Source of the DNA: Streptomyces sp. NBC_01237
GTDB taxonomy: Bacteria; Actinomycetota; Actinomycetes; Streptomycetales; Streptomycetaceae
NCBI RefSeq assembly: GCF_035917275.1
Contig: NZ_CP108508.1
Coordinates: 7,502,001-7,566,000 of the forward strand
Length of the DNA stretch: 64,000 bases
Direction: 5' to 3'
Below are positions 1 through 64,000 of this stretch, one piece after another; position 1 is the first letter of the stretch, and each line of letters starts with the position of its first letter. Position numbers and translations under genes: made by a program. Under the pieces are notes generated by a model that saw only the letters and a list, made by a program, of their open reading frames with translations, ran no database searches and was not told the DNA's origin.

Positions 1-268
1 TGTTGTCCAGACCGCGTTCGGCGGCGACCGAGGCGGCCTGGTCGAGGATGTCGCGGCCGGTGTCGACCGCGGTCACCGGGCCGGGCGCGACCAGTGCGGC
101 CAGGTCGGCCGTGATGGTCCCGGGGCCGCAGCCGACGTCCAGCACCGCCAGGCCGGGGCGGAGCTCGCCGATCAGATAGGCCGCCGAGTTGGCGGCGGTC
201 CGCCAACGGTGCGAGCGCAGCACCGACTCGTGGTGGCCGTGGGTGTAGACGGCGGCCTCCTTCGGCAT
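1..268 (-). CDS. Class I SAM-dependent methyltransferase (partial, N-terminal part)
   Basis: The first 89 or so residues of a class I S-adenosylmethionine-dependent methyltransferase; the rest lies beyond the left edge of the window. The ATG is at 268. After a helical start (HGHHESVLRSHRWRTA, residues 11-26) comes the Rossmann glycine loop VLDVGCGPGTIT at 42-53 and the end of strand 2 (VTAVD, 65-69), where the ribose-binding acidic residue normally sits. The substrate cannot be inferred because the acceptor-binding part is missing. The gene runs in the same direction as the PAP2/kinase gene upstream but is separated from it by 108 bases that hold a conspicuous inverted repeat, so it probably has its own promoter. 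Confidence 0.85.
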   Translation of the reverse strand, partial: MPKEAAVYTHGHHESVLRSHRWRTAANSAAYLIGELRPGLAVLDVGCGPGTITADLAALVAPGPVTAVDTGRDILDQAASVAAERGLDN

Positions 269-324
269 GGCCGTTGGTCCTCTCTCGACGTGTTCTCTCG
301 CAAGCGGTACGGCCACGGTACGCC

Positions 325-360
325 GCGATGTCGCATATTGAGATATGCGTCTTGCGATGT
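325..360. promoter_or_regulatory. AT-rich inverted repeat upstream of the methyltransferase gene, candidate operator
   Basis: A perfect inverted repeat CGCATAT-TGAG-ATATGCG spans 332-349 and is flanked by two copies of the direct repeat GCGATGT (325-331 and 354-360). It lies about 60 bases upstream of the methyltransferase start and is strikingly AT-rich for this DNA. Its symmetry suggests a dimeric repressor site. Which regulator binds is unknown. Confidence 0.45.
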
Positions 361-376
361 GGTCACGCCGGTTCTG

Positions 377-1912
377 TCACACGGGCATGGGGCAGTAGAC
401 GGTGAGTGCTTCCGTCAGCTTGTCGATCGTCAGCTCCGTTCCGGAACGGGCCACTTCGCCGTCGTACGCGTAGGGGGTCCCGGGCGTCAGGCCGGCGATC
501 CGGACCCGGCGCCGACGTACCGCCGCATGGACGGGGGAGCGGGTCAGTGGACCGGCCACCGCCGCCGCCAGCAGTCGCAGGCCCGGAGTGCGGCCGCCGT
601 GGACCGCCCTGATGTCCAGCAGGCCGTCCGCCAGGTTGTGCCGCCGCCCGGGGGCGGGCCCCACCCGCTGGAAGAGACCGTTGCCCACGAACAGGAGCCA
701 CAACGGCCGCCGTTTGCCCTGGAGTTCGGCCTCCAGCGGTCGTCGGCCACGCAGTACTTCGAAGGCCGCCAGGACCCCGGCGGGCCAGCCGCCGATACGG
801 GGCGCCCAGTGTTCCCGGGTCCGTACGAGCTCCGGGTAGACCCCCAGGCTGAACGCGTTGAGGAAGTAGCCGTCCGCCCCGCCGGGCCCCTCGGGGCCGG
901 GCCGGAACCTGCCCAGGTCCACCCGGACCGCGTCCCCCGAGGTGAGGGCGGCCGCCGTGTCGTGCACCGTCTCGATGCCCAGGTCGTACGCGAAGTGATT
1001 GAGGGTTCCCCCGGGAAAGACGGCGAGCGGCATCCCGTGGGTCGCCGCGACGGACGCCGCCAGATTCACCGTGCCGTCACCCCCGCAGATCCCCAGTGCC
1101 CGGCCCCGGTCCGCCGCGTCGGCCAGCGCCCCGGACAGCTCGTCGGGCGCGCACTCCACGACCTCGGCCAGCGGCAGCGCCTCGCGCACCAGCGAGGCGG
1201 TCGCGGTGGCCGTGCCGGACTCCTGGTTCACCACGACGACCAGGTCCTTTCCGGCGGGCAGTGCGGGAGCCGTCGCCGGAGGACGGCCCGGTGCGGGCAG
1301 CTGGCCCCGCGTCGGTACGACCCCGCGCAACGCGAACGCCGCCCCTATGCCGAGCGCCGCACCGGCCAGCACATCGCCCGGATAGTGCACCCCCGTGTAG
1401 ACCCGGGAGGCGGCCACCGCCACCGCGACCGGGGCGACGACCGCGCCCCAGCCCTTCGATTCCAGGGCGACGCCGGTGGCGAAGGCGGCGGCGGACGCCG
1501 CGTGCCCGGAGGGGAAGGACGTGGTGAACGGCTGCCGCTTGAGCTGCCGCACCACCGGAACCAGGTCCAGTATCGGCCGCTCCCGGCGCACGGCCCGCTT
1601 GCCGACGGTGTTGATCGCGGCCGAGGCGACGGCCAGCGACGCGACCCCGCGCAACGCCGCCCGGCGTGCCCGCGCGCTGCTGCCCAGTGCCGCCATACCG
1701 GCCGCGGCGCCGAACCAGAGCAGCCCGTGATCGGCGCTGCGGCTCAACCGCGGCAGTACCTGATCGGCGCCCGGCCAGCGCCGGCCGGCGACACCGCGGA
1801 ACAGGGCGAGGTCCCGGTTGTGCAGCAGGCCGCGCAGCCGGGAGGAGGCGAGGGGGGAGGCGGAAGAGGAGGTGGGGAAGGGGATGGAGGGTCTGGTGCT
1901 CGCGGTAGACAT
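377..1912 (-). CDS. Bifunctional PAP2 phosphatase / diacylglycerol kinase family protein
   Basis: A predicted two-domain lipid enzyme of 511 residues. The PAP2 phosphatase part (about residues 30-205) shows its full three-part signature: KRAVRRERP at 105-113, PSGH at 134-137 and SRVYTGVHYPGD at 169-180, with hydrophobic helices around them. From about residue 222 it continues as a diacylglycerol/sphingosine-kinase-like domain with GGDGT at 277-281 and FPGGTLNH at 299-306. Families of this architecture act on lipid phosphates and lipid alcohols at the membrane; the actual substrate cannot be told from sequence. The Ser/Pro-rich first 25 residues look unstructured. The 182-base gap to the divergent SMP-30 gene must carry both promoters. 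Confidence 0.92.
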   Translation of the reverse strand: MSTASTRPSIPFPTSSSASPLASSRLRGLLHNRDLALFRGVAGRRWPGADQVLPRLSRSADHGLLWFGAAAGMAALGSSARARRAALRGVASLAVASAAINTVGKRAVRRERPILDLVPVVRQLKRQPFTTSFPSGHAASAAAFATGVALESKGWGAVVAPVAVAVAASRVYTGVHYPGDVLAGAALGIGAAFALRGVVPTRGQLPAPGRPPATAPALPAGKDLVVVVNQESGTATATASLVREALPLAEVVECAPDELSGALADAADRGRALGICGGDGTVNLAASVAATHGMPLAVFPGGTLNHFAYDLGIETVHDTAAALTSGDAVRVDLGRFRPGPEGPGGADGYFLNAFSLGVYPELVRTREHWAPRIGGWPAGVLAAFEVLRGRRPLEAELQGKRRPLWLLFVGNGLFQRVGPAPGRRHNLADGLLDIRAVHGGRTPGLRLLAAAVAGPLTRSPVHAAVRRRRVRIAGLTPGTPYAYDGEVARSGTELTIDKLTEALTVYCPMPV

Positions 1913-2094
1913 GGGTCAGCGAATACCCGGCCCGGCCCCGATGAAGCCGAAGGCGCGCCGAGACGATTGCCACACAGCCGGGAACGGGGGGCCGGGGAGA
2001 GGGGGCCCGGTCAGGCATCCGTACGATGACCGGGGCATCGAACGCGTGTACAGGAGGCGTTCACGGTGCGGCCCGGACACCACCTGGAGCAGTC

Positions 2095-2943
2095 ATGAAC
2101 GTCGTACCGGAAGTGGCCGTGCGCGAACAGGCGCAGCTCGGCGAGGGGCCCACCTGGGACCCGGCCACCGGGCGCCTGATCTGGGTCGACATCCTCTCCT
2201 CCCGCGTCCACACCTACGATCCGGAATCCGGCCGCCGCACCGTCATGGCCACCGGGCAGCACGTCGGAGCGGCGAAGCCGCGGGCCGGCGGTGGACTGGT
2301 CGTCAACCTGCGCGAGGGCATCGGCCGCTACGACGCGGACGGCGCCTTCTCGTGGCTGTTCCACGACCCGGTCGCGGGCCGGCGGGGCAACGATGCCGCC
2401 GTGGCGCCGGACGGGGCGCTGTGGGCGGGCACCATGCGCGACGACGAGGCCGAGACCGGCGGCGGCCTCTGCCGCGTCGCGCCCGACGGCACGGTGACGG
2501 ACATGGTGGGCGCGGTGGCGTGCAGCAACGGCACCGGGTGGAGTCCGGACGGCCGGCTCATGTACTACATCGACACCCCCACGCTCCGTATCGACGTCTT
2601 CGACGTGGACGGCGAGCGGGTGCGCGACCGCCGGCCGTTCGCGACGATCGAACCCGGTGCGGGCGCCCCCGACGGACTGACGGTCGATGCCGAGGGCTGC
2701 GTCTGGGTCGCGCTCTGGAACGGCTCGGCACTGCGCCGTTACGCCCCCGACGGCAGGCTGGACCGGATCATCGGGCTGCCCGTCCGGCGCCCGACGGCGT
2801 GCGCGTTCGGCGGCCGGGATCTGCGTGACCTCTACATCACCTCCGCCCGCACGGGCGGCGGTGCCCCGCACCCGCTCGCCGGATCACTGCTGGTACTGCC
2901 GGACGCGGGGCTCGGTATGCCGGGCACGCCGTTCGCGGGCTGA
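2095..2943 (+). CDS. SMP-30/gluconolactonase/LRE family protein
   Basis: A 282-residue six-bladed beta-propeller of the SMP-30/gluconolactonase family. Recognisable elements are the early metal-ligand motif GEGPTW (16-21), the NDAAVAPDGALWAGTM stretch, NGTGWSPDGRLMYYIDT with the family Asn and Asp ligands, and DGLTVDAEGCVWVALW. The family binds one divalent metal and usually hydrolyses sugar lactones, so a cytoplasmic sugar-acid lactonase is the best guess. The ATG at 2095 is chosen because GGAG stands just upstream (2085-2088); an in-frame start at 2026 has no such site. Neighbouring genes do not identify a sugar pathway. Confidence 0.9.
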   Translation: MNVVPEVAVREQAQLGEGPTWDPATGRLIWVDILSSRVHTYDPESGRRTVMATGQHVGAAKPRAGGGLVVNLREGIGRYDADGAFSWLFHDPVAGRRGNDAAVAPDGALWAGTMRDDEAETGGGLCRVAPDGTVTDMVGAVACSNGTGWSPDGRLMYYIDTPTLRIDVFDVDGERVRDRRPFATIEPGAGAPDGLTVDAEGCVWVALWNGSALRRYAPDGRLDRIIGLPVRRPTACAFGGRDLRDLYITSARTGGGAPHPLAGSLLVLPDAGLGMPGTPFAG

Positions 2944-3096
2944 CCGGGAGCGCGCGCATCCCGCGTGCCGCCGTCCCCCACTCGCACAGTTGGGCGGGCG
3001 CCCCGCTCCAAACCTCCGTATAAAGGCCCTGAGAGCCGCGTGGGCACGAGGCGAGGACGGACGGGGACGGGTCGGCGGAGGCGGAGGAGGGCCGGG

Positions 3097-4467
3097 ATGC
3101 ACCGGACCGAGGACACCGGGCAGGGCGACCGGAGCGGGCGGACCGGCGAGCAGCGCGAGGGAACCCGCGGCCGGGGCGAGGGAACCGGCGACGGCGAGCG
3201 AACCGGCGAGCGGTACGGGCACGCCGGACGAAGCGGGCGGGGCGGCCCCCCTCCGCCTCATCCGCGTGAGGACCGCGGGCCCGTCAGGTACGGGCCGCCC
3301 GCCCCCGGCCCCGGCCTGCCCGTACTGCCCGAGCTGGCTGACGTGCTGGCCGCCGCGGCCTCCCGTGCCCTTCCCGAACCGCCCGGCGGCGGAACCGCCC
3401 TGCGCGGGGCGGCCGTCTCCTACTGGGAGCGGCGCGGGCTGCGGGGCGGCCCGCAGCACGTCGCGGCCGCACCCGGCGCCCAGCCCCTGCTCCTCGCGCT
3501 GATCGCCGCGCACGGCGGCGATGTCCTCATGCCGCGCCCCTGCCCCGCCACCTGGACACCGCAGGCCCGGCTGCTCGGCCGGCCCGCCTACCATGTGCCG
3601 ACCCCGGCCGAATGCGGTGGCGTACCCGATCCGTACGCCCTGCTGGAGACCGTGCGCCGGGTGCGGGCCGAGGGCGGCCGGCCCCGGCTGCTGCTGATCT
3701 CCGTGGTGGACGACCCGACCGCCACCGTGGCCCCGCCCGAACTGGTCCGCGAGGCGTGCGAGGCCGCGGTCGCGGAGGGGCTGCACATCATCAGTGACGA
3801 GACCTGGCGCGACACCCTGCACCGGCCCCACGACACGGTCCTGCTCAGCCCCGCCGAGATGTGCCCGGACGATGTCACGGTGCTGAGCGACCTGGCCGGT
3901 GCGCTGACCCCGGCCGCCTGGCCGGTGGCGATCGCCCGGTTCCCGGACACCGAGCGGGCCGCCGTGCGCCATGCCCGTGCGCTCGACGTCCTCACCGCGT
4001 CGGGAGCCCTGGTCGCCGGGCCCGTCGCGCAGGCCGCAGCCCACGCGCTGCGGGAGCCGGAGTCCGTCACCGCCAGGATCCGGCAGGCCGCGGAGCTCCA
4101 CGCCCAGGTCGCCTCCGCCGCGCACCGCGCGGTGCTCAGCTCCGGCGCGCTGGCCAGACCCCCGCAGGCGGGCCGCCACCTCTACGCCGACCTCGGCCCG
4201 CTCCGCTCCCGGCTGGTCTCCCGGGGCGTCACGGACTCCATGGAGCTGGAGGAGTACCTGACGGCCCGTCTCGGTGCCCCGGCCCCCGGCGGACACCGGT
4301 TCGGGGACGAACTGGGCGCGCTGCGCGTGCGGCTGGGCACCGGACCGCTGCTCGGGGCGACCCCGGAGCAGCAGGGGGAGTCCCTCACCGCTGTGGAGCC
4401 CTTGAAATTGCCGCACGTGGCGGCGGCGCTGAGTATTTTCGCAGCGGCCTTCGACGAGCTGAGATGA
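3097..4467 (+). CDS. Aminotransferase class I/II-fold protein lacking the catalytic lysine
   Basis: A 456-residue protein whose residues about 75-455 follow the fold-type I (class I/II) aminotransferase pattern. The aspartate region DETW is at 234-237, where the family has DEvY, and SVVDDPTATV stands near the usual NPTG site. The PLP-lysine segment, normally SxSKxxxxxGxRxG, reads SDLAGALTPAAWP (264-276). Alanine replaces the Schiff-base lysine and the phosphate-contact arginine is gone, so normal transamination is unlikely. The N-terminal 60 residues are Gly/Arg-rich and look disordered. The ATG at 3097 has an excellent GGAGGAGG site (3083-3090). It may be a regulatory or scaffolding pseudo-enzyme. 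Confidence 0.85.
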   Translation: MHRTEDTGQGDRSGRTGEQREGTRGRGEGTGDGERTGERYGHAGRSGRGGPPPPHPREDRGPVRYGPPAPGPGLPVLPELADVLAAAASRALPEPPGGGTALRGAAVSYWERRGLRGGPQHVAAAPGAQPLLLALIAAHGGDVLMPRPCPATWTPQARLLGRPAYHVPTPAECGGVPDPYALLETVRRVRAEGGRPRLLLISVVDDPTATVAPPELVREACEAAVAEGLHIISDETWRDTLHRPHDTVLLSPAEMCPDDVTVLSDLAGALTPAAWPVAIARFPDTERAAVRHARALDVLTASGALVAGPVAQAAAHALREPESVTARIRQAAELHAQVASAAHRAVLSSGALARPPQAGRHLYADLGPLRSRLVSRGVTDSMELEEYLTARLGAPAPGGHRFGDELGALRVRLGTGPLLGATPEQQGESLTAVEPLKLPHVAAALSIFAAAFDELR

Positions 4468-4510
4468 CCGGCGCGGTGGGCTGAACGACGGGTTGAGATG
4501 ACCGGCGCGG
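4460..4510. repeat. 17-bp direct repeat straddling the stop codon
   Basis: TGAGATGACCGGCGCGG occurs at 4460-4476, containing the stop of the aminotransferase-like gene, and again perfectly at 4494-4510. This looks like a small local duplication. No function is evident. Confidence 0.7.
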
Positions 4511-4541
4511 GGGAACGGACTCTGCCGACAGGAGCCTCTCG

Positions 4542-5642
4542 ATGACGGAACAGGGCGAGCGCGCTCCCACCGGAGCGGGCGCGACGGACCGGACCCCGGC
4601 TCCGGGCCGCCTCGGCGAGGACACCGCGGTGCGGCCGCCCGGCGAGGTCAGAGTCTGGCCCCGCACCTTCGCGGACCGCCTCACCGCGCCCCTTCCGGGT
4701 GTCAGGGGCATGACTCGACTGGCCCGCGAGCGCTCCCTGCGGCCCGACGCCGAAGGACTGCGCGGCATCCACCGGCTGCCCCACGCCCCCGCGCCCCTGC
4801 CCGTTCCCGTCACCGGCACGGTCGCCGTCACCTGGGCCGGACACGCCAGCTGGATCGTCCGCATCGGCGGGCTCACGGTCCTGACCGACCCCGTCTGGTC
4901 CCGGCGCATCCTCGGCACCCCGGCCAGGATCACGCCGGTGGGCGTCCGCTGGGAGGATCTGCCGCCCGTGGACGCGGTCGTGATCAGCCACAACCACTAC
5001 GACCACCTCGACGCCCCCACCCTGCGCCGGCTGCCGAGGGAGACCCCGTTGTTCGTCCCCGCGGGTCTCGGCCGCTGGTTCCGGCGCCGGCGCTTCACCC
5101 GCGTCACCGAACTCGACTGGTGGGAGTCGGCGGAGCTCGACGGTGTCCGCTTCGACTTCGTCCCTTCCCACCACTGGTCCAGACGCACGCTCATCGACAC
5201 CTGCCGGTCCCTCTGGGGCGGCTGGGTGCTCGGCGACCGGCAGGGCACCGGGCAGCGGATCTACTTCGCCGGGGACACCGGATACGGCCACTGGTTCAAG
5301 GAGATCGGCCGCCGCCACCCCGGTCTCGATCTGGCGATGCTGCCGATCGGAGCGTACGAACCACGCTGGTGGCTCGCCGATGTGCACACCGACCCCGAAG
5401 AGGCCGTACAGGCGTACGAGGACCTCGGGGCCCGCGCCATGGCACCGATGCACTGGGCGACGTTCCTGCTCTCCGCCGAGCCGGTGCTCGAACCGCTCAC
5501 CCGGCTCCGTACCGCCTGGCGGCGGGCCGGTCACCCGCGCGAACAGCTCTGGGACCTGCCCATCGGCGCCTCGCGCGTACTCGACGGCGTCAGTGACCGA
5601 GCTTCGTCCGCAGCCTGCGCCACACCGCCGGAGCCGCGCTGA
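4542..5642 (+). CDS. MBL-fold metallo-hydrolase, UlaG/NAPE-PLD-like
   Basis: A 366-residue metallo-beta-lactamase-fold hydrolase. It shows the dinuclear metal motif HxHxDH as SHNHYDHLD, an early TWAGHASWIVRIGG strand, the SHHWSRR segment, AGDTGYG with the bridging Asp, and a late PMHWATF histidine. This order matches the bacterial NAPE-PLD-like/UlaG-like group, which hydrolyses phosphodiester or lactone substrates. The true substrate is unknown. The first 60 residues are charged and lack a signal peptide, so the protein is probably cytoplasmic. The ATG at 4542 follows an AGGAG site. Its last 53 bases overlap the end of the convergent DedA gene. Confidence 0.9.
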   Translation: MTEQGERAPTGAGATDRTPAPGRLGEDTAVRPPGEVRVWPRTFADRLTAPLPGVRGMTRLARERSLRPDAEGLRGIHRLPHAPAPLPVPVTGTVAVTWAGHASWIVRIGGLTVLTDPVWSRRILGTPARITPVGVRWEDLPPVDAVVISHNHYDHLDAPTLRRLPRETPLFVPAGLGRWFRRRRFTRVTELDWWESAELDGVRFDFVPSHHWSRRTLIDTCRSLWGGWVLGDRQGTGQRIYFAGDTGYGHWFKEIGRRHPGLDLAMLPIGAYEPRWWLADVHTDPEEAVQAYEDLGARAMAPMHWATFLLSAEPVLEPLTRLRTAWRRAGHPREQLWDLPIGASRVLDGVSDRASSAACATPPEPR

Positions 5643-6219
5643 TCAGCAGCGTCAGACCCACCGCCGCGACCACCCCCTGCCACGGCTCGGGGAAGAGCGA
5701 ACCGCCCAGAATGCCGATCAGCTGATACGTCGCCGCCCACGCCAGGCACGCCGGTACATCACCCCGCGCGAACCGGCGCAGCGGCATCCGGCCGAGCAGA
5801 CAGGCAAGCATCACCGGAATCCGCCCGGCCGGAACCAGCCGGGACAGCACCAGCACCATCGCCCCGTGCTCCTGGAGCTTCCGCTGCGCCTGGGCCAGCC
5901 GCTCCGGGGCGGCCCGGTCGCTGATCGTCCTGAGCCACTTCGAACCGTTCCTGGAGCGGACCCCGCGCTTCCCCAGCCAGTACAGGCAGATGTCCCCGAG
6001 GAACGCGGCGGCCGACGCCACGACGAACACCACGAGCAACGCGAAGGGCGCCGTCTGATGGAACGCCACCACCGCCGCCGAACTCACCAGCGCACCCGTC
6101 GGCACCACCGGAACCAGCGACCCCAGGGCCACCAGGAGGAACAACGACGGATAGCCGACGGCCTGCTGCGTCGACTCGGTCGGCAGCTCCCGCACCACTC
6201 CCTGGATCTCGTGGATCAC
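5590..6219 (-). CDS. DedA family (VTT-domain) membrane protein
   Basis: A 209-residue integral membrane protein of the DedA/VTT family. Hydrophobic segments occur at about residues 25-48, 58-80, 130-150 and 165-195. The loop SRLVPAGRIPVM, with its arginine and prolines, corresponds to the family signature near the re-entrant helix. DedA proteins take part in membrane lipid (undecaprenyl-phosphate or phospholipid) handling and proton homeostasis; which applies here is open. Translation starts at GTG (6219), which overlaps the stop of the upstream hydrolase gene as GTGA, so the two are translationally coupled. The 3' end overlaps the convergent hydrolase gene by 53 bases. Confidence 0.92.
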   Translation of the reverse strand: MIHEIQGVVRELPTESTQQAVGYPSLFLLVALGSLVPVVPTGALVSSAAVVAFHQTAPFALLVVFVVASAAAFLGDICLYWLGKRGVRSRNGSKWLRTISDRAAPERLAQAQRKLQEHGAMVLVLSRLVPAGRIPVMLACLLGRMPLRRFARGDVPACLAWAATYQLIGILGGSLFPEPWQGVVAAVGLTLLISAAPAVWRRLRTKLGH

Positions 6220-6998
6220 CGGCCGGCCTCCGGCCGGACCCGCTCGCCGTGCCCCAGCAGGTGCACCGCCACCTTCGGAGCCACCAGCGCCGCCTGCCGG
6301 ACGAACTCGTCGCCGGGTGAGTGGAACTCGTGCGGCCGCACACCGTCCATCCCGATCGGCCAGTACGTGCCGTAGTGCACCGGCACCGCCGAACCCGGCT
6401 CCAGCCGGGTCAGCGCCTCGGCGGCACGGGCCGGGTTCAGATGGCTGTGGCCGAGGTTCGGCCCCCAGCCGCCCACCGGCAACAGCGCCACGTCCACCGG
6501 ACCCACCGCTTCGGCCATCCCGTCGAACAGACCGGTGTCACCGGCGAAGTACGTCCGTGCCTCCCCCTCGACCACATAGCCGAGCGCGGGCACCCGACGC
6601 GGGCCGACCGGCAGCCGCCGCCCGTCGTGCAGCGCGGGGACCGCCCGTACCCGTACCTCGCCGACCCGCACCACATCGCCCGGCGCCACCTCACTGATGA
6701 GGAGCCCGCGCATCCGGCGCAGCATCCGCAGCCCCGCCACCGCGGCCACCGCTCCGCTCGGCACGATCAGCCGGCTGCCGGGAGCCAGCCGCGCCAGCGA
6801 CGGCAGATGCAGATGGTCGGAGTGCAGATGCGAGATCAGGACCACGTCGGCCACCGCCGCCATGGGCGGCGGCACCTCGCCCCGGCGGCGGCGCAGATGC
6901 GCGAAGCGCCGTACGAACAGCGGATCGGTCAGCAGCCGGACGCCGGAATCCTCGACCGTGCAGGTGGCATGACCCCACCAGGTGACCTCCACCGGCAC
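6216..6998 (-). CDS. MBL-fold metallo-hydrolase coupled to dedA
   Basis: A 260-residue metallo-beta-lactamase-fold protein, shorter than and distinct from the one at 4.5-5.6 kb. It has TWWGHATCTVED at the start, the metal motif SHLHSDHLHLPS, PALHDGR, YFAGDTGLFDG and a late PVHYGTYWPIG. These fit the UlaG/YtnP-like group. The GTG at 6998 is preferred because a GAGGAGG ribosome site lies just upstream and the conserved fold begins at residue 3; the reading frame is open further upstream without homology. The gene is the first of a coupled pair with the DedA gene (GTGA overlap), which suggests that hydrolysis and a membrane function belong together. Confidence 0.9.
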   Translation of the reverse strand: MPVEVTWWGHATCTVEDSGVRLLTDPLFVRRFAHLRRRRGEVPPPMAAVADVVLISHLHSDHLHLPSLARLAPGSRLIVPSGAVAAVAGLRMLRRMRGLLISEVAPGDVVRVGEVRVRAVPALHDGRRLPVGPRRVPALGYVVEGEARTYFAGDTGLFDGMAEAVGPVDVALLPVGGWGPNLGHSHLNPARAAEALTRLEPGSAVPVHYGTYWPIGMDGVRPHEFHSPGDEFVRQAALVAPKVAVHLLGHGERVRPEAGR

Positions 6999-7179
6999 GC
7001 CCCGCCTCCTCGCTCGTCCCCCTGTGAATCCTGTCCCCGGGTACGAGCGTAAGCGCCGCGCGCCGGTGGCACGCCGGTGCACGCCTTGTCGGCCCGTTCC
7101 GCACAGGTGCGACCGGTTACGGACGGCTACCGAAGGGGTAGGGTCGGGCGCAGAATTCCTAGTGCGGGGGGGACCGTCC

Positions 7180-7584
7180 ATGGGAGACGTACGGGTGGCG
7201 GCCATCGCCAGTCTCACGCCGCTCGAAGAGCTCGACGGCGATCCGTTCCTCGTCGACACCCGCGGCCAGCAGGCCATGTGCGCCCGCTGGGCGGCCGGCC
7301 GGGGCTACGTCGTCACCCGGCAGCTCCGGGTCTACGGGCTGCGCCCCGACCACCACGCCCTGTGGAACGACATCGAGGACGGCCAGGTCGACCTGTTCGT
7401 GGCGCCCAACGACCGGGTGCTCGCCCGCGCGCTCAGCTCGGTCCGTGACTTCACCGCGGAGTGCGAGCGGCGCGGCGTACGACTGGAGCTCGCCGGTCTG
7501 GACGAACCGGAGTACACCTCACGGTCGAAGGCCAGCGTCCACCGACGGCTCTCCATGCCCACCGCCGGTTACGACGGCTGTTGA
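7180..7584 (+). CDS. Small protein resembling a serine-recombinase N-terminal domain without the catalytic serine
   Basis: A 134-residue protein. The order GQQAMCARWAAGRGYVV, a DLFVAPNDRVLARAL segment and FTAECERRGVRLEL parallels the catalytic domain of serine recombinases: Q-x-x-x-C-x-x-W-A after the active-site loop, dRlaRal, and the e..rGv.l strand. The usual N-terminal strand with the nucleophilic serine and its arginine (YxRvSt) is not seen; the equivalent place reads AAIASLTPLEEL. No DNA-binding C-terminal domain follows. It may be a domesticated recombinase fold or an unrelated Streptomyces protein. The ATG at 7180 follows a G-rich ribosome site. Confidence 0.7.
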   Translation: MGDVRVAAIASLTPLEELDGDPFLVDTRGQQAMCARWAAGRGYVVTRQLRVYGLRPDHHALWNDIEDGQVDLFVAPNDRVLARALSSVRDFTAECERRGVRLELAGLDEPEYTSRSKASVHRRLSMPTAGYDGC

Positions 7585-7753
7585 TCCGGCCTGTCGCTCC
7601 GGCTGCGGATCACGCGGGGGCCGGCACAGCCGCTGATCAGCCCGGCCGCCGCCCGTCGTCCCCGTCCCCGTCCGCACCCTCGCCCGTGGGCACCGCTGTG
7701 AAAGGCTGGGTCCGGGCCCACGACGGCCGGGCCCGGACGTGAGGTGGAACGGC

Positions 7754-9961
7754 GTGGGTGACGGGCGATGGCGTACGGCTGGCAGAGCCCTGATGCGCGT
7801 GATCGCGGTGTGGGCGGTGTCGACCCTGACGATGCTGGTGCTCGCCGGGATCCTGCCCGACTTCCAGCTCCAGTCCGACGACGGCGACAGCATCACCAAG
7901 ACCGCGTTCACCGCCGCCTGGGGCGCGGGCGCGTTCGGCCTGCTCTCCGCGCTGGTCTGGCCCGTCCTCGTCCGGGCGCTGCTCATCGTGCCCGCCCTCG
8001 TCCTCGGGATGCTGGTCTTCTTCCTCAACGGCTCCCTGCTGCTGATCGCCCTGCGGCTCATTCCGGACGGGCGCGGCGCGGCCGACCCGGAGACGGCGGT
8101 GGTCGTCGCCGCCGTCATGTCCGCCGTCGCCTCCGCGACCTCCACCGCCCTCGCGGTCCGGGACGACGACGCCTACCGGCGCAGGCTCTCCCGGCTCGCC
8201 GACCGGCGCCGCCGCCGCAGCGGCACGGCCGGTACCGCGGACGGCGGCCGCGGCGGACCGCCCGGCACCGTCTTCCTCCAGCTCGACGGCGTCGGCCATG
8301 ACGTCCTGACCGGGGCGGCGGCCGACGGACTGATGCCGACCGTGGCCGACTGGCTCGCGGACGAGTCCGGCCACCGGCTCACCCCCTGGCGCACCGACTG
8401 GTCCAGTCAGACCGGCGCCAGCCAGCTCGCCATCCTGCACGGCAGCAACCACGATGTGCCCGCCTTCCGCTGGTACGAGAAGGAGACCGGCACCGTCATG
8501 GTCTCCAGCAGACCGGCGAGCGCCCTCGAAATGCAGCGCCGGGCCATCAGACGCACCCACGACGGCGGACTGCTCACCGTCGACGGCGCGAGCCGCGGCA
8601 ACCTCTTCAGCGGCGGCGCCGACCAGCTCGCCCTCGTCCTCTCGATGGCCGCCCGGCGCGGCAAGGGGCGCCGCTCCCGCGCCGGGTACTTCGCGTACTT
8701 CTCCGACCCCGCCAACGCCGTCCGCACCGCCCTGTCCTTCGTCGCCGAGGTCTGTCGCGAGATCGGCCAGTCGACCGCGTCCCGGGTGCGCAAGGACACG
8801 CCCAGGATCAAACGGGGCGGGCTCTACCCCTTCATCCGGGCGTTCGCGACCGTCGTCGAACGCGATGTGGTGGTCTCCGCCGTCATCGGCGACATGTTCG
8901 CCGGACGCACCGCCGTCTACGCCGACCTCGTCGCCTACGACGAGGTCGCCCATCACTCCGGGCCGCACAGCCGCGACGCGGAGAAGGTCCTCGAACGGCT
9001 CGACCGCTCCCTCGCCCTCATCGCCAAGGTCGCCGATCACACCCCGAGGACCTACCGGATCGTGCTGCTCTCCGACCACGGCCAGAGCCCGGGGGAGACA
9101 TTCGCCGGAACGTACGGGCTGACCCTCAAGGACCTCGTGCGCGCGGGCTGCGGGCTGCCCGTGCCGCGCAGGGCGCAGCGCACCCGCAGCGCTTCGGAGG
9201 CGCGCGACGCGGTACGGATCGCGCTGCACCGCCCGGTGGAGGAGAAGGAGGCCGAACACCGCGCCAAGCCCTCCGACCCGATCGTGCTCGCCTCCGGCAA
9301 CCTGGGGCTGCTGTCCTTCCCGGACATCGAGGGCCGTGCCTCGCGCGAACAGCTCGACCGCCGCCACCCCGCGCTGCTCAGCACGCTCGCCAACCATCCG
9401 GGGATCGGCTTCCTCCTCGTACGCAGCGAGGAACACGGCTCCGTGGTGCTGGGGCCGGGCGGGGCCGAGGTCCCGGTGCGGGAGCTGGTGGACGGGGCGG
9501 GGCCGCTGGCCGTCTTCGGCGCGGGTGCGGCGGCCGCGGTGCGGCGCACCGACACCTTCCCCCACGTCGCGGATGTGATGGTCAATTCGATGTACGACCC
9601 CGACACCGGCTTCGTCCACGCCTTCGAGGAGCAGATCGGCTCGCACGGCGGGCTGGGCGGTGAGCAGTCGCGCCCCTTCCTGCTGTGGCCGCGCGCCATG
9701 ACGGACCCGCTGGACATCGTCGCCGCCGAGGCCGCCCGGGGCACGCCCCCGCCGTCCGGGGGCGGCCTGGTGGGCGCCGAGAGCGTGCACCGGGTACTGA
9801 GCCGTTGGCTGAGCGAGCTCTCGGGGCCGCAGGTGCCGCTGCGTTCGGAGGGTTTCACCGGTGCGGCACGGGCGGACGAGCCCTTCCCGGGCACCGACGC
9901 CGGTGCGGAATCCGGCTCCGGCTCCGGCTCCGACGGGGCGGTGCCCGGCAGTCCCGGCTGA
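7754..9961 (+). CDS. Holin-like membrane domain fused to an alkaline-phosphatase-superfamily phosphodiesterase
   Basis: A 735-residue membrane protein. About the first 140 residues carry four hydrophobic segments resembling the mycobacterial-type phage holin family (WAVSTLTMLVLAGILPDF, LVRALLIVPALVLGMLVFFL). The rest is an alkaline-phosphatase-superfamily domain with LQLDGVGHDVL (metal Asp), QTGASQLAILHG (probable Thr nucleophile), VAYDEVAHHSGPHS and SDHGQSPGETF. These are the metal sites of nucleotide pyrophosphatase/phosphodiesterases. A membrane-anchored enzyme acting on phosphodiesters or lipid-linked phosphates is likely. The GTG at 7754 has GAGGTGG upstream; GTG 7739 and ATG 7793 are alternatives. 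The holin-like part probably serves only as anchor. Confidence 0.88.
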   Translation: MGDGRWRTAGRALMRVIAVWAVSTLTMLVLAGILPDFQLQSDDGDSITKTAFTAAWGAGAFGLLSALVWPVLVRALLIVPALVLGMLVFFLNGSLLLIALRLIPDGRGAADPETAVVVAAVMSAVASATSTALAVRDDDAYRRRLSRLADRRRRRSGTAGTADGGRGGPPGTVFLQLDGVGHDVLTGAAADGLMPTVADWLADESGHRLTPWRTDWSSQTGASQLAILHGSNHDVPAFRWYEKETGTVMVSSRPASALEMQRRAIRRTHDGGLLTVDGASRGNLFSGGADQLALVLSMAARRGKGRRSRAGYFAYFSDPANAVRTALSFVAEVCREIGQSTASRVRKDTPRIKRGGLYPFIRAFATVVERDVVVSAVIGDMFAGRTAVYADLVAYDEVAHHSGPHSRDAEKVLERLDRSLALIAKVADHTPRTYRIVLLSDHGQSPGETFAGTYGLTLKDLVRAGCGLPVPRRAQRTRSASEARDAVRIALHRPVEEKEAEHRAKPSDPIVLASGNLGLLSFPDIEGRASREQLDRRHPALLSTLANHPGIGFLLVRSEEHGSVVLGPGGAEVPVRELVDGAGPLAVFGAGAAAAVRRTDTFPHVADVMVNSMYDPDTGFVHAFEEQIGSHGGLGGEQSRPFLLWPRAMTDPLDIVAAEAARGTPPPSGGGLVGAESVHRVLSRWLSELSGPQVPLRSEGFTGAARADEPFPGTDAGAESGSGSGSDGAVPGSPG

Positions 9962-9984
9962 GGCGAGCCCGGACCGGGCGATGT

Positions 9985-10938
9985 TCAGCCGGTGCGCGGG
10001 CCCGCGAAGTTGGCGCTGATCCGCTGCCGCAGATACTCCCCGGCGGTGATCGCCGGATAGCTGGAGCCGGGGCCCTCGATCACCACGTCATCGTTCGCCT
10101 GGGCGAAGAACGCCAGACTGTAGCGGGCGCCCTGGTATTCGTCCGGGCCCGGATTCCGCACCCGGTGGAAATTCGACGGCAGCCGGTCCTCGCTCCAGCG
10201 CATCAGCATGTCGCCGATGTTGCAGGTGATGGAATCCGCGGACGGCACGATGGGCGTCCATTCCTCGGCCTCCGCCTCCTTTCCCGGGCAGACCTGGAGA
10301 CCGCCCTGCCCTTCCTGCTGGAACAGCAGGGTGAGACAGTCGAAATCGGTGTGCGCACCCGCACGCCAGGTGTCCATGGAGCCGCGCGCACCGGCCGGGA
10401 CCGCGAAATAGTGGAGCATGCGCAGAGTGCTGCGGTACGAATCCGCCGTCGGGTCGTGGGCGGCGTCGAAGAAGTCCCTGGCGAATCCCAGCCGGTCGGC
10501 GAAGCAGGACAGCACCCGCATGGCGACCTGCCGGCACTGCGCCTCGAATGCCAGGACGGTCGTCCGGAATCCCGCGATCTCACCGTCGTCGGGCCAGAGC
10601 CCCGTCATGAGCGGGCGGGTGACCTGGTACGACTCCTTGGTGTCCGGAGTGCCGATCGAAGGGCGTACCTGACTCCGGCTCTCCCAGCCGGAATTCGTTC
10701 CCTTCCGCAGCGGGTAGTTGGCCTTGACTTCTTCGGGAAGGGCGAAGAACGCCCGCGCGGCGGCGAACGCCCCCTCGATATCGCTCTGTTCGATGCCGTG
10801 GTGGTAGATCTGGAAGAAGCCGACGTCGGTCGCCGCCTCCCACAGTTCCTGGGTGATGCCGGCCCTGCGCCGGTCGAAGTCGGAGAGATCGATACGCCGG
10901 ATCTCCCGGTCGGACACCTCGGTGCCCCGGCCGCCCAT
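9985..10938 (-). CDS. Isopenicillin N synthase-like 2OG-Fe(II) oxygenase
   Basis: A 317-residue member of the isopenicillin-N-synthase/2-oxoglutarate Fe(II) dioxygenase family. The iron triad is visible as H196-x-D198 (AHTDFD) and H258, followed by the co-substrate-binding RYS at 272-274. The N-terminal DIOX_N-type region (IDLSDFDRRRAG, GFFQIYHHGI) is present. There is no peptide synthetase or beta-lactam gene nearby, so the name should not be read as antibiotic synthesis. The ATG at 10938 has AGGGAGA in front; a GTG at 11019 would add 27 Pro/Ser-rich residues and cannot be excluded. The gene is convergent with the phosphodiesterase gene, 23 bases away. Confidence 0.9.
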   Translation of the reverse strand: MGGRGTEVSDREIRRIDLSDFDRRRAGITQELWEAATDVGFFQIYHHGIEQSDIEGAFAAARAFFALPEEVKANYPLRKGTNSGWESRSQVRPSIGTPDTKESYQVTRPLMTGLWPDDGEIAGFRTTVLAFEAQCRQVAMRVLSCFADRLGFARDFFDAAHDPTADSYRSTLRMLHYFAVPAGARGSMDTWRAGAHTDFDCLTLLFQQEGQGGLQVCPGKEAEAEEWTPIVPSADSITCNIGDMLMRWSEDRLPSNFHRVRNPGPDEYQGARYSLAFFAQANDDVVIEGPGSSYPAITAGEYLRQRISANFAGPRTG

Positions 10939-11329
10939 ACGGCTCTCCCTGTCGAGTTCGGAGAGTCCGTAGGGCGAGGGCGAGGGCGGCGGAGTGGGAG
11001 GGGAAGGGTGTGCGTTCACAGCGGCAGTGCTCCGTTCCGGAGGTCACCTTCGACGGCTGACGGAGTGCAGTCACCGCCCCTGCACTCCCACCGGGCTCCG
11101 GGAGCGGATCCCTCGGCCCCGGCCACGATCCGTTCGTGGGCTGGCACGCGATGCGTGCGCGATGCGGGTGACTCTGCCGTGGCCGTGTTTCGGGGAGGGG
11201 ACGCCGTGTCGACATCGCCGTTACGCGCGGGGCGCGCGGCGGACGGCGCGTCCCGCGGCCCCGTCCGCGTACCGGTCCCGCGCCTGTGTCCATCGGGTGT
11301 TGTCAGTGGTGGGCGGCAGGATGGTGGCC
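10939..11329. other. Gene-free stretch between the dioxygenase gene and ligA
   Basis: This 391-base gap must hold the divergent promoters of the dioxygenase and ligase genes. Two copies of CGCGATGCG lie at 11147-11155 and 11158-11166, an 11-base period that could be a regulator site. No clear -10/-35 pair or RNA gene was recognised. Part of it (to 11019) may encode a longer dioxygenase N-terminus. Confidence 0.5.
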
Positions 11330-13444
11330 ATGACGAACTCAGCTGTTGTGCTCGCCGACGCGTCCTCCTACGCCGCCGCTGTCGAACAGGCGTCGCAGGC
11401 CGCCGCCGCGTACTACGCCACGGGCGAGAGCCCGCTCGACGACGACGCGTACGACCGGCTGGCGCGCGGGATCGCCGCCTACGAGGACGCGCACCCGCGG
11501 GAGGTGCTGGCAGCCTCGCCGACGGGCAAGGTCGCGGGTGGCGCGGCCGTCGGCGACATACCGCACACGGTGCCCATGCTGTCCTTGGACAACGTCTTCT
11601 CCGCCGAGCAGTTCGCCACCTGGACCGTCTCCCTGGAGCGGCGGATCGGCAGACCCGTGGCCGCCTGGAGCGTGGAGCCCAAGCTCGACGGCCTCGCCGT
11701 GGCCGCCCGGTACGAGCAGGGAAGGCTCGACCGGCTGATCACCCGGGGCGACGGCACCGCGGGCGAGGACGTCTCGCACGCCATCGGTACGGTGCTCGGC
11801 CTCCCCGAGCGGCTCGGCGCACCGGTCACCATCGAGGTGCGCGGCGAGATCCTCATGACGGACGAGCAGTTCGAACAGGCCAACACGGTGCGCACGGAAC
11901 ACGGCGGAGCCCCCTTCGCCAATCCGCGCAACGGGGCGGCCGGCACCCTGCGCGCCAAGGACCGGCCCTACCGGGTGGAGATGACCTTCTTCGCGTACGG
12001 GGCGCTCGCGCTGCCCGGTTCCGGGGAGCTGACCGACACCCTGGCCGAGCTGCCGCACAGCGAGGTCCTGGCGTACGTCGCCGGGCTCGGCGTGCACACG
12101 GCGGCGGACACGGACGTCGCCCCGCGCACGGTCACCACGGTCGAGGCGGTGCAGTCGAGGGTGGCGGAGATCGGTGCTCTGCGGGCCTCGTTGCCGTTCG
12201 GTATCGACGGCATCGTCATCAAGGCGGACCTCGCCGCCGACCAGCGCGAGGCCGGTTCCGGGACCCGGGCGCCGCGCTGGGCCATCGCGTACAAGCTTCC
12301 GGCGGTGGAGAAGGTCACCCGGCTCCTGGCCGTCGAGTGGAATGTGGGCCGCACCGGCATCATCGCGCCGCGCGCCGTGCTGGAGCCCGTCGAGATCGAC
12401 GGGTCGACCGTCAGCTACGCCACCCTGCACAACCCGGCCGACATCACCCGCCGCGATCTGCGGCTCGGGGACCAGGTGATGGTCTACAAGGCGGGCGACA
12501 TCATTCCGCGCATCGAAGCGCCCGTCGCACATCTGCGGACCGGTGACGAGCAGCCGATCGAGTTCCCCGCGAGCTGCCCGCAGTGCGGCTCCGAGATCGA
12601 CACGAGCGAGCAGCGCTGGCGCTGCACCCGGGGCCGTGACTGCCGGCTGGTCGCCTCCGTGTCCTATGCCGCCGGGCGCGACCAGCTCGACATCGAGGGA
12701 CTGGGCGCCACCCGTGTCGTCCAGCTCGTCGACGCGGGGCTGGTCACCGATTTCGCCGACCTGTTCACCCTGGAGCGGGAGCAGCTGCTCGCCCTCGACC
12801 GGATGGGCGAGACCTCCACCGACAATCTGCTGGCCGCCATCGCGACGGCCCGCTCCCGCCCGCTGTCCCGCGTCTTCTGCGCCCTGGGAGTACGGGGCAC
12901 GGGGCGTTCCATGTCCCGCCGGATCGCCCGCTACTTCGCGACCATGGACCGGATCGTCGCCGCCGACATCGAGACGCTCCAGCTGGTCGACGGCATCGGC
13001 AAGGAGAAGGCGGCGGGCGTGGTCGCGGAGCTTGCGGAGCTGGCACCGCTGATCGAGAAGCTGGTGAGCGCCGGGGTCAACATGACGGAGCCCGGCGTCA
13101 CGCCGCCGCCGGAGCCCGGGACCGAGCAGGACGGGGAGGCGGACGGGGAAGCGGGCACGCAGGCCGCCGTCGCACCGTCGGACCTGCCGCTGGACGGGAT
13201 GACCGTGGTGGTCACCGGGGCCATGACGGGCAGCCTGGAGAAGCTGTCCCGCAACCAGATGAACGAGCTGATCGAGCGGGCCGGCGGGAAGTCCTCCTCC
13301 AGCGTCTCCAAGCGCACGAGCCTTCTGGTCGCCGGGGAGAAGGCCGGATCGAAGCGGACCAAGGCGGAGGGCCTGGGTGTCCGGATCGCGGCACCGGACG
13401 AATTCGCGGAGCTGATCGCCTCGTTCCTGAGCGAGGAGGAATGA
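11330..13444 (+). CDS. ligA: NAD-dependent DNA ligase, LigA paralogue
   Basis: A full-length bacterial NAD+-dependent DNA ligase of 704 residues. The order is a short NAD-binding Ia domain ([12 protein letters not shown]), adenylation domain with the AMP-lysine in KLDG (K118), [10 protein letters not shown] and VRGEI, an OB fold, a four-cysteine zinc finger beginning CPQC near 416, helix-hairpin-helix repeats ([15 protein letters not shown]) and a C-terminal BRCT domain from about 620. An acidic linker (about 590-615) separates HhH and BRCT. The N-terminal region differs from what I recall of the housekeeping Streptomyces LigA, so this is probably the second copy many species carry. ATG 11330 is spaced 9 bases from GGCAGG; ATG 11321 is too close. 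Confidence 0.93.
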
Positions 13445-13498
13445 GGGCGCGGGTGCGCCTGCCGCACACCCGATGACGCGTCTTCGTGCCGCACGCAG

Positions 13499-13525
13499 AT
13501 GACGCGGCACCGTGCCGCGCGTCAT
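13499..13525. terminator. Palindromic stem after ligA, possible terminator
   Basis: ATGACGCGGCA is followed almost at once by TGCCGCGCGTCAT, an imperfect hairpin with two extra bases, 55 bases past the ligA stop. A second inverted pair GGGCAC/GTGCCC follows at 13531-13552. There is no T-run, as is common in Streptomyces. Confidence 0.4.
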
Positions 13526-13599
13526 ATGGCGGGCACCCGGTGCCGAGTGCCCGGTGGCGGGTGTCCGCTGACCGGTCTCCGGTAGCGGGGCCTTCGAAT

Positions 13600-13625
13600 G
13601 GGCAAGGAAGTGGCTTTCCTTGCCC
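13600..13625. promoter_or_regulatory. Perfect 10-bp hairpin upstream of the mreB-like gene
   Basis: GGGCAAGGAA (13600-13609), a 6-base loop, then TTCCTTGCCC (13616-13625), about 93 bases before the MreB-like start. It could be an operator or an RNA hairpin in the leader. Further structure between it and the gene was not recognised. Confidence 0.4.
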
Positions 13626-13718
13626 CGGTATTGCATAGTGAGGGCTCGGTCATGCCTCGCTATCAGCGGGTCACTGGTGAGCGGACGGCTGTGGTGGCAG
13701 GCCGGGGGGTGAGGAGCG

Positions 13719-14570
13719 ATGAGTTCTTTGCGCGACGGACAGCGCTACGTCCGGCCCGTCCACCGGGGGACCCCGGCGATCCGGGCCCCCCGCAACCACC
13801 CGTCACGCGGCGACCGGCCCGTCGCCACCCGGGGCCTCGCCCTCGACCTCGGCAGTTCCCGGACCCGTGCCTGGGTCCCCGGACACGGCCTCATGACCGA
13901 CCCGCTCCCGGACGACGGATCCCTCCGGCCCGTCCGTCGCGGCCGTATCGTCGACCCCGAGTCCTGCGGCAGACTGCTCAGCCGTATCGCCGACGCAGCC
14001 CTCGGAACCGACCGCAGTGACAGCGTGATCGTGCTGAGCCATCCGGTCCTCGCCGGAGCCGAGCACCGTACCGCGGCACGCGAACTGCTCGCCGCGCTCG
14101 GTCCGACCGGTGTCGTGGTGCTCAACAGCGCCCGTGCCGCCGCGGCGTACGCAGGACCGCAGGACAGCGGCCCCCTGCTCGTCATCGACATGGGCGCCGA
14201 GCTGACCGAAGTGACCCTGCTCGTGGACGGCATGGTGGCCGACGCCCGCCAGGCCGAGTCGGGGCTCAGCGACCTGGACCCGGCCACGCTGCCCGCGGCC
14301 CTCGTCCGCACCGTGCTCGACATGATCATGTCCATGTGGCGGCAGGACCGGCACGGCACCGTCCTGGGAGCCCTGCGCAAGGGCCCGGTCCTCGCCGGAG
14401 GCGGCGCGCTGCGCCCCGACATCACCGACCGGCTCGCCCTCCGTCTCGGGGTACGGGTCCGTCTCGCCGACGACCCGTCGACCACCGTCGTACGCGGCGC
14501 CGGGCTGATCCTCAGCTCCGTGCTCCGCCACGCCGCCGCACCGGCCGTCCTGCCCGGCCCGGCGGGGTGA
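13719..14570 (+). CDS. Shortened MreB-like actin-fold protein
   Basis: A 283-residue actin-like ATPase related to MreB. The phosphate-1 loop is ALDLGSSRTR (41-50), the phosphate-2 region LLVIDMGAELTEVTLL (about 150-165), and LAGGGALRPD supplies the adenosine motif. Normal MreB is about 340 residues, so internal parts (probably subdomains IB/IIB) are missing. It resembles the third, reduced MreB-like protein known in S. coelicolor (recalled as SCO6166), distinct from MreB and Mbl. A basic, Arg/Pro-rich 35-residue N-terminal tail is added. The ATG at 13719 follows GAGGAG. Its stop overlaps the start of the next gene (GTGA). Confidence 0.85.
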   Translation: MSSLRDGQRYVRPVHRGTPAIRAPRNHPSRGDRPVATRGLALDLGSSRTRAWVPGHGLMTDPLPDDGSLRPVRRGRIVDPESCGRLLSRIADAALGTDRSDSVIVLSHPVLAGAEHRTAARELLAALGPTGVVVLNSARAAAAYAGPQDSGPLLVIDMGAELTEVTLLVDGMVADARQAESGLSDLDPATLPAALVRTVLDMIMSMWRQDRHGTVLGALRKGPVLAGGGALRPDITDRLALRLGVRVRLADDPSTTVVRGAGLILSSVLRHAAAPAVLPGPAG

Positions 14571-15217
14571 CCCCCTTCCCCGAGCCGCCACGGGGGAACA
14601 CACCCCGGCGCGGCCGACCGGACGCACCGGCCCGGCGGGCACGGCACGCCCTGGCCGCGCTGCTCCTCGCCGTCCTCACCCTGATCGGCGGCGGGCCCGC
14701 GGCCACCGGTGCCGCGCTCCCGGTCCGCGCCCTCACGGGTCCGGCCCCCGTCACCGCGTACGCGCCCGTCGCCCCCGCCCCCGCCCAGCACACCGACCGG
14801 ACCGCACGGGCCGGCCAGATCCATGACACCCGCCGCTTCCGCGCCGGGGCGGCCGGCGGCCACGACACCCGCACCGTCACCTCCGGTCAGGACACCCGTC
14901 GCGGCCGGACCGTCGCGGCAACCGGCCACGACCACCCGCGGGCCGCGGTCACCTCCGCCCCGCACCCCCGGGCGGGCATCCTCCGGGCCCAGGCGCCGAA
15001 CCACTCGCCGCCGCCCGCCCACAGCGCGCTGCCGCCCCGCACGCCGGTCCTGCCCGCACCGCGCGCCGCCACGCAACGCCGCGCCGAAGCCGCCTCCCGC
15101 GTACCCGACGGGAGCCCGGCCGGGCTCCCCGGTGTACGGGGTCCTCCCGGGACGGCAACCGGTCCGAGCACCGGTCACCGGTCCTGTCCCACAGACCTGC
15201 CGTCCCGTCCTCGCTGA
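14567..15217 (+). CDS. Small secreted or membrane-anchored Ala/Pro-rich protein
   Basis: A 216-residue protein starting at GTG 14567, coupled to the MreB-like gene by a GTGA overlap. After a basic stretch (RRARHA) comes one hydrophobic segment, LAALLLAVLTLIGGG (about residues 27-41), then Ala-rich cleavage-like sequence (AATGAA). The rest is Pro/Ala/His/Arg-rich and low in complexity, with no domain I recognise. It is best read as an exported or single-pass envelope protein. Coupling to an MreB-like gene and the position before secDF suggest an envelope role, which is inference only. Confidence 0.65.
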   Translation: MTPFPEPPRGNTPRRGRPDAPARRARHALAALLLAVLTLIGGGPAATGAALPVRALTGPAPVTAYAPVAPAPAQHTDRTARAGQIHDTRRFRAGAAGGHDTRTVTSGQDTRRGRTVAATGHDHPRAAVTSAPHPRAGILRAQAPNHSPPPAHSALPPRTPVLPAPRAATQRRAEAASRVPDGSPAGLPGVRGPPGTATGPSTGHRSCPTDLPSRPR

Positions 15218-15252
15218 GGTGAGGGCGGTAGACGCCCCACCGGAGGATTCCC

Positions 15253-17577
15253 ATGACTCGCGCCACCGCGGTGCGAGCGGTTCTGGCTGCCGCCGTACTG
15301 CTCGTCTCCGTGTTCATCACGCTGACCATGTCACCCAGACTCGGCCTCGATCTCCAGGGCGGCACCCGTATGGTGCTCCAGGCCAAGGACTCCGCCACGA
15401 CCCGGGCGGACCGGGAGAGCACCGACCGCACCCTGGAGGTGCTGCGCCAGCGCATCGACTCGCTCGGCGTCTCCGAACCGACCCTGACCCGTTCCGGCGA
15501 GGACCGGATCATCGTCGAACTCCCGGACGTCCAGGACCCGCGCCAGGCCGCCGAGGTGATCGGCAGAACCGCCCAGCTGAGCTTCCACGCCGTACAGGGA
15601 CCGGGCGCCACGACCGACACCACCCCCGCCGGGGAACCGGACTCCGCACCCACCGCCGGGGAACCCCTGACGCTGCCCGACGAGCAGGGCCGCCCGCTCG
15701 CCCTGGGCCCCGTGCAGCTCTCCGGCGCGGGCGTCAAGGACGCCACCGCCACCTTCGACGCCGAGGGGGGCGCCGGGTGGACCGTCTCGCTCGACTTCGA
15801 GAAGGACGCGGGCCGGGACTGGACCCGGCTGACCGGTGCGGCCGCCTGCCACCCCGCCCAGGACGACCGGCGCCGGGTCGCCATCGTTCTCGACCGGCAG
15901 GTGATCTCCTCTCCGCAGGTCGACCCGTCGATCGGCTGTGACGTCGGACTCCCGTCCGGGACCACCCGGATCACCGGCTCCTTCAGCGCCGACGAGGCCC
16001 GCGACCTGGCCCTGCTCATCAAGGGCGGCGCGCTCCCCGTACCCGTCGAGATCGTCGAACAGCGGACCGTGGGTCCGACGCTCGGTGCCGAGGCCATCGA
16101 CGCCAGCGCCAAGGCGGCACTCATCGGAGCCGCTGCCACCGCGCTGTTCATCACCTTCGTCTACCGGCTCTTCGGGGCCCTCGCCGCCGTGGCCCTGGCC
16201 GCCTACGGGGTGATCTCGTACGCCGCACTGGTCGCGCTCGGCGTCACCCTCACCCTGCCCGGCCTCGCCGGATTCGTGCTCGCCATCGGCATGGCCGTCG
16301 ACGCGAACGTCCTGGTCTTCGAGCGCGCCCGCGAGGAGTGCGTCGCCCGGCCGAACGGCTCCCTGCGCTCCGCGCTCACCGCCGGATTCCGCAACGCCTG
16401 GAGCGCGGTCGCCGACTCCAACGTGACCACGCTGATCGCGGCGGGGCTCCTCTTCTTCCTCGGTTCGGGGCCGGTCAAGGGCTTCGGAGTCACCCTGGCC
16501 ATCGGCGTCATCGCCTCGATGTTCTCCGCGCTCGTCATCGCCCGCGCGCTCACCGAGACCGCGGCGAACTCACGGTTCGTCAGCGACTACCGGGGCGTCA
16601 ACGGCATCGCACGCCCCGGCCGGGTACGGACCTGGCTGACCCGCCGCGATCCGCGGCTGTTCCGCTCGCCGCGCCGCTGGCTGCTGTTCTCCACGGCGCT
16701 GATCGCCGTCGCCGTGCTCGGCATCGTGGTCCGCGGCGTCAACCTCGGCGTCGAGTTCACCGGTGGCCGTCTCGTCGAGTACTCCACCAGCCGCCCCGTC
16801 GACGTCGACACGGCCCGCACGACGCTGGCCGCCGCGGGCTTCGGTGACGCCGAGGTCACCACCGCGGGCGCGGGCGACCTCTCCGTACGCACCGGGAAGC
16901 TCGACAACGACGGGGAACACGCCCTGAGGGCCGCGCTCGCGGCCGAGGGCGGTGAGACCACGAAGGTGCGCGACGAGCTGATCGGGCCCAGCCTCGGCGA
17001 CGAGCTGCGGCGCAACGCGCTGATCGCCCTCGCGGTCGCCGTGTTCGTCCAGCTCGCCTATCTGGCGGTCCGGTTCCGCTGGACGTTCGCCGTCGCCTCG
17101 GTCGGAGCGCTCGTCCACGACGTGATCATCCTCGTCGGCGCCTTCGCCTGGCTGGGACGTACCGTCGACGGCATCTTCCTGGCCGCGCTGCTCACGGTCA
17201 TCGGCTACTCGGTCAACGACTCGGTGGTGGTCTTCGACCGGGTGCGGGAGCTGTGGGCCAGGAGCCCCCGCGCACCGCTGGCCACCGTCGCCGAACGGGC
17301 CGTCCTGCAGACCGTTCCCAGAACCGTGAACACCGGGATGGGCGCCCTGTTCATCCTGGCCGCGCTCGCGGTGCTGGGCGGCGACTCGCTCGCCGACTTC
17401 GCGCTCGCCCTGCTCATCGGCGTCTGCGTCGGTACGTACTCCTCGGTGCTCACCGCCGTGCCGGGCGCACTCGTACTGGAGAAGGGCAGCAAGGCTCCGC
17501 CCCCGACCCGCGCGAAGGGCCGCCGCACGGCCCCGGCGGCACGCCGCGCCCCGCTGGACAACGGCGCCCGGGTCTGA
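15253..17577 (+). CDS. secDF: Fused protein translocase subunit SecDF (second copy type)
   Basis: A single 774-residue polypeptide joining SecD and SecF, the proton-driven accessory subunits of the Sec translocon. The SecD half has TM1, the D1 motif LGLDLQGGTRMVL (about 31-43), a periplasmic P1 domain (about 45-250) and a six-helix bundle with GMAVDANVLVFERARE. The SecF half begins near 470 with GVEFTGGRLVEYS and ends with GYSVNDSVVVFDRVRE. Streptomyces normally has separate secD and secF in the core chromosome and this fused version as an extra copy. A Lys/Arg/Pro-rich tail ends the protein. GGAGG at 15241-15245 fixes the ATG. It follows the small envelope gene by 35 bases. Confidence 0.95.
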   Translation: MTRATAVRAVLAAAVLLVSVFITLTMSPRLGLDLQGGTRMVLQAKDSATTRADRESTDRTLEVLRQRIDSLGVSEPTLTRSGEDRIIVELPDVQDPRQAAEVIGRTAQLSFHAVQGPGATTDTTPAGEPDSAPTAGEPLTLPDEQGRPLALGPVQLSGAGVKDATATFDAEGGAGWTVSLDFEKDAGRDWTRLTGAAACHPAQDDRRRVAIVLDRQVISSPQVDPSIGCDVGLPSGTTRITGSFSADEARDLALLIKGGALPVPVEIVEQRTVGPTLGAEAIDASAKAALIGAAATALFITFVYRLFGALAAVALAAYGVISYAALVALGVTLTLPGLAGFVLAIGMAVDANVLVFERAREECVARPNGSLRSALTAGFRNAWSAVADSNVTTLIAAGLLFFLGSGPVKGFGVTLAIGVIASMFSALVIARALTETAANSRFVSDYRGVNGIARPGRVRTWLTRRDPRLFRSPRRWLLFSTALIAVAVLGIVVRGVNLGVEFTGGRLVEYSTSRPVDVDTARTTLAAAGFGDAEVTTAGAGDLSVRTGKLDNDGEHALRAALAAEGGETTKVRDELIGPSLGDELRRNALIALAVAVFVQLAYLAVRFRWTFAVASVGALVHDVIILVGAFAWLGRTVDGIFLAALLTVIGYSVNDSVVVFDRVRELWARSPRAPLATVAERAVLQTVPRTVNTGMGALFILAALAVLGGDSLADFALALLIGVCVGTYSSVLTAVPGALVLEKGSKAPPPTRAKGRRTAPAARRAPLDNGARV

Positions 17578-17636
17578 CCCACCGCCGGCCCGCCGTCTCC
17601 GGCACCGCCTGCGGCCCACCGCCTCCCGACCGGGCC

Positions 17637-17663
17637 ACCGCCCCCGCCGACCGCGGGGGCGGT
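17637..17663. terminator. GC-rich stem-loop after secDF
   Basis: A perfect 11-bp stem: ACCGCCCCCGC (17637-17647), 5-base loop, GCGGGGGCGGT (17653-17663), 60 bases past the secDF stop. There is no U-tract. Probable transcription terminator. Confidence 0.6.
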
Positions 17664-17737
17664 GCGCGCGTCGGTCGCGGCGGACCGCGGGCCAGGCACG
17701 GACAATCCGGACCACACCCAGTGATCGGAGCGTGCCC

Positions 17738-18478
17738 ATGGCTGTCGTCCTGCGCGAGGCGTGGTCCATGGTCGTACCGGACCCGAACGGCCGGCACGGC
17801 CCCCTCCCGCCCCTGATGCTCGCCCTGACCTTCGTCACCGGACTCGTCGACGCGGTCAGCTATCTGCTCCTGGGCCGGGTCTTCGTCGCCAACATGACCG
17901 GCAACGTGGTCTTCTCCGGCTTCGCCTTCGCCGGAGCCCCCGGCTTCTCGCTGGCCGCCTCCCTGGTGGCGCTGGCCGCCTTCCTCGCCGGGGCACTGGC
18001 GGGCGGCCTGCTCGTCCACCGCGCCCGCACCCACCGGGGCCGGATGCTCCAGTACGCGCTCCTGGCCGAGACCGTCTTCGTGGCGGCGGCGGCAGGTGTC
18101 ACCCTGGTCTCCGGCACGCCGTACACGGGAGGGGTCAGGTTCGCCCTCATCGTGCTGCTCGGTCTCGGCCTCGGCGTGCAGAACGCGGCCTCCCGCGCGC
18201 TCGCGGTCCCCGACCTCACCACCACCGTGCTGACGCGCACACTCACCGGGGTCGCCTCGGACAGCCGTCCGGCCGGGGGAGGCGGGAGCCGGGCCGGACG
18301 GCGGATCCCGTCCGCCGCCGCGATGCTGCTCGGCGCCATGGCCGGAGCCGCCGCGGTCCTGCACGGCCGGCCGACACTGCCCCTGGTGCTGACGGTGGTG
18401 ATCCTCGCCGCCGCGAGCACGGTGGCGACCGTTCTGGCCCGCAGCGACGCCCCCTGGACCGCGACGCTCACGACGTGA
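17738..18478 (+). CDS. DUF1275 (YoaK-like) membrane protein
   Basis: A 246-residue, six-helix membrane protein of the DUF1275/YoaK family. The family pattern is plain: LTFVTGLVDAVSYLLLGRVF near the start, followed by VANMTGNVVFSGFA, GLGLGVQNAASRALAVPDLTTTVLTRTL and two C-terminal helices. The biochemical role of the family is not established. ATG 17738 is chosen because GGAG (17727-17730) is spaced seven bases away; the GTG at 17732 is too close. Its last 11 bases overlap the end of the convergent regulator gene. Confidence 0.9.
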   Translation: MAVVLREAWSMVVPDPNGRHGPLPPLMLALTFVTGLVDAVSYLLLGRVFVANMTGNVVFSGFAFAGAPGFSLAASLVALAAFLAGALAGGLLVHRARTHRGRMLQYALLAETVFVAAAAGVTLVSGTPYTGGVRFALIVLLGLGLGVQNAASRALAVPDLTTTVLTRTLTGVASDSRPAGGGGSRAGRRIPSAAAMLLGAMAGAAAVLHGRPTLPLVLTVVILAAASTVATVLARSDAPWTATLTT

Positions 18479-19295
18479 GGGAGTGCAGATACGCGGCGGT
18501 CTCCCGGTCGGCGGGCAGGAACGTCTCGATGGCCAGCTCGGCGACCGTCACATCCATCGGCGTGTTGAACGTCGCGATGGAGGAGATGAACGACAGCACC
18601 CGGCCCTCGTGCTCGACCAGCATCGGCAGCGCGAACGCCGCCCGCCCGCCCCCGGCCGGCCGCGGGCCGGACGCGTACCCCCTCCGCCCGCCGGCACCCC
18701 GCTCGGGCGGCGGATAGGCGGCGACCTCCTCGTGCAGGGCCCGCAGTTCCGGCGAACGGACCAGGGCGATCTGCCGTTCCATCTGCGCGAGCAGATCCGC
18801 CCGCCACTCCGGCAGATTCACGATGCGCGGGGCGAGACCCTCCGGATGCAGGGTGATCCGCATGACGTTCGGCGGAGGGGTGAGCAGATGCTCGGCCACC
18901 CCCGTCATCAGCAGCGAGCTGGCCCGGTTGGCGGCCACCACGGTGTACATGCCGTCCAGGACGAGGGCCGGATAGGGGTCGTAGCACTGGAGCAGCCGCT
19001 CCATGCCCTCGCGCAGCGCGCCCATCGACGGGTCGTCCAGCGCGGTCTCGGTGTACCGGGGCGCGTATCCGGCCACCACGAGCAGGGCGTTGCGTTCCCG
19101 GACCGGCACATCGAGGTGTTCGGCCAGCCGCAGGACCATCTCCTCGCTGGGCCGGGAGCGGCCCGTCTCGATGAACGAGATGTGCCGGGCCGAGGAGTCC
19201 GCGCGCAGGGCCAGCTCCAACTGGCTGATCCGCCGCTGCTGCCGCCAGCCCCGCAGCAGCTGCCCCACTCCCGTGTCACGCGCGACAGTTGTCAT
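18468..19295 (-). CDS. MmyB-type helix-turn-helix transcriptional regulator
   Basis: A 275-residue regulator. Residues about 8-65 are an XRE-type helix-turn-helix (RQQRRISQLELALRADSS, ARHISFIETGRSRPS). Residues about 95-265 are the MmyB-like ligand-binding domain (PYPALVLDGMYTVVAANRA, VMRITLHPEGLAPRI, LSFISSIATFNTPMDVTVAEL). Members are thought to bind small or fatty-acid-like ligands and often control the neighbouring gene. Here the divergent neighbour is the pterin dehydratase gene, 71 bases away, the most likely target. A Gly/Arg-rich insertion (about 200-222) interrupts the ligand domain. The ATG is at 19295. Confidence 0.93.
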   Translation of the reverse strand: MTTVARDTGVGQLLRGWRQQRRISQLELALRADSSARHISFIETGRSRPSEEMVLRLAEHLDVPVRERNALLVVAGYAPRYTETALDDPSMGALREGMERLLQCYDPYPALVLDGMYTVVAANRASSLLMTGVAEHLLTPPPNVMRITLHPEGLAPRIVNLPEWRADLLAQMERQIALVRSPELRALHEEVAAYPPPERGAGGRRGYASGPRPAGGGRAAFALPMLVEHEGRVLSFISSIATFNTPMDVTVAELAIETFLPADRETAAYLHSLTS

Positions 19296-19366
19296 ACGCA
19301 GACCGTAACGTCACCCGCACTGCCGGACCGTCCGTTGATCCACTTCGTGATGCAGGGAGCCGTTCC

Positions 19367-19672
19367 ATGCCCGCCGAACCTCTGTTGCCCTCCGAGATCG
19401 AGACCCGGCTGCGCGCGCTGCCCGGCTGGGCGCGGGAAGGGGGCCGGATCACCCGTACCTACCGGCTGCCCTCCCACTTCGCCGCCGCGGCCCTGACCGT
19501 CCATGTCGCGCAGATCCAGGAGGAGCTCGGGCACCACTCCGATCTGACGCTCGGTTACAACACCGTCGCCCTGTCCGTGAACACCCATGACGCGGGCGGT
19601 GCGATCACGGAGAAGGACCTGGCGCTCGCCACCCGGGTGGCGGCAGCGGCTCCGGCGCACGGCGCGGAGTAG
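19367..19672 (+). CDS. phhB: 4a-hydroxytetrahydrobiopterin dehydratase
   Basis: A 101-residue pterin-4-alpha-carbinolamine dehydratase, the normal size for the family. It recycles the pterin cofactor of aromatic amino acid hydroxylases by dehydrating 4a-hydroxytetrahydrobiopterin. The active-site stretch ELGHHSDLTLGYN, with its adjacent histidines, and the C-terminal VNTHDAGGAITEKDLALA are present. No phenylalanine hydroxylase gene is in the window. ATG 19367 follows AGGGAG by a good distance; an in-frame start at 19289 would overlap the divergent regulator. It is probably controlled by the MmyB-type regulator transcribed away from it. Confidence 0.93.
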   Translation: MPAEPLLPSEIETRLRALPGWAREGGRITRTYRLPSHFAAAALTVHVAQIQEELGHHSDLTLGYNTVALSVNTHDAGGAITEKDLALATRVAAAAPAHGAE

Positions 19673-19695
19673 GACCGGAACTCGGTTCCGGGCTC

Positions 19696-20658
19696 TCAGG
19701 CCACCGTGCCGAACGCCGGATGCGCGGCGAGCCACGCCGCGTAGTCCGGGCTGCGCGACACCGCCTCCGCGTACGCCGACCGGGTCAGCCCGCTCACCGC
19801 TCCCGCGGCGGCGTCCGCGGCGGGAGAGCGGGGGTGCCAGCCCAGCAGATGGCGCCAGCTCAGCGGTGAACCGGTGATCGGCCGGGTCACCAGGCCGGGC
19901 GTCGGCGGGAACGTCGCCCGGCACAGCCCGATCGCCCGCCCCACCTGCACCAGGTGGACGACGGAGGACGTGTCCGTCTCGTACACCGACACCGGGGTGA
20001 AGCCCGCCCGTGCGCAGGCCCCGGCGAAGCAGTCCGCGAAACAGCCGTCGCCCGGCACATCGGCCCAGCACTCGTCGGACAGCGCGGCCAGGCCCAGTTC
20101 GGGCTCGCCCGCCAGCGGATGGTTCTCCGGCAGCATCACGAACACCGGGTCGACGCCGACGACCTGCCAGACCAGGCGCTCAGCCATCGGCGGCGGGCTC
20201 TCGCCGCAGGCCCCGATCAGAGCGAAGTCCAGCCGTCCGTCGATGACCAGCGAGGCGATCTCGGCCACCGACCACGAGGTGTACGTGGACACCGGCGTGG
20301 AGGGGTGCGCGGTGGCGAGCCGGTCGACGAGACCGCCGAGCAACGGTCCATGCGTCCCGCCGAGCCGGAACCGGTCCATGGCCCCCGTCGCATTGGCGAA
20401 CCGCACCGCCTCCGCCTGCAGCTCGCTCACCGCGGGCAGTACCACCCGCGCCCGTTCGAGTACCAGCTCACCGAGCGGGGTCGGCCGGGCGCCCGTGTGG
20501 TCCCGCTCGAAGAGCACGCCGCCGAGAGCCTTCTCGATCCGCCGCAGCTGAGCGCTCAGGGCGGGCTGCGCGAGCCCGAGCGCTGCGGCCGCCTTGGTGA
20601 GGCTGCCGGTGTCGGCGATGGCACGTACGGTCCGTAGATGGCGCAACTCCAGCTCCAT
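19696..20658 (-). CDS. LysR family transcriptional regulator
   Basis: A 320-residue LysR-type regulator. The winged helix-turn-helix is at about 1-60 (LRHLRTVRAIADTGSLTKAA, ALGLAQPALSAQLRRIEKAL) and the two-lobed effector domain spans about 90-300. The effector is unknown. Its start codon lies inside a perfect inverted repeat that fits the LysR T-N11-A box, which suggests autoregulation together with control of the divergent methyltransferase gene. The 3' end is convergent with the dehydratase gene, 23 bases away. Confidence 0.93.
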   Translation of the reverse strand: MELELRHLRTVRAIADTGSLTKAAAALGLAQPALSAQLRRIEKALGGVLFERDHTGARPTPLGELVLERARVVLPAVSELQAEAVRFANATGAMDRFRLGGTHGPLLGGLVDRLATAHPSTPVSTYTSWSVAEIASLVIDGRLDFALIGACGESPPPMAERLVWQVVGVDPVFVMLPENHPLAGEPELGLAALSDECWADVPGDGCFADCFAGACARAGFTPVSVYETDTSSVVHLVQVGRAIGLCRATFPPTPGLVTRPITGSPLSWRHLLGWHPRSPAADAAAGAVSGLTRSAYAEAVSRSPDYAAWLAAHPAFGTVA

Positions 20659-20673
20659 AACGGCAAGTTATGG
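20655..20673. promoter_or_regulatory. LysR-type operator over the start of the LysR gene
   Basis: CCATAAC-GGCAA-GTTATGG is a perfect 7-bp inverted repeat around a 5-base spacer and contains a T-N11-A core. It overlaps the ATG of the LysR gene (20656-20658) and lies about 120 bases upstream of the divergent methyltransferase gene, the usual placement for a LysR recognition site. Confidence 0.6.
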
Positions 20674-20792
20674 GCCCGGAGGCCCACCGGCAATACGCCC
20701 GCCGGGAAAGTCGCGGGGGACCAGGCCCGTGCCGGTTTGCCGAAGTGGCAACAGAAGTGGCCGGGAGAGCAATTCTCGGGAAGGCTGGCCCC

Positions 20793-21725
20793 ATGAGCGA
20801 TCACGCCGGTCACGGCCACCACGAGCAGTCGCACGCGCAGCCGCATCCGGGTCCGCGGCCGCACGCGCACGCGCATGACACCAAGGACTTCGACTGGGAC
20901 GCGATGGGCCCCCGGCTGGAGCGGGAAGCCGAGCTCAGCGCCCCGCAGTACGAGGAGGCGGCCCGCTGGATCGCCTCGCTGCCCGACGCCCCGACCGTGC
21001 GCCGCGTGCTCGACATCGGCAGTGGCCCGGGTGTGGTCGCCTGCCTGCTGGCCGAGGTGTTCCCCGAGGCGGAGGTCGTCGCCGTGGATGCCACCCCGGC
21101 ACTCCTGGAGCGGGCGGCCGCCCGTGCCCGGCGGCTGGGAGTGGGTGAACGCTTCCGTACGCTGGAGGCTGAACTCCCGCACGATATCTCCCGGTTGGGT
21201 GAGGCCGACCTGATCTGGGCGGGCAACTCCCTGCACCACATGGGCGACCAGCGCGCCGTTCTGGCCGGCTTCGCCGGGGCCCTGCGGCCCGGCGGAACGG
21301 TGGCGCTCGTGGAGGGCGGGCTTCCGGTGCGGCGGCTGCCCCGGGACATCGGCATCGGCCGGCCCGGTCTGGAGGCCAGGCTGGACGCGGTCTCGACGGA
21401 GTGGTTCCAGCGGATGCGGGTCGAGCTGCCGGACGCGAAGCACGAGACCGAGGACTGGAACGCCCTGTTCGGCGCGGTGGGACTGACGCCGAACGGTACC
21501 CGCAGCTTCCTCCTCGACCTGCCGGCCCCGCTCTCCGCCCAGGCCCGTGAGTACATCGTGGATACCTTCACCCGGGCGCGCGAGGCGTTCGGCGACCGGC
21601 TCGACGCCGATGACGTCGCCGTACTCGACCGGCTGCTCGATCCCCAGGACCCGGCCGGACTGCACCACCGGTCCGATGCCTACCTGCTCACCGCCCGCAC
21701 GGTCCAGCTGGCCCGGCGCGGCTGA
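20793..21725 (+). CDS. Class I SAM-dependent methyltransferase with His-rich N-terminus
   Basis: A 310-residue methyltransferase. The SAM-binding core begins near residue 65 with RRVLDIGSGPGVVACLLAEV; strand 2 ends in VVAVDAT, and DLIWAGNSLHHM is the motif after strand 4. The closest general type is the SAM-dependent methyltransferase_12/25 group; the acceptor is unknown. The first 29 residues carry nine histidines (DHAGHGHHEQSHAQPHPG and the following HAHAH), a likely metal-binding tail unusual for this enzyme class. The ATG is at 20793. Transcribed divergently from the LysR regulator, which probably controls it. Confidence 0.9.
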   Translation: MSDHAGHGHHEQSHAQPHPGPRPHAHAHDTKDFDWDAMGPRLEREAELSAPQYEEAARWIASLPDAPTVRRVLDIGSGPGVVACLLAEVFPEAEVVAVDATPALLERAAARARRLGVGERFRTLEAELPHDISRLGEADLIWAGNSLHHMGDQRAVLAGFAGALRPGGTVALVEGGLPVRRLPRDIGIGRPGLEARLDAVSTEWFQRMRVELPDAKHETEDWNALFGAVGLTPNGTRSFLLDLPAPLSAQAREYIVDTFTRAREAFGDRLDADDVAVLDRLLDPQDPAGLHHRSDAYLLTARTVQLARRG

Positions 21726-21756
21726 GCCAGGGGCCGGGGCCGGGCGAGCGGGACGG

Positions 21757-22227
21757 TCAGGCCGCCACGGCCTCCAACCGCCACCACTGGGACGGGGAGT
21801 CGGTGTCCTCCCACTGCTGGATCCTGGCCCCGGCCTCCGTGGAGCCGTCGGCGACTTCGAGGACGAGCCCGCTGACGAAGCTGACCAGGGTCACCGTGCC
21901 CGGCGCCTCCAGGTGCTGTTCGATCAGCCATTCCTGGGCGCCGTAGTTGTTGGCCCGCCACTGCTGGATGGTCGCGCCGTTCTCCGTGGAGGCGTTGGCG
22001 ACGTCCAGCCGCTTGCCGCTGTGCGCGTTGACCAAGTGGTGGAGCGCGGCACCCTCGTGCACCGGGGACAGCTGCCAGAGCTGCGCGGCCGACCCGCTCT
22101 CCTCACCCTGGAGCACCGGGGCGCCGCCGCCCTTGGCCGCGCCGTACACCTCCAGCAGCAGCCCGCTGCCGACGTTGCGCAGACGGTACAGACCGGCCTC
22201 GACGACGGGCGCGGCGTCCCTGCTCAT
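21757..22227 (-). CDS. Ricin-type beta-trefoil (RICIN) domain protein
   Basis: A 156-residue protein made only of one ricin-B-type beta-trefoil. The three repeats each carry the Q-x-W core or its variant: QLWQLSPV, QEWLIEQ and QWWRLEA, with the N-terminal part YRLRNVGSGLLLEVYG. Such domains bind sugars, usually as part of secreted hydrolases, but here there is no signal peptide, no TM segment and no catalytic partner in the same gene. Function is unclear. AAGGAG upstream supports the ATG at 22227. It is the last gene before a convergent junction with the methyltransferase gene. Confidence 0.88.
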   Translation of the reverse strand: MSRDAAPVVEAGLYRLRNVGSGLLLEVYGAAKGGGAPVLQGEESGSAAQLWQLSPVHEGAALHHLVNAHSGKRLDVANASTENGATIQQWRANNYGAQEWLIEQHLEAPGTVTLVSFVSGLVLEVADGSTEAGARIQQWEDTDSPSQWWRLEAVAA

Positions 22228-22288
22228 GCTCTGGTGCTCCTTCGGAGGGATACGACGGCGGAGGGGGATGGCGGTGGCGGGGTACGAC

Positions 22289-22320
22289 GGCGCCCCCACC
22301 GTCGGCACGGTGGGGGCGCC
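22289..22320. terminator. Perfect 14-bp terminator stem downstream of the aldo/keto reductase
   Basis: GGCGCCCCCACCGT (22289-22302), the 4-base loop CGGC, then ACGGTGGGGGCGCC (22307-22320). It lies 30 bases past the reductase stop and ahead of the ricin-type gene, so it ends the reductase transcript. Confidence 0.75.
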
Positions 22321-22349
22321 GGAAGAGAATCCGGAACGAAGGGTGCGGC

Positions 22350-23186
22350 TCAGGCGCCGTAGTTGAACTCGGCCGGGTCCGGGCCGAGGCGCTTGCCCTC
22401 GTCCAGGGCGGCGAACGCGGCGAGGTCGTCGGCGTCCAGCTCGAAGCCGAACACATCGAGGTTCTCCACGATCCGCGACGGGGTCACGGACTTCGGGATC
22501 ACCACGTTGCCCGTCTGGATGTGCCAGCGCAGCACGGCCTGGGCGGGCGTGCGGCCGTGCTTCTGCGCGACCGCCACGACCGTCGGGACCTCCAGGAGGC
22601 CCTTGCCCTGGCCCAGCGGCGACCACGCCTCGGTGGCGATGCCGTGCTCGGCGTGCAGCGCGCGGGACTCCGCCTGCTGGAGCTGCGGGTGGAGCTCGAT
22701 CTGGTTGATCACCGGGACCACGGAGGTCTCGCCGAGCAGCCGGTCGAGGTGCTCCGGCAGGAAGTTCGACACGCCGATGGCCTTGGCGCGGCCGTCGGCG
22801 TAGATCGTCTCCAGGGCCTTGTACGTGTCGACGTACCGGTCGGTGGCGGGCAGCGGCCAGTGGATCAGGTACAGGTCGACGTAGTCCAGACCGAGCTTGT
22901 CGAGCGAGGCGTCGAAGGCGCGCAGCGTGGAGTCGTAACCCTGCTCGCTGTTCCACAGCTTCGTGGTGACGAAGAGCTCGTCACGGGCGACCCCGGAGGC
23001 GGCGATGGCCTTGCCGGTGCCCACCTCGTTCTCGTAGATCGCGGCGGTGTCGATGCTCCGGTACCCGGATTCGATGGCCGTGGCGACCGCCTTCGCGGCC
23101 TCGTCGTCCGGCACCTGCCAGACACCGAAACCGAGCTGCGGCATTTCGAGGCCGTTGTTGAGGGTGATGGAGGGGACCTGGCTCAC
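22350..23186 (-). CDS. Aldo/keto reductase
   Basis: A 278-residue NADPH-dependent aldo/keto reductase of the 2,5-diketo-D-gluconate reductase-like group. The catalytic tetrad is visible: Asp in GYRSIDTAAIYENE with its Tyr, Lys in TTKLWN, His in LIHWPLP. The NADPH site appears as VIPKSVTPSRIVEN. It probably reduces carbonyls in the cytoplasm; the physiological substrate is unknown. The GTG at 23186 is chosen because the conserved fold begins at SITLNNGLEMP and a modest AGGA site precedes it. It ends in a strong terminator. Confidence 0.93.
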   Translation of the reverse strand: MSQVPSITLNNGLEMPQLGFGVWQVPDDEAAKAVATAIESGYRSIDTAAIYENEVGTGKAIAASGVARDELFVTTKLWNSEQGYDSTLRAFDASLDKLGLDYVDLYLIHWPLPATDRYVDTYKALETIYADGRAKAIGVSNFLPEHLDRLLGETSVVPVINQIELHPQLQQAESRALHAEHGIATEAWSPLGQGKGLLEVPTVVAVAQKHGRTPAQAVLRWHIQTGNVVIPKSVTPSRIVENLDVFGFELDADDLAAFAALDEGKRLGPDPAEFNYGA

Positions 23187-23342
23187 GAGCGGTCGATCCT
23201 TACGTCGTCGGTTGGTACTCCTGAGGTCAACGATCAGCTCGGCCGAAGCATTCCCCCGACGGGCACCGGACCGTTCCCCCCGGCGGGCACCCACGCGTCC
23301 TCCGTACGGATGCCGGTCCCGGCTCCCGCGGGGTGGACGGCG

Positions 23343-25166
23343 TCAGCCGTACAGCGCGTCCACCTCGACCGCGTACGCCGCCTCGATCGCCTTGCGCTTC
23401 AGCTTCAGGGAAGGAGTCAGCAGACCGGCTTCCTCGGTGAACTGGTGCGCCAGAATCCGGAACGTACGGATCGACTCCGCCTGCGACACCGCCGTGTTGG
23501 CGGCCACCACCGCCCGGCGCACCTCCCGCTCCAGGTCGGGGTCCCGCACCAGTTCGATGCCGCTCAGCGGGGGCCGGCCCCGCATGGCGAGCCAGTGGTC
23601 CACCGACTCCTGGTCCAAGGTCACCAGCGCCGCGATGTAGGGCCGGTCGTTGCCGACGACGATGCACTGCGCGACCAGCGGATGCGCCCGCACCCGCTCC
23701 TCCAGACCGGCCGGGGACACGCTCTTGCCGCCCGACGTCACCAGGATCTCCTTCTTCCGCCCGGTGATCGTCAGATAGCCGTCCTCGTCCAGTGCGCCGA
23801 TGTCCCCCGTGGCGAGCCAGCCGTCGTTCAGTACGGCGCGGGTGGACTCCGGATCGCCCAGGTAGCCGGAGAAGACGTTGGCGCCGTGCACCCACACCTC
23901 ACCGTCCTCGGCGATGTGCACCGTGGTGCCCGGGATCGGCAGGCCGACCGTGCCGTAGCGGGTGCGCTCGGGCGGATTGGCCGTCGCCGCCGCCGTCGAC
24001 TCGGTGAGCCCGTACCCCTCGAAGACCGTCACGCCCGCACCCTCGAAGAACAGCCCGAGCCCGCGCTCCATGCCCGAGCCGCCCGACATCGCGTGCCGCA
24101 CCCGGCCGCCCATGGCGTCCCGGACCTTCCTGTAGACGACCTTGTCGAAGAACTGGTGCTGCATCCGCAGCCCGGCGGACGGCCCCGGGCCCTTCCCGAA
24201 CGCCCGCTCCTCCAGCGCCTCGGCGTACTTCACCGCGATCTCGACGGCCTTGCCGAACGCCCCGGCGCGGCCTTCCGCCTCCGCCCTGCGGCGGGCGCCG
24301 TTGAAGACCTTCTCGAAGATGTACGGCACCGCCAGGATGAACGTCGGCCGGAACGTCAACAGGTCCGGCATCAGCGCGGACACCGACAGCTCCGGCTGAT
24401 GGCCGAGCTTCACCCGGCCCCGGACCGCCGCGATCTCCACCATGCGGCCGAAGACGTGCGCCAGCGGGAGGAAGAGGAGGGTGGACGCCTCGTCGCCCGC
24501 CTTGGAGTGGAACACCGGCTCCCAGCGGCTGACCATGGTGTCGGTCTCGAACATGAAGTGGGCATGGGTGATCACGCACCCCTTGGGGCGGCCCGTCGTC
24601 CCGGAGGTGTAGATCACGGTCGCCACGGACTCGGGCGTCACCGCACGCCGGTGCCGGTGCACCACCTCGTCGTCGATCTCGGCGCCCGCCGCCATCAGCC
24701 CGGTTACCGCGTCGGCGTCCAGCTGCCACAGCCGCTTGAGATGCGGCAGCCGGTCGATCACCGAACCGACCGTCATGGCGTGGTCCTCGTGCTCGACCAT
24801 CACGGCCGCGACCTCGGCGTCGTGCAGCATCCACAGCACCTGCTCGGCCGACGACGTGGGATAGACGGGCACCGACTGGGCGCCGATCGACCAGAGGGCG
24901 TAGTCGAACAGCGTCCACTCGTACCGCGTACGGGACATCAGGGCGACCCGGTCACCGAACCGGACGCCGTGGGCGATCAGCCCCTTGGCCAGGGCCAGCA
25001 CCTCGTCGCGGAAGACCGCGGAGGTGACATCGCGCCACTGTCCGGACGCGTCCTTGCGGCCGAGGGCGACCCGGTGCGGGTCGTCCTCCGCGTAATCGAA
25101 CACCACGTCGGCGAGACCGCCGACCAGGGGCGCCGCCGCCATGGGTGGGACAGTGAACTCGCGCAA
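23343..25166 (-). CDS. Long-chain fatty acid-CoA ligase (AMP-forming)
   Basis: A 607-residue AMP-dependent synthetase/ligase of the FadD15 type. The P-loop signature is VIYTSGTTGRPKGCVITH; later motifs are YGLTESTAAAT, TGDIGALDEDGYLTITGR and the C-terminal catalytic-lysine region (LKLKRKAIEA). It activates long-chain fatty acids to acyl-CoA for degradation or lipid synthesis. The TTG at 25166 is preferred: GGAGGAG lies just upstream and the product begins MREF, as I recall for Streptomyces relatives. The gene stands alone, 156 bases from the aldo/keto reductase. Confidence 0.93.
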   Translation of the reverse strand: MREFTVPPMAAAPLVGGLADVVFDYAEDDPHRVALGRKDASGQWRDVTSAVFRDEVLALAKGLIAHGVRFGDRVALMSRTRYEWTLFDYALWSIGAQSVPVYPTSSAEQVLWMLHDAEVAAVMVEHEDHAMTVGSVIDRLPHLKRLWQLDADAVTGLMAAGAEIDDEVVHRHRRAVTPESVATVIYTSGTTGRPKGCVITHAHFMFETDTMVSRWEPVFHSKAGDEASTLLFLPLAHVFGRMVEIAAVRGRVKLGHQPELSVSALMPDLLTFRPTFILAVPYIFEKVFNGARRRAEAEGRAGAFGKAVEIAVKYAEALEERAFGKGPGPSAGLRMQHQFFDKVVYRKVRDAMGGRVRHAMSGGSGMERGLGLFFEGAGVTVFEGYGLTESTAAATANPPERTRYGTVGLPIPGTTVHIAEDGEVWVHGANVFSGYLGDPESTRAVLNDGWLATGDIGALDEDGYLTITGRKKEILVTSGGKSVSPAGLEERVRAHPLVAQCIVVGNDRPYIAALVTLDQESVDHWLAMRGRPPLSGIELVRDPDLEREVRRAVVAANTAVSQAESIRTFRILAHQFTEEAGLLTPSLKLKRKAIEAAYAVEVDALYG

Positions 25167-25553
25167 ATGACCTGCTCCTCCGGCACTCCGCACAGCGCCG
25201 CGACGCTACCCCACGGAACGCGCCTGCGGGAGGGGTGGAAGTCTGCGTAAAACGTGCCATCTGCACAGGTCAACCGTCGAAATCCGGCCAGATGGGCAAG
25301 GCTCGGGCGCACTTCTGACCGCGGAGTAAGTGGCTCGCGCGGGAATCTCCACCGAATCTGAACGTTGCGATCACTCCCGCTCTACGACGGTACGGGGAGT
25401 TGTTCCGCGTCCGTCCGCCGTGTCCGGCCCGCCCGTCCTGTCCGGCGAGTCCGTCCGTGTCCGCCCCGTCCGCCGTGGTCCGTGCTGTCCCTCGCGTACG
25501 GGCGGTCCGTCCTGTCTTTCACCTACGGGGGGTGCGTCCTTCACGTACGGGGG
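25167..25553. other. Gene-free stretch with GTCC-rich imperfect repeats
   Basis: This 387-base gap holds the promoter region of the acyl-CoA ligase gene (near 25170-25340, relatively AT-rich around 25240-25260). At 25395-25553 it carries a tract dominated by GTCCGTCC and TACGGGG-type imperfect repeats, next to the LysR stop. The repeats look like simple-sequence drift. No RNA gene was recognised. Confidence 0.5.
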
Positions 25554-26438
25554 TCACGCCCCGTCGCGGCCGCTGATTCCGCGGTGGAGCCGGTCGCCGC
25601 CCGCCAGGATCGCCGCCGCCAGCGCGTCCGCGGCCTCCTGCGCGGCGTCCCGGCGGTGGCCGTGCCGCAGGACGAAGTCCACGTCGCCGAGCTCGGGCAG
25701 TCCCGCCCTGGCCGGTACCGGGACCAGTCCCGGCGGGATCAGCCCCCGGGTGTGGGCCATCACGCCGAGCCCCGCGCGGGCCGCCGCGATCAGCCCGCTC
25801 AGACTCGTGCTCGTACACGCGATCCGCCAGGACCTGCCGTGCTCCTCCAGGACCTCCAGCGCGCGGGCCCGGGTGATGCCCGGCGGCGGGAAGACGATCA
25901 GTGGCACCGGGCGCTCCGGATCGATCCGCAGCTGCGGGGCGCCGATCCAGGTCAGCGTGTCCTGCCAGACCAGCTCGCCGTGCGTGTCGCCGGTGCGCCG
26001 CTTGGCGAGCACCAGGTCCAGGCGCCCCGCCGCCAGCTGCTGGTGCAGCGTCCCGGACAGCTCCACGGTCAGCTCCAGTTCGACCTCCGGGTGGTCGCGG
26101 CGGAAGGACTCCAGGATCTCCGGCAACCGGGTCAGGACGAAGTCCTCGGAGGCGCCGAACCGCAGCCGGCCACGCAGCCGGGTGCCGGCGAAGAACGTCG
26201 CGGCCCGCTCGTGCGCCTGAAGGATCGTCCGGGCGAAGCCGAGCATCGCCTCGCCGTCCTCGGTGAGATCGACCCGGTGCGTGTCGCGGACGAACAGCTG
26301 CCGCCCCGTCGCCTCCTCCAGCCGCCGCACGTGCTGGCTCACCGTGGACTGCCGGACGCCGAGCCTGCGGGCGGCCTGGGTGAAGCTGAGGGTCTGGGCG
26401 ACGGCGAGGAAGGTGCGCAGCTGAGCGGGGTCGTACAT
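25554..26438 (-). CDS. LysR family transcriptional regulator
   Basis: A 294-residue LysR-type regulator with the N-terminal winged helix-turn-helix (LRTFLAVAQTLSFTQAARRL, GVRQSTVSQHVRRLEEATG) and an effector domain from about 90. It is transcribed away from the SBF-like transporter gene across a 115-base gap, the classic layout for a LysR protein and its target. The C-terminal 25 residues include a short charged extension. The effector is unknown; a compound carried by the transporter is the natural guess. Confidence 0.93.
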   Translation of the reverse strand: MYDPAQLRTFLAVAQTLSFTQAARRLGVRQSTVSQHVRRLEEATGRQLFVRDTHRVDLTEDGEAMLGFARTILQAHERAATFFAGTRLRGRLRFGASEDFVLTRLPEILESFRRDHPEVELELTVELSGTLHQQLAAGRLDLVLAKRRTGDTHGELVWQDTLTWIGAPQLRIDPERPVPLIVFPPPGITRARALEVLEEHGRSWRIACTSTSLSGLIAAARAGLGVMAHTRGLIPPGLVPVPARAGLPELGDVDFVLRHGHRRDAAQEAADALAAAILAGGDRLHRGISGRDGA

Positions 26439-26449
26439 GAACCCACGCT

Positions 26450-26464
26450 ATCGCGTTCCGTGAT
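26450..26464. promoter_or_regulatory. Candidate LysR box between the LysR and transporter genes
   Basis: ATCGCGTTCCGTGAT is an interrupted palindrome (ATC-n-CG-n3-CG-n-GAT) containing T-N11-A. It lies 12 bases upstream of the LysR start and 90 upstream of the transporter start. Confidence 0.4.
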
Positions 26465-26553
26465 GACAGTCAGAGCGGTATGCCGGATTCCCGATGGGGG
26501 CGATCCGTCGCAGGATGGGTGGGCACGATCTGAACGAGAGACACGTGGAGCAC

Positions 26554-27597
26554 ATGAGCCGCCGCACCCCGAAGCTGCCGTCCTGGCTGCCGATCGACCT
26601 GTACATCCTCGCGCTGATCGGCACCGTGGTGCTCGCGGCGTTGCTGCCCGCGTCGGGCCGGGCCGCCGATGTGGCCGGCGGGGCGTCGACCGGCGCGGTC
26701 GCCCTGCTCTTCTTCCTCTACGGGGCCCGTCTCTCGACCGGGGAGGCGCTCGACGGCCTGAAGCACTGGCGGCTCCACCTCACGGTCCTGATCTGCACCT
26801 TCGTCGCTTTCCCGCTGCTGGGGCTGGCCAGTAAGGGCCTGGTGCCCTACGTGCTGACCCCGCAGCTCCAGGCCGGATTCCTCTTCCTCTGCCTGGTTCC
26901 GTCCACCATCCAGTCCTCGATCGCCTTCACCTCGATCGCCCGGGGCAACGTGCCCGCGGCGATCTGCGCGGGGTCCTTCTCCAGCATCGCCGGGATCTTC
27001 CTCACCCCGCTCCTCGCCGCCCTCCTGCTCGGCGGCACCGGCGGGGGGTTCTCGGCCGACTCGCTGCTGAAGATCGTGCTCCAGCTGCTGGTCCCGTTCG
27101 TCGCCGGACAGCTGATGCGCCGCTGGATCGGCGGCTTCCTCGTCCGGCACAAGAAGGTCCTCGGTTATGTCGACCGCGGTTCGATACTGCTGGTCGTCTA
27201 CACCGCCTTCAGTGAGGGCATGGTCGCCGGTGTCTGGCACCAGGTGACTCCGGCCCGTCTCGGCGCGCTGCTCGGCGCCGAAGCGGTGCTGCTGGCGCTG
27301 ATGCTCTCGCTGACCTGGTACGGGGCGAAGCGGCTCGGGTTCGACCGCGGGGACCGGATCGCGATCCAGTTCGCCGGGTCGAAGAAGAGCCTGGCCGCCG
27401 GGCTGCCGATGGCGAGCGTCCTGTTCGGGGCGCACGCGAGCCCGGCCGTGCTGCCGCTGATGCTCTTCCACCAGATGCAGCTGATGGTCTGCGCGGTGAT
27501 CGCGAAGCGCCGCTCGCACGACCCCGAACCGGACCCGGTACCCGGGACCGCTCCCGGACCGGCCGAAGAGCTCTCCCCGGCCACCGGCCGCGCCTGA
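26554..27597 (+). CDS. SBF-like (bile acid:sodium symporter-related) transporter
   Basis: A 347-residue membrane protein of the SBF-like family (YfeH type), with about ten hydrophobic segments. Useful landmarks are LIGTVVLAALLPASG, LLFFLYGARLSTGEAL, LFLCLVPSTIQSSIAFTSIA with the conserved Pro-Ser crossover, and FAGSKKSLAAGLPMASVLF. The family transports organic anions, but substrates of bacterial members are mostly unknown. The ATG at 26554 begins the conserved region; its ribosome site (GTGGAG) is close, and an upstream ATG at 26494 is possible. It is likely controlled by the divergent LysR gene. Confidence 0.9.
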   Translation: MSRRTPKLPSWLPIDLYILALIGTVVLAALLPASGRAADVAGGASTGAVALLFFLYGARLSTGEALDGLKHWRLHLTVLICTFVAFPLLGLASKGLVPYVLTPQLQAGFLFLCLVPSTIQSSIAFTSIARGNVPAAICAGSFSSIAGIFLTPLLAALLLGGTGGGFSADSLLKIVLQLLVPFVAGQLMRRWIGGFLVRHKKVLGYVDRGSILLVVYTAFSEGMVAGVWHQVTPARLGALLGAEAVLLALMLSLTWYGAKRLGFDRGDRIAIQFAGSKKSLAAGLPMASVLFGAHASPAVLPLMLFHQMQLMVCAVIAKRRSHDPEPDPVPGTAPGPAEELSPATGRA

Positions 27598-27713
27598 CCG
27601 GCGTACGTATCCGACGGCCGGGCGGCCCGATGTGCCCGACGGCCGTGACTGCCTGGCGCACCCGACCCCGCCGTACGGATCTTCCGGCGCGTCGGGCACG
27701 TCCGGCGCGGGCC

Positions 27714-28598
27714 TTACGCGCCCGCCGCCCCGGCGCTCCGGGCGGGTGCCCCGGCCCCGTCGGCCTCGGCTTCCAGGACGATGCGGTGCTCGCCCGCGTA
27801 CACGTTCATCGAGGGGCCCCGCAGGAACCCGACCAGGGTCAGTCCGGTCTCGGCCGCCAGGTCCACGGCCAGCGACGACGGCGCGGACACCGACGCGAGC
27901 ATCGGGATTCCCGCCATCACCGCCTTCTGTGCCAGCTCGAACGAGGCACGGCCCGACACCAGCAGGATGGCCCGCGACAACGGCAGCCGGTCGTCCGTCA
28001 GCGCCCGGCCCACCAGCTTGTCGACCGCGTTGTGCCGGCCCACGTCCTCCCGGATGTCCAGCAGTTCGCCGTCCTCCGAGAACAGGGCGGCCGCGTGCAG
28101 CCCTCCGGTCCGGTCGAAGAGCCGCTGCGACTCGCGCAGCCGGCCGGGAAGGTCCGAGAGCAGTGCGGGCGTCACCCGGACCGGGGGAGCGTCGGCGACC
28201 GGGTGCCGGGTCGTGGTGCGTACCGCGTCCAGACTGGCCTTGCCGCACAGGCCGCAGGACGAGGTCGTGTAGACATTGCGTTCCAGGGTGATGTCGGGCA
28301 CCACGACACCGGGCGCGAGCCGCACGTCCACCACGTTGTAGGTGTTCGCACCGTCCGCCGTCGCCCCGGCGCAGTACACGATCGACCGCACCTCGGAGCC
28401 CAGGCCGATCACGCCCTCGCTCACCAGGAAGCCTGCCGCGAGCGCGAAGTCGTCGCCGGGGGTGCGCATCGTGATGGCGAGCGGCCTGCCGTTCAGCCGG
28501 ATCTCCAGCGGTTCCTCGGCGACGAGCGTGTCGGGCCGGGTGGAGAGCACCCCGTCCCGGATCCGGATCGTGCGGCGTCGCTCGGTGGCCCGTCCCAT
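27714..28598 (-). CDS. fdhD: Formate dehydrogenase accessory sulfurtransferase FdhD
   Basis: A 294-residue FdhD protein, which carries sulfur from a cysteine desulfurase to the molybdenum or tungsten cofactor of formate dehydrogenase. The redox-active CxxC lies in TTSSCGLCGKASLD, and the cofactor-binding part includes HAAALFSEDGELLDIREDVGRHNAVDKLVG and the C-terminal GFLRG. The C-terminus has an extra Ala/Gly-rich tail. No formate dehydrogenase gene is in the window, so the enzyme it serves lies elsewhere. It is convergent with the transporter gene, leaving 116 bases between the stops. Confidence 0.95.
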   Translation of the reverse strand: MGRATERRRTIRIRDGVLSTRPDTLVAEEPLEIRLNGRPLAITMRTPGDDFALAAGFLVSEGVIGLGSEVRSIVYCAGATADGANTYNVVDVRLAPGVVVPDITLERNVYTTSSCGLCGKASLDAVRTTTRHPVADAPPVRVTPALLSDLPGRLRESQRLFDRTGGLHAAALFSEDGELLDIREDVGRHNAVDKLVGRALTDDRLPLSRAILLVSGRASFELAQKAVMAGIPMLASVSAPSSLAVDLAAETGLTLVGFLRGPSMNVYAGEHRIVLEAEADGAGAPARSAGAAGA

Positions 28599-28985
28599 AG
28601 CCGATGATCCCGATTCTGTACGTGGGTGAGGCCGAAGCGGCCCTTGCTGCGGAGGTTCTCGATCTCATTGTCCGGCACGTGCGGGTGACACCGCAGCCCA
28701 CGCCCGGCCGTATGGTGGCCGGAACGGCGTACTGACCGGATCCCACGAAAAATCGCTGAGAAGTTTGATCCGGATTCTCTTGTGCAGACCGGTTCGGCCG
28801 ATCATGAGGCCGCCAGTGGGCGTCATTCGGCGGAATGTTGTCTACAGTATTCCTTTTGGAGGGTCGAGGCTGTTGTCAAGGCTCCAACCCGTGGCCCATA
28901 TTCCTGTGGGATCACGTGCCCTCGTACCGGGCGGTAGCGACCAAGACTGGATGGTTCCTGCCATACGTAGCGAGGGGAACCCGTA
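28599..28985. promoter_or_regulatory. Promoter and leader region of the fabH paralogue
   Basis: This 387-base gap holds a good promoter candidate: TTGTCA (28873-28878), an 18-base spacer and CATATT (28897-28902), 84 bases before the FabH start. Upstream of it, at 28840-28848, is GTCTACAGT, the reverse complement of a 9-mer found in front of the downstream GntR gene. The region is clearly more AT-rich than its surroundings. Confidence 0.5.
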
Positions 28986-29954
28986 ATGACCGGCTCACGT
29001 ATCGTGGCGCTCGGCCACTATCAGCCCGCCAAGGTGCTCACCAACGACGATCTGGCAGCCATGGTCGACACCAGCGACGAGTGGATCACCAGTCGCGTCG
29101 GCATCAAGACCCGTCATGTGGGCGGCCCCGACGAGCCGGTGGACGAAATGGCCGCGCAGGCGGGAGCCAAGGCGCTGGCGGCGGCCGGCCTTCAGCCCGC
29201 CGACATCGATCTGGTCCTCGTCGCCACCTCCACCGCGATCGACCGCTCCCCGAGCATGTCGGCCCGGGTCGCGGCCCGTCTCGGCATGGGCTCGCCCGCG
29301 GTGATGGACATCAACGTGGTCTGCTCCGGGTTCACCCACGCCCTGGCCACCGCCGATCACGCCATCCGGGCCGGTGCGGCCACCCGCGCCCTGGTCATCG
29401 GCGCCGACAAGATGGCGGACATCGCCGACTGGACCGACCGCACCACCTGCGTCCTGCTCGGGGACGGCGCGGGCGCCGCGGTCGTCACGGCCGATCCCTC
29501 CGCCGCGGACGGTGCGGACGGTGCCGCCGGACCCGGGATCGGGCCGGTGCTCTGGGGTTCGGTCCCGGAGATGGGCAACGCGGTACGGATCGAGGGGACA
29601 CCGCCGCGTTTCGCGCAGGAGGGGCAGTCCGTCTACCGCTGGGCCACCACACAGCTGCCGCCGATCGCCCGCAAGGTGTGCGAGAAGGCGGGAATCGCGC
29701 CGGAGGATCTTGCCGCGGTGGTGCTGCACCAGGCCAACTTGAGGATCATCGAACCGGTCGCCAGGAAGATCGGCGCGATCAACGCGGTCATCGCCCGCGA
29801 TGTGGTGGATTCCGGCAACACCTCCGCCGCGTCGATTCCCATGGCCCTGTCCAAGCTGGTGGAGCGCGGCGAGGTCGAGAGCGGCGCTCCGGTCCTGCTG
29901 TTCGGGTTCGGCGGGAATCTCTCCTACGCGGGCCAGGTGATCCGCTGTCCCTGA
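28986..29954 (+). CDS. 3-oxoacyl-ACP synthase III family protein (FabH paralogue)
   Basis: A 322-residue ketoacyl-ACP synthase III, which condenses an acyl-CoA starter with malonyl-ACP. The catalytic triad is intact: Cys113 in NVVCSGFTHAL, His248 in LHQANLRI and Asn278 in SGNTSAAS. The C-terminal GFGGNLSYAGQ is typical. Without a nearby acyl carrier protein or other fatty acid synthase genes it is probably not the housekeeping FabH; a starter-unit role or stand-alone acyl transfer is possible. It is followed after 64 bases by a GntR-family gene that may regulate it. Confidence 0.93.
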   Translation: MTGSRIVALGHYQPAKVLTNDDLAAMVDTSDEWITSRVGIKTRHVGGPDEPVDEMAAQAGAKALAAAGLQPADIDLVLVATSTAIDRSPSMSARVAARLGMGSPAVMDINVVCSGFTHALATADHAIRAGAATRALVIGADKMADIADWTDRTTCVLLGDGAGAAVVTADPSAADGADGAAGPGIGPVLWGSVPEMGNAVRIEGTPPRFAQEGQSVYRWATTQLPPIARKVCEKAGIAPEDLAAVVLHQANLRIIEPVARKIGAINAVIARDVVDSGNTSAASIPMALSKLVERGEVESGAPVLLFGFGGNLSYAGQVIRCP

Positions 29955-29970
29955 GGGGCCTTGCGCTCGG

Positions 29971-29982
29971 TAGACTGTAGAC
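29971..29982. promoter_or_regulatory. Candidate GntR/FCD operator upstream of the GntR gene
   Basis: TAGACTGTAGAC contains ACTGTAGAC (29974-29982), the reverse complement of GTCTACAGT at 28840-28848 before the fabH paralogue. The core TGTAGAC/GTCTACA resembles the GT...AC sites of FCD-type GntR regulators. It lies 36 bases before the GntR start. Confidence 0.45.
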
Positions 29983-30018
29983 GATAAGCAATTGCTCGTC
30001 GCCCGGAGGGGGACCGCG

Positions 30019-30696
30019 ATGTTGTCCACAGGACTGCCGCACGGGGCTGTGCCGAAGCTGGAACGGCCCGGTCCGCTGCGCGAGCGCGTCTACGAGACGC
30101 TCCTCGAACTGATCACCACGCGAGCACTCCGGCCGGGTCAGCACCTGGTCGAGAGCGAACTGGCCGGACATCTGGGCGTGTCCAGGCAGCCGGTGCGCGA
30201 GGCGCTCCAGCGGCTGAACACCGAAGGGTGGGTCGACCTGCGCCCCGCGCAGGGTGCCTTCGTGCACGAGCCCACCGAGGAGGAGGCCGACCAACTGCTC
30301 TCGGTCCGTGCGCTGCTCGAAGCGGAGGCGGCCCGGCTGGCCGCCGCCAACTCCGGCGAGACGGGGATCGCCGCCCTCGAAGAGCTCTGCGCCAAGGGCG
30401 AGCAGGCCGTCGCCGACGACGACGTGGACCTGGCCGTCGCGACCAATGCCGCCTTCCACGCCAAGGTCATGGAGCTGGCCGGGAACGTCGTTCTCGCCGA
30501 ACTGGCCGGACAGGTGGACCGCCGCGTCCGCTGGTACTACACGCCGGTCGCCCGTCAGCGCGGCACCCGGTCCTGGATCGAGCACCGCGAGCTCATCGCG
30601 GCGATCTCCTCGCGGGACGAGCGCCGGGCGACCGAGATCATGCGTTCGCACACGGAGCAGACGCGCCAGACGTACCACCGGCGCGAACGCGGCTGA
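30019..30696 (+). CDS. GntR family regulator with FCD effector domain
   Basis: A 225-residue regulator. The winged helix-turn-helix is at about 18-85 (RVYETLLELITTRALRPGQ, LAGHLGVSRQPVREALQRL). The all-helical FCD domain follows (about 95-215), with the metal-binding Asp/His pattern in VDLAVATNAAFHAKVMELAG and the late SWIEHRELIAAI. FCD regulators usually sense small carboxylic acids or sugar acids. The ATG at 30019 has a GGAGGGGG ribosome site; a TTG at 29992 is less likely. A shared 9-mer motif before this gene and before the fabH paralogue suggests it controls both. Confidence 0.93.
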   Translation: MLSTGLPHGAVPKLERPGPLRERVYETLLELITTRALRPGQHLVESELAGHLGVSRQPVREALQRLNTEGWVDLRPAQGAFVHEPTEEEADQLLSVRALLEAEAARLAAANSGETGIAALEELCAKGEQAVADDDVDLAVATNAAFHAKVMELAGNVVLAELAGQVDRRVRWYYTPVARQRGTRSWIEHRELIAAISSRDERRATEIMRSHTEQTRQTYHRRERG

Positions 30697-30741
30697 CGGC
30701 CCGTACGCGGCGGGTGCGGGAAACCGGCAGTGCATGCCGTG

Positions 30742-30778
30742 GGGGAAGGGCCGGGGCCGAGTGCCCCGGCCCTTCCCC
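30742..30778. terminator. Long perfect GC-rich terminator stem after the GntR gene
   Basis: A 16-bp uninterrupted stem (GGGGAAGGGCCGGGGC at 30742-30757 pairing with 30763-30778) with a 5-base loop, 45 bases past the GntR stop. It separates this transcript from the ROK/ABC locus. Confidence 0.8.
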
Positions 30779-30866
30779 TTGTTGCGGGGTGCTGCTTCAC
30801 GCCCCTCGGGACGTTTCCCGCCCCCTCGGCAGTGCGCCCCGCCCATCTTTGTCCTGGGTGTGGAGA

Positions 30867-30893
30867 AAGTTGGAGCGGATTCCTGCTCAACTT
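30867..30893. promoter_or_regulatory. Imperfect dyad upstream of the ROK gene
   Basis: AAGTTGGAGC (30867-30876), 8 bases, then GCTCAACTT (30885-30893). One base is missing on the right arm. It lies about 80 bases before the ROK start and could be the regulator's own site. Confidence 0.35.
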
Positions 30894-30970
30894 CTTCCCA
30901 CTCCGGCAAAGCGCTGCTACGTTCCCCATCGAAAGCCCGACGGACTGGCCGATGTGGCGGGGAGGGACGC

Positions 30971-32161
30971 GTGAGACGCATGACAGCACGACCCGCGAAC
31001 GCGCATCAGGCGCAGCTGCTCCGGCTGTTGCGGGACGGTGGCCCCAACTCACGGGCACAGCTGGGGGATCAGGTCGATCTCTCCCGCTCCAAGCTCGCCG
31101 TCGAGGTCGACCGGCTGCTGGAGACCGGACTCGTGGTGGCCGACGGACTCGCCGCATCCCGCGGGGGACGTCGCTCGCACAACATCCGGCTCGCTCCCGC
31201 ACTCCGGTTCCTCGGTGTCGACATCGGTGCCACCTCCATCGACGTGGCCGTCACCAACGCCGAGTTGGAGGTCCTGGGACACCTCAACCACCCCATGGAC
31301 GTACGCGAAGGCCCCGTCGCCATCTTCGAGCAGGTCCTGTCCCTGGCGGCCAAGCTCCGGGCCTCCGGACTCGCCGAGGGATTCGACGGCGCGGGCATCG
31401 GCGTACCCGGACCCGTCCGCTTCCCCGAAGGCGTGCCGGTCGCGCCGCCGATCATGCCGGGCTGGGACGGCTTCCCGGTCCGCGAGGCGCTCAGCCAGGA
31501 GCTGGGCTGCCCCGTCATGGTCGACAACGACGTGAACCTCATGGCGATGGGGGAGCAGCACGCGGGCGTCGCACGCTCCGTGGGCGACTTCCTCTGCGTC
31601 AAGATCGGTACGGGTATCGGCTGCGGCATCGTCGTCGGTGGCCAGGTCTACCGCGGGACGACGGGCAGCGCCGGCGACATCGGGCACATCCAGGTGGAAC
31701 CGGACGGGCGCGCCTGCGCCTGCGGCAACCGGGGCTGCCTGGAGGCGCACTTCAGCGGTGCCGCGCTCGCCCGCGACGCCGAGGACGCGGCGTGCGCCGG
31801 GCGGTCGCCGGAACTCGCGGCCCGGCTGGCGGAGGCGGGCAGGCTCACCGCCGCCGATGTGGCCGCCGCCGCGGCGGCCGGGGACGCCACCGCGCTCGAC
31901 CTGATCCGTGAGGGCGGGAACCGCGTCGGCCAGGTCATCGCCGGACTCGTCAGCTTCTTCAACCCCGGTCTGGTGGTGATCGGCGGGGGAGTGACCGGCC
32001 TCGGCCACAATCTCCTCGCCAGCGTCCGGACCCAGGTCTACCGGCAGTCCCTGCCGCTGGCCACCGGCAATCTCCCCATCGTGCTCGGTGAGTTGGGACC
32101 CGTCGCCGGAGTGATCGGCGCGGCCCGGCTCATCAGCGACCATCTGTTCTCACCGGCCTGA
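30971..32161 (+). CDS. ROK family transcriptional regulator
   Basis: A 396-residue ROK (repressor, ORF, kinase) protein. An N-terminal winged helix (residues about 10-70, NSRAQLGDQVDLSRSKLAVE) is followed by the sugar-kinase-like fold with LGVDIGATSIDVAV, the glucose-site region DNDVNLMAMGE, and the ROK zinc motif CACGNRGCLEA. The presence of the helix-turn-helix makes it a sugar-responsive regulator. It sits directly upstream of a sugar ABC operon, its most likely target. The GTG at 30971 is chosen because GGAGGG ends four bases before it; ATG 30980 is the alternative. Confidence 0.93.
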   Translation: MRRMTARPANAHQAQLLRLLRDGGPNSRAQLGDQVDLSRSKLAVEVDRLLETGLVVADGLAASRGGRRSHNIRLAPALRFLGVDIGATSIDVAVTNAELEVLGHLNHPMDVREGPVAIFEQVLSLAAKLRASGLAEGFDGAGIGVPGPVRFPEGVPVAPPIMPGWDGFPVREALSQELGCPVMVDNDVNLMAMGEQHAGVARSVGDFLCVKIGTGIGCGIVVGGQVYRGTTGSAGDIGHIQVEPDGRACACGNRGCLEAHFSGAALARDAEDAACAGRSPELAARLAEAGRLTAADVAAAAAAGDATALDLIREGGNRVGQVIAGLVSFFNPGLVVIGGGVTGLGHNLLASVRTQVYRQSLPLATGNLPIVLGELGPVAGVIGAARLISDHLFSPA

Positions 32162-32450
32162 TCCCGGGCCGGCCGGTATGACGCAATCACCCAGCTCGGC
32201 AAGCGTTCCGCCCGACCCGCCCGACCCGTCCGTCCGCCTGTCCGTCCAGCCGTCCGTCTGTTTGCCAGCAAGCCGTTCGATGAGCCGTTCGATGAGCCGT
32301 TCCACGAGCCGTTCCGCAGCTCTTCCGTAAGCCGTTTCACCCGCGCCTTCTGTCAGCAGCTGTCCGCGGTGCCGTCGGCAGTACGGCACCACCGGCCCTG
32401 CTCCCCTGCCCCCTGTCCGCTCACCGGCCGCACCGCCGAGGGGATTTGTC
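32162..32450. other. Intergenic region before the sugar ABC operon
   Basis: 289 bases that should hold the ABC operon promoter. Its left part is GTCC/CCCGACC-rich simple sequence, the middle has four 12-bp tandem repeats (32270-32317, listed separately), and GGGGATTTGTC precedes the start codon. No -10/-35 pair could be assigned. Confidence 0.5.
32270..32317. repeat. Four 12-bp tandem repeats upstream of the sugar ABC operon
   Basis: Units AAGCCGTTCGAT, GAGCCGTTCGAT, GAGCCGTTCCAC and GAGCCGTTCCGC follow one another without gaps. The core GCCGTTC is constant. A further AAGCCGTTTCAC occurs at 32328-32339. They could be iterated regulator sites or simple replication slippage. Confidence 0.7.
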
Positions 32451-33998
32451 ATGGCATCACCACCACCCCTGCTCACCATGTCCGGCATCACCAAGTCATT
32501 TCCCGGCGTGCGCGCCCTCGACGGCGTGGACCTGGAAGTCCTGCCCGGTGAGGTCCACTGCCTCCTCGGCCAGAACGGCGCCGGCAAGTCCACCCTCATC
32601 AAGGTGCTGGCCGGAGCCCATCAGCCCGACGGCGGCGAGATCACCTGGCGCGGCGAGCCCGCCTCGCTGAAGTCGCCGATCACGGCGATGCGGCTCGGCA
32701 TCGCCACCATCTATCAGGAACTCGACCTGGTCGAAGGGCTCTCGGTCGCCGAGAACGTCTTCCTCGGCCATGAACCGACCACCGCCCGCTTCGTCGTCCG
32801 CACCCGCGAGGGCCGCACCGCGGCCGCCGCGCTCCTCAAGCGGCTCGGCCACCCGGAGATCGACCCCGCCCGCCCGGTCGGTGAACTCTCCGCGGCCCAG
32901 CAGCAGATCGTCTCCATGGCACGCGCGCTCTCCCACGACGTGCGGCTCATCGTGATGGACGAGCCGTCCGCCGCCCTGGACCCCGACGAGGTCGACAACC
33001 TGTTCCGTATCGTCGCCGACCTCACCGCGGACGGCGTCGCCGTCGTCTACATCTCCCACCGCCTGGAGGAGATCCGCCGGATCGGGGACCGGGTGACCGT
33101 CCTCAAGGACGGCCGGGCCGTCGCCGTCGGTCTGCCCGCGGAGTCCACCCCCACGCGCGACATCGTTGCCATGATGACCGGCCGCAATGTCGAGTACGTC
33201 TTCCCGCAGCGCTCCGGGCCCGCCGTCCAGGACGGTGCGGGGTCCGCCGCACCGGCCCTCGCGGAACCGGTGCTGAAGGTCGAAGGGCTGTCCAGGAAGG
33301 GCGAGTTCGCCCCCGTCGACCTGGAGCTCCGGCCCGGCGAGATCGTCGGGCTCGCCGGACTCGTGGGCTCCGGACGCTCCGAGATCCTGGAGACGATCTA
33401 CGGCGCCCGCAAGCCCAGCACCGGGCGCGTCACCGTGGCGGGCAAGCCGCTGCGCACCGGCAGCGTCCGCGCGGCCGTCGCCGCCGGAATCGGGCTCGCT
33501 CCCGAGGAACGCAAGGCCCAGGCCCTGCTCATGACCGAATCGGTCACCCGCAATGTCTCGGTCTCCTCGCTCTCCCGCTTCGCCCGGTCCGGCTGGATCG
33601 ACCGGGGAGCCGAGCGGCGGGCCGCGCGGAACGCCACCCGCGAGCTGTCGCTGCGGCCCGACAACCCGGACACCCTCATCCGTACCCTCTCCGGCGGCAA
33701 CCAGCAGAAGGCCGTCCTGGCCCGCTGGCTGCTGCGCGGCTGCCGGGTCCTGCTGCTGGACGAACCCACCCGCGGCGTCGACGTCGGCGCCCGCGCCGAG
33801 CTCTACGCCGTGATCCGCCGGCTGGCCGACGACGGCCTCGCCGTACTGCTCGTCTCCAGCGAAGTGCCCGAAGTACTGGGCCTCGCCGACCGGGTGCTGG
33901 TGCTCCGTGAGGGACGCGTCGTGCACACGGCGCCCGCCCAGGAGCTCGACGAGCACCGCGTACTCGACCTCGTGATGGAAGGGAGCCCGACGTCATGA
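32451..33998 (+). CDS. Sugar ABC transporter ATP-binding protein (RbsA type)
   Basis: A 515-residue double ATPase of the ribose/xylose/inositol CUT2 class, which energises sugar uptake. The first nucleotide-binding domain has Walker A GQNGAGKST, signature LSAAQQQIVSMARAL and Walker B LIVMDEPSAAL. The second has a degenerate Walker A (GLVGSGRSE) with signature LSGGNQQKAVLARWLL and LLLDEPTRGVD, the normal asymmetry of this class. Its stop overlaps the permease start (ATGA). The ROK regulator lies upstream. The substrate may be a pentose, a cyclitol such as inositol, or a related sugar. Confidence 0.95.
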   Translation: MASPPPLLTMSGITKSFPGVRALDGVDLEVLPGEVHCLLGQNGAGKSTLIKVLAGAHQPDGGEITWRGEPASLKSPITAMRLGIATIYQELDLVEGLSVAENVFLGHEPTTARFVVRTREGRTAAAALLKRLGHPEIDPARPVGELSAAQQQIVSMARALSHDVRLIVMDEPSAALDPDEVDNLFRIVADLTADGVAVVYISHRLEEIRRIGDRVTVLKDGRAVAVGLPAESTPTRDIVAMMTGRNVEYVFPQRSGPAVQDGAGSAAPALAEPVLKVEGLSRKGEFAPVDLELRPGEIVGLAGLVGSGRSEILETIYGARKPSTGRVTVAGKPLRTGSVRAAVAAGIGLAPEERKAQALLMTESVTRNVSVSSLSRFARSGWIDRGAERRAARNATRELSLRPDNPDTLIRTLSGGNQQKAVLARWLLRGCRVLLLDEPTRGVDVGARAELYAVIRRLADDGLAVLLVSSEVPEVLGLADRVLVLREGRVVHTAPAQELDEHRVLDLVMEGSPTS

Positions 33999-35047
33999 CA
34001 CAGCCCGCCCCGTCGGCGCAGCACAAGGGGACGGACCGGGGGGCCGCCACCGGCCCCTCCGCCACGCCCCCCTCGAAGGCGGGCGGCGGCCCGCGCGGAC
34101 TCGGCCTGCGCCTCGATGTCCGCAACCTGTCGCTGCTCGGTGTTCTCGTCGTCCTCGTCGCCGTCGGCGGCTTCACGGAGCCCGACGCGTTCCTGGACAC
34201 CGGGAACCTTCAGCTGATCCTGACCCAGGCGTCCGTCATCGGTGTGGTCACCGTCGGCATGACCTTCGTCATCACCAGCGGCGGCATCGACCTCTCGGTC
34301 GGGGCCATGGTCGCGCTCGCCTCCGTCTGGGCGACGACGCTGGCCACCCAGGAGTTCGGCTTCGCCGGGATCCTCTTCACCGCCGTGATCGTCGGGCTCG
34401 CCGCCGGACTCGTCAACGGAGTGCTCATCGCGTACGGCGGCATGGTGCCGTTCATCGCGACCCTGGCCATGCTCGCCTCGGCCCGCGGGCTCGCGCTCCA
34501 GATCACCGACGGCAAGACACAGATCGTCACCGTCCCCTCGGTCCTGGACCTCGGTCTGCCCGACTCCTACATCCTCGGGATACCGCCCCTGGTCCTGATG
34601 TTCGCCGCGGTCACCCTCGTCGGCTGGCTGGTCCTGAACCGGACCACGTTCGGACGCCGTACGGTCGCGGTCGGCGGCAACGCGGAGGCGGCCCGGCTCG
34701 CCGGAATCGACGTACGCCGCCAGCGCCTCTACCTCTATCTGGTCTCCGGGCTGTGCTGCGGCATCGCCGCCTTCATGCTGATCATCCTGGCCGGTTCCGG
34801 GCAGAACACCAACGGAAACCTCTACGAACTCGACGCCATCGCCGCGGCGATCATCGGCGGCACTCTCCTCACCGGCGGCCGGGGCACCATCATCGGTTCC
34901 GTACTCGGCGTCCTCGTCTTCACCACGATCACCAACATCTTCGCGCTCAACAACCTCCAGAGCGACGTCCAGCAGATCGCCAAGGGCGCGATCATCGTCG
35001 CCGCCGTCCTCATCCAGCGCCGCACCCTGCGCCACGGCGAGACCTGA
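33995..35047 (+). CDS. Sugar ABC transporter permease (RbsC type)
   Basis: A 350-residue permease of the CUT2 sugar transporters with about ten membrane segments. TFVITSGGIDLSVGAMVALAS and the coupling region NAEAARLAGIDVRR match the family. The later segment DAIAAAIIGGTLLTGGRGTI is also typical. A 45-residue Ser/Pro/Gly-rich cytoplasmic N-terminus precedes TM1. Translation is coupled to the ATPase gene by an ATGA overlap. It presumably forms a homodimeric channel used by the binding protein encoded next. Confidence 0.95.
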   Translation: MTQPAPSAQHKGTDRGAATGPSATPPSKAGGGPRGLGLRLDVRNLSLLGVLVVLVAVGGFTEPDAFLDTGNLQLILTQASVIGVVTVGMTFVITSGGIDLSVGAMVALASVWATTLATQEFGFAGILFTAVIVGLAAGLVNGVLIAYGGMVPFIATLAMLASARGLALQITDGKTQIVTVPSVLDLGLPDSYILGIPPLVLMFAAVTLVGWLVLNRTTFGRRTVAVGGNAEAARLAGIDVRRQRLYLYLVSGLCCGIAAFMLIILAGSGQNTNGNLYELDAIAAAIIGGTLLTGGRGTIIGSVLGVLVFTTITNIFALNNLQSDVQQIAKGAIIVAAVLIQRRTLRHGET

Positions 35048-35154
35048 GCCGAACACCGTTTCCCACGGCGGCGCCCACCGCCGCACCGCACCGCACCACC
35101 CCGCTTCCCCCTGCTGTTCCGTATGCCACGCACCGGATGAAGGGTTTGACAGCC

Positions 35155-36192
35155 ATGCCAGAAACCAGTCGCAGAGGACTGCTGTTCGGCACCGCGGCCG
35201 TATCCGCGGGAGCTCTCCTCACCGCCTGCACCAGCAATGAACCGAAGAAGAGCGAAACCGTCGCGACCAACCAGCCGGCCGCCGACGACAAGCCGGGCAA
35301 GCCCGTCACCATCGGCTACGCCGGCCCGCAGGCCGACCACGGCTGGCTCAACGCGATCAACGTGAACGCCAAGTCGCGTGCGGAGAAGTACTCGGAGGTG
35401 ACCCTGGAGATCACCGAGGGCTCCAACGACACCGCCGCCCAGATCGGCCAGGTCAAGACCCTCATCAACAAGAAGGTCGACGTCCTCGTCATCCTCCCCG
35501 CCGACGGCAAGGCGCTCACCCAGGTGGGCCTGGAAGCCATGAGGGCGGGCATCCCCGTCGTCAACCTGGACCGCATCTTCGCCTCCCCGCAGGCGTACCG
35601 CTGCTGGGTCGGCGGCGACAACTACGGCATGGGCCTCAACGCCGGTCACTACATCGGCGAACAGCTCAAGGACAAGCCGAACGCCAAGGTCGTCGAACTG
35701 GCGGGCATCGACAACCTGGAGCTCACCAAGCAGCGCAGCCAGGGCTTCGCCGACGCCCTGAAGAACTACTCCAACATCAAGCTGGTGGCCCGTCAGGCCG
35801 CCGACTTCACCGTCGAGTCGGGTCAGGCCAAGATGGCCCAACTCCTCCAGGCACAGAAGCAGTTCGACGCCCTGTGGAACCACGACGACGACCAGGGCGT
35901 CGGCGCGCTGCGCGCCATCCAGCAGGCCGGCCGCGACGAGTTCATGATGGTCGGCGGCGCCGGGGCCAAGTCCGCGATGGACGCCATCAAGGCCGGCAAC
36001 AGCGTCCTGAAGGCCACCGTCCTCTACCCGCCGACGATGGCCGCGTCCGCCATCGACCTGGCGCGCGCCCTGGGCCAGGGCAAGGGCGTCGGGGGACTGG
36101 CCGAGATGGAGATCCCGACCTCCCTGACGCTCTACTCGGCCGTCGTCACCAAGGAGAACGTCGACCAGTACCTGCCGACGGGCTTCAGCTGA
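35155..36192 (+). CDS. Sugar ABC transporter substrate-binding lipoprotein
   Basis: A 345-residue periplasmic-binding-protein type I lipoprotein. The signal sequence has a twin arginine (SRRGLL, residues 5-10) and a lipobox LTAC with the lipid-bearing Cys25, so Tat export followed by lipid anchoring is expected. The mature part (VTIGYAGPQADHGWLNAINV, VDVLVILPADGKAL, GIPVVNLDR) follows the ribose/inositol-binding pattern. ATG 35155 is preferred since the twin-arginine lies close behind it; an in-frame ATG at 35137 is possible. It is the third gene of the uptake operon, 107 bases after the permease, and sets the specificity. Confidence 0.95.
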   Translation: MPETSRRGLLFGTAAVSAGALLTACTSNEPKKSETVATNQPAADDKPGKPVTIGYAGPQADHGWLNAINVNAKSRAEKYSEVTLEITEGSNDTAAQIGQVKTLINKKVDVLVILPADGKALTQVGLEAMRAGIPVVNLDRIFASPQAYRCWVGGDNYGMGLNAGHYIGEQLKDKPNAKVVELAGIDNLELTKQRSQGFADALKNYSNIKLVARQAADFTVESGQAKMAQLLQAQKQFDALWNHDDDQGVGALRAIQQAGRDEFMMVGGAGAKSAMDAIKAGNSVLKATVLYPPTMAASAIDLARALGQGKGVGGLAEMEIPTSLTLYSAVVTKENVDQYLPTGFS

Positions 36193-36239
36193 CAGAGCCC
36201 CACCGCCGCCACCGAACCACCGACGAGGAGGAAGCCCGT

Positions 36240-37463
36240 ATGGCCCGTAGGGAAGAGACGGAGCAGGAGGCCGCAGCGCCGCCGCAGCAGCCGCCGACGC
36301 TCGGGGTCGGCATGGTCGGATACGCGTTCATGGGAGCCGCCCACTCACAGGGGTGGCGCACCGCGGGACACGTCTTCGACCTGCCGATGAGACCCGCTCT
36401 CGCCGCGATCTGCGGACGCGACCGTACGGCGGTCGACGCCGCCGCGGCCCGGCACGGCTGGGCGGCGGCGGAGACCGACTGGCGGGCGCTGATCGCCCGG
36501 GACGATGTGCAGCTGGTCGACATCTGCACCCCCGGCGACAGCCATGCGGAGATCGCCATCGCCGCCCTCGAAGCCGGCAAGCACGTGCTGTGCGAGAAAC
36601 CGCTGGCCAACACCGTCGCGGAGGCGGAGGCGATGACCCGGGCCGCGGAGCGCGCCGCGGCCCGCGGTCAGGTGGCGATCGTGGGCTTCAACTACCGCAA
36701 GGTGCCCGCGATCACCTACGCGCGCAAACTGATCGCCGACGGAAGGCTCGGCACCCTGCGCCACGTGCGGGCCACCTATCTCCAGGACTGGCTGGTGGAC
36801 CCGAAGTCGCCGCTCACCTGGCGGCTCAAGCGTGAGCACGCCGGGTCCGGGGCGCTGGGCGACCTCGGGGCGCACATCGTCGACCTCGCCCAGTACCTGT
36901 CGGGGGAGCTGCTGGTCGGAGTGTCGGCCGTCAGCGAGACGTTCGTACGGCAGCGGCCGCTGCTCGCCGGTGCCCCCTCCGGGCTCTCCGGGGCCGCGGA
37001 CACGGCCGGGCACGGGGCGGTGACGGTGGACGACGCGGCGCTGTTCACCGGCAGGCTCGCCTCCGGGGCGCTGGCCTCCTTCGAGGCGACCCGGATGGCG
37101 GCGGGCCGCAAGAACGCGCTGCGGCTGGAGATCAACGGGGAACTGGGCTCGCTCGCCTTCGATCTGGAGCGGCTCAACGAACTGTCCTTCCACGACCACA
37201 CCGAACCGGCCACCACGGCGGGGTTCCGGCGCATCCTCGTCACCGAACCCGAGCACCCCTACCTGGAGGCGTGGTGGCCGCCGGGCCACGCTCTCGGCTA
37301 CGAGCACACCTTCGTCCACCAGGCCCGGGACGTGGTCCGCACGATCGCCACCGGATCGGCCCCGGTGCCGTCCTTCGCCGACGGACTCCAGGTGCAACGG
37401 GTGCTCGCGGCGGTCGAGGAAAGCGCCGAGAAGAACTCCGTACACACTCCCGTCCCGTTCTAG
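36240..37463 (+). CDS. Gfo/Idh/MocA family oxidoreductase
   Basis: A 407-residue NAD(P)-dependent dehydrogenase. The Rossmann motif is GVGMVGYAFMGAAHSQG (about 21-37); the catalytic-lysine motif is CEKPLA. GAGALGDLGAHIVDLAQYL-type sequence (here GSGALGDLGAHIVD) marks the substrate-side histidine. Family members oxidise sugars or cyclitols, for example inositol or 1,5-anhydro-sugars, often to 3-keto forms. The position right after a CUT2 uptake system and before a sugar isomerase suggests it starts catabolism of the imported compound. The ATG at 36240 follows GAGGAGGAAG. An Ala/Gly-rich insertion lies near residues 240-265. Confidence 0.93.
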   Translation: MARREETEQEAAAPPQQPPTLGVGMVGYAFMGAAHSQGWRTAGHVFDLPMRPALAAICGRDRTAVDAAAARHGWAAAETDWRALIARDDVQLVDICTPGDSHAEIAIAALEAGKHVLCEKPLANTVAEAEAMTRAAERAAARGQVAIVGFNYRKVPAITYARKLIADGRLGTLRHVRATYLQDWLVDPKSPLTWRLKREHAGSGALGDLGAHIVDLAQYLSGELLVGVSAVSETFVRQRPLLAGAPSGLSGAADTAGHGAVTVDDAALFTGRLASGALASFEATRMAAGRKNALRLEINGELGSLAFDLERLNELSFHDHTEPATTAGFRRILVTEPEHPYLEAWWPPGHALGYEHTFVHQARDVVRTIATGSAPVPSFADGLQVQRVLAAVEESAEKNSVHTPVPF

Positions 37464-37478
37464 GAGGTTCCGCGCCCC

Positions 37479-38483
37479 ATGCCCCGACCCTTCACTCTCT
37501 TCACCGGCCAGTGGGCAGACCTTCCGCTGGAGGAGGTCTGCCGGCACGCCCGGGACTTCGGTTACGACGGACTCGAACTCGCCTGCTGGGGCGACCACTT
37601 CGAGGTCGACCGGGCCCTGTCCGAGCCCGGCTACCTGGACGGGCGGCGGCAGCTGCTCGACAAGTACGGGCTCAGCTGCTTCGCCATCTCCAACCACCTG
37701 GTCGGGCAGGCGGTCTGCGACAACCCGATCGACGAACGGCACCAGGCGATCCTGCCCGCCCGCATCTGGGGCGACGGCGAACCCGAAGGCGTACGCCGGC
37801 GGGCCGCCGAGGAGATCAAGGACACCGCGCGAGCGGCGGCGGCGTTCGGGGTGCGGACGGTCATCGGCTTCACCGGCTCCTCGATCTGGCACCTGGTCGC
37901 CATGTTCCCGCCGGTCCCGCCGCACATGATCGAGCGGGGCTACGAGGACTTCGCGGAGCGCTGGAACCCGATCCTCGACGTCTTCGACGCGGAGGGGGTG
38001 CGCTTCGCCCACGAGGTGCACCCCAGCGAGATCGCGTACGACTACTGGACCACGCACCGGGCCCTGGAGGCCGTCGGCCACCGTCCGGCGTTCGGGCTGA
38101 ACTTCGACCCGAGCCACTTCGTCTGGCAGGACCTCGACCCGGTCGGATTCCTGTACGACTTCCGGGACCGGATCTACCACGTGGACTGCAAGGAGGCCCG
38201 CAAGCGCCTCGACGGACGAAACGGGCGGCTCGGCTCGCACCTGCCCTGGGGCGATCCCCGGCGCGGCTGGGACTTCGTCTCGGCCGGGCACGGCGACGTG
38301 CCGTGGGAGGACGTCTTCCGGATGCTCCGGTCCATCGGCTACGACGGGCCCGTCTCCGTCGAGTGGGAGGACGCCGGCATGGACCGGCTGACCGGTGCGC
38401 CGGAAGCGCTTGCCTCACTGAAGCGGTTCGATTTCGACCCGCCGTCGGCCTCCTTCGACGCGGCGTTCGGCGGCAACGGCTGA
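37479..38483 (+). CDS. Sugar phosphate isomerase/epimerase (AP endonuclease 2-type TIM barrel)
   Basis: A 334-residue xylose-isomerase-like TIM barrel, the family of IolE/IolI and keto-sugar epimerases. Metal ligands expected for the family are visible in [14 protein letters not shown] (Glu), [11 protein letters not shown] (Asp/His), YHVDCKEA (Asp/His) and [11 protein letters not shown] (Glu). It starts 16 bases after the dehydrogenase stop with TAGGAGG in the gap, so the two are in one operon. It most likely isomerises or dehydrates the keto-sugar made by the dehydrogenase. A strong terminator follows. Confidence 0.92.
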
Positions 38484-38818
38484 CCCGTCCCCGAGCGCTC
38501 CACCCCGCCGAGAACCAGCAGGTCACGGGGTGGAGCGCTCGGGGGACCCTGCCCGTACAACCCGGCGGCACACCCGCCACCGGGTCGGTCCGGGCTGCCC
38601 GGACGGCGCTTTGTCCTGACGCGGGAAGAAGGTCGACTTCACTCCTGCACAAGGGCTTTCCGTCCGGGAAGAACAGGTCTACCGTCCCCAACGTGTACAC
38701 CACATGACTCGCGTCACCGGGGCCCCGCCAGGTTCCGGATGACGAGCGCGCGGCAGTCCCCGCGCGGCACGGCAAGGCACCACCCGCCCGTACAACCGGC
38801 ACTCTCCGGAGGACATTC
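38484..38818. other. Intergenic region between the sugar-uptake operon and the ThuA-type gene
   Basis: 335 bases holding the terminator of the upstream operon (38489-38544) and, from about 38610, the promoter side of the next gene. AAGGTCGACTTC around 38630 is a short palindrome. GGAGG at 38808-38812 is the ribosome site of the next gene. No -10/-35 pair was assigned with confidence. Confidence 0.5.
38489..38544. terminator. Strong terminator after the sugar isomerase gene
   Basis: A perfect 19-bp stem: 38489-38507 (CCCCGAGCGCTCCACCCCG) pairs with 38526-38544 around an 18-base loop, six bases after the stop codon. It closes the ABC/dehydrogenase/isomerase operon. Confidence 0.85.
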
Positions 38819-41800
38819 GTGCACCGAACCAGAAAGCGGCTCCGCGTACACAAAACCCTCGCCCTGTTCACCGGCGGACTCCTCGCCGCCGCGACGCTCA
38901 CCCTGAGCTCCGCGCCGGGGGCCATCGCCGACCCGGCCGCGCAGGCCGCGCAGGACGCCGCGGCGGAGGACTTCCAGCAGGTCACCCTCGCCAAGGGGGC
39001 CGCCGAGACCGGCGAGCCCATGTCGCTCGCCGTCCTCCCGGACCGCAGCGTGCTGCACACCTCGCGCAGCGGCGAGCTGCGGATCACCGACAGCGCCGGC
39101 AACACCCGGATATCCGGCACCCTCCCGGTGTACTCGCACGACGAGGAAGGGCTCCAGGGGGTCGGCGTCGACCCGGACTTCGCCGAGAACCGGGCGATCT
39201 ACCTCTTCTACGCGCCCCCGCTCAGCACCCCCGCCGGCGACGCCCCGGAGAACGGGACCGCCGCGGACTTCGCCAAGTTCGACGGTGTGAACCGGCTCTC
39301 CCGGTTCGTCCTCAAGGCCGACGGCACCCTCGACACCGCCAGCGAGAAGAAGGTCCTCGACGTTCCCACCTCGCGCGGCATGTGCTGCCACGTCGGCGGC
39401 GACATGGACTTCGACGCGCAGGGCAACCTGTATCTGTCGACGGGTGACGACTCCAACCCCTTCGCCTCCGACGGCTTCACGCCGATCGATGACCGGCCCG
39501 ACCGCAACCCGGCGTTCGACGCCCGCCGCACCTCCGGCAACACCAACGACCTGCGCGGCAAGATCCTGCGCATCAAGGTCGCCGACGACGGGACGTACAC
39601 CGTTCCCGACGGCAACCTGTTCGCCCCGGGCACCGCGAAGACCCGCCCCGAGATCTACGCGATGGGCTTCCGCAACCCGTTCCGCTTCACCGTCGACAAG
39701 CCCACCGGCATCGTCTACGTCGGCGACTACGGCCCCGACGCGGGTGCCGCCGACCCCAAGCGCGGACCGTCCGGACAGGTCGAGTTCGCCCGGGTGACGA
39801 AGGCCGGGAACTTCGGCTGGCCCTTCTGCGTGGGCGACAACAAGCCCTACGTCGACTACGACTTCGGGACGAAGACCTCGGGTGCGGCCTTCGACTGCGC
39901 CGCTCCGAAGAACGAGTCGGCGCACAACACCGGACTCGTCGACCTGCCTCCGGCCCAGCCCGCCTGGATTCCGTACGACGGCGGCTCCCTGCCCGAGTTC
40001 GGCACCGGCTCCGAGTCCCCGATGGGCGGCCCGGTCTACCGCTACGACGCGGCCCTCGACTCGCCGGTGAAGTTCCCCGAGGCGTACGACGGAGACTTCT
40101 TCGCCGGAGAGTTCGGCCGGAAGTGGATCAAGCGCATCGAGCAGGACGGGGAAGGCGCCGTCCAGTCCATCAACGACATCCCGTGGACCGGCACGCAGAT
40201 CATGGACATGGCCTTCGGCCCGGACGGTGCGCTGTACGTCCTCGACTACGGCCTGGCCTGGTTCGGCGGCGACGAGAACTCCGCGCTCTACCGCATCGAG
40301 AACGCCACCGGAGGGCGCTCACCCGTCGCCGAGGCAGCGGTGAACAAGACCTCGGGCACCGCACCGCTGAAGGCGAAGTTCTCCTCGGCGGGCACCGCCG
40401 ACGGTGACGGCGACGCGCTCACATACGCCTGGGACTTCGGCGACGGCGGAAAGTCCACGGCCGCCAACCCCTCGTACACGTACAAGAAGAACGGTACGTA
40501 CACGGCGACCCTCACCGCCAAGGACCCCACGGGCCGCACCGGCTCGGCCAGCGTCCATGTGACCGTCGGCAACACCGCGCCGAGCGTGGACCTCGTCTTC
40601 CCCTCGGACGGCCAGCAGTTCGAGTTCGGTGACGCGGTGCCGTTCAAGGTCGACGTCAGTGACCCCGAGGACGGGGCCATCGACTGCACCAAGGTCGAGG
40701 TCAAGTTCACGCTCGGCCACGACAGCCACGGCCATGACATCACCACCGAGCACGGCTGCGAAGGCACCATCAAGACCGCGATGGAGGGCGGGCACGACCC
40801 CAACGCCAACATCTACGGCGGCATCTCGGCCTCCTACACCGACGGCGGGGGCGGCGGCCAGGCCGCGCTGACCGGCCGCGACCAGGCACAGCTCCAGCCC
40901 AAGCACCGTCAGGCCGAGCACTTCGGCGACTCGTCGGGCGTCAAGATCTACGACAAGGCGAGCGCCCGCGGCGGCAAGACCGTCGGTGACATCAACAACG
41001 ACGACTGGATCTCCTTCAAGCCGTACATCCTCGCCGGGTCCACCAAGCTCACGGCCCGGGTGTCCTCCGACGGCGCGGGAGGCTTCCTGGAGGTACGCGC
41101 CGGATCGGCCACCGGCAAGATCCTCGGCTCCGCACCCGTACCGGTGACCGGCGGCTGGGACACCTTCCAGGACATCGACGTACCCCTGCGCGGGGCGCCC
41201 AAGAAGGCCACCGAACTCTTCCTGGTCTTCAAGGGCGGTGACGGCGCGCTCTACGACGTCGACGACTTCGAACTCTCCAACAGCCCCGTGGACAGGACCG
41301 CCAAGCGCATCCTGGTCTTCTCCAAGACCGGTGGCTTCCGCCACGACTCGATCCCGGCCGGCATCACCGCCCTGAAGGAACTGGGCAAGGACACCAACAT
41401 CACCGTCGACTCCACCGAGGCGGCCGGCCAGTTCACCACCAGCAACCTGGCGCGCTACGACGCCGTCGTCTTCCTCTCCACCACCGGTGACGTCCTCAAC
41501 GCCGAACAGCAGAAGGCGTTCGAGAACTACGTGGCGGGCGGAGGCGGCTACATGGGCGTCCACGCCGCCGCCGACACCGAGTACGACTGGGAGTTCTACG
41601 GCGGCCTGGTCGGCGCCTACTTCTCCTCGCACCCGCAGATCCAGCCCGCGACCGTCCGCGTCGAGGACCACGACCACCCGGCCACCGCCCATCTGGACGA
41701 GGCCTGGGACCGCACCGACGAGTGGTACAACTACCGCACCAACCCGCGCGACAAGGCCAACGTCCTCGCCACCCTGGACGAGACCACCTACACCGGCGGC

Positions 41801-42526
41801 ACGATGAAGGGCGATCACCCGATCTCCTGGTGCCAGACCTACCAGGGCGGCCGCTCCTTCTACACCGGGCTCGGCCACACCAAGGAGTCCTACACCGAAC
41901 CGGCCTTCCGCCAACACCTGCTGGGCGGCATGCGCTACGCCGCCGGCCAGGTCAAGGCCGACTGCAAGCCCGACACCGGCTACCGCACCATCTTCAACGG
42001 CAGGACGCTCGAAGGGTGGAAGCAGGCGGGCCCCGGAAAGTTCGACGTCACGGACGGTGAACTGCGCTCCGAGGGCGGCATGGGCCTGCTCACCTACCAG
42101 GCCAAGGAGCTGAAGTCGTACTCCCTGAAGCTCGACTGGAAGATGGCGGGCGACGACAACTCCGGCGTCTTCGTCGGCTTCCCGGAGTCGGACGACCCGT
42201 GGTCCGCGGTGAACAAGGGCTACGAGATCCAGATCGACGCCACGGACGCCGTCGACCGCACCACGGGCGCCGTCTACACCTTCAAGTCGGCCAACATCAA
42301 GGCCCGTGACCAGGTCCTGCGGCCGCCCGGTCAGTGGAACAGCTACGAGATCCGGGTCCAGGGCGAACGGCTCCAGATCTTCCTCAACGGAGTCAGGATC
42401 AACGACTTCACCAACACCGATCCGGCCCGCAGCCTGAAGGACGGCTACATCGGCCTCCAGAACCACGGAGCCGACGACCAGGTGTCCTTCCGCAACATCC
42501 AGCTCAAGGAGCTGCCCTCGACGTAG
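38819..42526 (+). CDS. Large secreted GSDH-PKD-CBM6-ThuA-DUF1080 multidomain protein
   Basis: A 1235-residue exported protein. A signal peptide with basic start (RTRKRLRVHK) and hydrophobic core ends near AIADPA (about 42). Then follow: a PQQ-type glucose/sorbosone dehydrogenase propeller (about 50-495; GMCCHVGGDMDFD, GFRNPFRFTVD), a PKD domain (about 500-590, YAWDFGDGG), a linker, a CBM6-like module (about 690-822), a ThuA glutamine-amidotransferase-like domain (about 830-1040; GYMGVHAAADTEYDW) and a C-terminal DUF1080 3-keto-disaccharide hydrolase domain (1050-1235). This joins sugar oxidation, sugar binding and keto-glycoside hydrolysis in one chain. The GTG at 38819 follows GGAGG. Its sugar product could feed the neighbouring transporter. 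Confidence 0.93.
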   Translation: MHRTRKRLRVHKTLALFTGGLLAAATLTLSSAPGAIADPAAQAAQDAAAEDFQQVTLAKGAAETGEPMSLAVLPDRSVLHTSRSGELRITDSAGNTRISGTLPVYSHDEEGLQGVGVDPDFAENRAIYLFYAPPLSTPAGDAPENGTAADFAKFDGVNRLSRFVLKADGTLDTASEKKVLDVPTSRGMCCHVGGDMDFDAQGNLYLSTGDDSNPFASDGFTPIDDRPDRNPAFDARRTSGNTNDLRGKILRIKVADDGTYTVPDGNLFAPGTAKTRPEIYAMGFRNPFRFTVDKPTGIVYVGDYGPDAGAADPKRGPSGQVEFARVTKAGNFGWPFCVGDNKPYVDYDFGTKTSGAAFDCAAPKNESAHNTGLVDLPPAQPAWIPYDGGSLPEFGTGSESPMGGPVYRYDAALDSPVKFPEAYDGDFFAGEFGRKWIKRIEQDGEGAVQSINDIPWTGTQIMDMAFGPDGALYVLDYGLAWFGGDENSALYRIENATGGRSPVAEAAVNKTSGTAPLKAKFSSAGTADGDGDALTYAWDFGDGGKSTAANPSYTYKKNGTYTATLTAKDPTGRTGSASVHVTVGNTAPSVDLVFPSDGQQFEFGDAVPFKVDVSDPEDGAIDCTKVEVKFTLGHDSHGHDITTEHGCEGTIKTAMEGGHDPNANIYGGISASYTDGGGGGQAALTGRDQAQLQPKHRQAEHFGDSSGVKIYDKASARGGKTVGDINNDDWISFKPYILAGSTKLTARVSSDGAGGFLEVRAGSATGKILGSAPVPVTGGWDTFQDIDVPLRGAPKKATELFLVFKGGDGALYDVDDFELSNSPVDRTAKRILVFSKTGGFRHDSIPAGITALKELGKDTNITVDSTEAAGQFTTSNLARYDAVVFLSTTGDVLNAEQQKAFENYVAGGGGYMGVHAAADTEYDWEFYGGLVGAYFSSHPQIQPATVRVEDHDHPATAHLDEAWDRTDEWYNYRTNPRDKANVLATLDETTYTGGTMKGDHPISWCQTYQGGRSFYTGLGHTKESYTEPAFRQHLLGGMRYAAGQVKADCKPDTGYRTIFNGRTLEGWKQAGPGKFDVTDGELRSEGGMGLLTYQAKELKSYSLKLDWKMAGDDNSGVFVGFPESDDPWSAVNKGYEIQIDATDAVDRTTGAVYTFKSANIKARDQVLRPPGQWNSYEIRVQGERLQIFLNGVRINDFTNTDPARSLKDGYIGLQNHGADDQVSFRNIQLKELPST

Positions 42527-42542
42527 GGCGGCCACCTCTGCC

Positions 42543-42587
42543 GACGGCGGGCGGGGGAGGCTCACACACCTTCCCCCGCCCGCCGTC
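42543..42587. terminator. 16-bp terminator stem between the multidomain gene and the ebo operon
   Basis: GACGGCGGGCGGGGGA (42543-42558) pairs perfectly with 42572-42587 around a 13-base loop. It stands 16 bases after the ThuA-type gene and 37 before the next start, so little room remains for a separate promoter; partial readthrough is plausible. Confidence 0.75.
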
Positions 42588-42623
42588 CTCCACCCCTCTT
42601 CATCCCCCCAGGGAGGCAGCCCC

Positions 42624-43745
42624 GTGACCGCACATGCCGTTCGTACCGGAGTCTGGTTCATCGGAGCACGCGGCTCCGTCGCCACCACCGCCACCACCGG
42701 CTGCGCCGCCATCGCGGCGGGGCTCCACCCGGCGACCGGCATGGTCACCGAGACACCCCCCTTCGCCGACGTCGGACTGCCACCCCTGGCCTCCCTGGTC
42801 TTCGGCGGTCACGACACCATCGACTGCCCGCTGCCCAAACGGGCCGAGGCGCTGGCCGCCGGAGAGGTCCTCCCGCACGGCCTGCCCTCCGCCGTACGCG
42901 CCGAACTCACCACGGCCGACGCGGAGATACGGATCGGCGGACCGCTCCCCGGCGACACCCGCACCGACGAGGAACTCATCACGGCGTTCACCGCCGACCT
43001 CACCGACTTCGCCCGCCGCAACGAACTGGCGCGCACCGTCGTCATCAATGTCTCCTCGACCGAACCCGCCCCCGGCCCTGACGACCCCCGGCTGCCCGCC
43101 AGCTCCCTCTACGCCGCCGCCGCGCTCCGGGCCGGCTGTCCCTACGTCAACTTCACCCCCTCAACGGGCCTGCGCAGCCCGGCCCTTCAGGACACCCTCG
43201 CCACCTGTGCGCTTCCCCACGCGGGCCGCGACGGCAAGACCGGCCAGACACTGCTCCGTTCCGTCCTCGCCCCGATGTTCCTGCAACGCGCCCTGCCCGT
43301 CCGGGCCTGGTCCGGCACGAACCTGCTCGGTGGCGGGGACGGGGCCGCGCTGGCCGACCCGGCCGCGGCGGCGGCCAAGAACGCGGGCAAGGAACGCGTC
43401 CTGGCCGACACCTTCGGCACCGCCCCCGAGGGCGAGGTGCACATCGACGACGTCCCGGCGATGGGGGACTGGAAGACGGCCTGGGACCACATCGCCTTCG
43501 ACGGCTTCCTCGGCTCCCGGATGATCCTCCAGACGATCTGGCAGGGCTGCGACTCCGCGCTGGCGGCCCCCCTGGTCCTGGACCTGGCCCGGCTGCTGGC
43601 CCGCGCCCACGAGGCCGGTCTGACGGGCCCCCTGCCGGAGCTGGGCTTCTACTTCAAGGACCCGGACGGCGGCGCCCCGGCCGCGCTGTCCGAGCAGTAC
43701 GCGGCCCTGGTGGCCTTCGCCGAGCGGCTGCGGGGGCAGCAGTGA
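42624..43745 (+). CDS. Inositol-3-phosphate synthase-like protein of the ebo operon
   Basis: A 373-residue member of the myo-inositol-phosphate synthase (Ino1) family, which normally cyclises glucose 6-phosphate to a cyclitol phosphate using NAD. The NAD loop is VWFIGARGSVATTATTG (about 10-26). NVSSTEP, VNFTPSTGL and GKTGQTLLRSVLAPMF correspond to the family's conserved segments. It diverges from the standard enzyme, so the product could be another cyclitol. It heads a run of overlapping genes and stands in place of the cyclase EboD of other ebo clusters. The GTG at 42624 follows AGGGAGG. Its stop overlaps the prenyltransferase start (GTGA). Confidence 0.9.
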   Translation: MTAHAVRTGVWFIGARGSVATTATTGCAAIAAGLHPATGMVTETPPFADVGLPPLASLVFGGHDTIDCPLPKRAEALAAGEVLPHGLPSAVRAELTTADAEIRIGGPLPGDTRTDEELITAFTADLTDFARRNELARTVVINVSSTEPAPGPDDPRLPASSLYAAAALRAGCPYVNFTPSTGLRSPALQDTLATCALPHAGRDGKTGQTLLRSVLAPMFLQRALPVRAWSGTNLLGGGDGAALADPAAAAAKNAGKERVLADTFGTAPEGEVHIDDVPAMGDWKTAWDHIAFDGFLGSRMILQTIWQGCDSALAAPLVLDLARLLARAHEAGLTGPLPELGFYFKDPDGGAPAALSEQYAALVAFAERLRGQQ

Positions 43746-45088
43746 GGTGGCGTCTGCCGGCGGCCCTGCTGAGCACCGTGACCGGGACACGGCAGGCCAC
43801 GGCGGCCGGAGCCGCCACGCCGTCACGTCCGGCCGCCGCGCCCGCCGCGCCCGCGGGTCCGGCCGCCGCCGCGGTGCCCACCGACAGCCTGTCCGGTGCG
43901 GGCGGGACTGCGCCCGCACCGGACAGGCGCACGACGCCGCGAGGCGGCCGGGCCCGTGCGTGGGCGGAACTCCTTCGGGTGTCCGCACTGTTCACGGTGC
44001 CCGGCGACGCGCTCGCCGGAGCGGCGGCGGCGGGCCTGCGCCCCAACCGCCGCACCGCGCTCGCCGTGGGCGCCTCGCTCTGCCTGTACGAGGCGGGGAT
44101 GGCCCTCAACGACTGGGCGGACCGGGACGAGGACGCCGTCGACCGCCCGCACCGCCCGATTCCCTCGGGCCGGATCGCCCCGGCCGCCGCGCTGGGCGCG
44201 GCCGGAGCGCTGACGGTCGCGGGCCTCGCCCTGGCGGCCCGCGCGGGCCGCCCCGCGCTGCTGGCGGCCTCGGGTCTCGCGGCCACGGTCTGGGCGTACG
44301 ACCTGCGTCTCAAGCACACGAAGGCGGGCCCGGCGGCGATGGCCGCGGCGCGCGGACTCGACCTGCTGCTGGGCGCGACGGCGACGGCAGGGGCTCCCGG
44401 CGATGCCGCTGCTCCGGCGCGGCGCACCGCCCCCGCACCGACGGCGGCTGCCGCCGTCGCCACCACCCGCCCGGGACGGGGCCCGGCCGTCACCGCCCCG
44501 CCGCGAACCGGCGTGCCGCCGGTCCCCGCAGGCGCTCGCACCGTCGTGGGCGCCGTCGCGCCGCGCCCCTTCGCCGCCGCCCGCGCAGCGGTCCCCGCCG
44601 CCGCCCTGCTGGGAGCGCACACCTACGCCGTCACCGCCGTCTCGCGGCACGAGGCGCAGGGCGGGTCCACCGTGGCGCCGCTCGCCGCGCTCGGTGCCAC
44701 GGCGGTGTTCGGCATCGCCGTGGCGGGCGGGCGCCACGGGGGCGGGGGGCCGCCCCCGGTCCAGGGCGGCGCCGGTGCGGGGGAGCACCTCGCCGGGCCA
44801 CCGCGCGCCACCGCGCTCCGGGCCTCCGCGTTCGCCTCGACACCGGACCGGCTCCTGCTCACCGCGCTCGCCGCCGTCTACCTCCGTACCGCCGGGCCAC
44901 CCCTCCTGCACGCCGCCCTCAACCCGTCCCCGGACCTCACCCAGCGCGCGGTGGGCGGCGGTATCCGGGCCATGATCCCGCTCCAGGCCGCGCTGGCCGC
45001 CCGAGCCGGGGCACCCGGTGCCGGGCTCGTCGTCATGAGCCTCGTCCCCCTCGCCCGGAAACTCGCACGGAAGGTGAGCCCCACATGA
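43742..45088 (+). CDS. eboC: UbiA-family prenyltransferase (EboC-type)
   Basis: A 448-residue integral membrane prenyltransferase. The Asp-rich prenyl-diphosphate motif is NDWADRDEDAVDR (N123 to R133), followed by HRPIPSGR, a UbiA hallmark; the second motif region reads YDLRLKHT. Hydrophobic helices fill the rest. Typical members are about 290-300 residues; this one is longer because of Ala/Pro-rich segments at about 15-75, 217-283 and a Gly-rich one at 325-355. It probably attaches an isoprenoid chain to a polar, perhaps cyclitol, acceptor made by the gene before it. Coupled on both sides by GTGA and ATGA overlaps. Confidence 0.88.
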   Translation: MRWRLPAALLSTVTGTRQATAAGAATPSRPAAAPAAPAGPAAAAVPTDSLSGAGGTAPAPDRRTTPRGGRARAWAELLRVSALFTVPGDALAGAAAAGLRPNRRTALAVGASLCLYEAGMALNDWADRDEDAVDRPHRPIPSGRIAPAAALGAAGALTVAGLALAARAGRPALLAASGLAATVWAYDLRLKHTKAGPAAMAAARGLDLLLGATATAGAPGDAAAPARRTAPAPTAAAAVATTRPGRGPAVTAPPRTGVPPVPAGARTVVGAVAPRPFAAARAAVPAAALLGAHTYAVTAVSRHEAQGGSTVAPLAALGATAVFGIAVAGGRHGGGGPPPVQGGAGAGEHLAGPPRATALRASAFASTPDRLLLTALAAVYLRTAGPPLLHAALNPSPDLTQRAVGGGIRAMIPLQAALAARAGAPGAGLVVMSLVPLARKLARKVSPT

Positions 45089-46062
45089 CCCTCCACCTCG
45101 GCTACGGCACCAACGGGCTCACCGACCTCCGCCTCGACGACGCCCTCGGGCTCCTCGCCGACCTCGGGTACGAGGGGGTCGGCCTGACCCTCGACCACAT
45201 GCACCTCGACCCCCTCGCCCCGGACCTCGCCGAGCGCACCCGCCAGGTGCGCCGCAGGCTCGACGCCCTGGGGCTGGGCGTCACCGTGGAGACCGGCGCC
45301 CGCTATGTCCTCGACCCCCGCCGCAAGCACGGCCCCTCCCTCCTCGACCCGGACCCGGAGGCCCGCGCCGCCCGTACCCGGCTGCTCGTCCGGGCCGTCG
45401 ATGTGGCCGCCGACCTCGGCGCCCACGCCGTGCACTGCTTCAGCGGAATCACACCACCCGACCTCTCCGCGGACCTCTCTCCGGACGTCTCCGCGAACCT
45501 CTCTCCGGGCGCGACGCCGGACACCGCACCGGATTCGGCAGCGCATGCGGCACCGGACGCCGCACGGGGATCGATACCGGACACCGCCTCGGACACCGCC
45601 TGGAAGCGGCTGGCCGACGGGCTCACCCCCGTGCTCGACGCCGCCGACCGCGCGGGCATCCCCCTCGCCATCGAGCCCGAACCCGGTCATCTGCTCGCCA
45701 CACTCGCCGACTTCCACCATCTGCGCGCACTCCTCGGGGACCCCGCCCCCCTCGGGCTCACCCTCGACATCGGCCACTGCCAGTGCCTGGAGACGGCCTC
45801 GCCCGTGGACTGCGTCCGGGAGTCCGCGCCCTGGCTCCGCCATGTCCAGATCGAGGACATGCGGCGCGGCGTCCATGAACACCTCCCCTTCGGCGACGGC
45901 GAGATCGACTTCCCGCCGGTGCTCGCCGCACTCGCCGAGTCGGACTACCAGGGCCTCACCGTCGTCGAACTGCCCCGCCACTCCCACGCGGGACCCGAAC
46001 TCGCCCGCCGGTCGATCGAATTCCTGCGCGAGGTCACGACGAAGGGAGCCCTCCCGTGCTGA
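45085..46062 (+). CDS. Sugar phosphate isomerase/epimerase of the ebo operon with a repeat-derived insert
   Basis: A 325-residue AP-endonuclease-2-type TIM barrel. Strand and ligand motifs are HLGYGTNGLTDLRLDD, AHAVHCFSGIT, PLAIEPEPGHL (Glu), GLTLDIGHCQCLE (Asp/His), RHVQIEDMRRGVHEH (Asp/Arg), and LTVVELPRHSH (Glu). Residues 126-171 are a low-complexity insert rich in D, P, S and A, built from tandem repeats. It lies in a loop, so the barrel may still fold. Coupled to the UbiA gene (ATGA) and overlapping the EboA gene by 7 bases. It likely isomerises a sugar or cyclitol intermediate. Confidence 0.88.
   Translation: MTLHLGYGTNGLTDLRLDDALGLLADLGYEGVGLTLDHMHLDPLAPDLAERTRQVRRRLDALGLGVTVETGARYVLDPRRKHGPSLLDPDPEARAARTRLLVRAVDVAADLGAHAVHCFSGITPPDLSADLSPDVSANLSPGATPDTAPDSAAHAAPDAARGSIPDTASDTAWKRLADGLTPVLDAADRAGIPLAIEPEPGHLLATLADFHHLRALLGDPAPLGLTLDIGHCQCLETASPVDCVRESAPWLRHVQIEDMRRGVHEHLPFGDGEIDFPPVLAALAESDYQGLTVVELPRHSHAGPELARRSIEFLREVTTKGALPC
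45460..45507 (+). repeat. Tandem 12/24-bp repeats inside the ebo isomerase gene
   Basis: Four consecutive units (GACCTCTCCGCG, GACCTCTCTCCG, GACGTCTCCGCG, AACCTCTCTCCG) form two 24-bp repeats and encode DLSADLSPDVSANLSP. Degenerate CCGGACACCGC-type repeats continue to about 45600. Slippage of the copying polymerase explains the pattern. Confidence 0.8.
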
Positions 46063-46724
46063 AGTCCCGCGAGGAACTCGACGGCGAGCTCGGCGGAGCC
46101 GCCAGGGCCTGGCTCGACGAAGCGCTCGCCGAAGCCGCGCACGACGCCGCCCGCACCCGGTCCGGCCCCGCGGCGGACAGCCCGTACGCCGCGCCGCCGT
46201 GGGAGCTGCGGTACGCCGCGGCGGGCCGGCACTGCGGACTCGAACACGCCGACTCCGTACGCTGCCTCCTCCTCGTCGAGGCCCGTGCCGCCCTGCCCTC
46301 CGTGACCCGGCTCTACGAACGGGGCACCGCCGCCGAACGCCGCGCCGTCCTGCTCACCCTGCACCGGCTGGCTCTCGGCCCCTCGGCACTCCCGCTCGTC
46401 GAGGACGCCCTGCGCACCAACGACACCCGGCTGGTCGCCGCGGCCGTCGGACCCTACGCGGCCGCCCACCTCGACGCGCACGGCTGGCGGCACGCCGTCC
46501 TCAAGTGCCTGTTCACCGAGGTCCCCGTCGAAGCCGTCGCCGAGCTCGCCCGCCGTGCTCAGGGGGATACCGAACTCGCGCGCATGCTCGGGGACTTCGC
46601 CGCCGAGCGCACCGCCGCCGGCCGTACCGTCCCCGCCGGTCTGCGCACGGTCCTCGCCCTCACGGAAGCCACCGCAGCCGCTGCCCCGGCCCCCGCACCC
46701 GCCGCCCCCACGGAGGAGTCCTGA
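46056..46724 (+). CDS. eboA: EboA domain-containing protein
   Basis: A 222-residue, mostly helical soluble protein matching the EboA family in size and position. Landmarks are the N-terminal WLDEAL helix, PPWELRYAAAGRHCG, the YERGTAAERRAVLLTLHRL repeat-like helices, LVEDALRTNDTRLVAAAVGPY and HAVLKCLFTEVP. The Ala/Pro tail (from about 203) is extra. EboA has no established activity; it is thought to be a small helical partner in metabolite traffic. The GTG at 46056 overlaps the preceding gene, and its own stop overlaps the next start as TGATG. Confidence 0.88.
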   Translation: MLKSREELDGELGGAARAWLDEALAEAAHDAARTRSGPAADSPYAAPPWELRYAAAGRHCGLEHADSVRCLLLVEARAALPSVTRLYERGTAAERRAVLLTLHRLALGPSALPLVEDALRTNDTRLVAAAVGPYAAAHLDAHGWRHAVLKCLFTEVPVEAVAELARRAQGDTELARMLGDFAAERTAAGRTVPAGLRTVLALTEATAAAAPAPAPAAPTEES

Positions 46725-47572
46725 TGCGCATCTTCGACCCCCACATCCATATGACCTCCCGTACCACCGACGACTACCGGGCGATGTACGACGCCGGGGT
46801 CCGGGCGCTCGTCGAACCCTCCTTCTGGCTCGGCCAGCCCCGCACCTCGCCCGCCAGCTTCTTCGACTACTTCGACGCCCTGCTCGGCTGGGAACCCTTC
46901 CGCGCCTCCCAGTACGGCATCGCCCACCACTGCACGCTCGCCCTCAACCCCAAAGAGGCGAACGACCCCCGTTGCACCCCGGTCCTGGACGCGCTGCCCC
47001 GCTACCTCGTCAAGGACTCCGTCGTCGCCGTCGGTGAGATCGGCTACGACTCCATGACCCCCGCCGAGGACGTCGCCCTCGCCGCCCAGCTCCAGCTCGC
47101 CGCCGACCACGGGCTGCCCGCCCTCGTCCACACCCCGCACCGCGACAAGCTCGCCGGTCTGCACCGCACCATCGACGTCATCCGCGAATCGCACCTCCCC
47201 CCGGAGCACGTGCTGCTCGATCACCTCAACGAGACGACCGTGAAGGCCGCCACCGACAGCGGCTGCTGGGCCGGCTTCTCCATCTACCCCGACACCAAGA
47301 TGGACGAGGACCGGATGGTCGCGATCCTCAAGGACCACGGCACCGAGAAGATCCTCGTCAACTCCGCCGCCGACTGGGGAAGGAGCGACCCGCTGAAGAC
47401 CCGCAAGGTCGCCGACGCCATGCTGAAGGCCGGGTTCACCGAGGACGACGTCGACCAGGTGCTCTGGCGCAACCCCGTCGCCTTCTACGGGCAGAGCGGC
47501 CGCCTCCAGCTCGACATCGCCGCCCCCGACCCGCTCCACGAAGGCAACTCCATCCTGCGCGGCGGGGAGTGA
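46724..47572 (+). CDS. eboB: TatD family hydrolase (EboB-type)
   Basis: A 282-residue metal-dependent hydrolase of the TatD/amidohydrolase type. The HxH metal motif is FDPHIHMTSR (H7, H9), with VVAVGEIGYDSM (Glu), ALVHTPHRDK (His), VLLDHLNE (His) and VNSAADWG (Asp) supplying the later ligands. In ebo clusters this gene is eboB. The substrate is unknown. GGAGGAG precedes the ATG at 46724, which shares bases with the EboA stop (TGATG), so its translation depends on the upstream gene. Confidence 0.92.
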   Translation: MRIFDPHIHMTSRTTDDYRAMYDAGVRALVEPSFWLGQPRTSPASFFDYFDALLGWEPFRASQYGIAHHCTLALNPKEANDPRCTPVLDALPRYLVKDSVVAVGEIGYDSMTPAEDVALAAQLQLAADHGLPALVHTPHRDKLAGLHRTIDVIRESHLPPEHVLLDHLNETTVKAATDSGCWAGFSIYPDTKMDEDRMVAILKDHGTEKILVNSAADWGRSDPLKTRKVADAMLKAGFTEDDVDQVLWRNPVAFYGQSGRLQLDIAAPDPLHEGNSILRGGE

Positions 47573-47576
47573 GGCG

Positions 47577-48752
47577 ATGCGCTTCCGCCATCCGGACGGC
47601 TCCACCGTCCACCTCTCCTACTGCACCAACGTGCATCCCGCCGAGAGCCTCGACGGAGTCCGCGCCCAACTGCGCGACCACTGCGAACCGGTACGCAGAC
47701 GCCTCGGACGCGACCGCCTGGGCATCGGCCTCTGGCTCGCCAAGGACGCCGCACACGCCCTGATCAACGACCCCGCCGAACTGCGGTCGCTCCGCGCCGA
47801 GCTGGACCGCCGCGGTCTCGAAGTGGTCACCCTCAACGGCTTCCCCTACGAGGGCTTCGGCGCCGAGGAGGTCAAGTACCGCGTCTACAAACCGGACTGG
47901 ACCGACCCCGAACGGCTCTCCCACACCACCGACCTCGCCCGCCTCCTCGCCGCCCTGCTGCCCGACGATGTCGGCGAAGGCACCATCTCCACCCTGCCGA
48001 TCGCCTGGCGCACCCCGTACTCCGGGGACGCCGAGGCCGCCCGCGCCGCGCGCAAGGCCCTCATCACCCTGGCCCAGCGCCTCGACGTCCTCGCCGAGCT
48101 GACCGGCAAGTCGATCCGCATCGGCCTCGAACCGGAACCCGGCTGCACCGTGGAGACCACCGCCGACGCCATCACCCCGCTCACCGGGGTGGGGCACGAC
48201 CGCATCGGTATCTGCGTCGACACCTGCCACCTCGCCACCTCCTTCGAGGACCCCGGCACCGCGCTGGACGCCCTGGCCGCCGCCGGTGTGCCCGTCGTCA
48301 AGTCCCAGCTCTCCGCCGCCCTGCACGCCGAACACCCCCATCGGCCCGAGGTGCGCACCGCGCTCGCCGCCTTCGCCGAGCCCCGCTTCCTGCACCAGAC
48401 CCGCACCCGTACCGCCACCGGGCTGCTCGGAACCGACGACCTCGACGAGGCACTGGCCGGACGGGCGTTACCGGACAGCGGCCCGTGGCGCTCCCACTTC
48501 CACGTACCGCTGCACGCACCACCGGCGCCCCCGCTCACCTCCACCCTCCCCGTGCTCCGCGACACGCTCGCCCGGCTCGTCGGCGGCGCGCTGCCCCTGA
48601 CCCGGCACCTGGAGGTCGAGACGTACACCTGGCAGGCACTCCCGGCCGAGCTGCGGCCCCGCAACCGCACCCAGCTGGCCGACGGGATCGCCGCCGAACT
48701 CACCCTCGCCCGCGACCTCCTGGTCGACCTCGGCCTCAAGGAGCTCCCATGA
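47577..48752 (+). CDS. eboE: Metabolite traffic protein EboE
   Basis: A 391-residue xylose-isomerase-like TIM barrel of the EboE family, specific to ebo clusters. Typical stretches are LSYCTNVHPAESLDG at the start, VVTLNGFPYEGFG, RIGLEPEPGCTVETT (Glu), RIGICVDTCHLATSFED (Asp/His), and the C-terminal LEVETYTWQALP. Family members are named for metabolite export to the periplasm in cyanobacteria (scytonemin precursor); the exact reaction is not known. It starts 4 bases after the EboB stop and its own stop overlaps the next gene (ATGA). Confidence 0.92.
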   Translation: MRFRHPDGSTVHLSYCTNVHPAESLDGVRAQLRDHCEPVRRRLGRDRLGIGLWLAKDAAHALINDPAELRSLRAELDRRGLEVVTLNGFPYEGFGAEEVKYRVYKPDWTDPERLSHTTDLARLLAALLPDDVGEGTISTLPIAWRTPYSGDAEAARAARKALITLAQRLDVLAELTGKSIRIGLEPEPGCTVETTADAITPLTGVGHDRIGICVDTCHLATSFEDPGTALDALAAAGVPVVKSQLSAALHAEHPHRPEVRTALAAFAEPRFLHQTRTRTATGLLGTDDLDEALAGRALPDSGPWRSHFHVPLHAPPAPPLTSTLPVLRDTLARLVGGALPLTRHLEVETYTWQALPAELRPRNRTQLADGIAAELTLARDLLVDLGLKELP

Positions 48753-50146
48753 GCACCCCCGTGAAGGACAGCGCCCCCACCCCCCTCCTCGTCCTGGACG
48801 TCGTCGGCCTCACCCCCCAGCTCCTCGCCCATATGCCCAACCTCCGGGCCATGGCCGCGTCGGGCGCCCAGGCACCGCTCTCCACCGTCCTGCCCGCCGT
48901 CACCTGTGCCGCCCAGTCCACCTTCCTCACCGGAACCACGCCCGCCGAGCACGGCATCGTCGCCAACGGCTGGTACTTCCGCGAACTCGGCGACGTCCTG
49001 CTGTGGCGCCAGCACAACGGACTCGTCGAGGGCGACAGGCTCTGGGACGCGGCCCGCCGCGCCCACCCCGGCTACACCGTCGCCAACATCTGCTGGTGGT
49101 ACGCGATGGGCGCCGACACCGACTACACCGTGACCCCGCGCCCCGTCTACTACGCCGACGGCCGCAAGGAGCCCGACTGCTACACCAGGCCCCCGGCCCT
49201 GCACGACGAGCTCACCGACAAGCTCGGCACCTTCCCCCTCTTCCACTTCTGGGGCCCCGGAGCCGACCTCGTCTCCTCCCAGTGGATCATCGACGCCACC
49301 CGGCACATCCTCGCCACCCGCACCCCCGACCTGGCCCTGTGCTACCTGCCCCACCTCGACTACGACCTCCAGCGCTACGGCCCCGACGACCCCCGCTCCC
49401 ACCGGGCGGCCGCCGATCTCGACCGGGCCGTCGCCCCGCTGCTCGCCGACGCCCGCGCCGAAGGCCGTACCGTCGTCGCGCTCTCCGAATACGGGATCAC
49501 CCGCGTCGAGCGGCCCGTCGACATCAACCGGGCGCTGCGCCGGGCGGGCCTGCTGGAGGTGCACACCCAGGACGGCATGGAATACCTCGACCCGATGGCC
49601 TCCCGTGCCTTCGCCGTCGCCGACCACCAGATCGCCCATATCTACGTACGCCGTCCCGAGGACCTCGAAGCCACCCGCGAAGCCCTCGCGGACCTGCCCG
49701 GCATCGACCAACTCCTGGACGACGAGGGCAAGAAGGCCCACCACCTGGACCACCCCCGCTCCGGCGAACTCGTCGCCGTGGCGGAGAAGGACGCCTGGTT
49801 CACGTACTACTACTGGCTCGACGACGCCCGCGCCCCCGACTTCGCACAGCTCGTCGAGATCCACCGCAAACCCGGCTACGACCCCGTCGAGCTCTTCATG
49901 GACCCTCAGGACCCCTACGTCCGGGTCAAGGCCGTCACGGCGGTCGCCCGCAAGAAGCTGGGCATGCGCTATCGCATGGCGGTCGTCCCTCTCGACCCGT
50001 CACCTATCCGCGGCAGCCACGGCCGCCTCCCCACGAGCGACGACGAAGGTCCGCTCATCCTCTGCTCCACCCCCCACGCCTTCCCCGGACGGGTCCGGGC
50101 CACCGAAGTGAAGTCCCTGCTCCTCCAGCTTGCCGGACTGCACTGA
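48749..50146 (+). CDS. eboF: Type I phosphodiesterase / nucleotide pyrophosphatase (EboF-type)
   Basis: A 465-residue alkaline-phosphatase-superfamily enzyme. Metal and nucleophile motifs are LLVLDVVGLTPQL (Asp), LPAVTCAAQSTFLTGTTP (Thr nucleophile), YLPHLDYDLQRYGPDD (Asp/His) and a SEYG where relatives have SDHG, then the late TPHAFPG histidine. No signal peptide, so it acts inside the cell. In ebo clusters this gene is eboF; cleaving a phosphodiester on a lipid- or nucleotide-linked intermediate is a reasonable guess. ATG 48749 overlaps the EboE stop (ATGA). Confidence 0.9.
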   Translation: MSTPVKDSAPTPLLVLDVVGLTPQLLAHMPNLRAMAASGAQAPLSTVLPAVTCAAQSTFLTGTTPAEHGIVANGWYFRELGDVLLWRQHNGLVEGDRLWDAARRAHPGYTVANICWWYAMGADTDYTVTPRPVYYADGRKEPDCYTRPPALHDELTDKLGTFPLFHFWGPGADLVSSQWIIDATRHILATRTPDLALCYLPHLDYDLQRYGPDDPRSHRAAADLDRAVAPLLADARAEGRTVVALSEYGITRVERPVDINRALRRAGLLEVHTQDGMEYLDPMASRAFAVADHQIAHIYVRRPEDLEATREALADLPGIDQLLDDEGKKAHHLDHPRSGELVAVAEKDAWFTYYYWLDDARAPDFAQLVEIHRKPGYDPVELFMDPQDPYVRVKAVTAVARKKLGMRYRMAVVPLDPSPIRGSHGRLPTSDDEGPLILCSTPHAFPGRVRATEVKSLLLQLAGLH

Positions 50147-50194
50147 CAGCCCTGCCGGACCCGCTCACCCATCAGGTCTCATCAAGGGAGTTAC

Positions 50195-51286
50195 GTGATC
50201 ATGAGCCGCACCCCGAAGGACTCCGAACTCGCGCGCAGACTCAGCCGCCGCAACATCCTGGGCGTCGCCGCCGGAGCCACCGCGGCCTCCATCGTCGGCG
50301 CCGCCACCGCCAGTGCCGACAGCCGCGACCGGGAGGGCGCCCACGGCAAGGGTCACGGCCACGGCCACCAGCACGAGGGCCACGGCAAGGGCCGCGCCGT
50401 CCTGCCCCCCGGCCGCCTGGGCATCCAGCTCTACAGCCTCCGCGACAAGATCTCCACCCTCGGCTTCGCCGCCGTCTTCGCCGAGCTGGAGGAGTACGGC
50501 TACGACGAGATCGAGTTCGCCGGATACACCCAGGGCTCGGCCGGCGCCCTCACCCTCGCCCAGCTCAAGAGGCTGGCCCGGGACCACGGGCTGAACCCCA
50601 TCGGCAGCCATGTCGGCCACTCCGACGACAACAACCCGGGGGCGTACACCTTCGCCCAGAACCTCACCAAGGTCCTGGACGACGCCGAGGCCCTCGGCCT
50701 CAAGCACATAGGCACGCCCTCCGGACCGTTCCGCTACGGCTCCACGGTCGACGGCTGGAAGCGGGTCGCCGAGGAGTTCAACACCTACGGTGCCGCCGCC
50801 CGCAAACGCGGCATGAAGTTCTACCAGCACAACCACGCCGAGGAGTTCTCCTTCGCGACCGACAGGCCGGACGTACGCCTCTACGATGTCCTGCTCGCCG
50901 AGACCGATCCCGACCTGGTCTATCTGGAGCTGGACATCTACTGGGCCTACTGCGCGCAGTTCCGCTTCTCCAGGAGGGCGGACGGCACCCCGGCGCCCCT
51001 GGACCCGCTCAAGTACGTGCTCAAGCACCCCGACCGCTACCCCCTGTTCCATGTCAAGGACGGCGTCCGCGACGACACCGCCCGCGACGGCTACCGCATG
51101 TCGGACGTCGGTGACGGGGACATCGACTACAAGACGTTCCTGTCCAAGGTGACCCACCGGACCCATCGCGGCCGCACGTACCACCACTGGCAGACCGAGC
51201 ACGACAACCCGGTCGACTCCATGGCCTTCGCCCGCAAGTCCAGCGAGCACCTGCACTCGCTGCGCGAGGGCCGCTGCGGGGACTGA
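50195..51286 (+). CDS. Tat-exported sugar phosphate isomerase/epimerase with His-rich linker
   Basis: A 363-residue secreted TIM barrel of the xylose-isomerase-like family. The N-terminus carries a twin-arginine signal (LSRRNILGVAAG, about 16-27) and an Ala-rich core ending ATASAD. Then follows a His/Gly/Lys linker (GKGHGHGHQHEGHGKG, about 51-66). The barrel starts at RLGIQLYSLRD, with IEFAGY, KFYQHNHAEEF (Glu), VYLELDIYWAY (Asp), LFHVKDG and the final HWQTEHDNP (Glu). Periplasmic keto-sugar hydratases or epimerases have this layout. It follows the EboF gene by 48 bases with AAGGGAG. GTG 50195 and ATG 50201 are both possible starts. Confidence 0.92.
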   Translation: MIMSRTPKDSELARRLSRRNILGVAAGATAASIVGAATASADSRDREGAHGKGHGHGHQHEGHGKGRAVLPPGRLGIQLYSLRDKISTLGFAAVFAELEEYGYDEIEFAGYTQGSAGALTLAQLKRLARDHGLNPIGSHVGHSDDNNPGAYTFAQNLTKVLDDAEALGLKHIGTPSGPFRYGSTVDGWKRVAEEFNTYGAAARKRGMKFYQHNHAEEFSFATDRPDVRLYDVLLAETDPDLVYLELDIYWAYCAQFRFSRRADGTPAPLDPLKYVLKHPDRYPLFHVKDGVRDDTARDGYRMSDVGDGDIDYKTFLSKVTHRTHRGRTYHHWQTEHDNPVDSMAFARKSSEHLHSLREGRCGD

Positions 51287-51294
51287 CGGCCCGC

Positions 51295-52599
51295 TCAGCC
51301 GATCCCCTGATGGTCGGGGGACAGCGCGAACTCCCGCTCCGCCGCCTCCGGCACCGTGCGCTCCACCGCCTGCACCAGCAGCGCACGGTGCCGGAGCAGG
51401 GGCCTTCGCCGTTCCTCGGGAGCGAGCAGCAGCAGATCGTCGATCCCGGCCAGCAGGCGCCGGGTGACCTGCGGAGTCCCCGCCGAGCACCCGCGGATCT
51501 CCTCGAAGGCGAGATCCACCAGATCCGTCCACCCGGGCACGTCCTGGACGAGCCTCACCCGGCCGGTCTTGTCCCGGTGGTGCACCGCGCCGAGCGGCAG
51601 CCGCACCACCGCCGCGAGGAACTGCACGATCCGGTCCAGGCACTGCACGGCGGTGGTCGGGTCGTTCACCGCCGCGGACAGGGCCCGCAACGCGATGTCC
51701 GAGAGCTGGCGCAGTCCGAAGCCAAGATCCTGGTGCAGCGCGCGTTCGACCCCGACCGACACCGTGTACGTCAGCGCGTGCCGGGGCGGGGCGGCCCCGC
51801 CGTGGACGGCCAGGACCGGCGTCCCGGGCACCACGAAATCACCGATCCGCGGGATCAGCCGCAGCACGACGTCCTGCCGCCGCGCGGCTCGTACCAGCCG
51901 CGCCACATTCACGTCCCGCAGAACCCCGGCCCGCCCCGTATGCATGAGCCGGCCGGTCTCGGGCGCGAGAGGCTCCTGGGACAGCGCCCCACCGGGCATC
52001 CGCCCGAGCACCCTCAACGACTCACGTGTGATGCGGTCGACGACCGGTCCCACCTGCATGAGCCGCAGGGTGGCGCTGACATAGGCGATGAACAGCAGCA
52101 GACTCAGGCCGACCAGCCCCAGCGTCAGCATGCTCTGCACCAGCGGTACGGAGGTGACCCGGCGCGGGTCGGCCTCACTCTCGTACGAGGTCAGGACCAG
52201 CAGCGAGAACAGGAACGTCGCCAGGAACACCGTCAGCGTGAGCTTGCTGATCCGGCTCCTGACGAAGATCCGCACCACCCGCGGCGTGAGCTGCCCGCTC
52301 GCCATCTGCACCGCCACCAGCGAGATGCTGAACACGACACCGATGAAGGTCATCATCGCCGAGCTGATCGTGGTGACGATCGTCTTCGCGTCCTGGGCGA
52401 ACGAGATCAGGTCGCCGAGTTCCTCGTACGCCCGTTCGTCCTGGAGGTACGTGACGATCTCCGTGTCCAGCGTGGAGGTGATCCACCACAGCACGAAGAC
52501 ACACACGCACCCCAGGGTCGGCGCGAACCAGAACGTGTCGCGCAGATGCTCGCGCAGGGGGGACAGCGCACGGGGCCGCCGATAGCCGCGATCACTCAT
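51295..52599 (-). CDS. DUF2254 membrane protein
   Basis: A 434-residue membrane protein of the DUF2254 family. Four hydrophobic segments lie in the first 200 residues (about 25-42, 72-97, 120-140, 158-180), followed by a large soluble C-terminal part with VNDPTTAVQCLDRIV and HALTYTVSVGVERALHQD. Function of the family is not established; a channel or stress-related role has been suggested. The ATG at 52599 lacks a clear ribosome site and could be leaderless; in-frame starts upstream are no better. Its stop is 8 bases from the end of the convergent isomerase gene. Confidence 0.9.
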   Translation of the reverse strand: MSDRGYRRPRALSPLREHLRDTFWFAPTLGCVCVFVLWWITSTLDTEIVTYLQDERAYEELGDLISFAQDAKTIVTTISSAMMTFIGVVFSISLVAVQMASGQLTPRVVRIFVRSRISKLTLTVFLATFLFSLLVLTSYESEADPRRVTSVPLVQSMLTLGLVGLSLLLFIAYVSATLRLMQVGPVVDRITRESLRVLGRMPGGALSQEPLAPETGRLMHTGRAGVLRDVNVARLVRAARRQDVVLRLIPRIGDFVVPGTPVLAVHGGAAPPRHALTYTVSVGVERALHQDLGFGLRQLSDIALRALSAAVNDPTTAVQCLDRIVQFLAAVVRLPLGAVHHRDKTGRVRLVQDVPGWTDLVDLAFEEIRGCSAGTPQVTRRLLAGIDDLLLLAPEERRRPLLRHRALLVQAVERTVPEAAEREFALSPDHQGIG

Positions 52600-52842
52600 G
52601 CACGCGAAGGTAACGCCGCGGACCCCGAGGACCGTGGACATCGCCGGACACCCGGCAAGCCGCACGCTGTGTGCGCGGTCGACGACACCGGGTGAACACC
52701 CGCCGGTGGTGCGGCCCGACCGGGTCACCAGGACCCGCCGCACCGCACTGACCACCGGATATACAGGTGAGAGCCGCTCTGAACCCCTGGTATTGTTTTC
52801 TTTGTCGCCGCGGGGAAACGCACCGCGAACGGCAGACACCTT

Positions 52843-52930
52843 GTCCGGGTGGCGGAATGGCAGACGCGCTAGCTTGAGGTGCTAGTGCCCTTTATCGGGC
52901 GTGGGGGTTCAAGTCCCCCCTCGGACACCA
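52843..52930 (+). tRNA. tRNA-Leu (anticodon GAG)
   Basis: An 88-base tRNA with encoded CCA end (52928-52930). The acceptor stem GTCCGGG pairs with CTCGGAC, the anticodon loop TTGAGGT gives GAG at 52876-52878, the long variable arm (TGCCCTTTATCGGGCG region) identifies leucine, and the T-arm is GGGGGTTCAAGTCCCCC. It reads CUC and CUU codons. A short AT-rich patch with TATTGTTTTC lies about 45 bases upstream and probably contains the -10 region. Confidence 0.97.
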
Positions 52931-52973
52931 GCACCAGGGGTGGTTCACACAACTGCCCAGGTTGGCTTTACAT

Positions 52974-53011
52974 AACTCCCAGCACGGATTCGTCCGGGCT
53001 GGGAGTTTTTT
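52974..53011 (+). terminator. Rho-independent terminator after tRNA-Leu
   Basis: AACTCCCAGC (52974-52983) pairs with GCTGGGAGTT (52998-53007), with an inner CGGA-TTCG-TCCG hairpin extending the stem. Six T residues follow at 53006-53011. This is the clearest classical terminator in the window. Confidence 0.93.
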
Positions 53012-53720
53012 GTGTTCGGGATCTTGTTCGGTGAGGGGCGGCTGAGGGGCCTGGACGGTGACGTCCGGCCGGTTCATCCGATTGGTGTTGGTGGGACGGT
53101 CGGTTCGCCTCGGGCTTTTGATGCGTGGTTGCCCGTGCGTGGGCGCATGCTGGAGCGGCTCGTGGTGCGGGTGCTGGGTGGCGCGCGGTTCGGGGCGACG
53201 TCGGACTGCGAGGTCCAGGCGCGACGCCGCGCCCAGGTCTCGTAGTCGGTGGAGTCGATCGCCATCACCCCGGTGAGTCGTCCTGGACCGGGTTACTCCG
53301 CCTCGGGAGGCAGAGGACAACGGCACAGGGCACACATTCACTCCAGCGCTGTGGTCAGCCGCCGGCCGGCTGCGGCGCCTTCGTACCCCGGGCCCGCGCT
53401 TTCCGTGTGGGCCCGAGAGGCGAGGATCGTGTGGCTATGGCTGTGCGGCTTCCGTGCAGCCGGCGGCCGTGAGGTTCAGGTGAACGCCCGGGAACTCCGA
53501 CGGGCGCGGCCAGTCGCTGTCCGTGCAGGTGAAAGTGATTGGGCTTTTCGGAGTGGCCACTGATCGAGTGATGGCTGAGCCGAAGCACGCTGGTTGTCAC
53601 GCAGGCGGACTTGCAGTGGCCGGGGCTGCGTGCGTTGGACTTGATCAGCTGAACACTCATGCCACGGAAGCTGGTTGAGGCGGCCAGGGATTGTCAGTGG
53701 CTGGTGGCAGGATCACCGGC
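53012..53720. other. Gene-poor, lower-GC stretch downstream of tRNA-Leu
   Basis: About 700 bases between the tRNA terminator and the DUF1963-like gene. Base use is visibly less GC-rich than the flanks, especially 53500-53680. Short open frames on both strands lack ribosome sites and consistent codon bias. The only hint of a gene is a possible transposase remnant on the minus strand (53074-53268). No duplicate of the tRNA 3' end was found here. Confidence 0.5.
53074..53268 (-). pseudogene. Possible transposase remnant
   Basis: The minus strand reads MAIDSTDYETWARRRAW near its start. The DSTDxETWARRR pattern recalls the first catalytic Asp region of IS1182-like transposases (recalled, not searched). 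The similarity fades after about 40 residues and no second or third catalytic residue follows, so this would be a decayed fragment. It could also be chance in an open frame of a GC-rich sequence. Confidence 0.3.
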
Positions 53721-54803
53721 ATGGTTTTCGTACGTACTACTCCGCCGCGGCCCGTGGATGTGACCGCGGTCTTTCCCGAGCTGGCGCCGTTGGCGCGGCC
53801 TGTGATGCGGTTGCACCCTCGTCCCGGGTCGCCTTCGGTCGGGGAGAGCTCGGTCGGGGGGCCGTTGCTGTGGCCGGCCGAGGACCCGTGGCCGCACTGT
53901 GAAGCCTCGCACCTGCACGTGGACAGCGGGTTCCGCCAATCGCCGGCGGACGTGCGGCTCAAGAGACGCATGCAGGCCCGGTGGCACCGTGATCACCATG
54001 GCCGTGGGACAACGCCCGAGGAGGCGGCGGCCAAGGAGCAGAACGCCGCGATGCTCGCGGAGCGATTCGCTGTCGGCCCTCCGCCCGCAGACTGCCCGGT
54101 CCCCATGCTGCCCGTGGCCCAGCTGTATCTGCGCGACATACCCCTGTTGCGTCCGCCCGGACAGGCCGATCTGCTCCAGGTTCTGTGGTGCCCCTACGAC
54201 CACGATCCGCATCACAAGCCGTCAACCGCACTGTTCTGGCGGTCCGCCGCCGCGGTCGTCGACATCCTCGCCACACCGCCCGAACCGTACGAGGTGAACG
54301 CGGACGGCTATCTGCCGGAGCCGTGCGTGCTCGCACCGGAAGCGATCACTGAGTACCCCAACAGCCTCGATCTGAGCCCGCAGATGCTGCGGATGATGGA
54401 GGACTGGCACAGATGGCAGGCAGCCGGCACCGACGTGGACAGCTCCTACGCGGACTGCCCGCGGGACTTCTATGACGTCAGTCTCGCAGGCGCGCCTGGA
54501 TGGAAGGTCGGCGGCTGGCCTCCGTGGGGCCGCACCGATCCCCATCCCCGATACTGCACTGTCTGTGATGTGCGGATGGTCCCGCTGCTGACGATCGCCT
54601 CATTCGAATGGGACGGCGGTGAGGGACACAGCTGGGCGCCTCGCGAAGAACAGGCCGCCGCCTACGCCGACAACACCGTCGGGCGTTGCTGTGGCCAGAG
54701 CCCCTCGCAGCCGACCAAGGTCGAAGTCGGCAGCGCCGACAACATGCAGATCTACGTTTGTCCGACCTCCCCCGAGCATCCGCACACCGACCTGATCCAG
54801 TGA
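53721..54803 (+). CDS. DUF1963 (YwqG)-like hypothetical protein
   Basis: A 360-residue soluble protein with no signal peptide. The order of features resembles DUF1963/YwqG proteins: a GGPLLWP-type start of the fold, PVAQLYLRDIPLLRPPGQADLLQVLWCP in the middle, VGGWPPWGRTDPHPRYCTVC with a CxxC pair, MVPLLTIASFEW, and a C-terminal MQIYVCPTSPEHP. The resemblance is by pattern only. Function is unknown; such proteins are common next to mobile or toxin-immunity genes. ATG 53721 follows AGGA by eight bases. Codon bias is weaker than in flanking genes, as expected for an acquired gene. Confidence 0.7.
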   Translation: MVFVRTTPPRPVDVTAVFPELAPLARPVMRLHPRPGSPSVGESSVGGPLLWPAEDPWPHCEASHLHVDSGFRQSPADVRLKRRMQARWHRDHHGRGTTPEEAAAKEQNAAMLAERFAVGPPPADCPVPMLPVAQLYLRDIPLLRPPGQADLLQVLWCPYDHDPHHKPSTALFWRSAAAVVDILATPPEPYEVNADGYLPEPCVLAPEAITEYPNSLDLSPQMLRMMEDWHRWQAAGTDVDSSYADCPRDFYDVSLAGAPGWKVGGWPPWGRTDPHPRYCTVCDVRMVPLLTIASFEWDGGEGHSWAPREEQAAAYADNTVGRCCGQSPSQPTKVEVGSADNMQIYVCPTSPEHPHTDLIQ

Positions 54804-54808
54804 GCTAC

Positions 54809-54876
54809 CGGGCCTGTCACACACCTCCGCCGTCGGTGGCAGAAGTGCCGCCGCGTCAGGGTGTGCGACAAGCCCG
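54809..54876. terminator. Imperfect 17-bp hairpin between the DUF1963-like gene and the transposase
   Basis: CGGGCCTGTCACACACC (54809-54825) pairs with GGTGTGCGACAAGCCCG (54860-54876) with two mismatches; the 34 bases between can fold further. Just past the DUF1963-like stop, it may be that gene's terminator or a remnant of a transposon end. Confidence 0.45.
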
Positions 54877-54968
54877 TTCGCCTCACCGCGGCGGGACCCG
54901 CAGCGCGCGAAGCTCCTGTGCCGTTGGAGGGGTGTTCGAAGTCCCAACCCGTCGGCGCAGGGGCCACG

Positions 54969-55718
54969 TTGGTTCCCCAACCTGCCGCAACCGCCCTGCC
55001 GCACGCCCTGGTCGAGTGGGTCACCATGCCCATCGTCACCCGTGAGGGCGACCGCCGCTGCACGCTCCCACCGCACCAGCGCGCGCTGGTCGCCTTGGCG
55101 TACCTGCGCAAACACGACACCCTCACGCAGACCGCCGTCGGCTTCGGCATCTCGGTGGGCACCACCCACACCTGCACCAGCACCGTGGTCGACCTGCTCG
55201 CCGTGCGGGCACCCGGCCTGCTCGAAGTCCCGCGCGAAGCCGACCCGGACTTCGTCCTGCCCGACGGCACCCTCGCCGCATGCGGCCGCCTGGGCGATGG
55301 CCGGAACGACTACTCCGCCAAGTACCGACGCCACGGGGTGAACGTCCAGGTCGTGACCGACCCGGTCGGCCGGGTTCTGCGGTTTTCACCCGCCCTGCCG
55401 GGCCGGAACCACGACCTGACCGCGGCCCGCACCCACCGGATCATCCGGATCTGCGAACGCCAGGGCGTCCCGATCCTCGCCGACCGCGCCTACCTTGGAG
55501 CCGGCCCCTGGGTGACGACACCGGCCGGACGCCCACCCGGTCGTGACCTGTCAACGACCCAGCACACAGTCAACCGCGCGCTGTCGGCAACACGGGCACC
55601 AGTCGAACGAGGCGTGGCCCGCCTGAAGTCCTGGCGGATCTTCCACCACGCGCGCTTCAGCCCACATCGAATGTCGTCGATCGCGGCTGCGGTCCTCACC
55701 CTGGAGCGGCAACGCTGA
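54969..55718 (+). CDS. IS5-type DDE transposase
   Basis: A roughly 249-residue transposase of the IS5-like group with an N-terminal helix-turn-helix (LPPHQRALVALAYLRKHDTL, AVGFGISVGTTHTC) and an intact DDE core: Asp in FVLPDGTLAACGR, Asp in ILADRAYLGAG and Glu in APVERGVARLKSW. The start is uncertain. A TTG at 54969, with CAGGGG upstream, matches where relatives begin (PHALVEWVTM near residue 11); a GTG at 54861 would add 36 unrelated residues. No clear pair of terminal inverted repeats was found, so the copy may be truncated or immobile. Confidence 0.75.
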   Translation: MVPQPAATALPHALVEWVTMPIVTREGDRRCTLPPHQRALVALAYLRKHDTLTQTAVGFGISVGTTHTCTSTVVDLLAVRAPGLLEVPREADPDFVLPDGTLAACGRLGDGRNDYSAKYRRHGVNVQVVTDPVGRVLRFSPALPGRNHDLTAARTHRIIRICERQGVPILADRAYLGAGPWVTTPAGRPPGRDLSTTQHTVNRALSATRAPVERGVARLKSWRIFHHARFSPHRMSSIAAAVLTLERQR

Positions 55719-55735
55719 AAAAGCTCACTGTTCTG

Positions 55736-55768
55736 ACGTCGCGGAGCACCTCGCTCGCTCCGCGACGT
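55736..55768. terminator. Bidirectional terminator between transposase and sphingomyelinase genes
   Basis: ACGTCGCGGAGC (55736-55747) pairs perfectly with GCTCCGCGACGT (55757-55768) around a 9-base loop. It sits between two convergent genes and can serve both; on its left is GAAAAAG, giving a short U-run for the minus-strand transcript. Confidence 0.75.
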
Positions 55769-55789
55769 TCCCACGTGGTCCCGGAAGGG

Positions 55790-56770
55790 CTAGCGCCCCG
55801 AGGCGATCACCGGGTAGTGGTCGGAGAGGTTGGTGTACGTGTAGCCCGTGCCCCAGCTGGAGACCGTCCAGGGTGCGCTCTCCTCCTTGACCACATCGTT
55901 CGTCCACCCGGACGGTTTCGCGTGGCCCGCGCGGTGCAGGACGTGGTCGAGGTCCTCGCGGGGGTCGTCGGGGTAGCGCTCGGCGGCGATCGAGTTGTCC
56001 CGGGTGTCGAAGGAGTACGGGTGGCCGGTCCGCGCGTCGGCGGCGGTCAGGTCCGCGTCGGTGAGCAGGGACGCGAATTCGGCGGAGTGGAAGTCGACGT
56101 TGAAGTCACCCGCCACGATGACCTGTTCGGAGGCGGGGATCTTCTTGGCGTCGAGGAAGGCGTCGATCGCCTTGAACTGACGGCTGCGCATCTGGGCCGC
56201 CTCGCCCGCCGAACATCCGGGGTCCGTCGACTGGGTGTGGGTGCCGACGATGTGTACCGGGGTGCCGTTCACGTTCAACTGGGCATAGGCGAAACCCTTG
56301 TTGGACCACCAGTCGCCGCCGCAGGCGTCCTTGAAGACGTACTGTTCCTTGCGGACGATCGGCCACTTGCTCAGCACGGACACCCCGCCGTCCTCAGGAG
56401 TCGTGGCCGAGTAGGAGCCGCCGGTGGCGTCCCATCCGCTCTTGCTCCGGCCCACTACCGGGGTCTGGTGCGGGTACTGGGCGGACGCGTTGCGCAGCAG
56501 TGCGTCGGAGGCCGAGTTGTCGAACGCCTCCTGGAGCACGACCACGTCGTTGCCCCGGAAGAACGACGTCTTGGGTATCTCCGACGCCCGGTGGTCCTGG
56601 CCCCAGTTGGGGTAGAGATTCTTGCTGAAGATGAACGCGTTGTACGTCAGTACCCGTAGCGACGGCGTTTCGGCTGCCGTCGCCTGCGGGGTGCTGACGG
56701 CCAGCGTGACGGCGGTGAGCGCGGCGGAAAGCGTCACGCCGGAAAGGCGGCGGAGTGCGGTGTGGGGCAC
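55790..56770 (-). CDS. sph: Secreted sphingomyelin phosphodiesterase
   Basis: A 326-residue neutral sphingomyelinase of the bacterial DNase-I-like fold. A signal peptide (RRLSGVTLSAALTAVTLAVS, end near TAAE) is followed by LRVLTYNAF, VVLQEAFD (metal Glu), the HIVGTHTQSTDPGC region, VIVAGDFNVDFHS (Asp/Asn), and the C-terminal LSDHYPV (Asp/His). Length and motifs match Streptomyces and Bacillus cereus sphingomyelinases, which hydrolyse sphingomyelin to ceramide and phosphocholine outside the cell. The GTG at 56770 has AGGAGA upstream and places the signal peptide correctly. Confidence 0.93.
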   Translation of the reverse strand: MPHTALRRLSGVTLSAALTAVTLAVSTPQATAAETPSLRVLTYNAFIFSKNLYPNWGQDHRASEIPKTSFFRGNDVVVLQEAFDNSASDALLRNASAQYPHQTPVVGRSKSGWDATGGSYSATTPEDGGVSVLSKWPIVRKEQYVFKDACGGDWWSNKGFAYAQLNVNGTPVHIVGTHTQSTDPGCSAGEAAQMRSRQFKAIDAFLDAKKIPASEQVIVAGDFNVDFHSAEFASLLTDADLTAADARTGHPYSFDTRDNSIAAERYPDDPREDLDHVLHRAGHAKPSGWTNDVVKEESAPWTVSSWGTGYTYTNLSDHYPVIASGR

Positions 56771-56885
56771 GGGGTCTCCTGCTTCTGCTGAGAGGGGTGG
56801 ACCGTGCCACCCATCAAAGCAGCGGCAGTTACCCGCCGGTAGACATGGGATGCCCGCAATCTTTACGGTCGGCTGCCATCCGGAT

Positions 56886-57536
56886 TCAGCGCAGCGCGGC
56901 GTACACGATGAGGTTGTCCACGGGATGTCCGTCCGCGTCGAAGGCACCGTCACAGGTGATGAGCCGCAACGTGCTGCCGTCGGTGGATCCGTAGACCTTG
57001 TCGGTGGGGAACGCCTTCTTGTCGACGGTCTCCGTGCCGGTGACCGTGAAGTGGACGGTCTTTCCGGCCTTGTCGCGCACCGAGATGTCGGCGCCCTCGC
57101 GGATCTTCTTCAGGTCGTGGAAGACGGCCCTGCCGAACCGGGTGTCGTTGTGGCCTATGAGCACCGCGGCACCGGGCTGCCCCGGTACGGCTCCGCCGGT
57201 GTACCAGCCCACGGTCATGCCCTGTTCGGCGGGCGGGACCTCGACGGTGCCGTCCGCGTTGAGGCCGAGCCGCATGAGGGTGCTGTCCACGCCGACGGAC
57301 GGGATGGAGACCGAGGCCGGACTCACCGGTTCGGTCTTCCCCGCCCGCGGAGGCGCGGTGGACCCGGTGGACCCGGTGCCGGGCGACTCCGGGCCGGAGC
57401 GCGTGGCGGACGCGGACCCGGCGGCGGACGGTGGGGTGTCCGACGCCGTGGAGGAACACCCCGCCAGGGCGACGCAGGCGGCGATGGCGGGCAGTAGTGC
57501 GGCAGCGCGCCGGAACGGGTGGTACGTACGGGACAC
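56886..57536 (-). CDS. Class F sortase
   Basis: A 216-residue sortase of the actinobacterial class F. The N-terminus has a lipobox-like signal (AACVALAGC, Cys near 26), suggesting membrane anchoring. The sortase core shows VLIGHNDTRFGRAVFHDL (catalytic His), LRLITCDGAFD (catalytic Cys) and the end VYAALR (Arg). Sortases cut and transfer surface proteins at sorting motifs; class F substrates are poorly known. The GTG at 57536 has GGAG six bases upstream; a start at 57605 would add 23 residues before the signal. It lies 89 bases downstream of the repeat-bearing membrane protein gene. Confidence 0.9.
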   Translation of the reverse strand: MSRTYHPFRRAAALLPAIAACVALAGCSSTASDTPPSAAGSASATRSGPESPGTGSTGSTAPPRAGKTEPVSPASVSIPSVGVDSTLMRLGLNADGTVEVPPAEQGMTVGWYTGGAVPGQPGAAVLIGHNDTRFGRAVFHDLKKIREGADISVRDKAGKTVHFTVTGTETVDKKAFPTDKVYGSTDGSTLRLITCDGAFDADGHPVDNLIVYAALR

Positions 57537-57625
57537 GGGCAGGCTCCAGCCGGACGGGACGACGACCGACCGTGGCGCCGTCCGGTGGGACGGCGCCACG
57601 GTCACTGGTGGGTGTTGACGGCAGG

Positions 57626-58078
57626 TCAGCCGTTGCGGTGGGCCGCGGAACGGCGACGCAGCACGATGGTGCCCGCGCCCGCCAGCAGCATCGCGCCGGC
57701 GGCCGATCCGACGAGTGCGGTGGTGCTGTCCCCGTCACCGGCGGGACGTTCACCGGCGGCGACACCGCCGCGGGGCTTGACGGCCGGTGCAGCGCTTTCG
57801 CCGGCGCCCGCGTCGCCACGGGTCTTGACGGCCGGTGCCGGGCGGTCGCCGGCGGCAACGCCACCGCGGGGCTTGACGGCCGGTGCGGGGCGGTCGCCCG
57901 CACCGCTGTCAGCGGGCCTGGCCGTCGGCTGCTCGGCGACCGGTGAAGGGGTCTTCTCGACGCGCGGGGTCGCCGGCTTGGGCGTGCTGTCGGCGAAGGC
58001 CGCGGCCGACGGGGCGAGCACCGCACCTGCCGCGACGGCGGCGAGCACGACGGTACGCAGTGTGAGACGAGCGGTCAT
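57626..58078 (-). CDS. Exported repeat protein with C-terminal membrane anchor
   Basis: A 150-residue protein. An N-terminal signal peptide (TLRTVVLAAVAAGAVLAPSA) is followed by a Pro-rich region and three 16-residue tandem repeats at 60-75, 76-91 and 92-107 (first unit AGDRPAPAVKPRGGVA) with a fourth partial one. The C-terminus is a hydrophobic segment (ALVGSAAGAMLLAGAGTIVL, 121-140) and an RRR tail. This is the layout of a cell-wall-sorted protein, but no LPXTG or LAXTG motif is visible before the anchor. The neighbour is a class F sortase, so it may be an atypical substrate or partner. Confidence 0.8.
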   Translation of the reverse strand: MTARLTLRTVVLAAVAAGAVLAPSAAAFADSTPKPATPRVEKTPSPVAEQPTARPADSGAGDRPAPAVKPRGGVAAGDRPAPAVKTRGDAGAGESAAPAVKPRGGVAAGERPAGDGDSTTALVGSAAGAMLLAGAGTIVLRRRSAAHRNG

Positions 58079-58236
58079 ACAGATGGCTCCATTCCAGCTC
58101 GGCCCCGTGTCGGACCCGGAGGTGGTTCGCACCGGGTACGGGGCATGGGGCCAGGCTGGCGTGAAGTTATGAAGAAGCTGTCAGGACGCTGTGGTCATCC
58201 CATCAGCCCTCGCGCCGGGCCCCTGCCCACCCGCCC

Positions 58237-60273
58237 TCAGGCCCTCGCTCCAGGCCCCTCCGCCGCGGCACGGGACGTCGTGGGCAGCCGGAGCGTGAAG
58301 ACCGATCCGGCGCCCTCGGTGCTGGCCGCACCGGCCGTACCGCCGTGGGCCTCGGTGAGCTTGCGGACGATGGAGAGACCGAGGCCACTGCCGCCCGTGC
58401 GGCGGCTGCGGGACTTCTCCGCGCGCCAGAAGCGGTCGAAGACATGGGGGAGGTCCTCGGCCGAGATGCCGTTGCCCGTGTCCACCACCTCGACGACGAT
58501 GTGCTCCCCGGACCCGGAGCCGTACGCACGCAGCGTCACCCGGCCGCCCGCCGGGGTGTGGCGCAGCGCGTTGGAGACGAGATTGCCGATGGCCTGCCGC
58601 AGCCGCACGGGGTCCGCTTCCAACACGGGATGTGCCGCGCCCGCGGGGCCGGGTGCGGCGTCCACCGTCAGCGTCACGCCCGCGGTCTCCGCCCGGCCCT
58701 GGTGCGCGGCGGCGACCTGGGCCAGCAGCTCCTCCATCCGTACCCGCTCGGGGTGCAGCCGCAGCACACCCGCGTCGGCAGCGGACAGGTCCTGGAGGTC
58801 GTCGATGATGTGCTGCAACTGCACCGCCTCCTCCAGCAGCGAGGAGACGAACGCCGGATCGGGATCGGCCAGACCGTCCTGGGCCGCCTCCAGCCAGCCC
58901 CGGATATTGCTCAGCGGGGTCCGCAGCTCATGGGCGACATCGCTGACCATCGCCTTGCGCTGCGCCTCCAGGCGCGCCCGGTGTGCCGACATGTCGTTGA
59001 ACGCGGTGGCCAGCCGGCCGATCTCATTGTCGGACGTGACGGGGACCGAGGCCGGTTCCTCGCCGTCGCGCATACGCTGTGCGGCGCCGGTCAGCGCATG
59101 CAGCGGGCGCACCAGCCGGGCGCCCGCGAGCACCGAGGCACCCACGGTGAGCGCCAGCACGAGAGCCGCGACACCGGCGATCTTGGCGGTGTTCGCCGGA
59201 GAGAGAGCGAAACCGGGCACGGTGGTGCCGCCCTCGTCACCGATGAACAGCAGGGCGGGGGAGGCCACGTAGGAGCTGAGCTGCTCGCGGCGCGCCGTGC
59301 CCACACACGAGGCGATGGCCCGGTCGCCCTCACCGGTCTGTACCGCGGGCCTGTCGGTCGGGGCGGGGAGCTTCACCGGGCCCCTGGCCGGCATGGGCAT
59401 GGGCGTGGCCGCCTGCCCCCAGGAGAGATCCTGGTTGAGCCGCACGGCGCCGCGGTCCTGGCGTTCGAGGCAGGCGTCGGCCAGCTCGTTGAGCGCGGCC
59501 AGCGCCTTCTTCTCGGTGCGGGTGGGACCGTTCAGCGCCTCGGTGTCGCACCTGGTGCCCAGTGCCCGCTCGGGATCGTTGCCCACGATCTGGATACGGG
59601 GCCGACCGCTCGGTTCCACGACCACGTCCGAGGCGATCCCCGCCCGGCTCAGGCACGCCACGTTCCGGTCGGCGGCCTGCCGCAACCTCGTACGCTCCGC
59701 GGCCGACAGCCGGAACGGGCCGACCGCACGCGCGTCGACCCGGCCGTCGGCCGCCCCGGCGCGGTCGGCGTTCGCGGAGGCCAGGACGGTGTCCACGGAC
59801 AGCGGGTCGACGACCGCGGACGCCTGTGGGGGCAGTGCGGGCGGGGTCTGCTGGGTGGCGGAGTCGGCGAGGGGCTGACGGCTCTGGGTGGTCAGCGCGA
59901 CCCTGCGTCCGGACTGCCGGGCCAGTTCCGCCACGGTCGCCTCGACACCGTCCCAGGTGGAGTTGCGGGCCGCGTAACCCAGCAGGGTGTCGTAGATCCG
60001 GGCGTCGGCGGTGAGGTTCTGCCCCTGCTCCTGCTTGATCGCCCCGGAGGTGGTCTGCACGGCCAGCCAGGCGGTCGCCGCCACCGAACAGGCCGCCACC
60101 AGCGCGGACACGCCGAGCAGCCGCCCGAACAGGCTCTTGCGCAGGGGCAGGCGGGTCCGGGCCGTCCCCGCGGTGCCCTCCGGGCCCGTCGGACCGGGCT
60201 CGTGCGCTCCGGCTCGGGCCTCATCGGCGTTGTCCGGGCGGGAGCCGCCGGGCGCGCGGGGGACCCTAGGCAC
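58237..60273 (-). CDS. Two-component sensor histidine kinase
   Basis: A 678-residue membrane histidine kinase. TM1 is near 50-72 (LLGVSALVAACSVAATAWLA). A long extracellular sensor of about 280 residues follows, with several cysteines (DRNVACLSRAG, GTRCDTEAL, DACLERQDRG, IASCVGTARR). TM2 is near 362-385, then HAMP, HisKA with the phosphorylated H448 in SDVAHELRTPLSN, and HATPase_c (NLVSNALRH, DTGNGISAEDLP, GGSGLGLSIV). The cysteine-bearing sensor may form disulfides. The GTG at 60273 overlaps the response regulator stop by 8 bases, so both are made together. Signal unknown; neighbours suggest envelope stress. Confidence 0.95.
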   Translation of the reverse strand: MPRVPRAPGGSRPDNADEARAGAHEPGPTGPEGTAGTARTRLPLRKSLFGRLLGVSALVAACSVAATAWLAVQTTSGAIKQEQGQNLTADARIYDTLLGYAARNSTWDGVEATVAELARQSGRRVALTTQSRQPLADSATQQTPPALPPQASAVVDPLSVDTVLASANADRAGAADGRVDARAVGPFRLSAAERTRLRQAADRNVACLSRAGIASDVVVEPSGRPRIQIVGNDPERALGTRCDTEALNGPTRTEKKALAALNELADACLERQDRGAVRLNQDLSWGQAATPMPMPARGPVKLPAPTDRPAVQTGEGDRAIASCVGTARREQLSSYVASPALLFIGDEGGTTVPGFALSPANTAKIAGVAALVLALTVGASVLAGARLVRPLHALTGAAQRMRDGEEPASVPVTSDNEIGRLATAFNDMSAHRARLEAQRKAMVSDVAHELRTPLSNIRGWLEAAQDGLADPDPAFVSSLLEEAVQLQHIIDDLQDLSAADAGVLRLHPERVRMEELLAQVAAAHQGRAETAGVTLTVDAAPGPAGAAHPVLEADPVRLRQAIGNLVSNALRHTPAGGRVTLRAYGSGSGEHIVVEVVDTGNGISAEDLPHVFDRFWRAEKSRSRRTGGSGLGLSIVRKLTEAHGGTAGAASTEGAGSVFTLRLPTTSRAAAEGPGARA

Positions 60274-60985
60274 GCGGGAGTCCCTTGGCCGGGTCCGTCA
60301 GTTTGTAGCCGACACCGAAGACCGTCAGCAGTCTGACCGGGCGGCGCGGGGCCGGCTCGATCTTCTTGCGCAGGTTCATCACGTGCACATCGACCGTCCG
60401 GTCCCCGATGTAGCGGTCGAAACCGTGCAGCTCCTCCAGGAGCCGCTGACGGCTGAAGACCCGGTCGGGCTCGGCGGCCATCGCGGCCAGGATCCTGAAC
60501 TCACCCGGTGTGCACTCCTTGTGCTCACCCCCCACCGACACCTCGTGCCGTTCGGGATCCACCGTCAGCGTCCCCACCCGCAGCACCTGGGACACCGCGG
60601 GCGCCTCCGGTCCCGTACGACGGGTGCGGCGCAGCAGCGTACGGACCCGTGCCATCAGCTCGCGCGGGCTGTACGGCTTGGTCATGTAGTCGTCCGCCCC
60701 GAGATCGAGCCCGAGCAGCAGATCGTCCTCCGTGGTGCGGGCCGTCAGCATCAGCACGGGCAGCTCCCGGCACTCGGCCCGCAGCACCCGTACCACGTCC
60801 AGGCCGTCGGCCCGCGGCATCATCACATCGAGCAGGAGCAGGTCCGGCTCCCGGTGCCGCACCTCTTCGAGCGCGGCGAGCCCGTCGCCCACGACCCGTA
60901 CGGTGTGCCCCTCCCGTTCGAGGTAGCGGCGTACGAGTTCGGCCTGCTTCTCGTCGTCTTCGGCGACTATGACGTTTGCACACAC
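60266..60985 (-). CDS. OmpR/PhoB-type response regulator
   Basis: A 239-residue response regulator. The receiver domain (1-115) has the acidic pair EDDE (9-12), phosphorylated Asp53 in LLLLDVMMP, and the lysine in MTKPYSP. The C-terminal winged-helix DNA-binding domain (about 140-230) contains CTPGEFRILAAMAAEPDRVFS and the recognition part RTVDVHVMNLRKKIEP. The GTG at 60985 starts the gene; another GTG two bases away is out of frame. It is the first gene of the pair with the sensor kinase. Upstream lies a 170-base gap to the GtrA gene. Confidence 0.95.
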   Translation of the reverse strand: MCANVIVAEDDEKQAELVRRYLEREGHTVRVVGDGLAALEEVRHREPDLLLLDVMMPRADGLDVVRVLRAECRELPVLMLTARTTEDDLLLGLDLGADDYMTKPYSPRELMARVRTLLRRTRRTGPEAPAVSQVLRVGTLTVDPERHEVSVGGEHKECTPGEFRILAAMAAEPDRVFSRQRLLEELHGFDRYIGDRTVDVHVMNLRKKIEPAPRRPVRLLTVFGVGYKLTDPAKGLPRA

Positions 60986-61155
60986 ACGGCCGATCGTATG
61001 CGAGTGCGAAACACGGCCCGGACGGGCTCAGGCGGAACCGGCGGCGGATCCCGGCGGTGCGAGGGCGTGAGCCGCCGCCCGGCCGGAGGCGGAGACGTGC
61101 CGGGGCGCGGCGCTGTCCTGCGGAGCGTGGGCGGCGATCCGGTCCGCCGGAGGCG

Positions 61156-61641
61156 TTACGCGGCCATCGTCACGGCGGACTTGCCGAGAACGGCGGTCTT
61201 CGCCCTGCTCGGCCGCTCGGCGAAGACCACGATCCGCAGCAGCGCGAAACGGCCGACCCCGGCCAGCGCGGATGCCGACAGATAGACGGTCTGCGCGAGG
61301 AGCGCGGACGGCGACGGGTCGATGGCGTACAGGGCGAGCAGCGCGCCGGTGGTGAACGCGTAGCTCACGGCGGCGGTCAGGCCGGACTGGAGGTGAACAC
61401 CCCAGCCCCCGCGCCCGCTCCGGAAGGATATGCGGCGGTGCAGTTCCGTCGCGATCACCGTGGAGACGACCGTGACCAGGGCGTTGGCCACCACCAGCGG
61501 CAGCCGTCCGTCCAGCAGCATCAGCACGCCGCTGGAGGCGACCCCGACCCCGCCGCCGCAGACGACGAAGCGCACGAAGGCCGCGACAAGCGGGTGGGCC
61601 GCGAGCGGCTGCCGGTGCGGACGGTGCGAGGGGGCGGTCAC
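61156..61641 (-). CDS. GtrA family membrane protein
   Basis: A 161-residue, four-helix membrane protein of the GtrA family. Helices cover about 20-42, 48-70, 85-107 and 114-135; FVRFVVCGGGVGVASSGVLMLL is the family-typical first helix. GtrA proteins are thought to help move polyprenyl-linked sugars across the membrane or support wall polysaccharide glycosylation. The GTG at 61641 begins the gene. Orientation matches the two-component genes, so cotranscription is possible. Confidence 0.85.
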   Translation of the reverse strand: MTAPSHRPHRQPLAAHPLVAAFVRFVVCGGGVGVASSGVLMLLDGRLPLVVANALVTVVSTVIATELHRRISFRSGRGGWGVHLQSGLTAAVSYAFTTGALLALYAIDPSPSALLAQTVYLSASALAGVGRFALLRIVVFAERPSRAKTAVLGKSAVTMAA

Positions 61642-61950
61642 GGGGGTTCCTCCGTAGGGGATGGCAAGCGGTGCGTTGATTCCACCTCAGAATCTATGGG
61701 CCGGGCGTCCTCCGGGCGACCCGAATAGACCCCGACTTCACTGAGGGTTATCCCCCAGAGGGGCCTGGTAGCCAGCTACCCCCCCTGCCGATCTTGTGAT
61801 CAATCATGCGCAGATGTCGGGCGCGCATGATCGGAAAGGGCCAGAAAAGGGCCTGTGAGACCCTCTGGGCTTCACGGAACCTCCTTATAGTGGTGCCGCG
61901 TTGATCGTATGGTCGCAACGCGCGAAGCCGTCGCCATTGGAGTCCGTACG
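61642..61950. promoter_or_regulatory. Divergent promoter region before the P450 pair
   Basis: 309 bases between the GtrA and P450 genes. A perfect 9-bp inverted repeat ATCATGCGC/GCGCATGAT spans 61803-61831 with an 11-base spacer. A -10-like TATAGT is at 61886-61891, about 60 bases before the P450 start; no matching -35 was found. The stretch around 61735-61910 is relatively AT-rich. Confidence 0.5.
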
Positions 61951-63252
61951 ATGACGAACCCCCTGCCCGCCGCGTCCGCTTCCACGACAAGTGCCGGTGG
62001 TGGCTGCCCGTTAGGCCGCGCTCCGGGCGCCGTGCCCCTGGGGGGAGCCGACTTCACCACCGAGCCCCAGGTGCTCTACCGCGCCATGCGGAGCGAGCAC
62101 GGGCCCGTCGTGCCCGTCGAACTGCCCGGCGGGGTACCCGCCTGGCTGGTCATCGGCTACCGCGAACTCCACCAGGTCACCAGCGACGGGGAACTCTTCC
62201 CCCGGGACGTCGCGCTGTGGAATCAGTGGGGGCACATCCCCGAGGACTGGCCGCTGCTGCCGATGGTCGGCCGGCCCATGCCGTCCATCTACTTCACCGC
62301 GGGGGCCGAGCACCTGCGGCACGCCCGGATGGTGGGGCCCGCCCTCGAAGGCGCGGACCCGTTCGAGATCCGGTCGCACTGCGAACAGCTCGCCGACCGG
62401 CTCGTCGACGGCGTGTGCAGCCGGGGCACGGCCGACCTCGTCGCCGAGTTCGCCGTACCGCTCCCCGTCCTGGTGCTCGCCCGGCTGGTCGGCTTCCCCG
62501 ACGCCGAAGGCGCGGACATCGCCCGGGTGCTCAAGGACCTGGCCGACGGCGGGGCGGGAGCCCAGGAGGCCCATGCCCGCTTCGGCGAGCACATGCGGCG
62601 GCTGGTGGAGACCAAGCGGTCGGCACCCGGGGACGACGTGACCTCCCGGATGCTCGCGCACCCCGAGGCGTTCACCGACGAGGAGTACGCGCTCGACCTC
62701 ATGGCCATCACCGCGGCCGGGCACCTGACCACCGCCGACTGGATCGGCAACTCCATGCGCCTGATGCTCACGGAGGACCAGTTCGCCGCCTCCCTCTCCG
62801 GCGGGCGGCACAGCGTCGCCGAAGCCATGAACGAGGTCCTGTGGGAGGACGGTCCGACCCAGATCCTCGCCGGACGCTGGGCGGCCCGCGACACGCATCT
62901 GGGCGGCCGCAACATCCGGAGCGGCGACATGCTGCTGCTCGGTCTCGGCGCGGCCAACGCCGATCCGCACATCCGCCAGCAGCTCGCCTCCCCCGGAACC
63001 GGTTCGGGGCAGGGCGGCAACAGCGCGCATCTCGCGTTCAGCCACGGCGAGTACCGCTGCCCGTTCCCCGCCCAGGAGATCGCCGAGACCATCGCCCGCA
63101 CCGGTATCGAGGTCCTGCTGGACCGGCTGCCCGACCTCGAACTGGCCGTCCCCGCCGCGGAACTGGTCCGCCGGCCGTCCGCGTTCCTGCGCGGGATGAC
63201 CGCGCTTCCCGTCCGCTTCACTCCCGTACGTACGACAGGAGACCCGTCGTGA
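61951..63252 (+). CDS. Cytochrome P450, CYP157-type, without the EXXR motif
   Basis: A 433-residue bacterial cytochrome P450. The heme-binding loop is FSHGEYRCPFP with Cys370, and the I-helix oxygen-activation motif is AGHLTT (256-261). The K-helix, normally ExxR, reads E295-V-L-W298, so the near-universal arginine is absent. This substitution is a known mark of the Streptomyces CYP157 family, usually found with conservon (cvn) genes and paired with a CYP154. That pairing is seen here: the stop overlaps the next P450 start (GTGA). The ATG at 61951 follows TTGGAG by eight bases. Redox partners are not encoded nearby. Confidence 0.92.
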   Translation: MTNPLPAASASTTSAGGGCPLGRAPGAVPLGGADFTTEPQVLYRAMRSEHGPVVPVELPGGVPAWLVIGYRELHQVTSDGELFPRDVALWNQWGHIPEDWPLLPMVGRPMPSIYFTAGAEHLRHARMVGPALEGADPFEIRSHCEQLADRLVDGVCSRGTADLVAEFAVPLPVLVLARLVGFPDAEGADIARVLKDLADGGAGAQEAHARFGEHMRRLVETKRSAPGDDVTSRMLAHPEAFTDEEYALDLMAITAAGHLTTADWIGNSMRLMLTEDQFAASLSGGRHSVAEAMNEVLWEDGPTQILAGRWAARDTHLGGRNIRSGDMLLLGLGAANADPHIRQQLASPGTGSGQGGNSAHLAFSHGEYRCPFPAQEIAETIARTGIEVLLDRLPDLELAVPAAELVRRPSAFLRGMTALPVRFTPVRTTGDPS

Positions 63253-64000
63253 ACTGCCCTCACGCTGCCGCCCATGGCGCCGAACCGGGTGCCGGGACCG
63301 TGGTCGTCGACCCGATGGTCCAGGATCTGGACGGCGAGACCGCCCGGCTGCGGGACGCCGGGGCGCTCGCCCGGATCGAGCTGCTCGGCGTCCCGGCCTG
63401 GACCGTCACCCGGCACGCGGAGGCCCGTCAACTCCTCGTCGATCCAAGGCTGGTGAAGGACATCGACGCCTGGGGGCTCTGGCGCAGCGGGGCGGTGACC
63501 CGGGCCTGGCCGCTGATCGGAATGATCGACGCGGGGCGTTCGATGTTCACGGTGGACGGAGCCGAACACCGGCGGCTGCGCACCAAGACCTCCCAGGCCC
63601 TCACCCCGCGCCGGCTCGAAGCGCTGCGTCCGGACATCGAGAAGTTCACCGGGGAACTGCTCGACTCCCTCGCGGAACAGGGCAGGGACGGGGTCGTCGA
63701 CCTCAAGGCCGTGTTCGCCCAGCCACTGCCGATGCGGGTCGTCGGCATGCTGATGGGGGTGGACGAGGAGCAGCACCCGATGCTGATGAAGCGCTACAAG
63801 GCGTTCTTCTCGATGCTCACCCCGCAGGAGGAACGGCTGGCACTGCTCGACGAGCTGGACGTCTTCTACTACGCCCTGGTGCGGGAGCGGACCGCGCGGC
63901 CGGGCGACGACCTCACCAGCGCACTGATCCTGGCCGAGGAGGGCGGGGAGCCGCTCACCGAGGAGGAGGTGGTGGGCAACCTGAAGGCGATGGTGGCCGC
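63249..64000 (+). CDS. Cytochrome P450, CYP154-like (partial, N-terminal part)
   Basis: The first 250 residues of a second P450; the gene runs past the right edge. The frame is open throughout. Recognisable are the C-helix region EHRRLRTKTSQALTPRRLEAL with the heme-propionate-binding residues, WGLWRSGAV, and the start of the central helices (MRVVGMLMGVDEEQ, LTSALILAEEGG, EEEVVGNLKAMVAA leading into the I-helix). Translation starts at GTG 63249 with AGGAG upstream and overlaps the first P450 stop. By analogy with CYP157/CYP154 pairs it is called CYP154-like; the heme loop that would confirm this is outside the window. Confidence 0.88.
   Translation, partial: MNCPHAAAHGAEPGAGTVVVDPMVQDLDGETARLRDAGALARIELLGVPAWTVTRHAEARQLLVDPRLVKDIDAWGLWRSGAVTRAWPLIGMIDAGRSMFTVDGAEHRRLRTKTSQALTPRRLEALRPDIEKFTGELLDSLAEQGRDGVVDLKAVFAQPLPMRVVGMLMGVDEEQHPMLMKRYKAFFSMLTPQEERLALLDELDVFYYALVRERTARPGDDLTSALILAEEGGEPLTEEEVVGNLKAMVA

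Follow-up and report, generated by a model that had tools for sequence, protein, structure and literature searches.

The ebo genes form a conserved bacterial set thought to help small molecules cross membranes. The classical operon, eboABCDEF, is carried by Nostoc, by Bacteroidota and by eustigmatophyte plastids. When ebo genes are deleted in Nostoc, the scytonemin monomer remains in the cytoplasm, according to the available part of PMC6282210. A prenylated cyclitol has already been proposed for the classical system in the accessible sections of PMC5133447 and PMC6282210, and those sections, like those of PMC9235831, treat the identity of the ebo product as an open question. No description of an Ino1-type ebo cassette was found in the literature that we searched.

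The window, i.e., the whole stretch of DNA analysed here, comprises 64,000 nt of Streptomyces sp. NBC_01237 (NZ_CP108508.1, positions 7,502,001–7,566,000, forward strand). A first-pass annotation had placed seven ebo-type genes at 42624–50146, and domain models located all seven there, on the forward strand and in the order Ino1L-UbiA-TIM-A-B-E-F:

42527–42623, forward: gap ahead of Ino1L; contains a strong GC hairpin lacking a T-tract (−55.7 kcal/mol, z −5.4; 0 of 200 shuffles equally low)
42624–43745, forward: Ino1L, putative archaeal-type myo-inositol-1-phosphate synthase homologue (PF07994, 108 bits; PF01658, 98 bits)
43742–45088, forward: UbiA-superfamily prenyltransferase, SCO3242 family, EboC equivalent (PF01040; NF045897, 371 bits)
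45085–46062, forward: TIM, xylose-isomerase-like TIM barrel, partner of Ino1L (PF01261)
46056–46724, forward: EboA (NF035938 EboA domain, 154 bits)
46724 (ATG)–47572, forward: EboB, TatD-like metal-dependent hydrolase (PF01026, 48 bits; cut-off 27)
47577–48752, forward: EboE, TIM barrel “metabolite traffic protein” (NF035939, 430 bits; cut-off 250)
48749 (ATG)–50146, forward: EboF, type I phosphodiesterase / nucleotide pyrophosphatase family (PF01663, 235 bits)

The genes had been described as overlapping, which is true of most neighbours (1–7 shared bases) and fails for EboB and EboE, which are separated by 4 bases. The extent given for the cassette likewise captured a real unit, and the locus runs further on both sides. 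EboA, EboB and EboF exceeded the cut-offs of NF035938, PF01026 and PF01663 within the same operon; against the narrower model NF035937 (EboA_family), EboA scored 52 bits, below the cut-off of 320. The structure predicted for EboA is all-helical (mean pLDDT 91), and EboB scored 93 bits to AF_1765 (3GUW). EboE is the sole NF035939-type match in the whole genome. Because EboE and Ino1L are also paired in 107 other actinobacterial loci, where the rest of the set is nearly always there, the grouping is far beyond chance.

Judged by sequence comparison, Ino1L is an archaeal-type myo-inositol-1-phosphate synthase homologue that stands apart from the housekeeping lineage. Its matches to PF07994 and PF01658 both exceed the cut-offs. 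It scored 198 bits to the Archaeoglobus fulgidus enzyme (1U1I), to which it is 42% identical over 206 aligned residues, vs. 28 bits to 1GR0. Eight active-site positions of 1U1I, some of which we take to be catalytic, are kept (D225, N255, D261, K274, K278, K306, D332 and K367), and E230 and D259 are replaced by Q and G; K278 and K367 appear mutated to A in 3QVW and 3QVX. Unlike 1U1I, Ino1L is fixed within an ebo-type operon. Against the equivalog model for housekeeping (mycothiol-type) Ino1, TIGR03450, it reached 20.9 bits (cut-off 638). Nine housekeeping-type copies scored 21–28 bits against Ino1L and formed a distinct clade in quick trees that carry SH-aLRT support only and in which the housekeeping rows are partly partial or long-branched, inflating the change counts. 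These scores and the separate clade contradict the possibility, raised in the first-pass annotation, of a housekeeping-lineage enzyme that is adjacent only by chance.

That an Ino1-like enzyme occupies the place of EboD was borne out. Among 215 typed EboE loci, 108 had Ino1L, 73 had EboD, none had both and 34 had neither; this sample is uneven, as 80 loci are the best 80 of 572 confirmed candidates ranked by likeness to the Gemmatirosa EboE, the first 20 genome loci were selected with some preference for genomes holding two EboE genes, 60 + 40 further loci are a subset drawn from EboE match lists, and Saccharomonospora, named as an ebo carrier in PMC9235831, lies outside it. TIM homologues occurred at 105 of the 108 Ino1L loci and at 0 of the 73 EboD loci. 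Since TIM tracks Ino1L and never EboD, the replacement is a pair; the third gene, earlier called a TIM-barrel isomerase, does encode a TIM barrel and, far from being a bystander, supplies half of that replacement. The gene content of these loci thus indicates that the exchange of EboD for Ino1L plus TIM is systematic and exclusive.

The proposed comparison of EboE neighbourhoods agreed: in 296 genomes of the class, Ino1L lay within 12 kb of 70 of the 79 EboE genes, and the two co-occurred in 71/76 EboE genomes vs. 3/220 others (Fisher p 3e-58, kinship ignored). Among the matches listed from these 296 genomes (at most the best six candidates scored per genome, not typed singly), none exceeded 135 bits to the EboD query, and four of the best reached at most 152 bits against EboD references. 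A score of 135 bits is about the level of AroB-like genes. The operon itself contains no EboD. The genome’s one dehydroquinate-synthase-family gene above the Pfam cut-off lies at 1.52 Mb (~33% identity, 124–135 bits to EboD) and scores like AroB-like genes elsewhere in the class; a second match, at 7.74 Mb, is weak and under the cut-off. An EboD-type gene located elsewhere and tied to this operon, which would have refuted the original claim, was therefore not found in this genome.

Of the 34 loci with neither cyclase, 18 are EboE genes that stand alone or are cut off, and 16 are clusters; nine of the clusters belong to the same genus and have TIM without Ino1L. Two others, the alphaproteobacterial loci L063 and L081, have five ebo genes and no cyclase found in their flanks. 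The Gemmatirosa locus has Ino1L and TIM, though its EboE and EboF group among EboD-type rows, near an EboD-bearing Gemmatimonadetes contig (L055). This placement, with branch supports of 83–97 and with rows L050, L034 and L023 partial or long-branched and their change counts inflated, points to a probable second swap.

The prenyltransferase scored 114 bits against the EboC model NF035940, under its cut-off of 250, and passed that of the sister model NF045897, “SCO3242 family prenyltransferase”. It has a low-complexity N-terminus and an internal insert. Eleven residues are invariant in 79/79 aligned EboC, SCO3242 and haloarchaeal rows, and the donor-site residues are identical across the EboD type, the Ino1 type and haloarchaea. 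In a Foldseek search, the top match by E-value was an archaeal DGGGP synthase (6M31). That enzyme prenylates a polyol phosphate. The only EboC tested, Ubi-297, transferred a farnesyl group to an aromatic acid in vitro (PMC9235831). We treat SCO3242 and SCO3243 as cassette orthologues on the basis of the NCBIfam name and of PMC3610822, the available part of which counts both among the CDA cluster genes.

Several genes that flank the cassette belong to families of sugar metabolism:

32451–33998, forward: ABC-transporter ATPase with two ABC stretches (PF00005)
34753–36192, forward: ORF with a periplasmic sugar-binding domain from residue 187 (PF13407, 156 bits)
35874–37463, forward: ORF with a Gfo/Idh/MocA oxidoreductase domain from residue 144 (PF01408/PF22725)
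37479–38483, forward: TIM2, TIM barrel like 2-hydroxy-3-keto-glucal hydratase (703 bits to 2ZDS, 141 bits to 8RO4)
38819–42526, forward: multidomain protein with a signal-like start (by eye); glucose/sorbosone dehydrogenase, PKD, CBM6, ThuA and PF06439 3-keto-disaccharide hydrolase domains (Pfam; PF06439, 155 bits)
50195–51286, forward: sTIM, TIM-barrel protein with a twin-arginine-like start (by eye) (PF01261; 77 bits to 8TCD, “sugar phosphate isomerase”)

As the Gfo/Idh/MocA domain begins at residue 144, the true start probably lies inside that ORF. Such partners lie beside the cassette at 59 of the 64 same-genus loci and at 24 of the 37 from other actinobacteria, and occur in 0 of 20 control regions; this count leaves aside six plasmid loci and loci without Ino1L. 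Homologues of the glucose/sorbosone dehydrogenase part (at least 100 bits) accompany 57/64, 18/37 and 0/20 of these, respectively; TIM2 lies near the cassette at 29/64 and 12/37 of the two actinobacterial groups, and an sTIM homologue (at least 40 bits) at 56/64 and 11/37. Partners are absent from 5/64 and 13/37 (18 of 101 genome loci) and, at 80 bits, from all six plasmid loci. The setting is a locus resembling those of 3-keto-glycoside metabolism; no link between ebo genes and enzymes of that pathway was found in the literature searched. Other cassettes adjoin type II polyketide and peptide-synthetase genes, and two Streptomyces Ino1-type cassettes lie directly 3′ of a ScyD/ScyE family gene, a partner family shared with scytonemin synthesis. 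With partners absent at some loci and antibiotic-type genes beside others, no one substrate fits all.

Three haloarchaeal plasmids (Natronococcus, Halobaculum and Halocatena) carry an EboB-TIM-UbiA-Ino1-EboF set. These sets gave no EboA match, and their TIM barrels gave only weak EboE scores (24–34 bits). Near them are PQQ sugar dehydrogenase, ThuA and DUF1080 genes, the sugar dehydrogenase being in Natronococcus. The 3-keto-glycoside-like setting, these relatives and the probable Gemmatirosa swap were all missed by the first-pass annotation.

The sequences compared show directly which genes are present, that the swap is exclusive, that active-site residues are retained and that the partners recur. 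What they suggest is an Ino1-type ebo cassette making a cyclitol-based prenyl lipid for compounds handled at the outer membrane face, an explanation to which we assign a probability of roughly 55%. Ino1L would convert a sugar phosphate to a cyclitol phosphate, which TIM may isomerise, epimerise or dehydrate; together they would provide the ring that EboD provides in the classical type. An isoprenoid would then be attached to this ring, or to a product derived from it, by the EboC-type prenyltransferase; EboB, EboE and EboF may trim or recycle the head group, and EboA could be a scaffold made of helices. This membrane lipid would serve compounds at the outer face, which in the present locus are probably glycosides that the secreted sugar-dehydrogenase/ThuA protein has oxidised and in other settings would be secondary metabolites. 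All of these reactions are inferred, as are the product's lipid character and its role. Because two unrelated cyclases occupy the same place, a cyclitol in the product becomes much more likely, and the exchange suggests that the product carries a sugar-like ring. Ino1 products retain their phosphate. EboD-type enzymes release it, according to the available part of PMC5133447, and the rings made by the two enzymes may therefore differ. Points against this explanation are the aromatic substrate of Ubi-297, the 34/215 cyclase-free loci, the haloarchaeal sets without EboA and the patchy sugar partners.

The cassette's product might instead be a secondary metabolite, a diffusible terpenoid derived from a cyclitol, with no carrier lipid involved and with an indirect link to export. 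Yurchenko et al. favour a prenylated cyclitol metabolite in the available part of PMC5133447, and cassettes do adjoin biosynthetic genes, SCO3242 and SCO3243 being listed in the CDA cluster (PMC3610822, available part). However, the same set is found next to a type II polyketide locus, a peptide synthetase, a sugar locus and ScyE; since these pathways are very different, the set is more easily seen as a shared helper than as the maker of a separate product. The cytoplasmic build-up of monomer in the scytonemin mutants (PMC6282210, available part) also speaks against the terpenoid, which we regard as unlikely, if credible.

We give less credence to the idea that the cassette belongs to the 3-keto-glycoside-like locus as a breakdown branch, with the TIM barrels, EboB and EboF processing sugar intermediates, Ino1L acting on a keto-sugar and UbiA being secondary. 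The partner families are indeed known from 3-keto-glycoside breakdown and recur near the haloarchaeal sets, but they are missing from the 18 genome and six plasmid loci noted above, some cassettes adjoin antibiotic-type genes, and UbiA has a strongly conserved active site. Scarcely tenable is an ordinary extra inositol-1-phosphate synthase, serving phospholipid or mycothiol and neighbouring the cassette by chance. The enzyme family is right, and all 121 genomes of the genus sample have at least one Ino1 gene. Yet this idea is already contradicted by the separate lineage of Ino1L, by its proximity to EboE (70/79 within 12 kb) and by a hand count in the genus sample, in which two or more Ino1 genes occur in 85 of 88 EboE-positive genomes and one in 31 of 33 EboE-negative genomes.

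The prenyl-lipid explanation has a boldest form, which overlaps it and which we consider a long shot: both ebo types and the haloarchaeal relatives might produce membrane lipids of a new class, serving in redox reactions or as carriers, whose head group comes from a cyclitol (perhaps dehydrated to a quinone-like form) and which are needed by secreted beta-propeller-type oxidoreductases. Such enzymes would include ScyE (scytonemin), the sugar dehydrogenase here and the PQQ-type dehydrogenase in Natronococcus. Were this true, part of what looks like “metabolite traffic” would consist in providing a carrier for electrons or substrate at the outer face. The mutual, exact replacement of two unrelated ring-forming enzymes, probably twice, is strong genetic evidence for a cyclitol in the product. 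With the sugar-oxidising neighbours and haloarchaeal relatives, a question about a cyanobacterial pigment becomes one about a helper pathway present in both Bacteria and Archaea.

Compared with known systems, the cassette shares EboA, EboB, an EboC-type UbiA with the same donor-site residues, EboE and EboF with the classical operon. It differs in having Ino1L and TIM instead of EboD, in its gene order and in a UbiA that passes the SCO3242 model rather than the EboC model. Relative to the 3-keto-glycoside pathway, TIM2 and the multidomain neighbour belong to the hydratase (8RO4) and hydrolase (PF06439) families; such enzymes flank the cassette rather than being members of it. The haloarchaeal TatD-TIM-UbiA-TIM-Ino1-phosphodiesterase sets, which their records do not call ebo, differ in having two TIM barrels and neither EboA nor a proper EboE, and have five families in common with the cassette: EboB, TIM, UbiA, Ino1L and EboF.

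Across 42624–50146, the first-pass annotation had described a seven-gene ebo-type set with an Ino1-like gene in the place of EboD, the sugar phosphate cyclase of classical ebo clusters. All seven genes are present with the families assigned to them; they run in one direction, and their ends overlap or almost touch. The cassette and its surroundings are as follows.

Further upstream: ROK-family gene, ABC-transporter ATPase, sugar-binding protein, Gfo/Idh/MocA oxidoreductase
37479–38483: TIM2, 141 bits to the 2-hydroxy-3-keto-glucal hydratase 8RO4
38819–42526: multidomain protein (glucose/sorbosone dehydrogenase, PKD, CBM6, ThuA and 3-keto-disaccharide hydrolase domains; signal-like start)
42624–43745, +: Ino1L, archaeal-type myo-inositol-1-phosphate synthase homologue
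43742–45088, +: UbiA prenyltransferase
45085–46062, +: TIM, xylose-isomerase-like TIM barrel
46056–46724, +: EboA
46724–47572, +: EboB, TatD-like
47577–48752, +: EboE
48749–50146, +: EboF
50195–51286: sTIM, TIM barrel with a twin-arginine-like start

EboE exceeds the curated cut-off and is the sole EboE match in the 10.19 Mb genome. The prenyltransferase scored 371 bits on the NCBIfam SCO3242 family model vs. 114 bits on the EboC model (cut-off 250); judged by its sequence, it is a member of the SCO3242 family, the sister of EboC. A strong hairpin without a T-tract lies between the sugar-dehydrogenase gene and Ino1L (42527–42623), and a tRNA-Leu(gag) (52843–52930) and a DDE transposase gene (54861–55718) are found shortly 3′ of the locus.

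Cyclase type was assigned with reference proteins at 215 EboE loci (thresholds: EboD, 140 bits; Ino1L and TIM, 150 bits), of which 80 came from scanning species genomes (the top-ranked of 572 confirmed candidates), 15 from plasmid records and 120 from actinobacterial genomes. EboD was present at 73 loci and Ino1L at 108, with both at none and neither at 34. We place the probability that the exchange of EboD for Ino1L is real at roughly 95%. The picture of a one-enzyme replacement needs amending: TIM accompanied Ino1L at 105 of 108 loci, EboD at 0 of 73, and was found at 10 of the 34 loci with neither cyclase. Because TIM tracks Ino1L and never EboD, the substitute for EboD is two genes, Ino1L plus TIM. 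Cassette L143 has Ino1L, UbiA and EboF matches that are each fragmented, either because the copy is decaying or because of errors in sequencing.

Of the 108 Ino1L loci, 107 are actinobacterial, the sole exception being that of Gemmatirosa, which carries Ino1L, TIM and an SCO3242-like UbiA and no EboD. In the respective trees, its EboE and EboF sit among EboD-type rows, near the EboD-bearing Gemmatimonadetes contig L055. On the EboE tree, cyclase type has to change two or more times (relevant branches supported at 83–97, a few rows partial); the swap probably occurred more than once.

Counts from whole genomes comport with this pairing. Among 296 genomes spread over the window's class, 76 held 79 EboE genes over the cut-off, and an Ino1L match lay within 12 kb of 70 of these (median distance 3.4 kb). 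Ino1L was held by 71 of the 76 EboE genomes vs. 3 of the other 220 (Fisher p = 3e-58, kinship ignored). The EboD query gave nothing above 135 bits or 39% identity among the matches listed for these genomes, an AroB-like level; most EboD proteins of ebo loci reached 370–511 bits with whichever of four references fitted best, and a small number that are split or cut fell below this. The nine EboE genes lacking a nearby Ino1L include five lone genes (L208, L221, L224, L231, L232) and a same-genus paralogue (G128); in genomes G335, G374 and G511, Ino1L is on a different contig from EboE. In a genus sample of 121 genomes, EboE matched in 88 (85 over the cut-off); counted by hand, Ino1 genes number at least two in 85 of these 88 and one in 31 of the 33 genomes lacking EboE.

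The 34 loci with neither cyclase comprise 18 lone or cut-off EboE genes and 16 clusters. Nine of the clusters, all from the window's genus, keep TIM (L017, L026, L028, L031, L032, L034, L145, L163, L190). Upstream of five (L017, L026, L032, L163, L190) lie genes for a CrtO-like flavoenzyme and an inositol-monophosphatase-family protein; these five are a second ebo-type cluster of this genus. Two others (L030, L175) are interleaved or cut, and the L213 genome has Ino1L on a different contig. Four lie in other phyla (L056, L063, L081, L113); the alphaproteobacterial L063 and L081 have EboE, UbiA, EboA, EboB and EboF with neither cyclase found in the flanks, which argues against a cyclase always being encoded at the ebo locus. 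One Streptomyces plasmid keeps a lone eboE (L040:9995–11173) amid type II polyketide genes, and two actinobacteria (L095, L098) have an EboE-like gene with no other ebo gene nearby, its neighbours, read by eye, being alcohol-dehydrogenase-like and peptidase-like.

Could Ino1L simply be a housekeeping inositol synthase that lies here by chance? A rapidly built tree of 51 Ino1 proteins (several housekeeping rows partial) puts the 33 actinobacterial rows from cassettes in a single clade (98) adjoining four haloarchaeal rows (91); nine housekeeping rows, including the window genome's other two copies, form a separate clade (100) on a very long branch. Ino1L is thus of a different lineage. Its closest solved relative is the Archaeoglobus fulgidus synthase (198 bits; mycobacterial-type 1GR0, 28 bits), with which it is identical at eight positions that we take to be active-site residues of the archaeal enzyme; the acidic E230 and D259 differ. 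Structure matches include 6K96, a five-membered-cyclitol-phosphate synthase. As enzymes of the superfamily make other rings too, sequence cannot give the exact Ino1L product. On Hymenobacter (L274) and Roseomonas (L275) plasmids with no ebo genes annotated, an Ino1-like gene lies near a sugar-isomerase TIM barrel, YcaO and Gfo/Idh genes; the Hymenobacter barrel is 48% identical to Gemmatirosa TIM. Ino1 and TIM together may form a self-standing cyclitol module.

Regarding the product, two unrelated cyclases replace each other exclusively while the accompanying families (prenyltransferase, hydrolase, TIM barrel, phosphodiesterase) stay the same, a pattern that strongly supports the predicted cyclitol part. 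Eleven prenyltransferase residues are identical in 79 of 79 aligned rows (both ebo types and haloarchaea). The top Foldseek match of UbiA by E-value is an archaeal digeranylgeranylglyceryl-phosphate synthase, followed closely by further archaeal UbiA homologues. A cyclitol phosphate would fit as acceptor; against this, the sole EboC tested farnesylated an aromatic acid (PMC9235831). That the product would be a lipid, and what its task would be, we infer. For the model as a whole, in which a cyclitol ring is prenylated to a membrane lipid that would aid compounds at the outer face, we lean only slightly towards acceptance.

Sugar-locus partners (homologues of at least 80 bits to the dehydrogenase part, ThuA part, TIM2 or sTIM, counted on both sides regardless of orientation) were found at 59 of 64 same-genus and 24 of 37 other actinobacterial Ino1-type loci, at none of 20 control regions of those genomes (E 1e-5), and at none of six plasmid loci kept out of these counts. 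The Ino1-type cassette is also found next to type II polyketide genes and next to a peptide synthetase. On two Streptomyces plasmids the cassette is immediately 3′ of a ScyD/ScyE family gene, with a multicopper oxidase near; ScyE functions in scytonemin synthesis, which requires ebo (PMC6282210).

The ebo cluster itself is known; its Ino1-type form seems new. Our search, which took in little of the subscription literature, found no published account of it, nor of ties to 3-keto-glycoside loci or haloarchaeal relatives.

Natronococcus, Halobaculum and Halocatena plasmids carry adjacent homologues of EboB, TIM, UbiA, Ino1L and EboF. These five families are common to the window's cassette, but the haloarchaeal sets have a second TIM and no EboA match, and EboE matches weakly (24–34 bits), within TIM barrels. 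Their EboF homologues group with actinobacterial ones (support 96). The Natronococcus set adds a PQQ-dependent sugar dehydrogenase (180 bits to the window's neighbouring dehydrogenase), and the Halocatena set an annotated ThuA protein that does not match the ThuA part of the window's multidomain protein. Haladaptatus has a set without Ino1 in the stretch examined, with a DUF1080 protein and a Gfo/Idh oxidoreductase nearby; two Halomarina plasmids have Ino1 without the set. Among described systems, the text of Yurchenko et al. (PMC5133447), in which the word inositol is absent, describes a fusion of actinobacterial EboA with a xylose-isomerase-like protein, an arrangement that recalls the adjoining TIM and EboA genes of the window.
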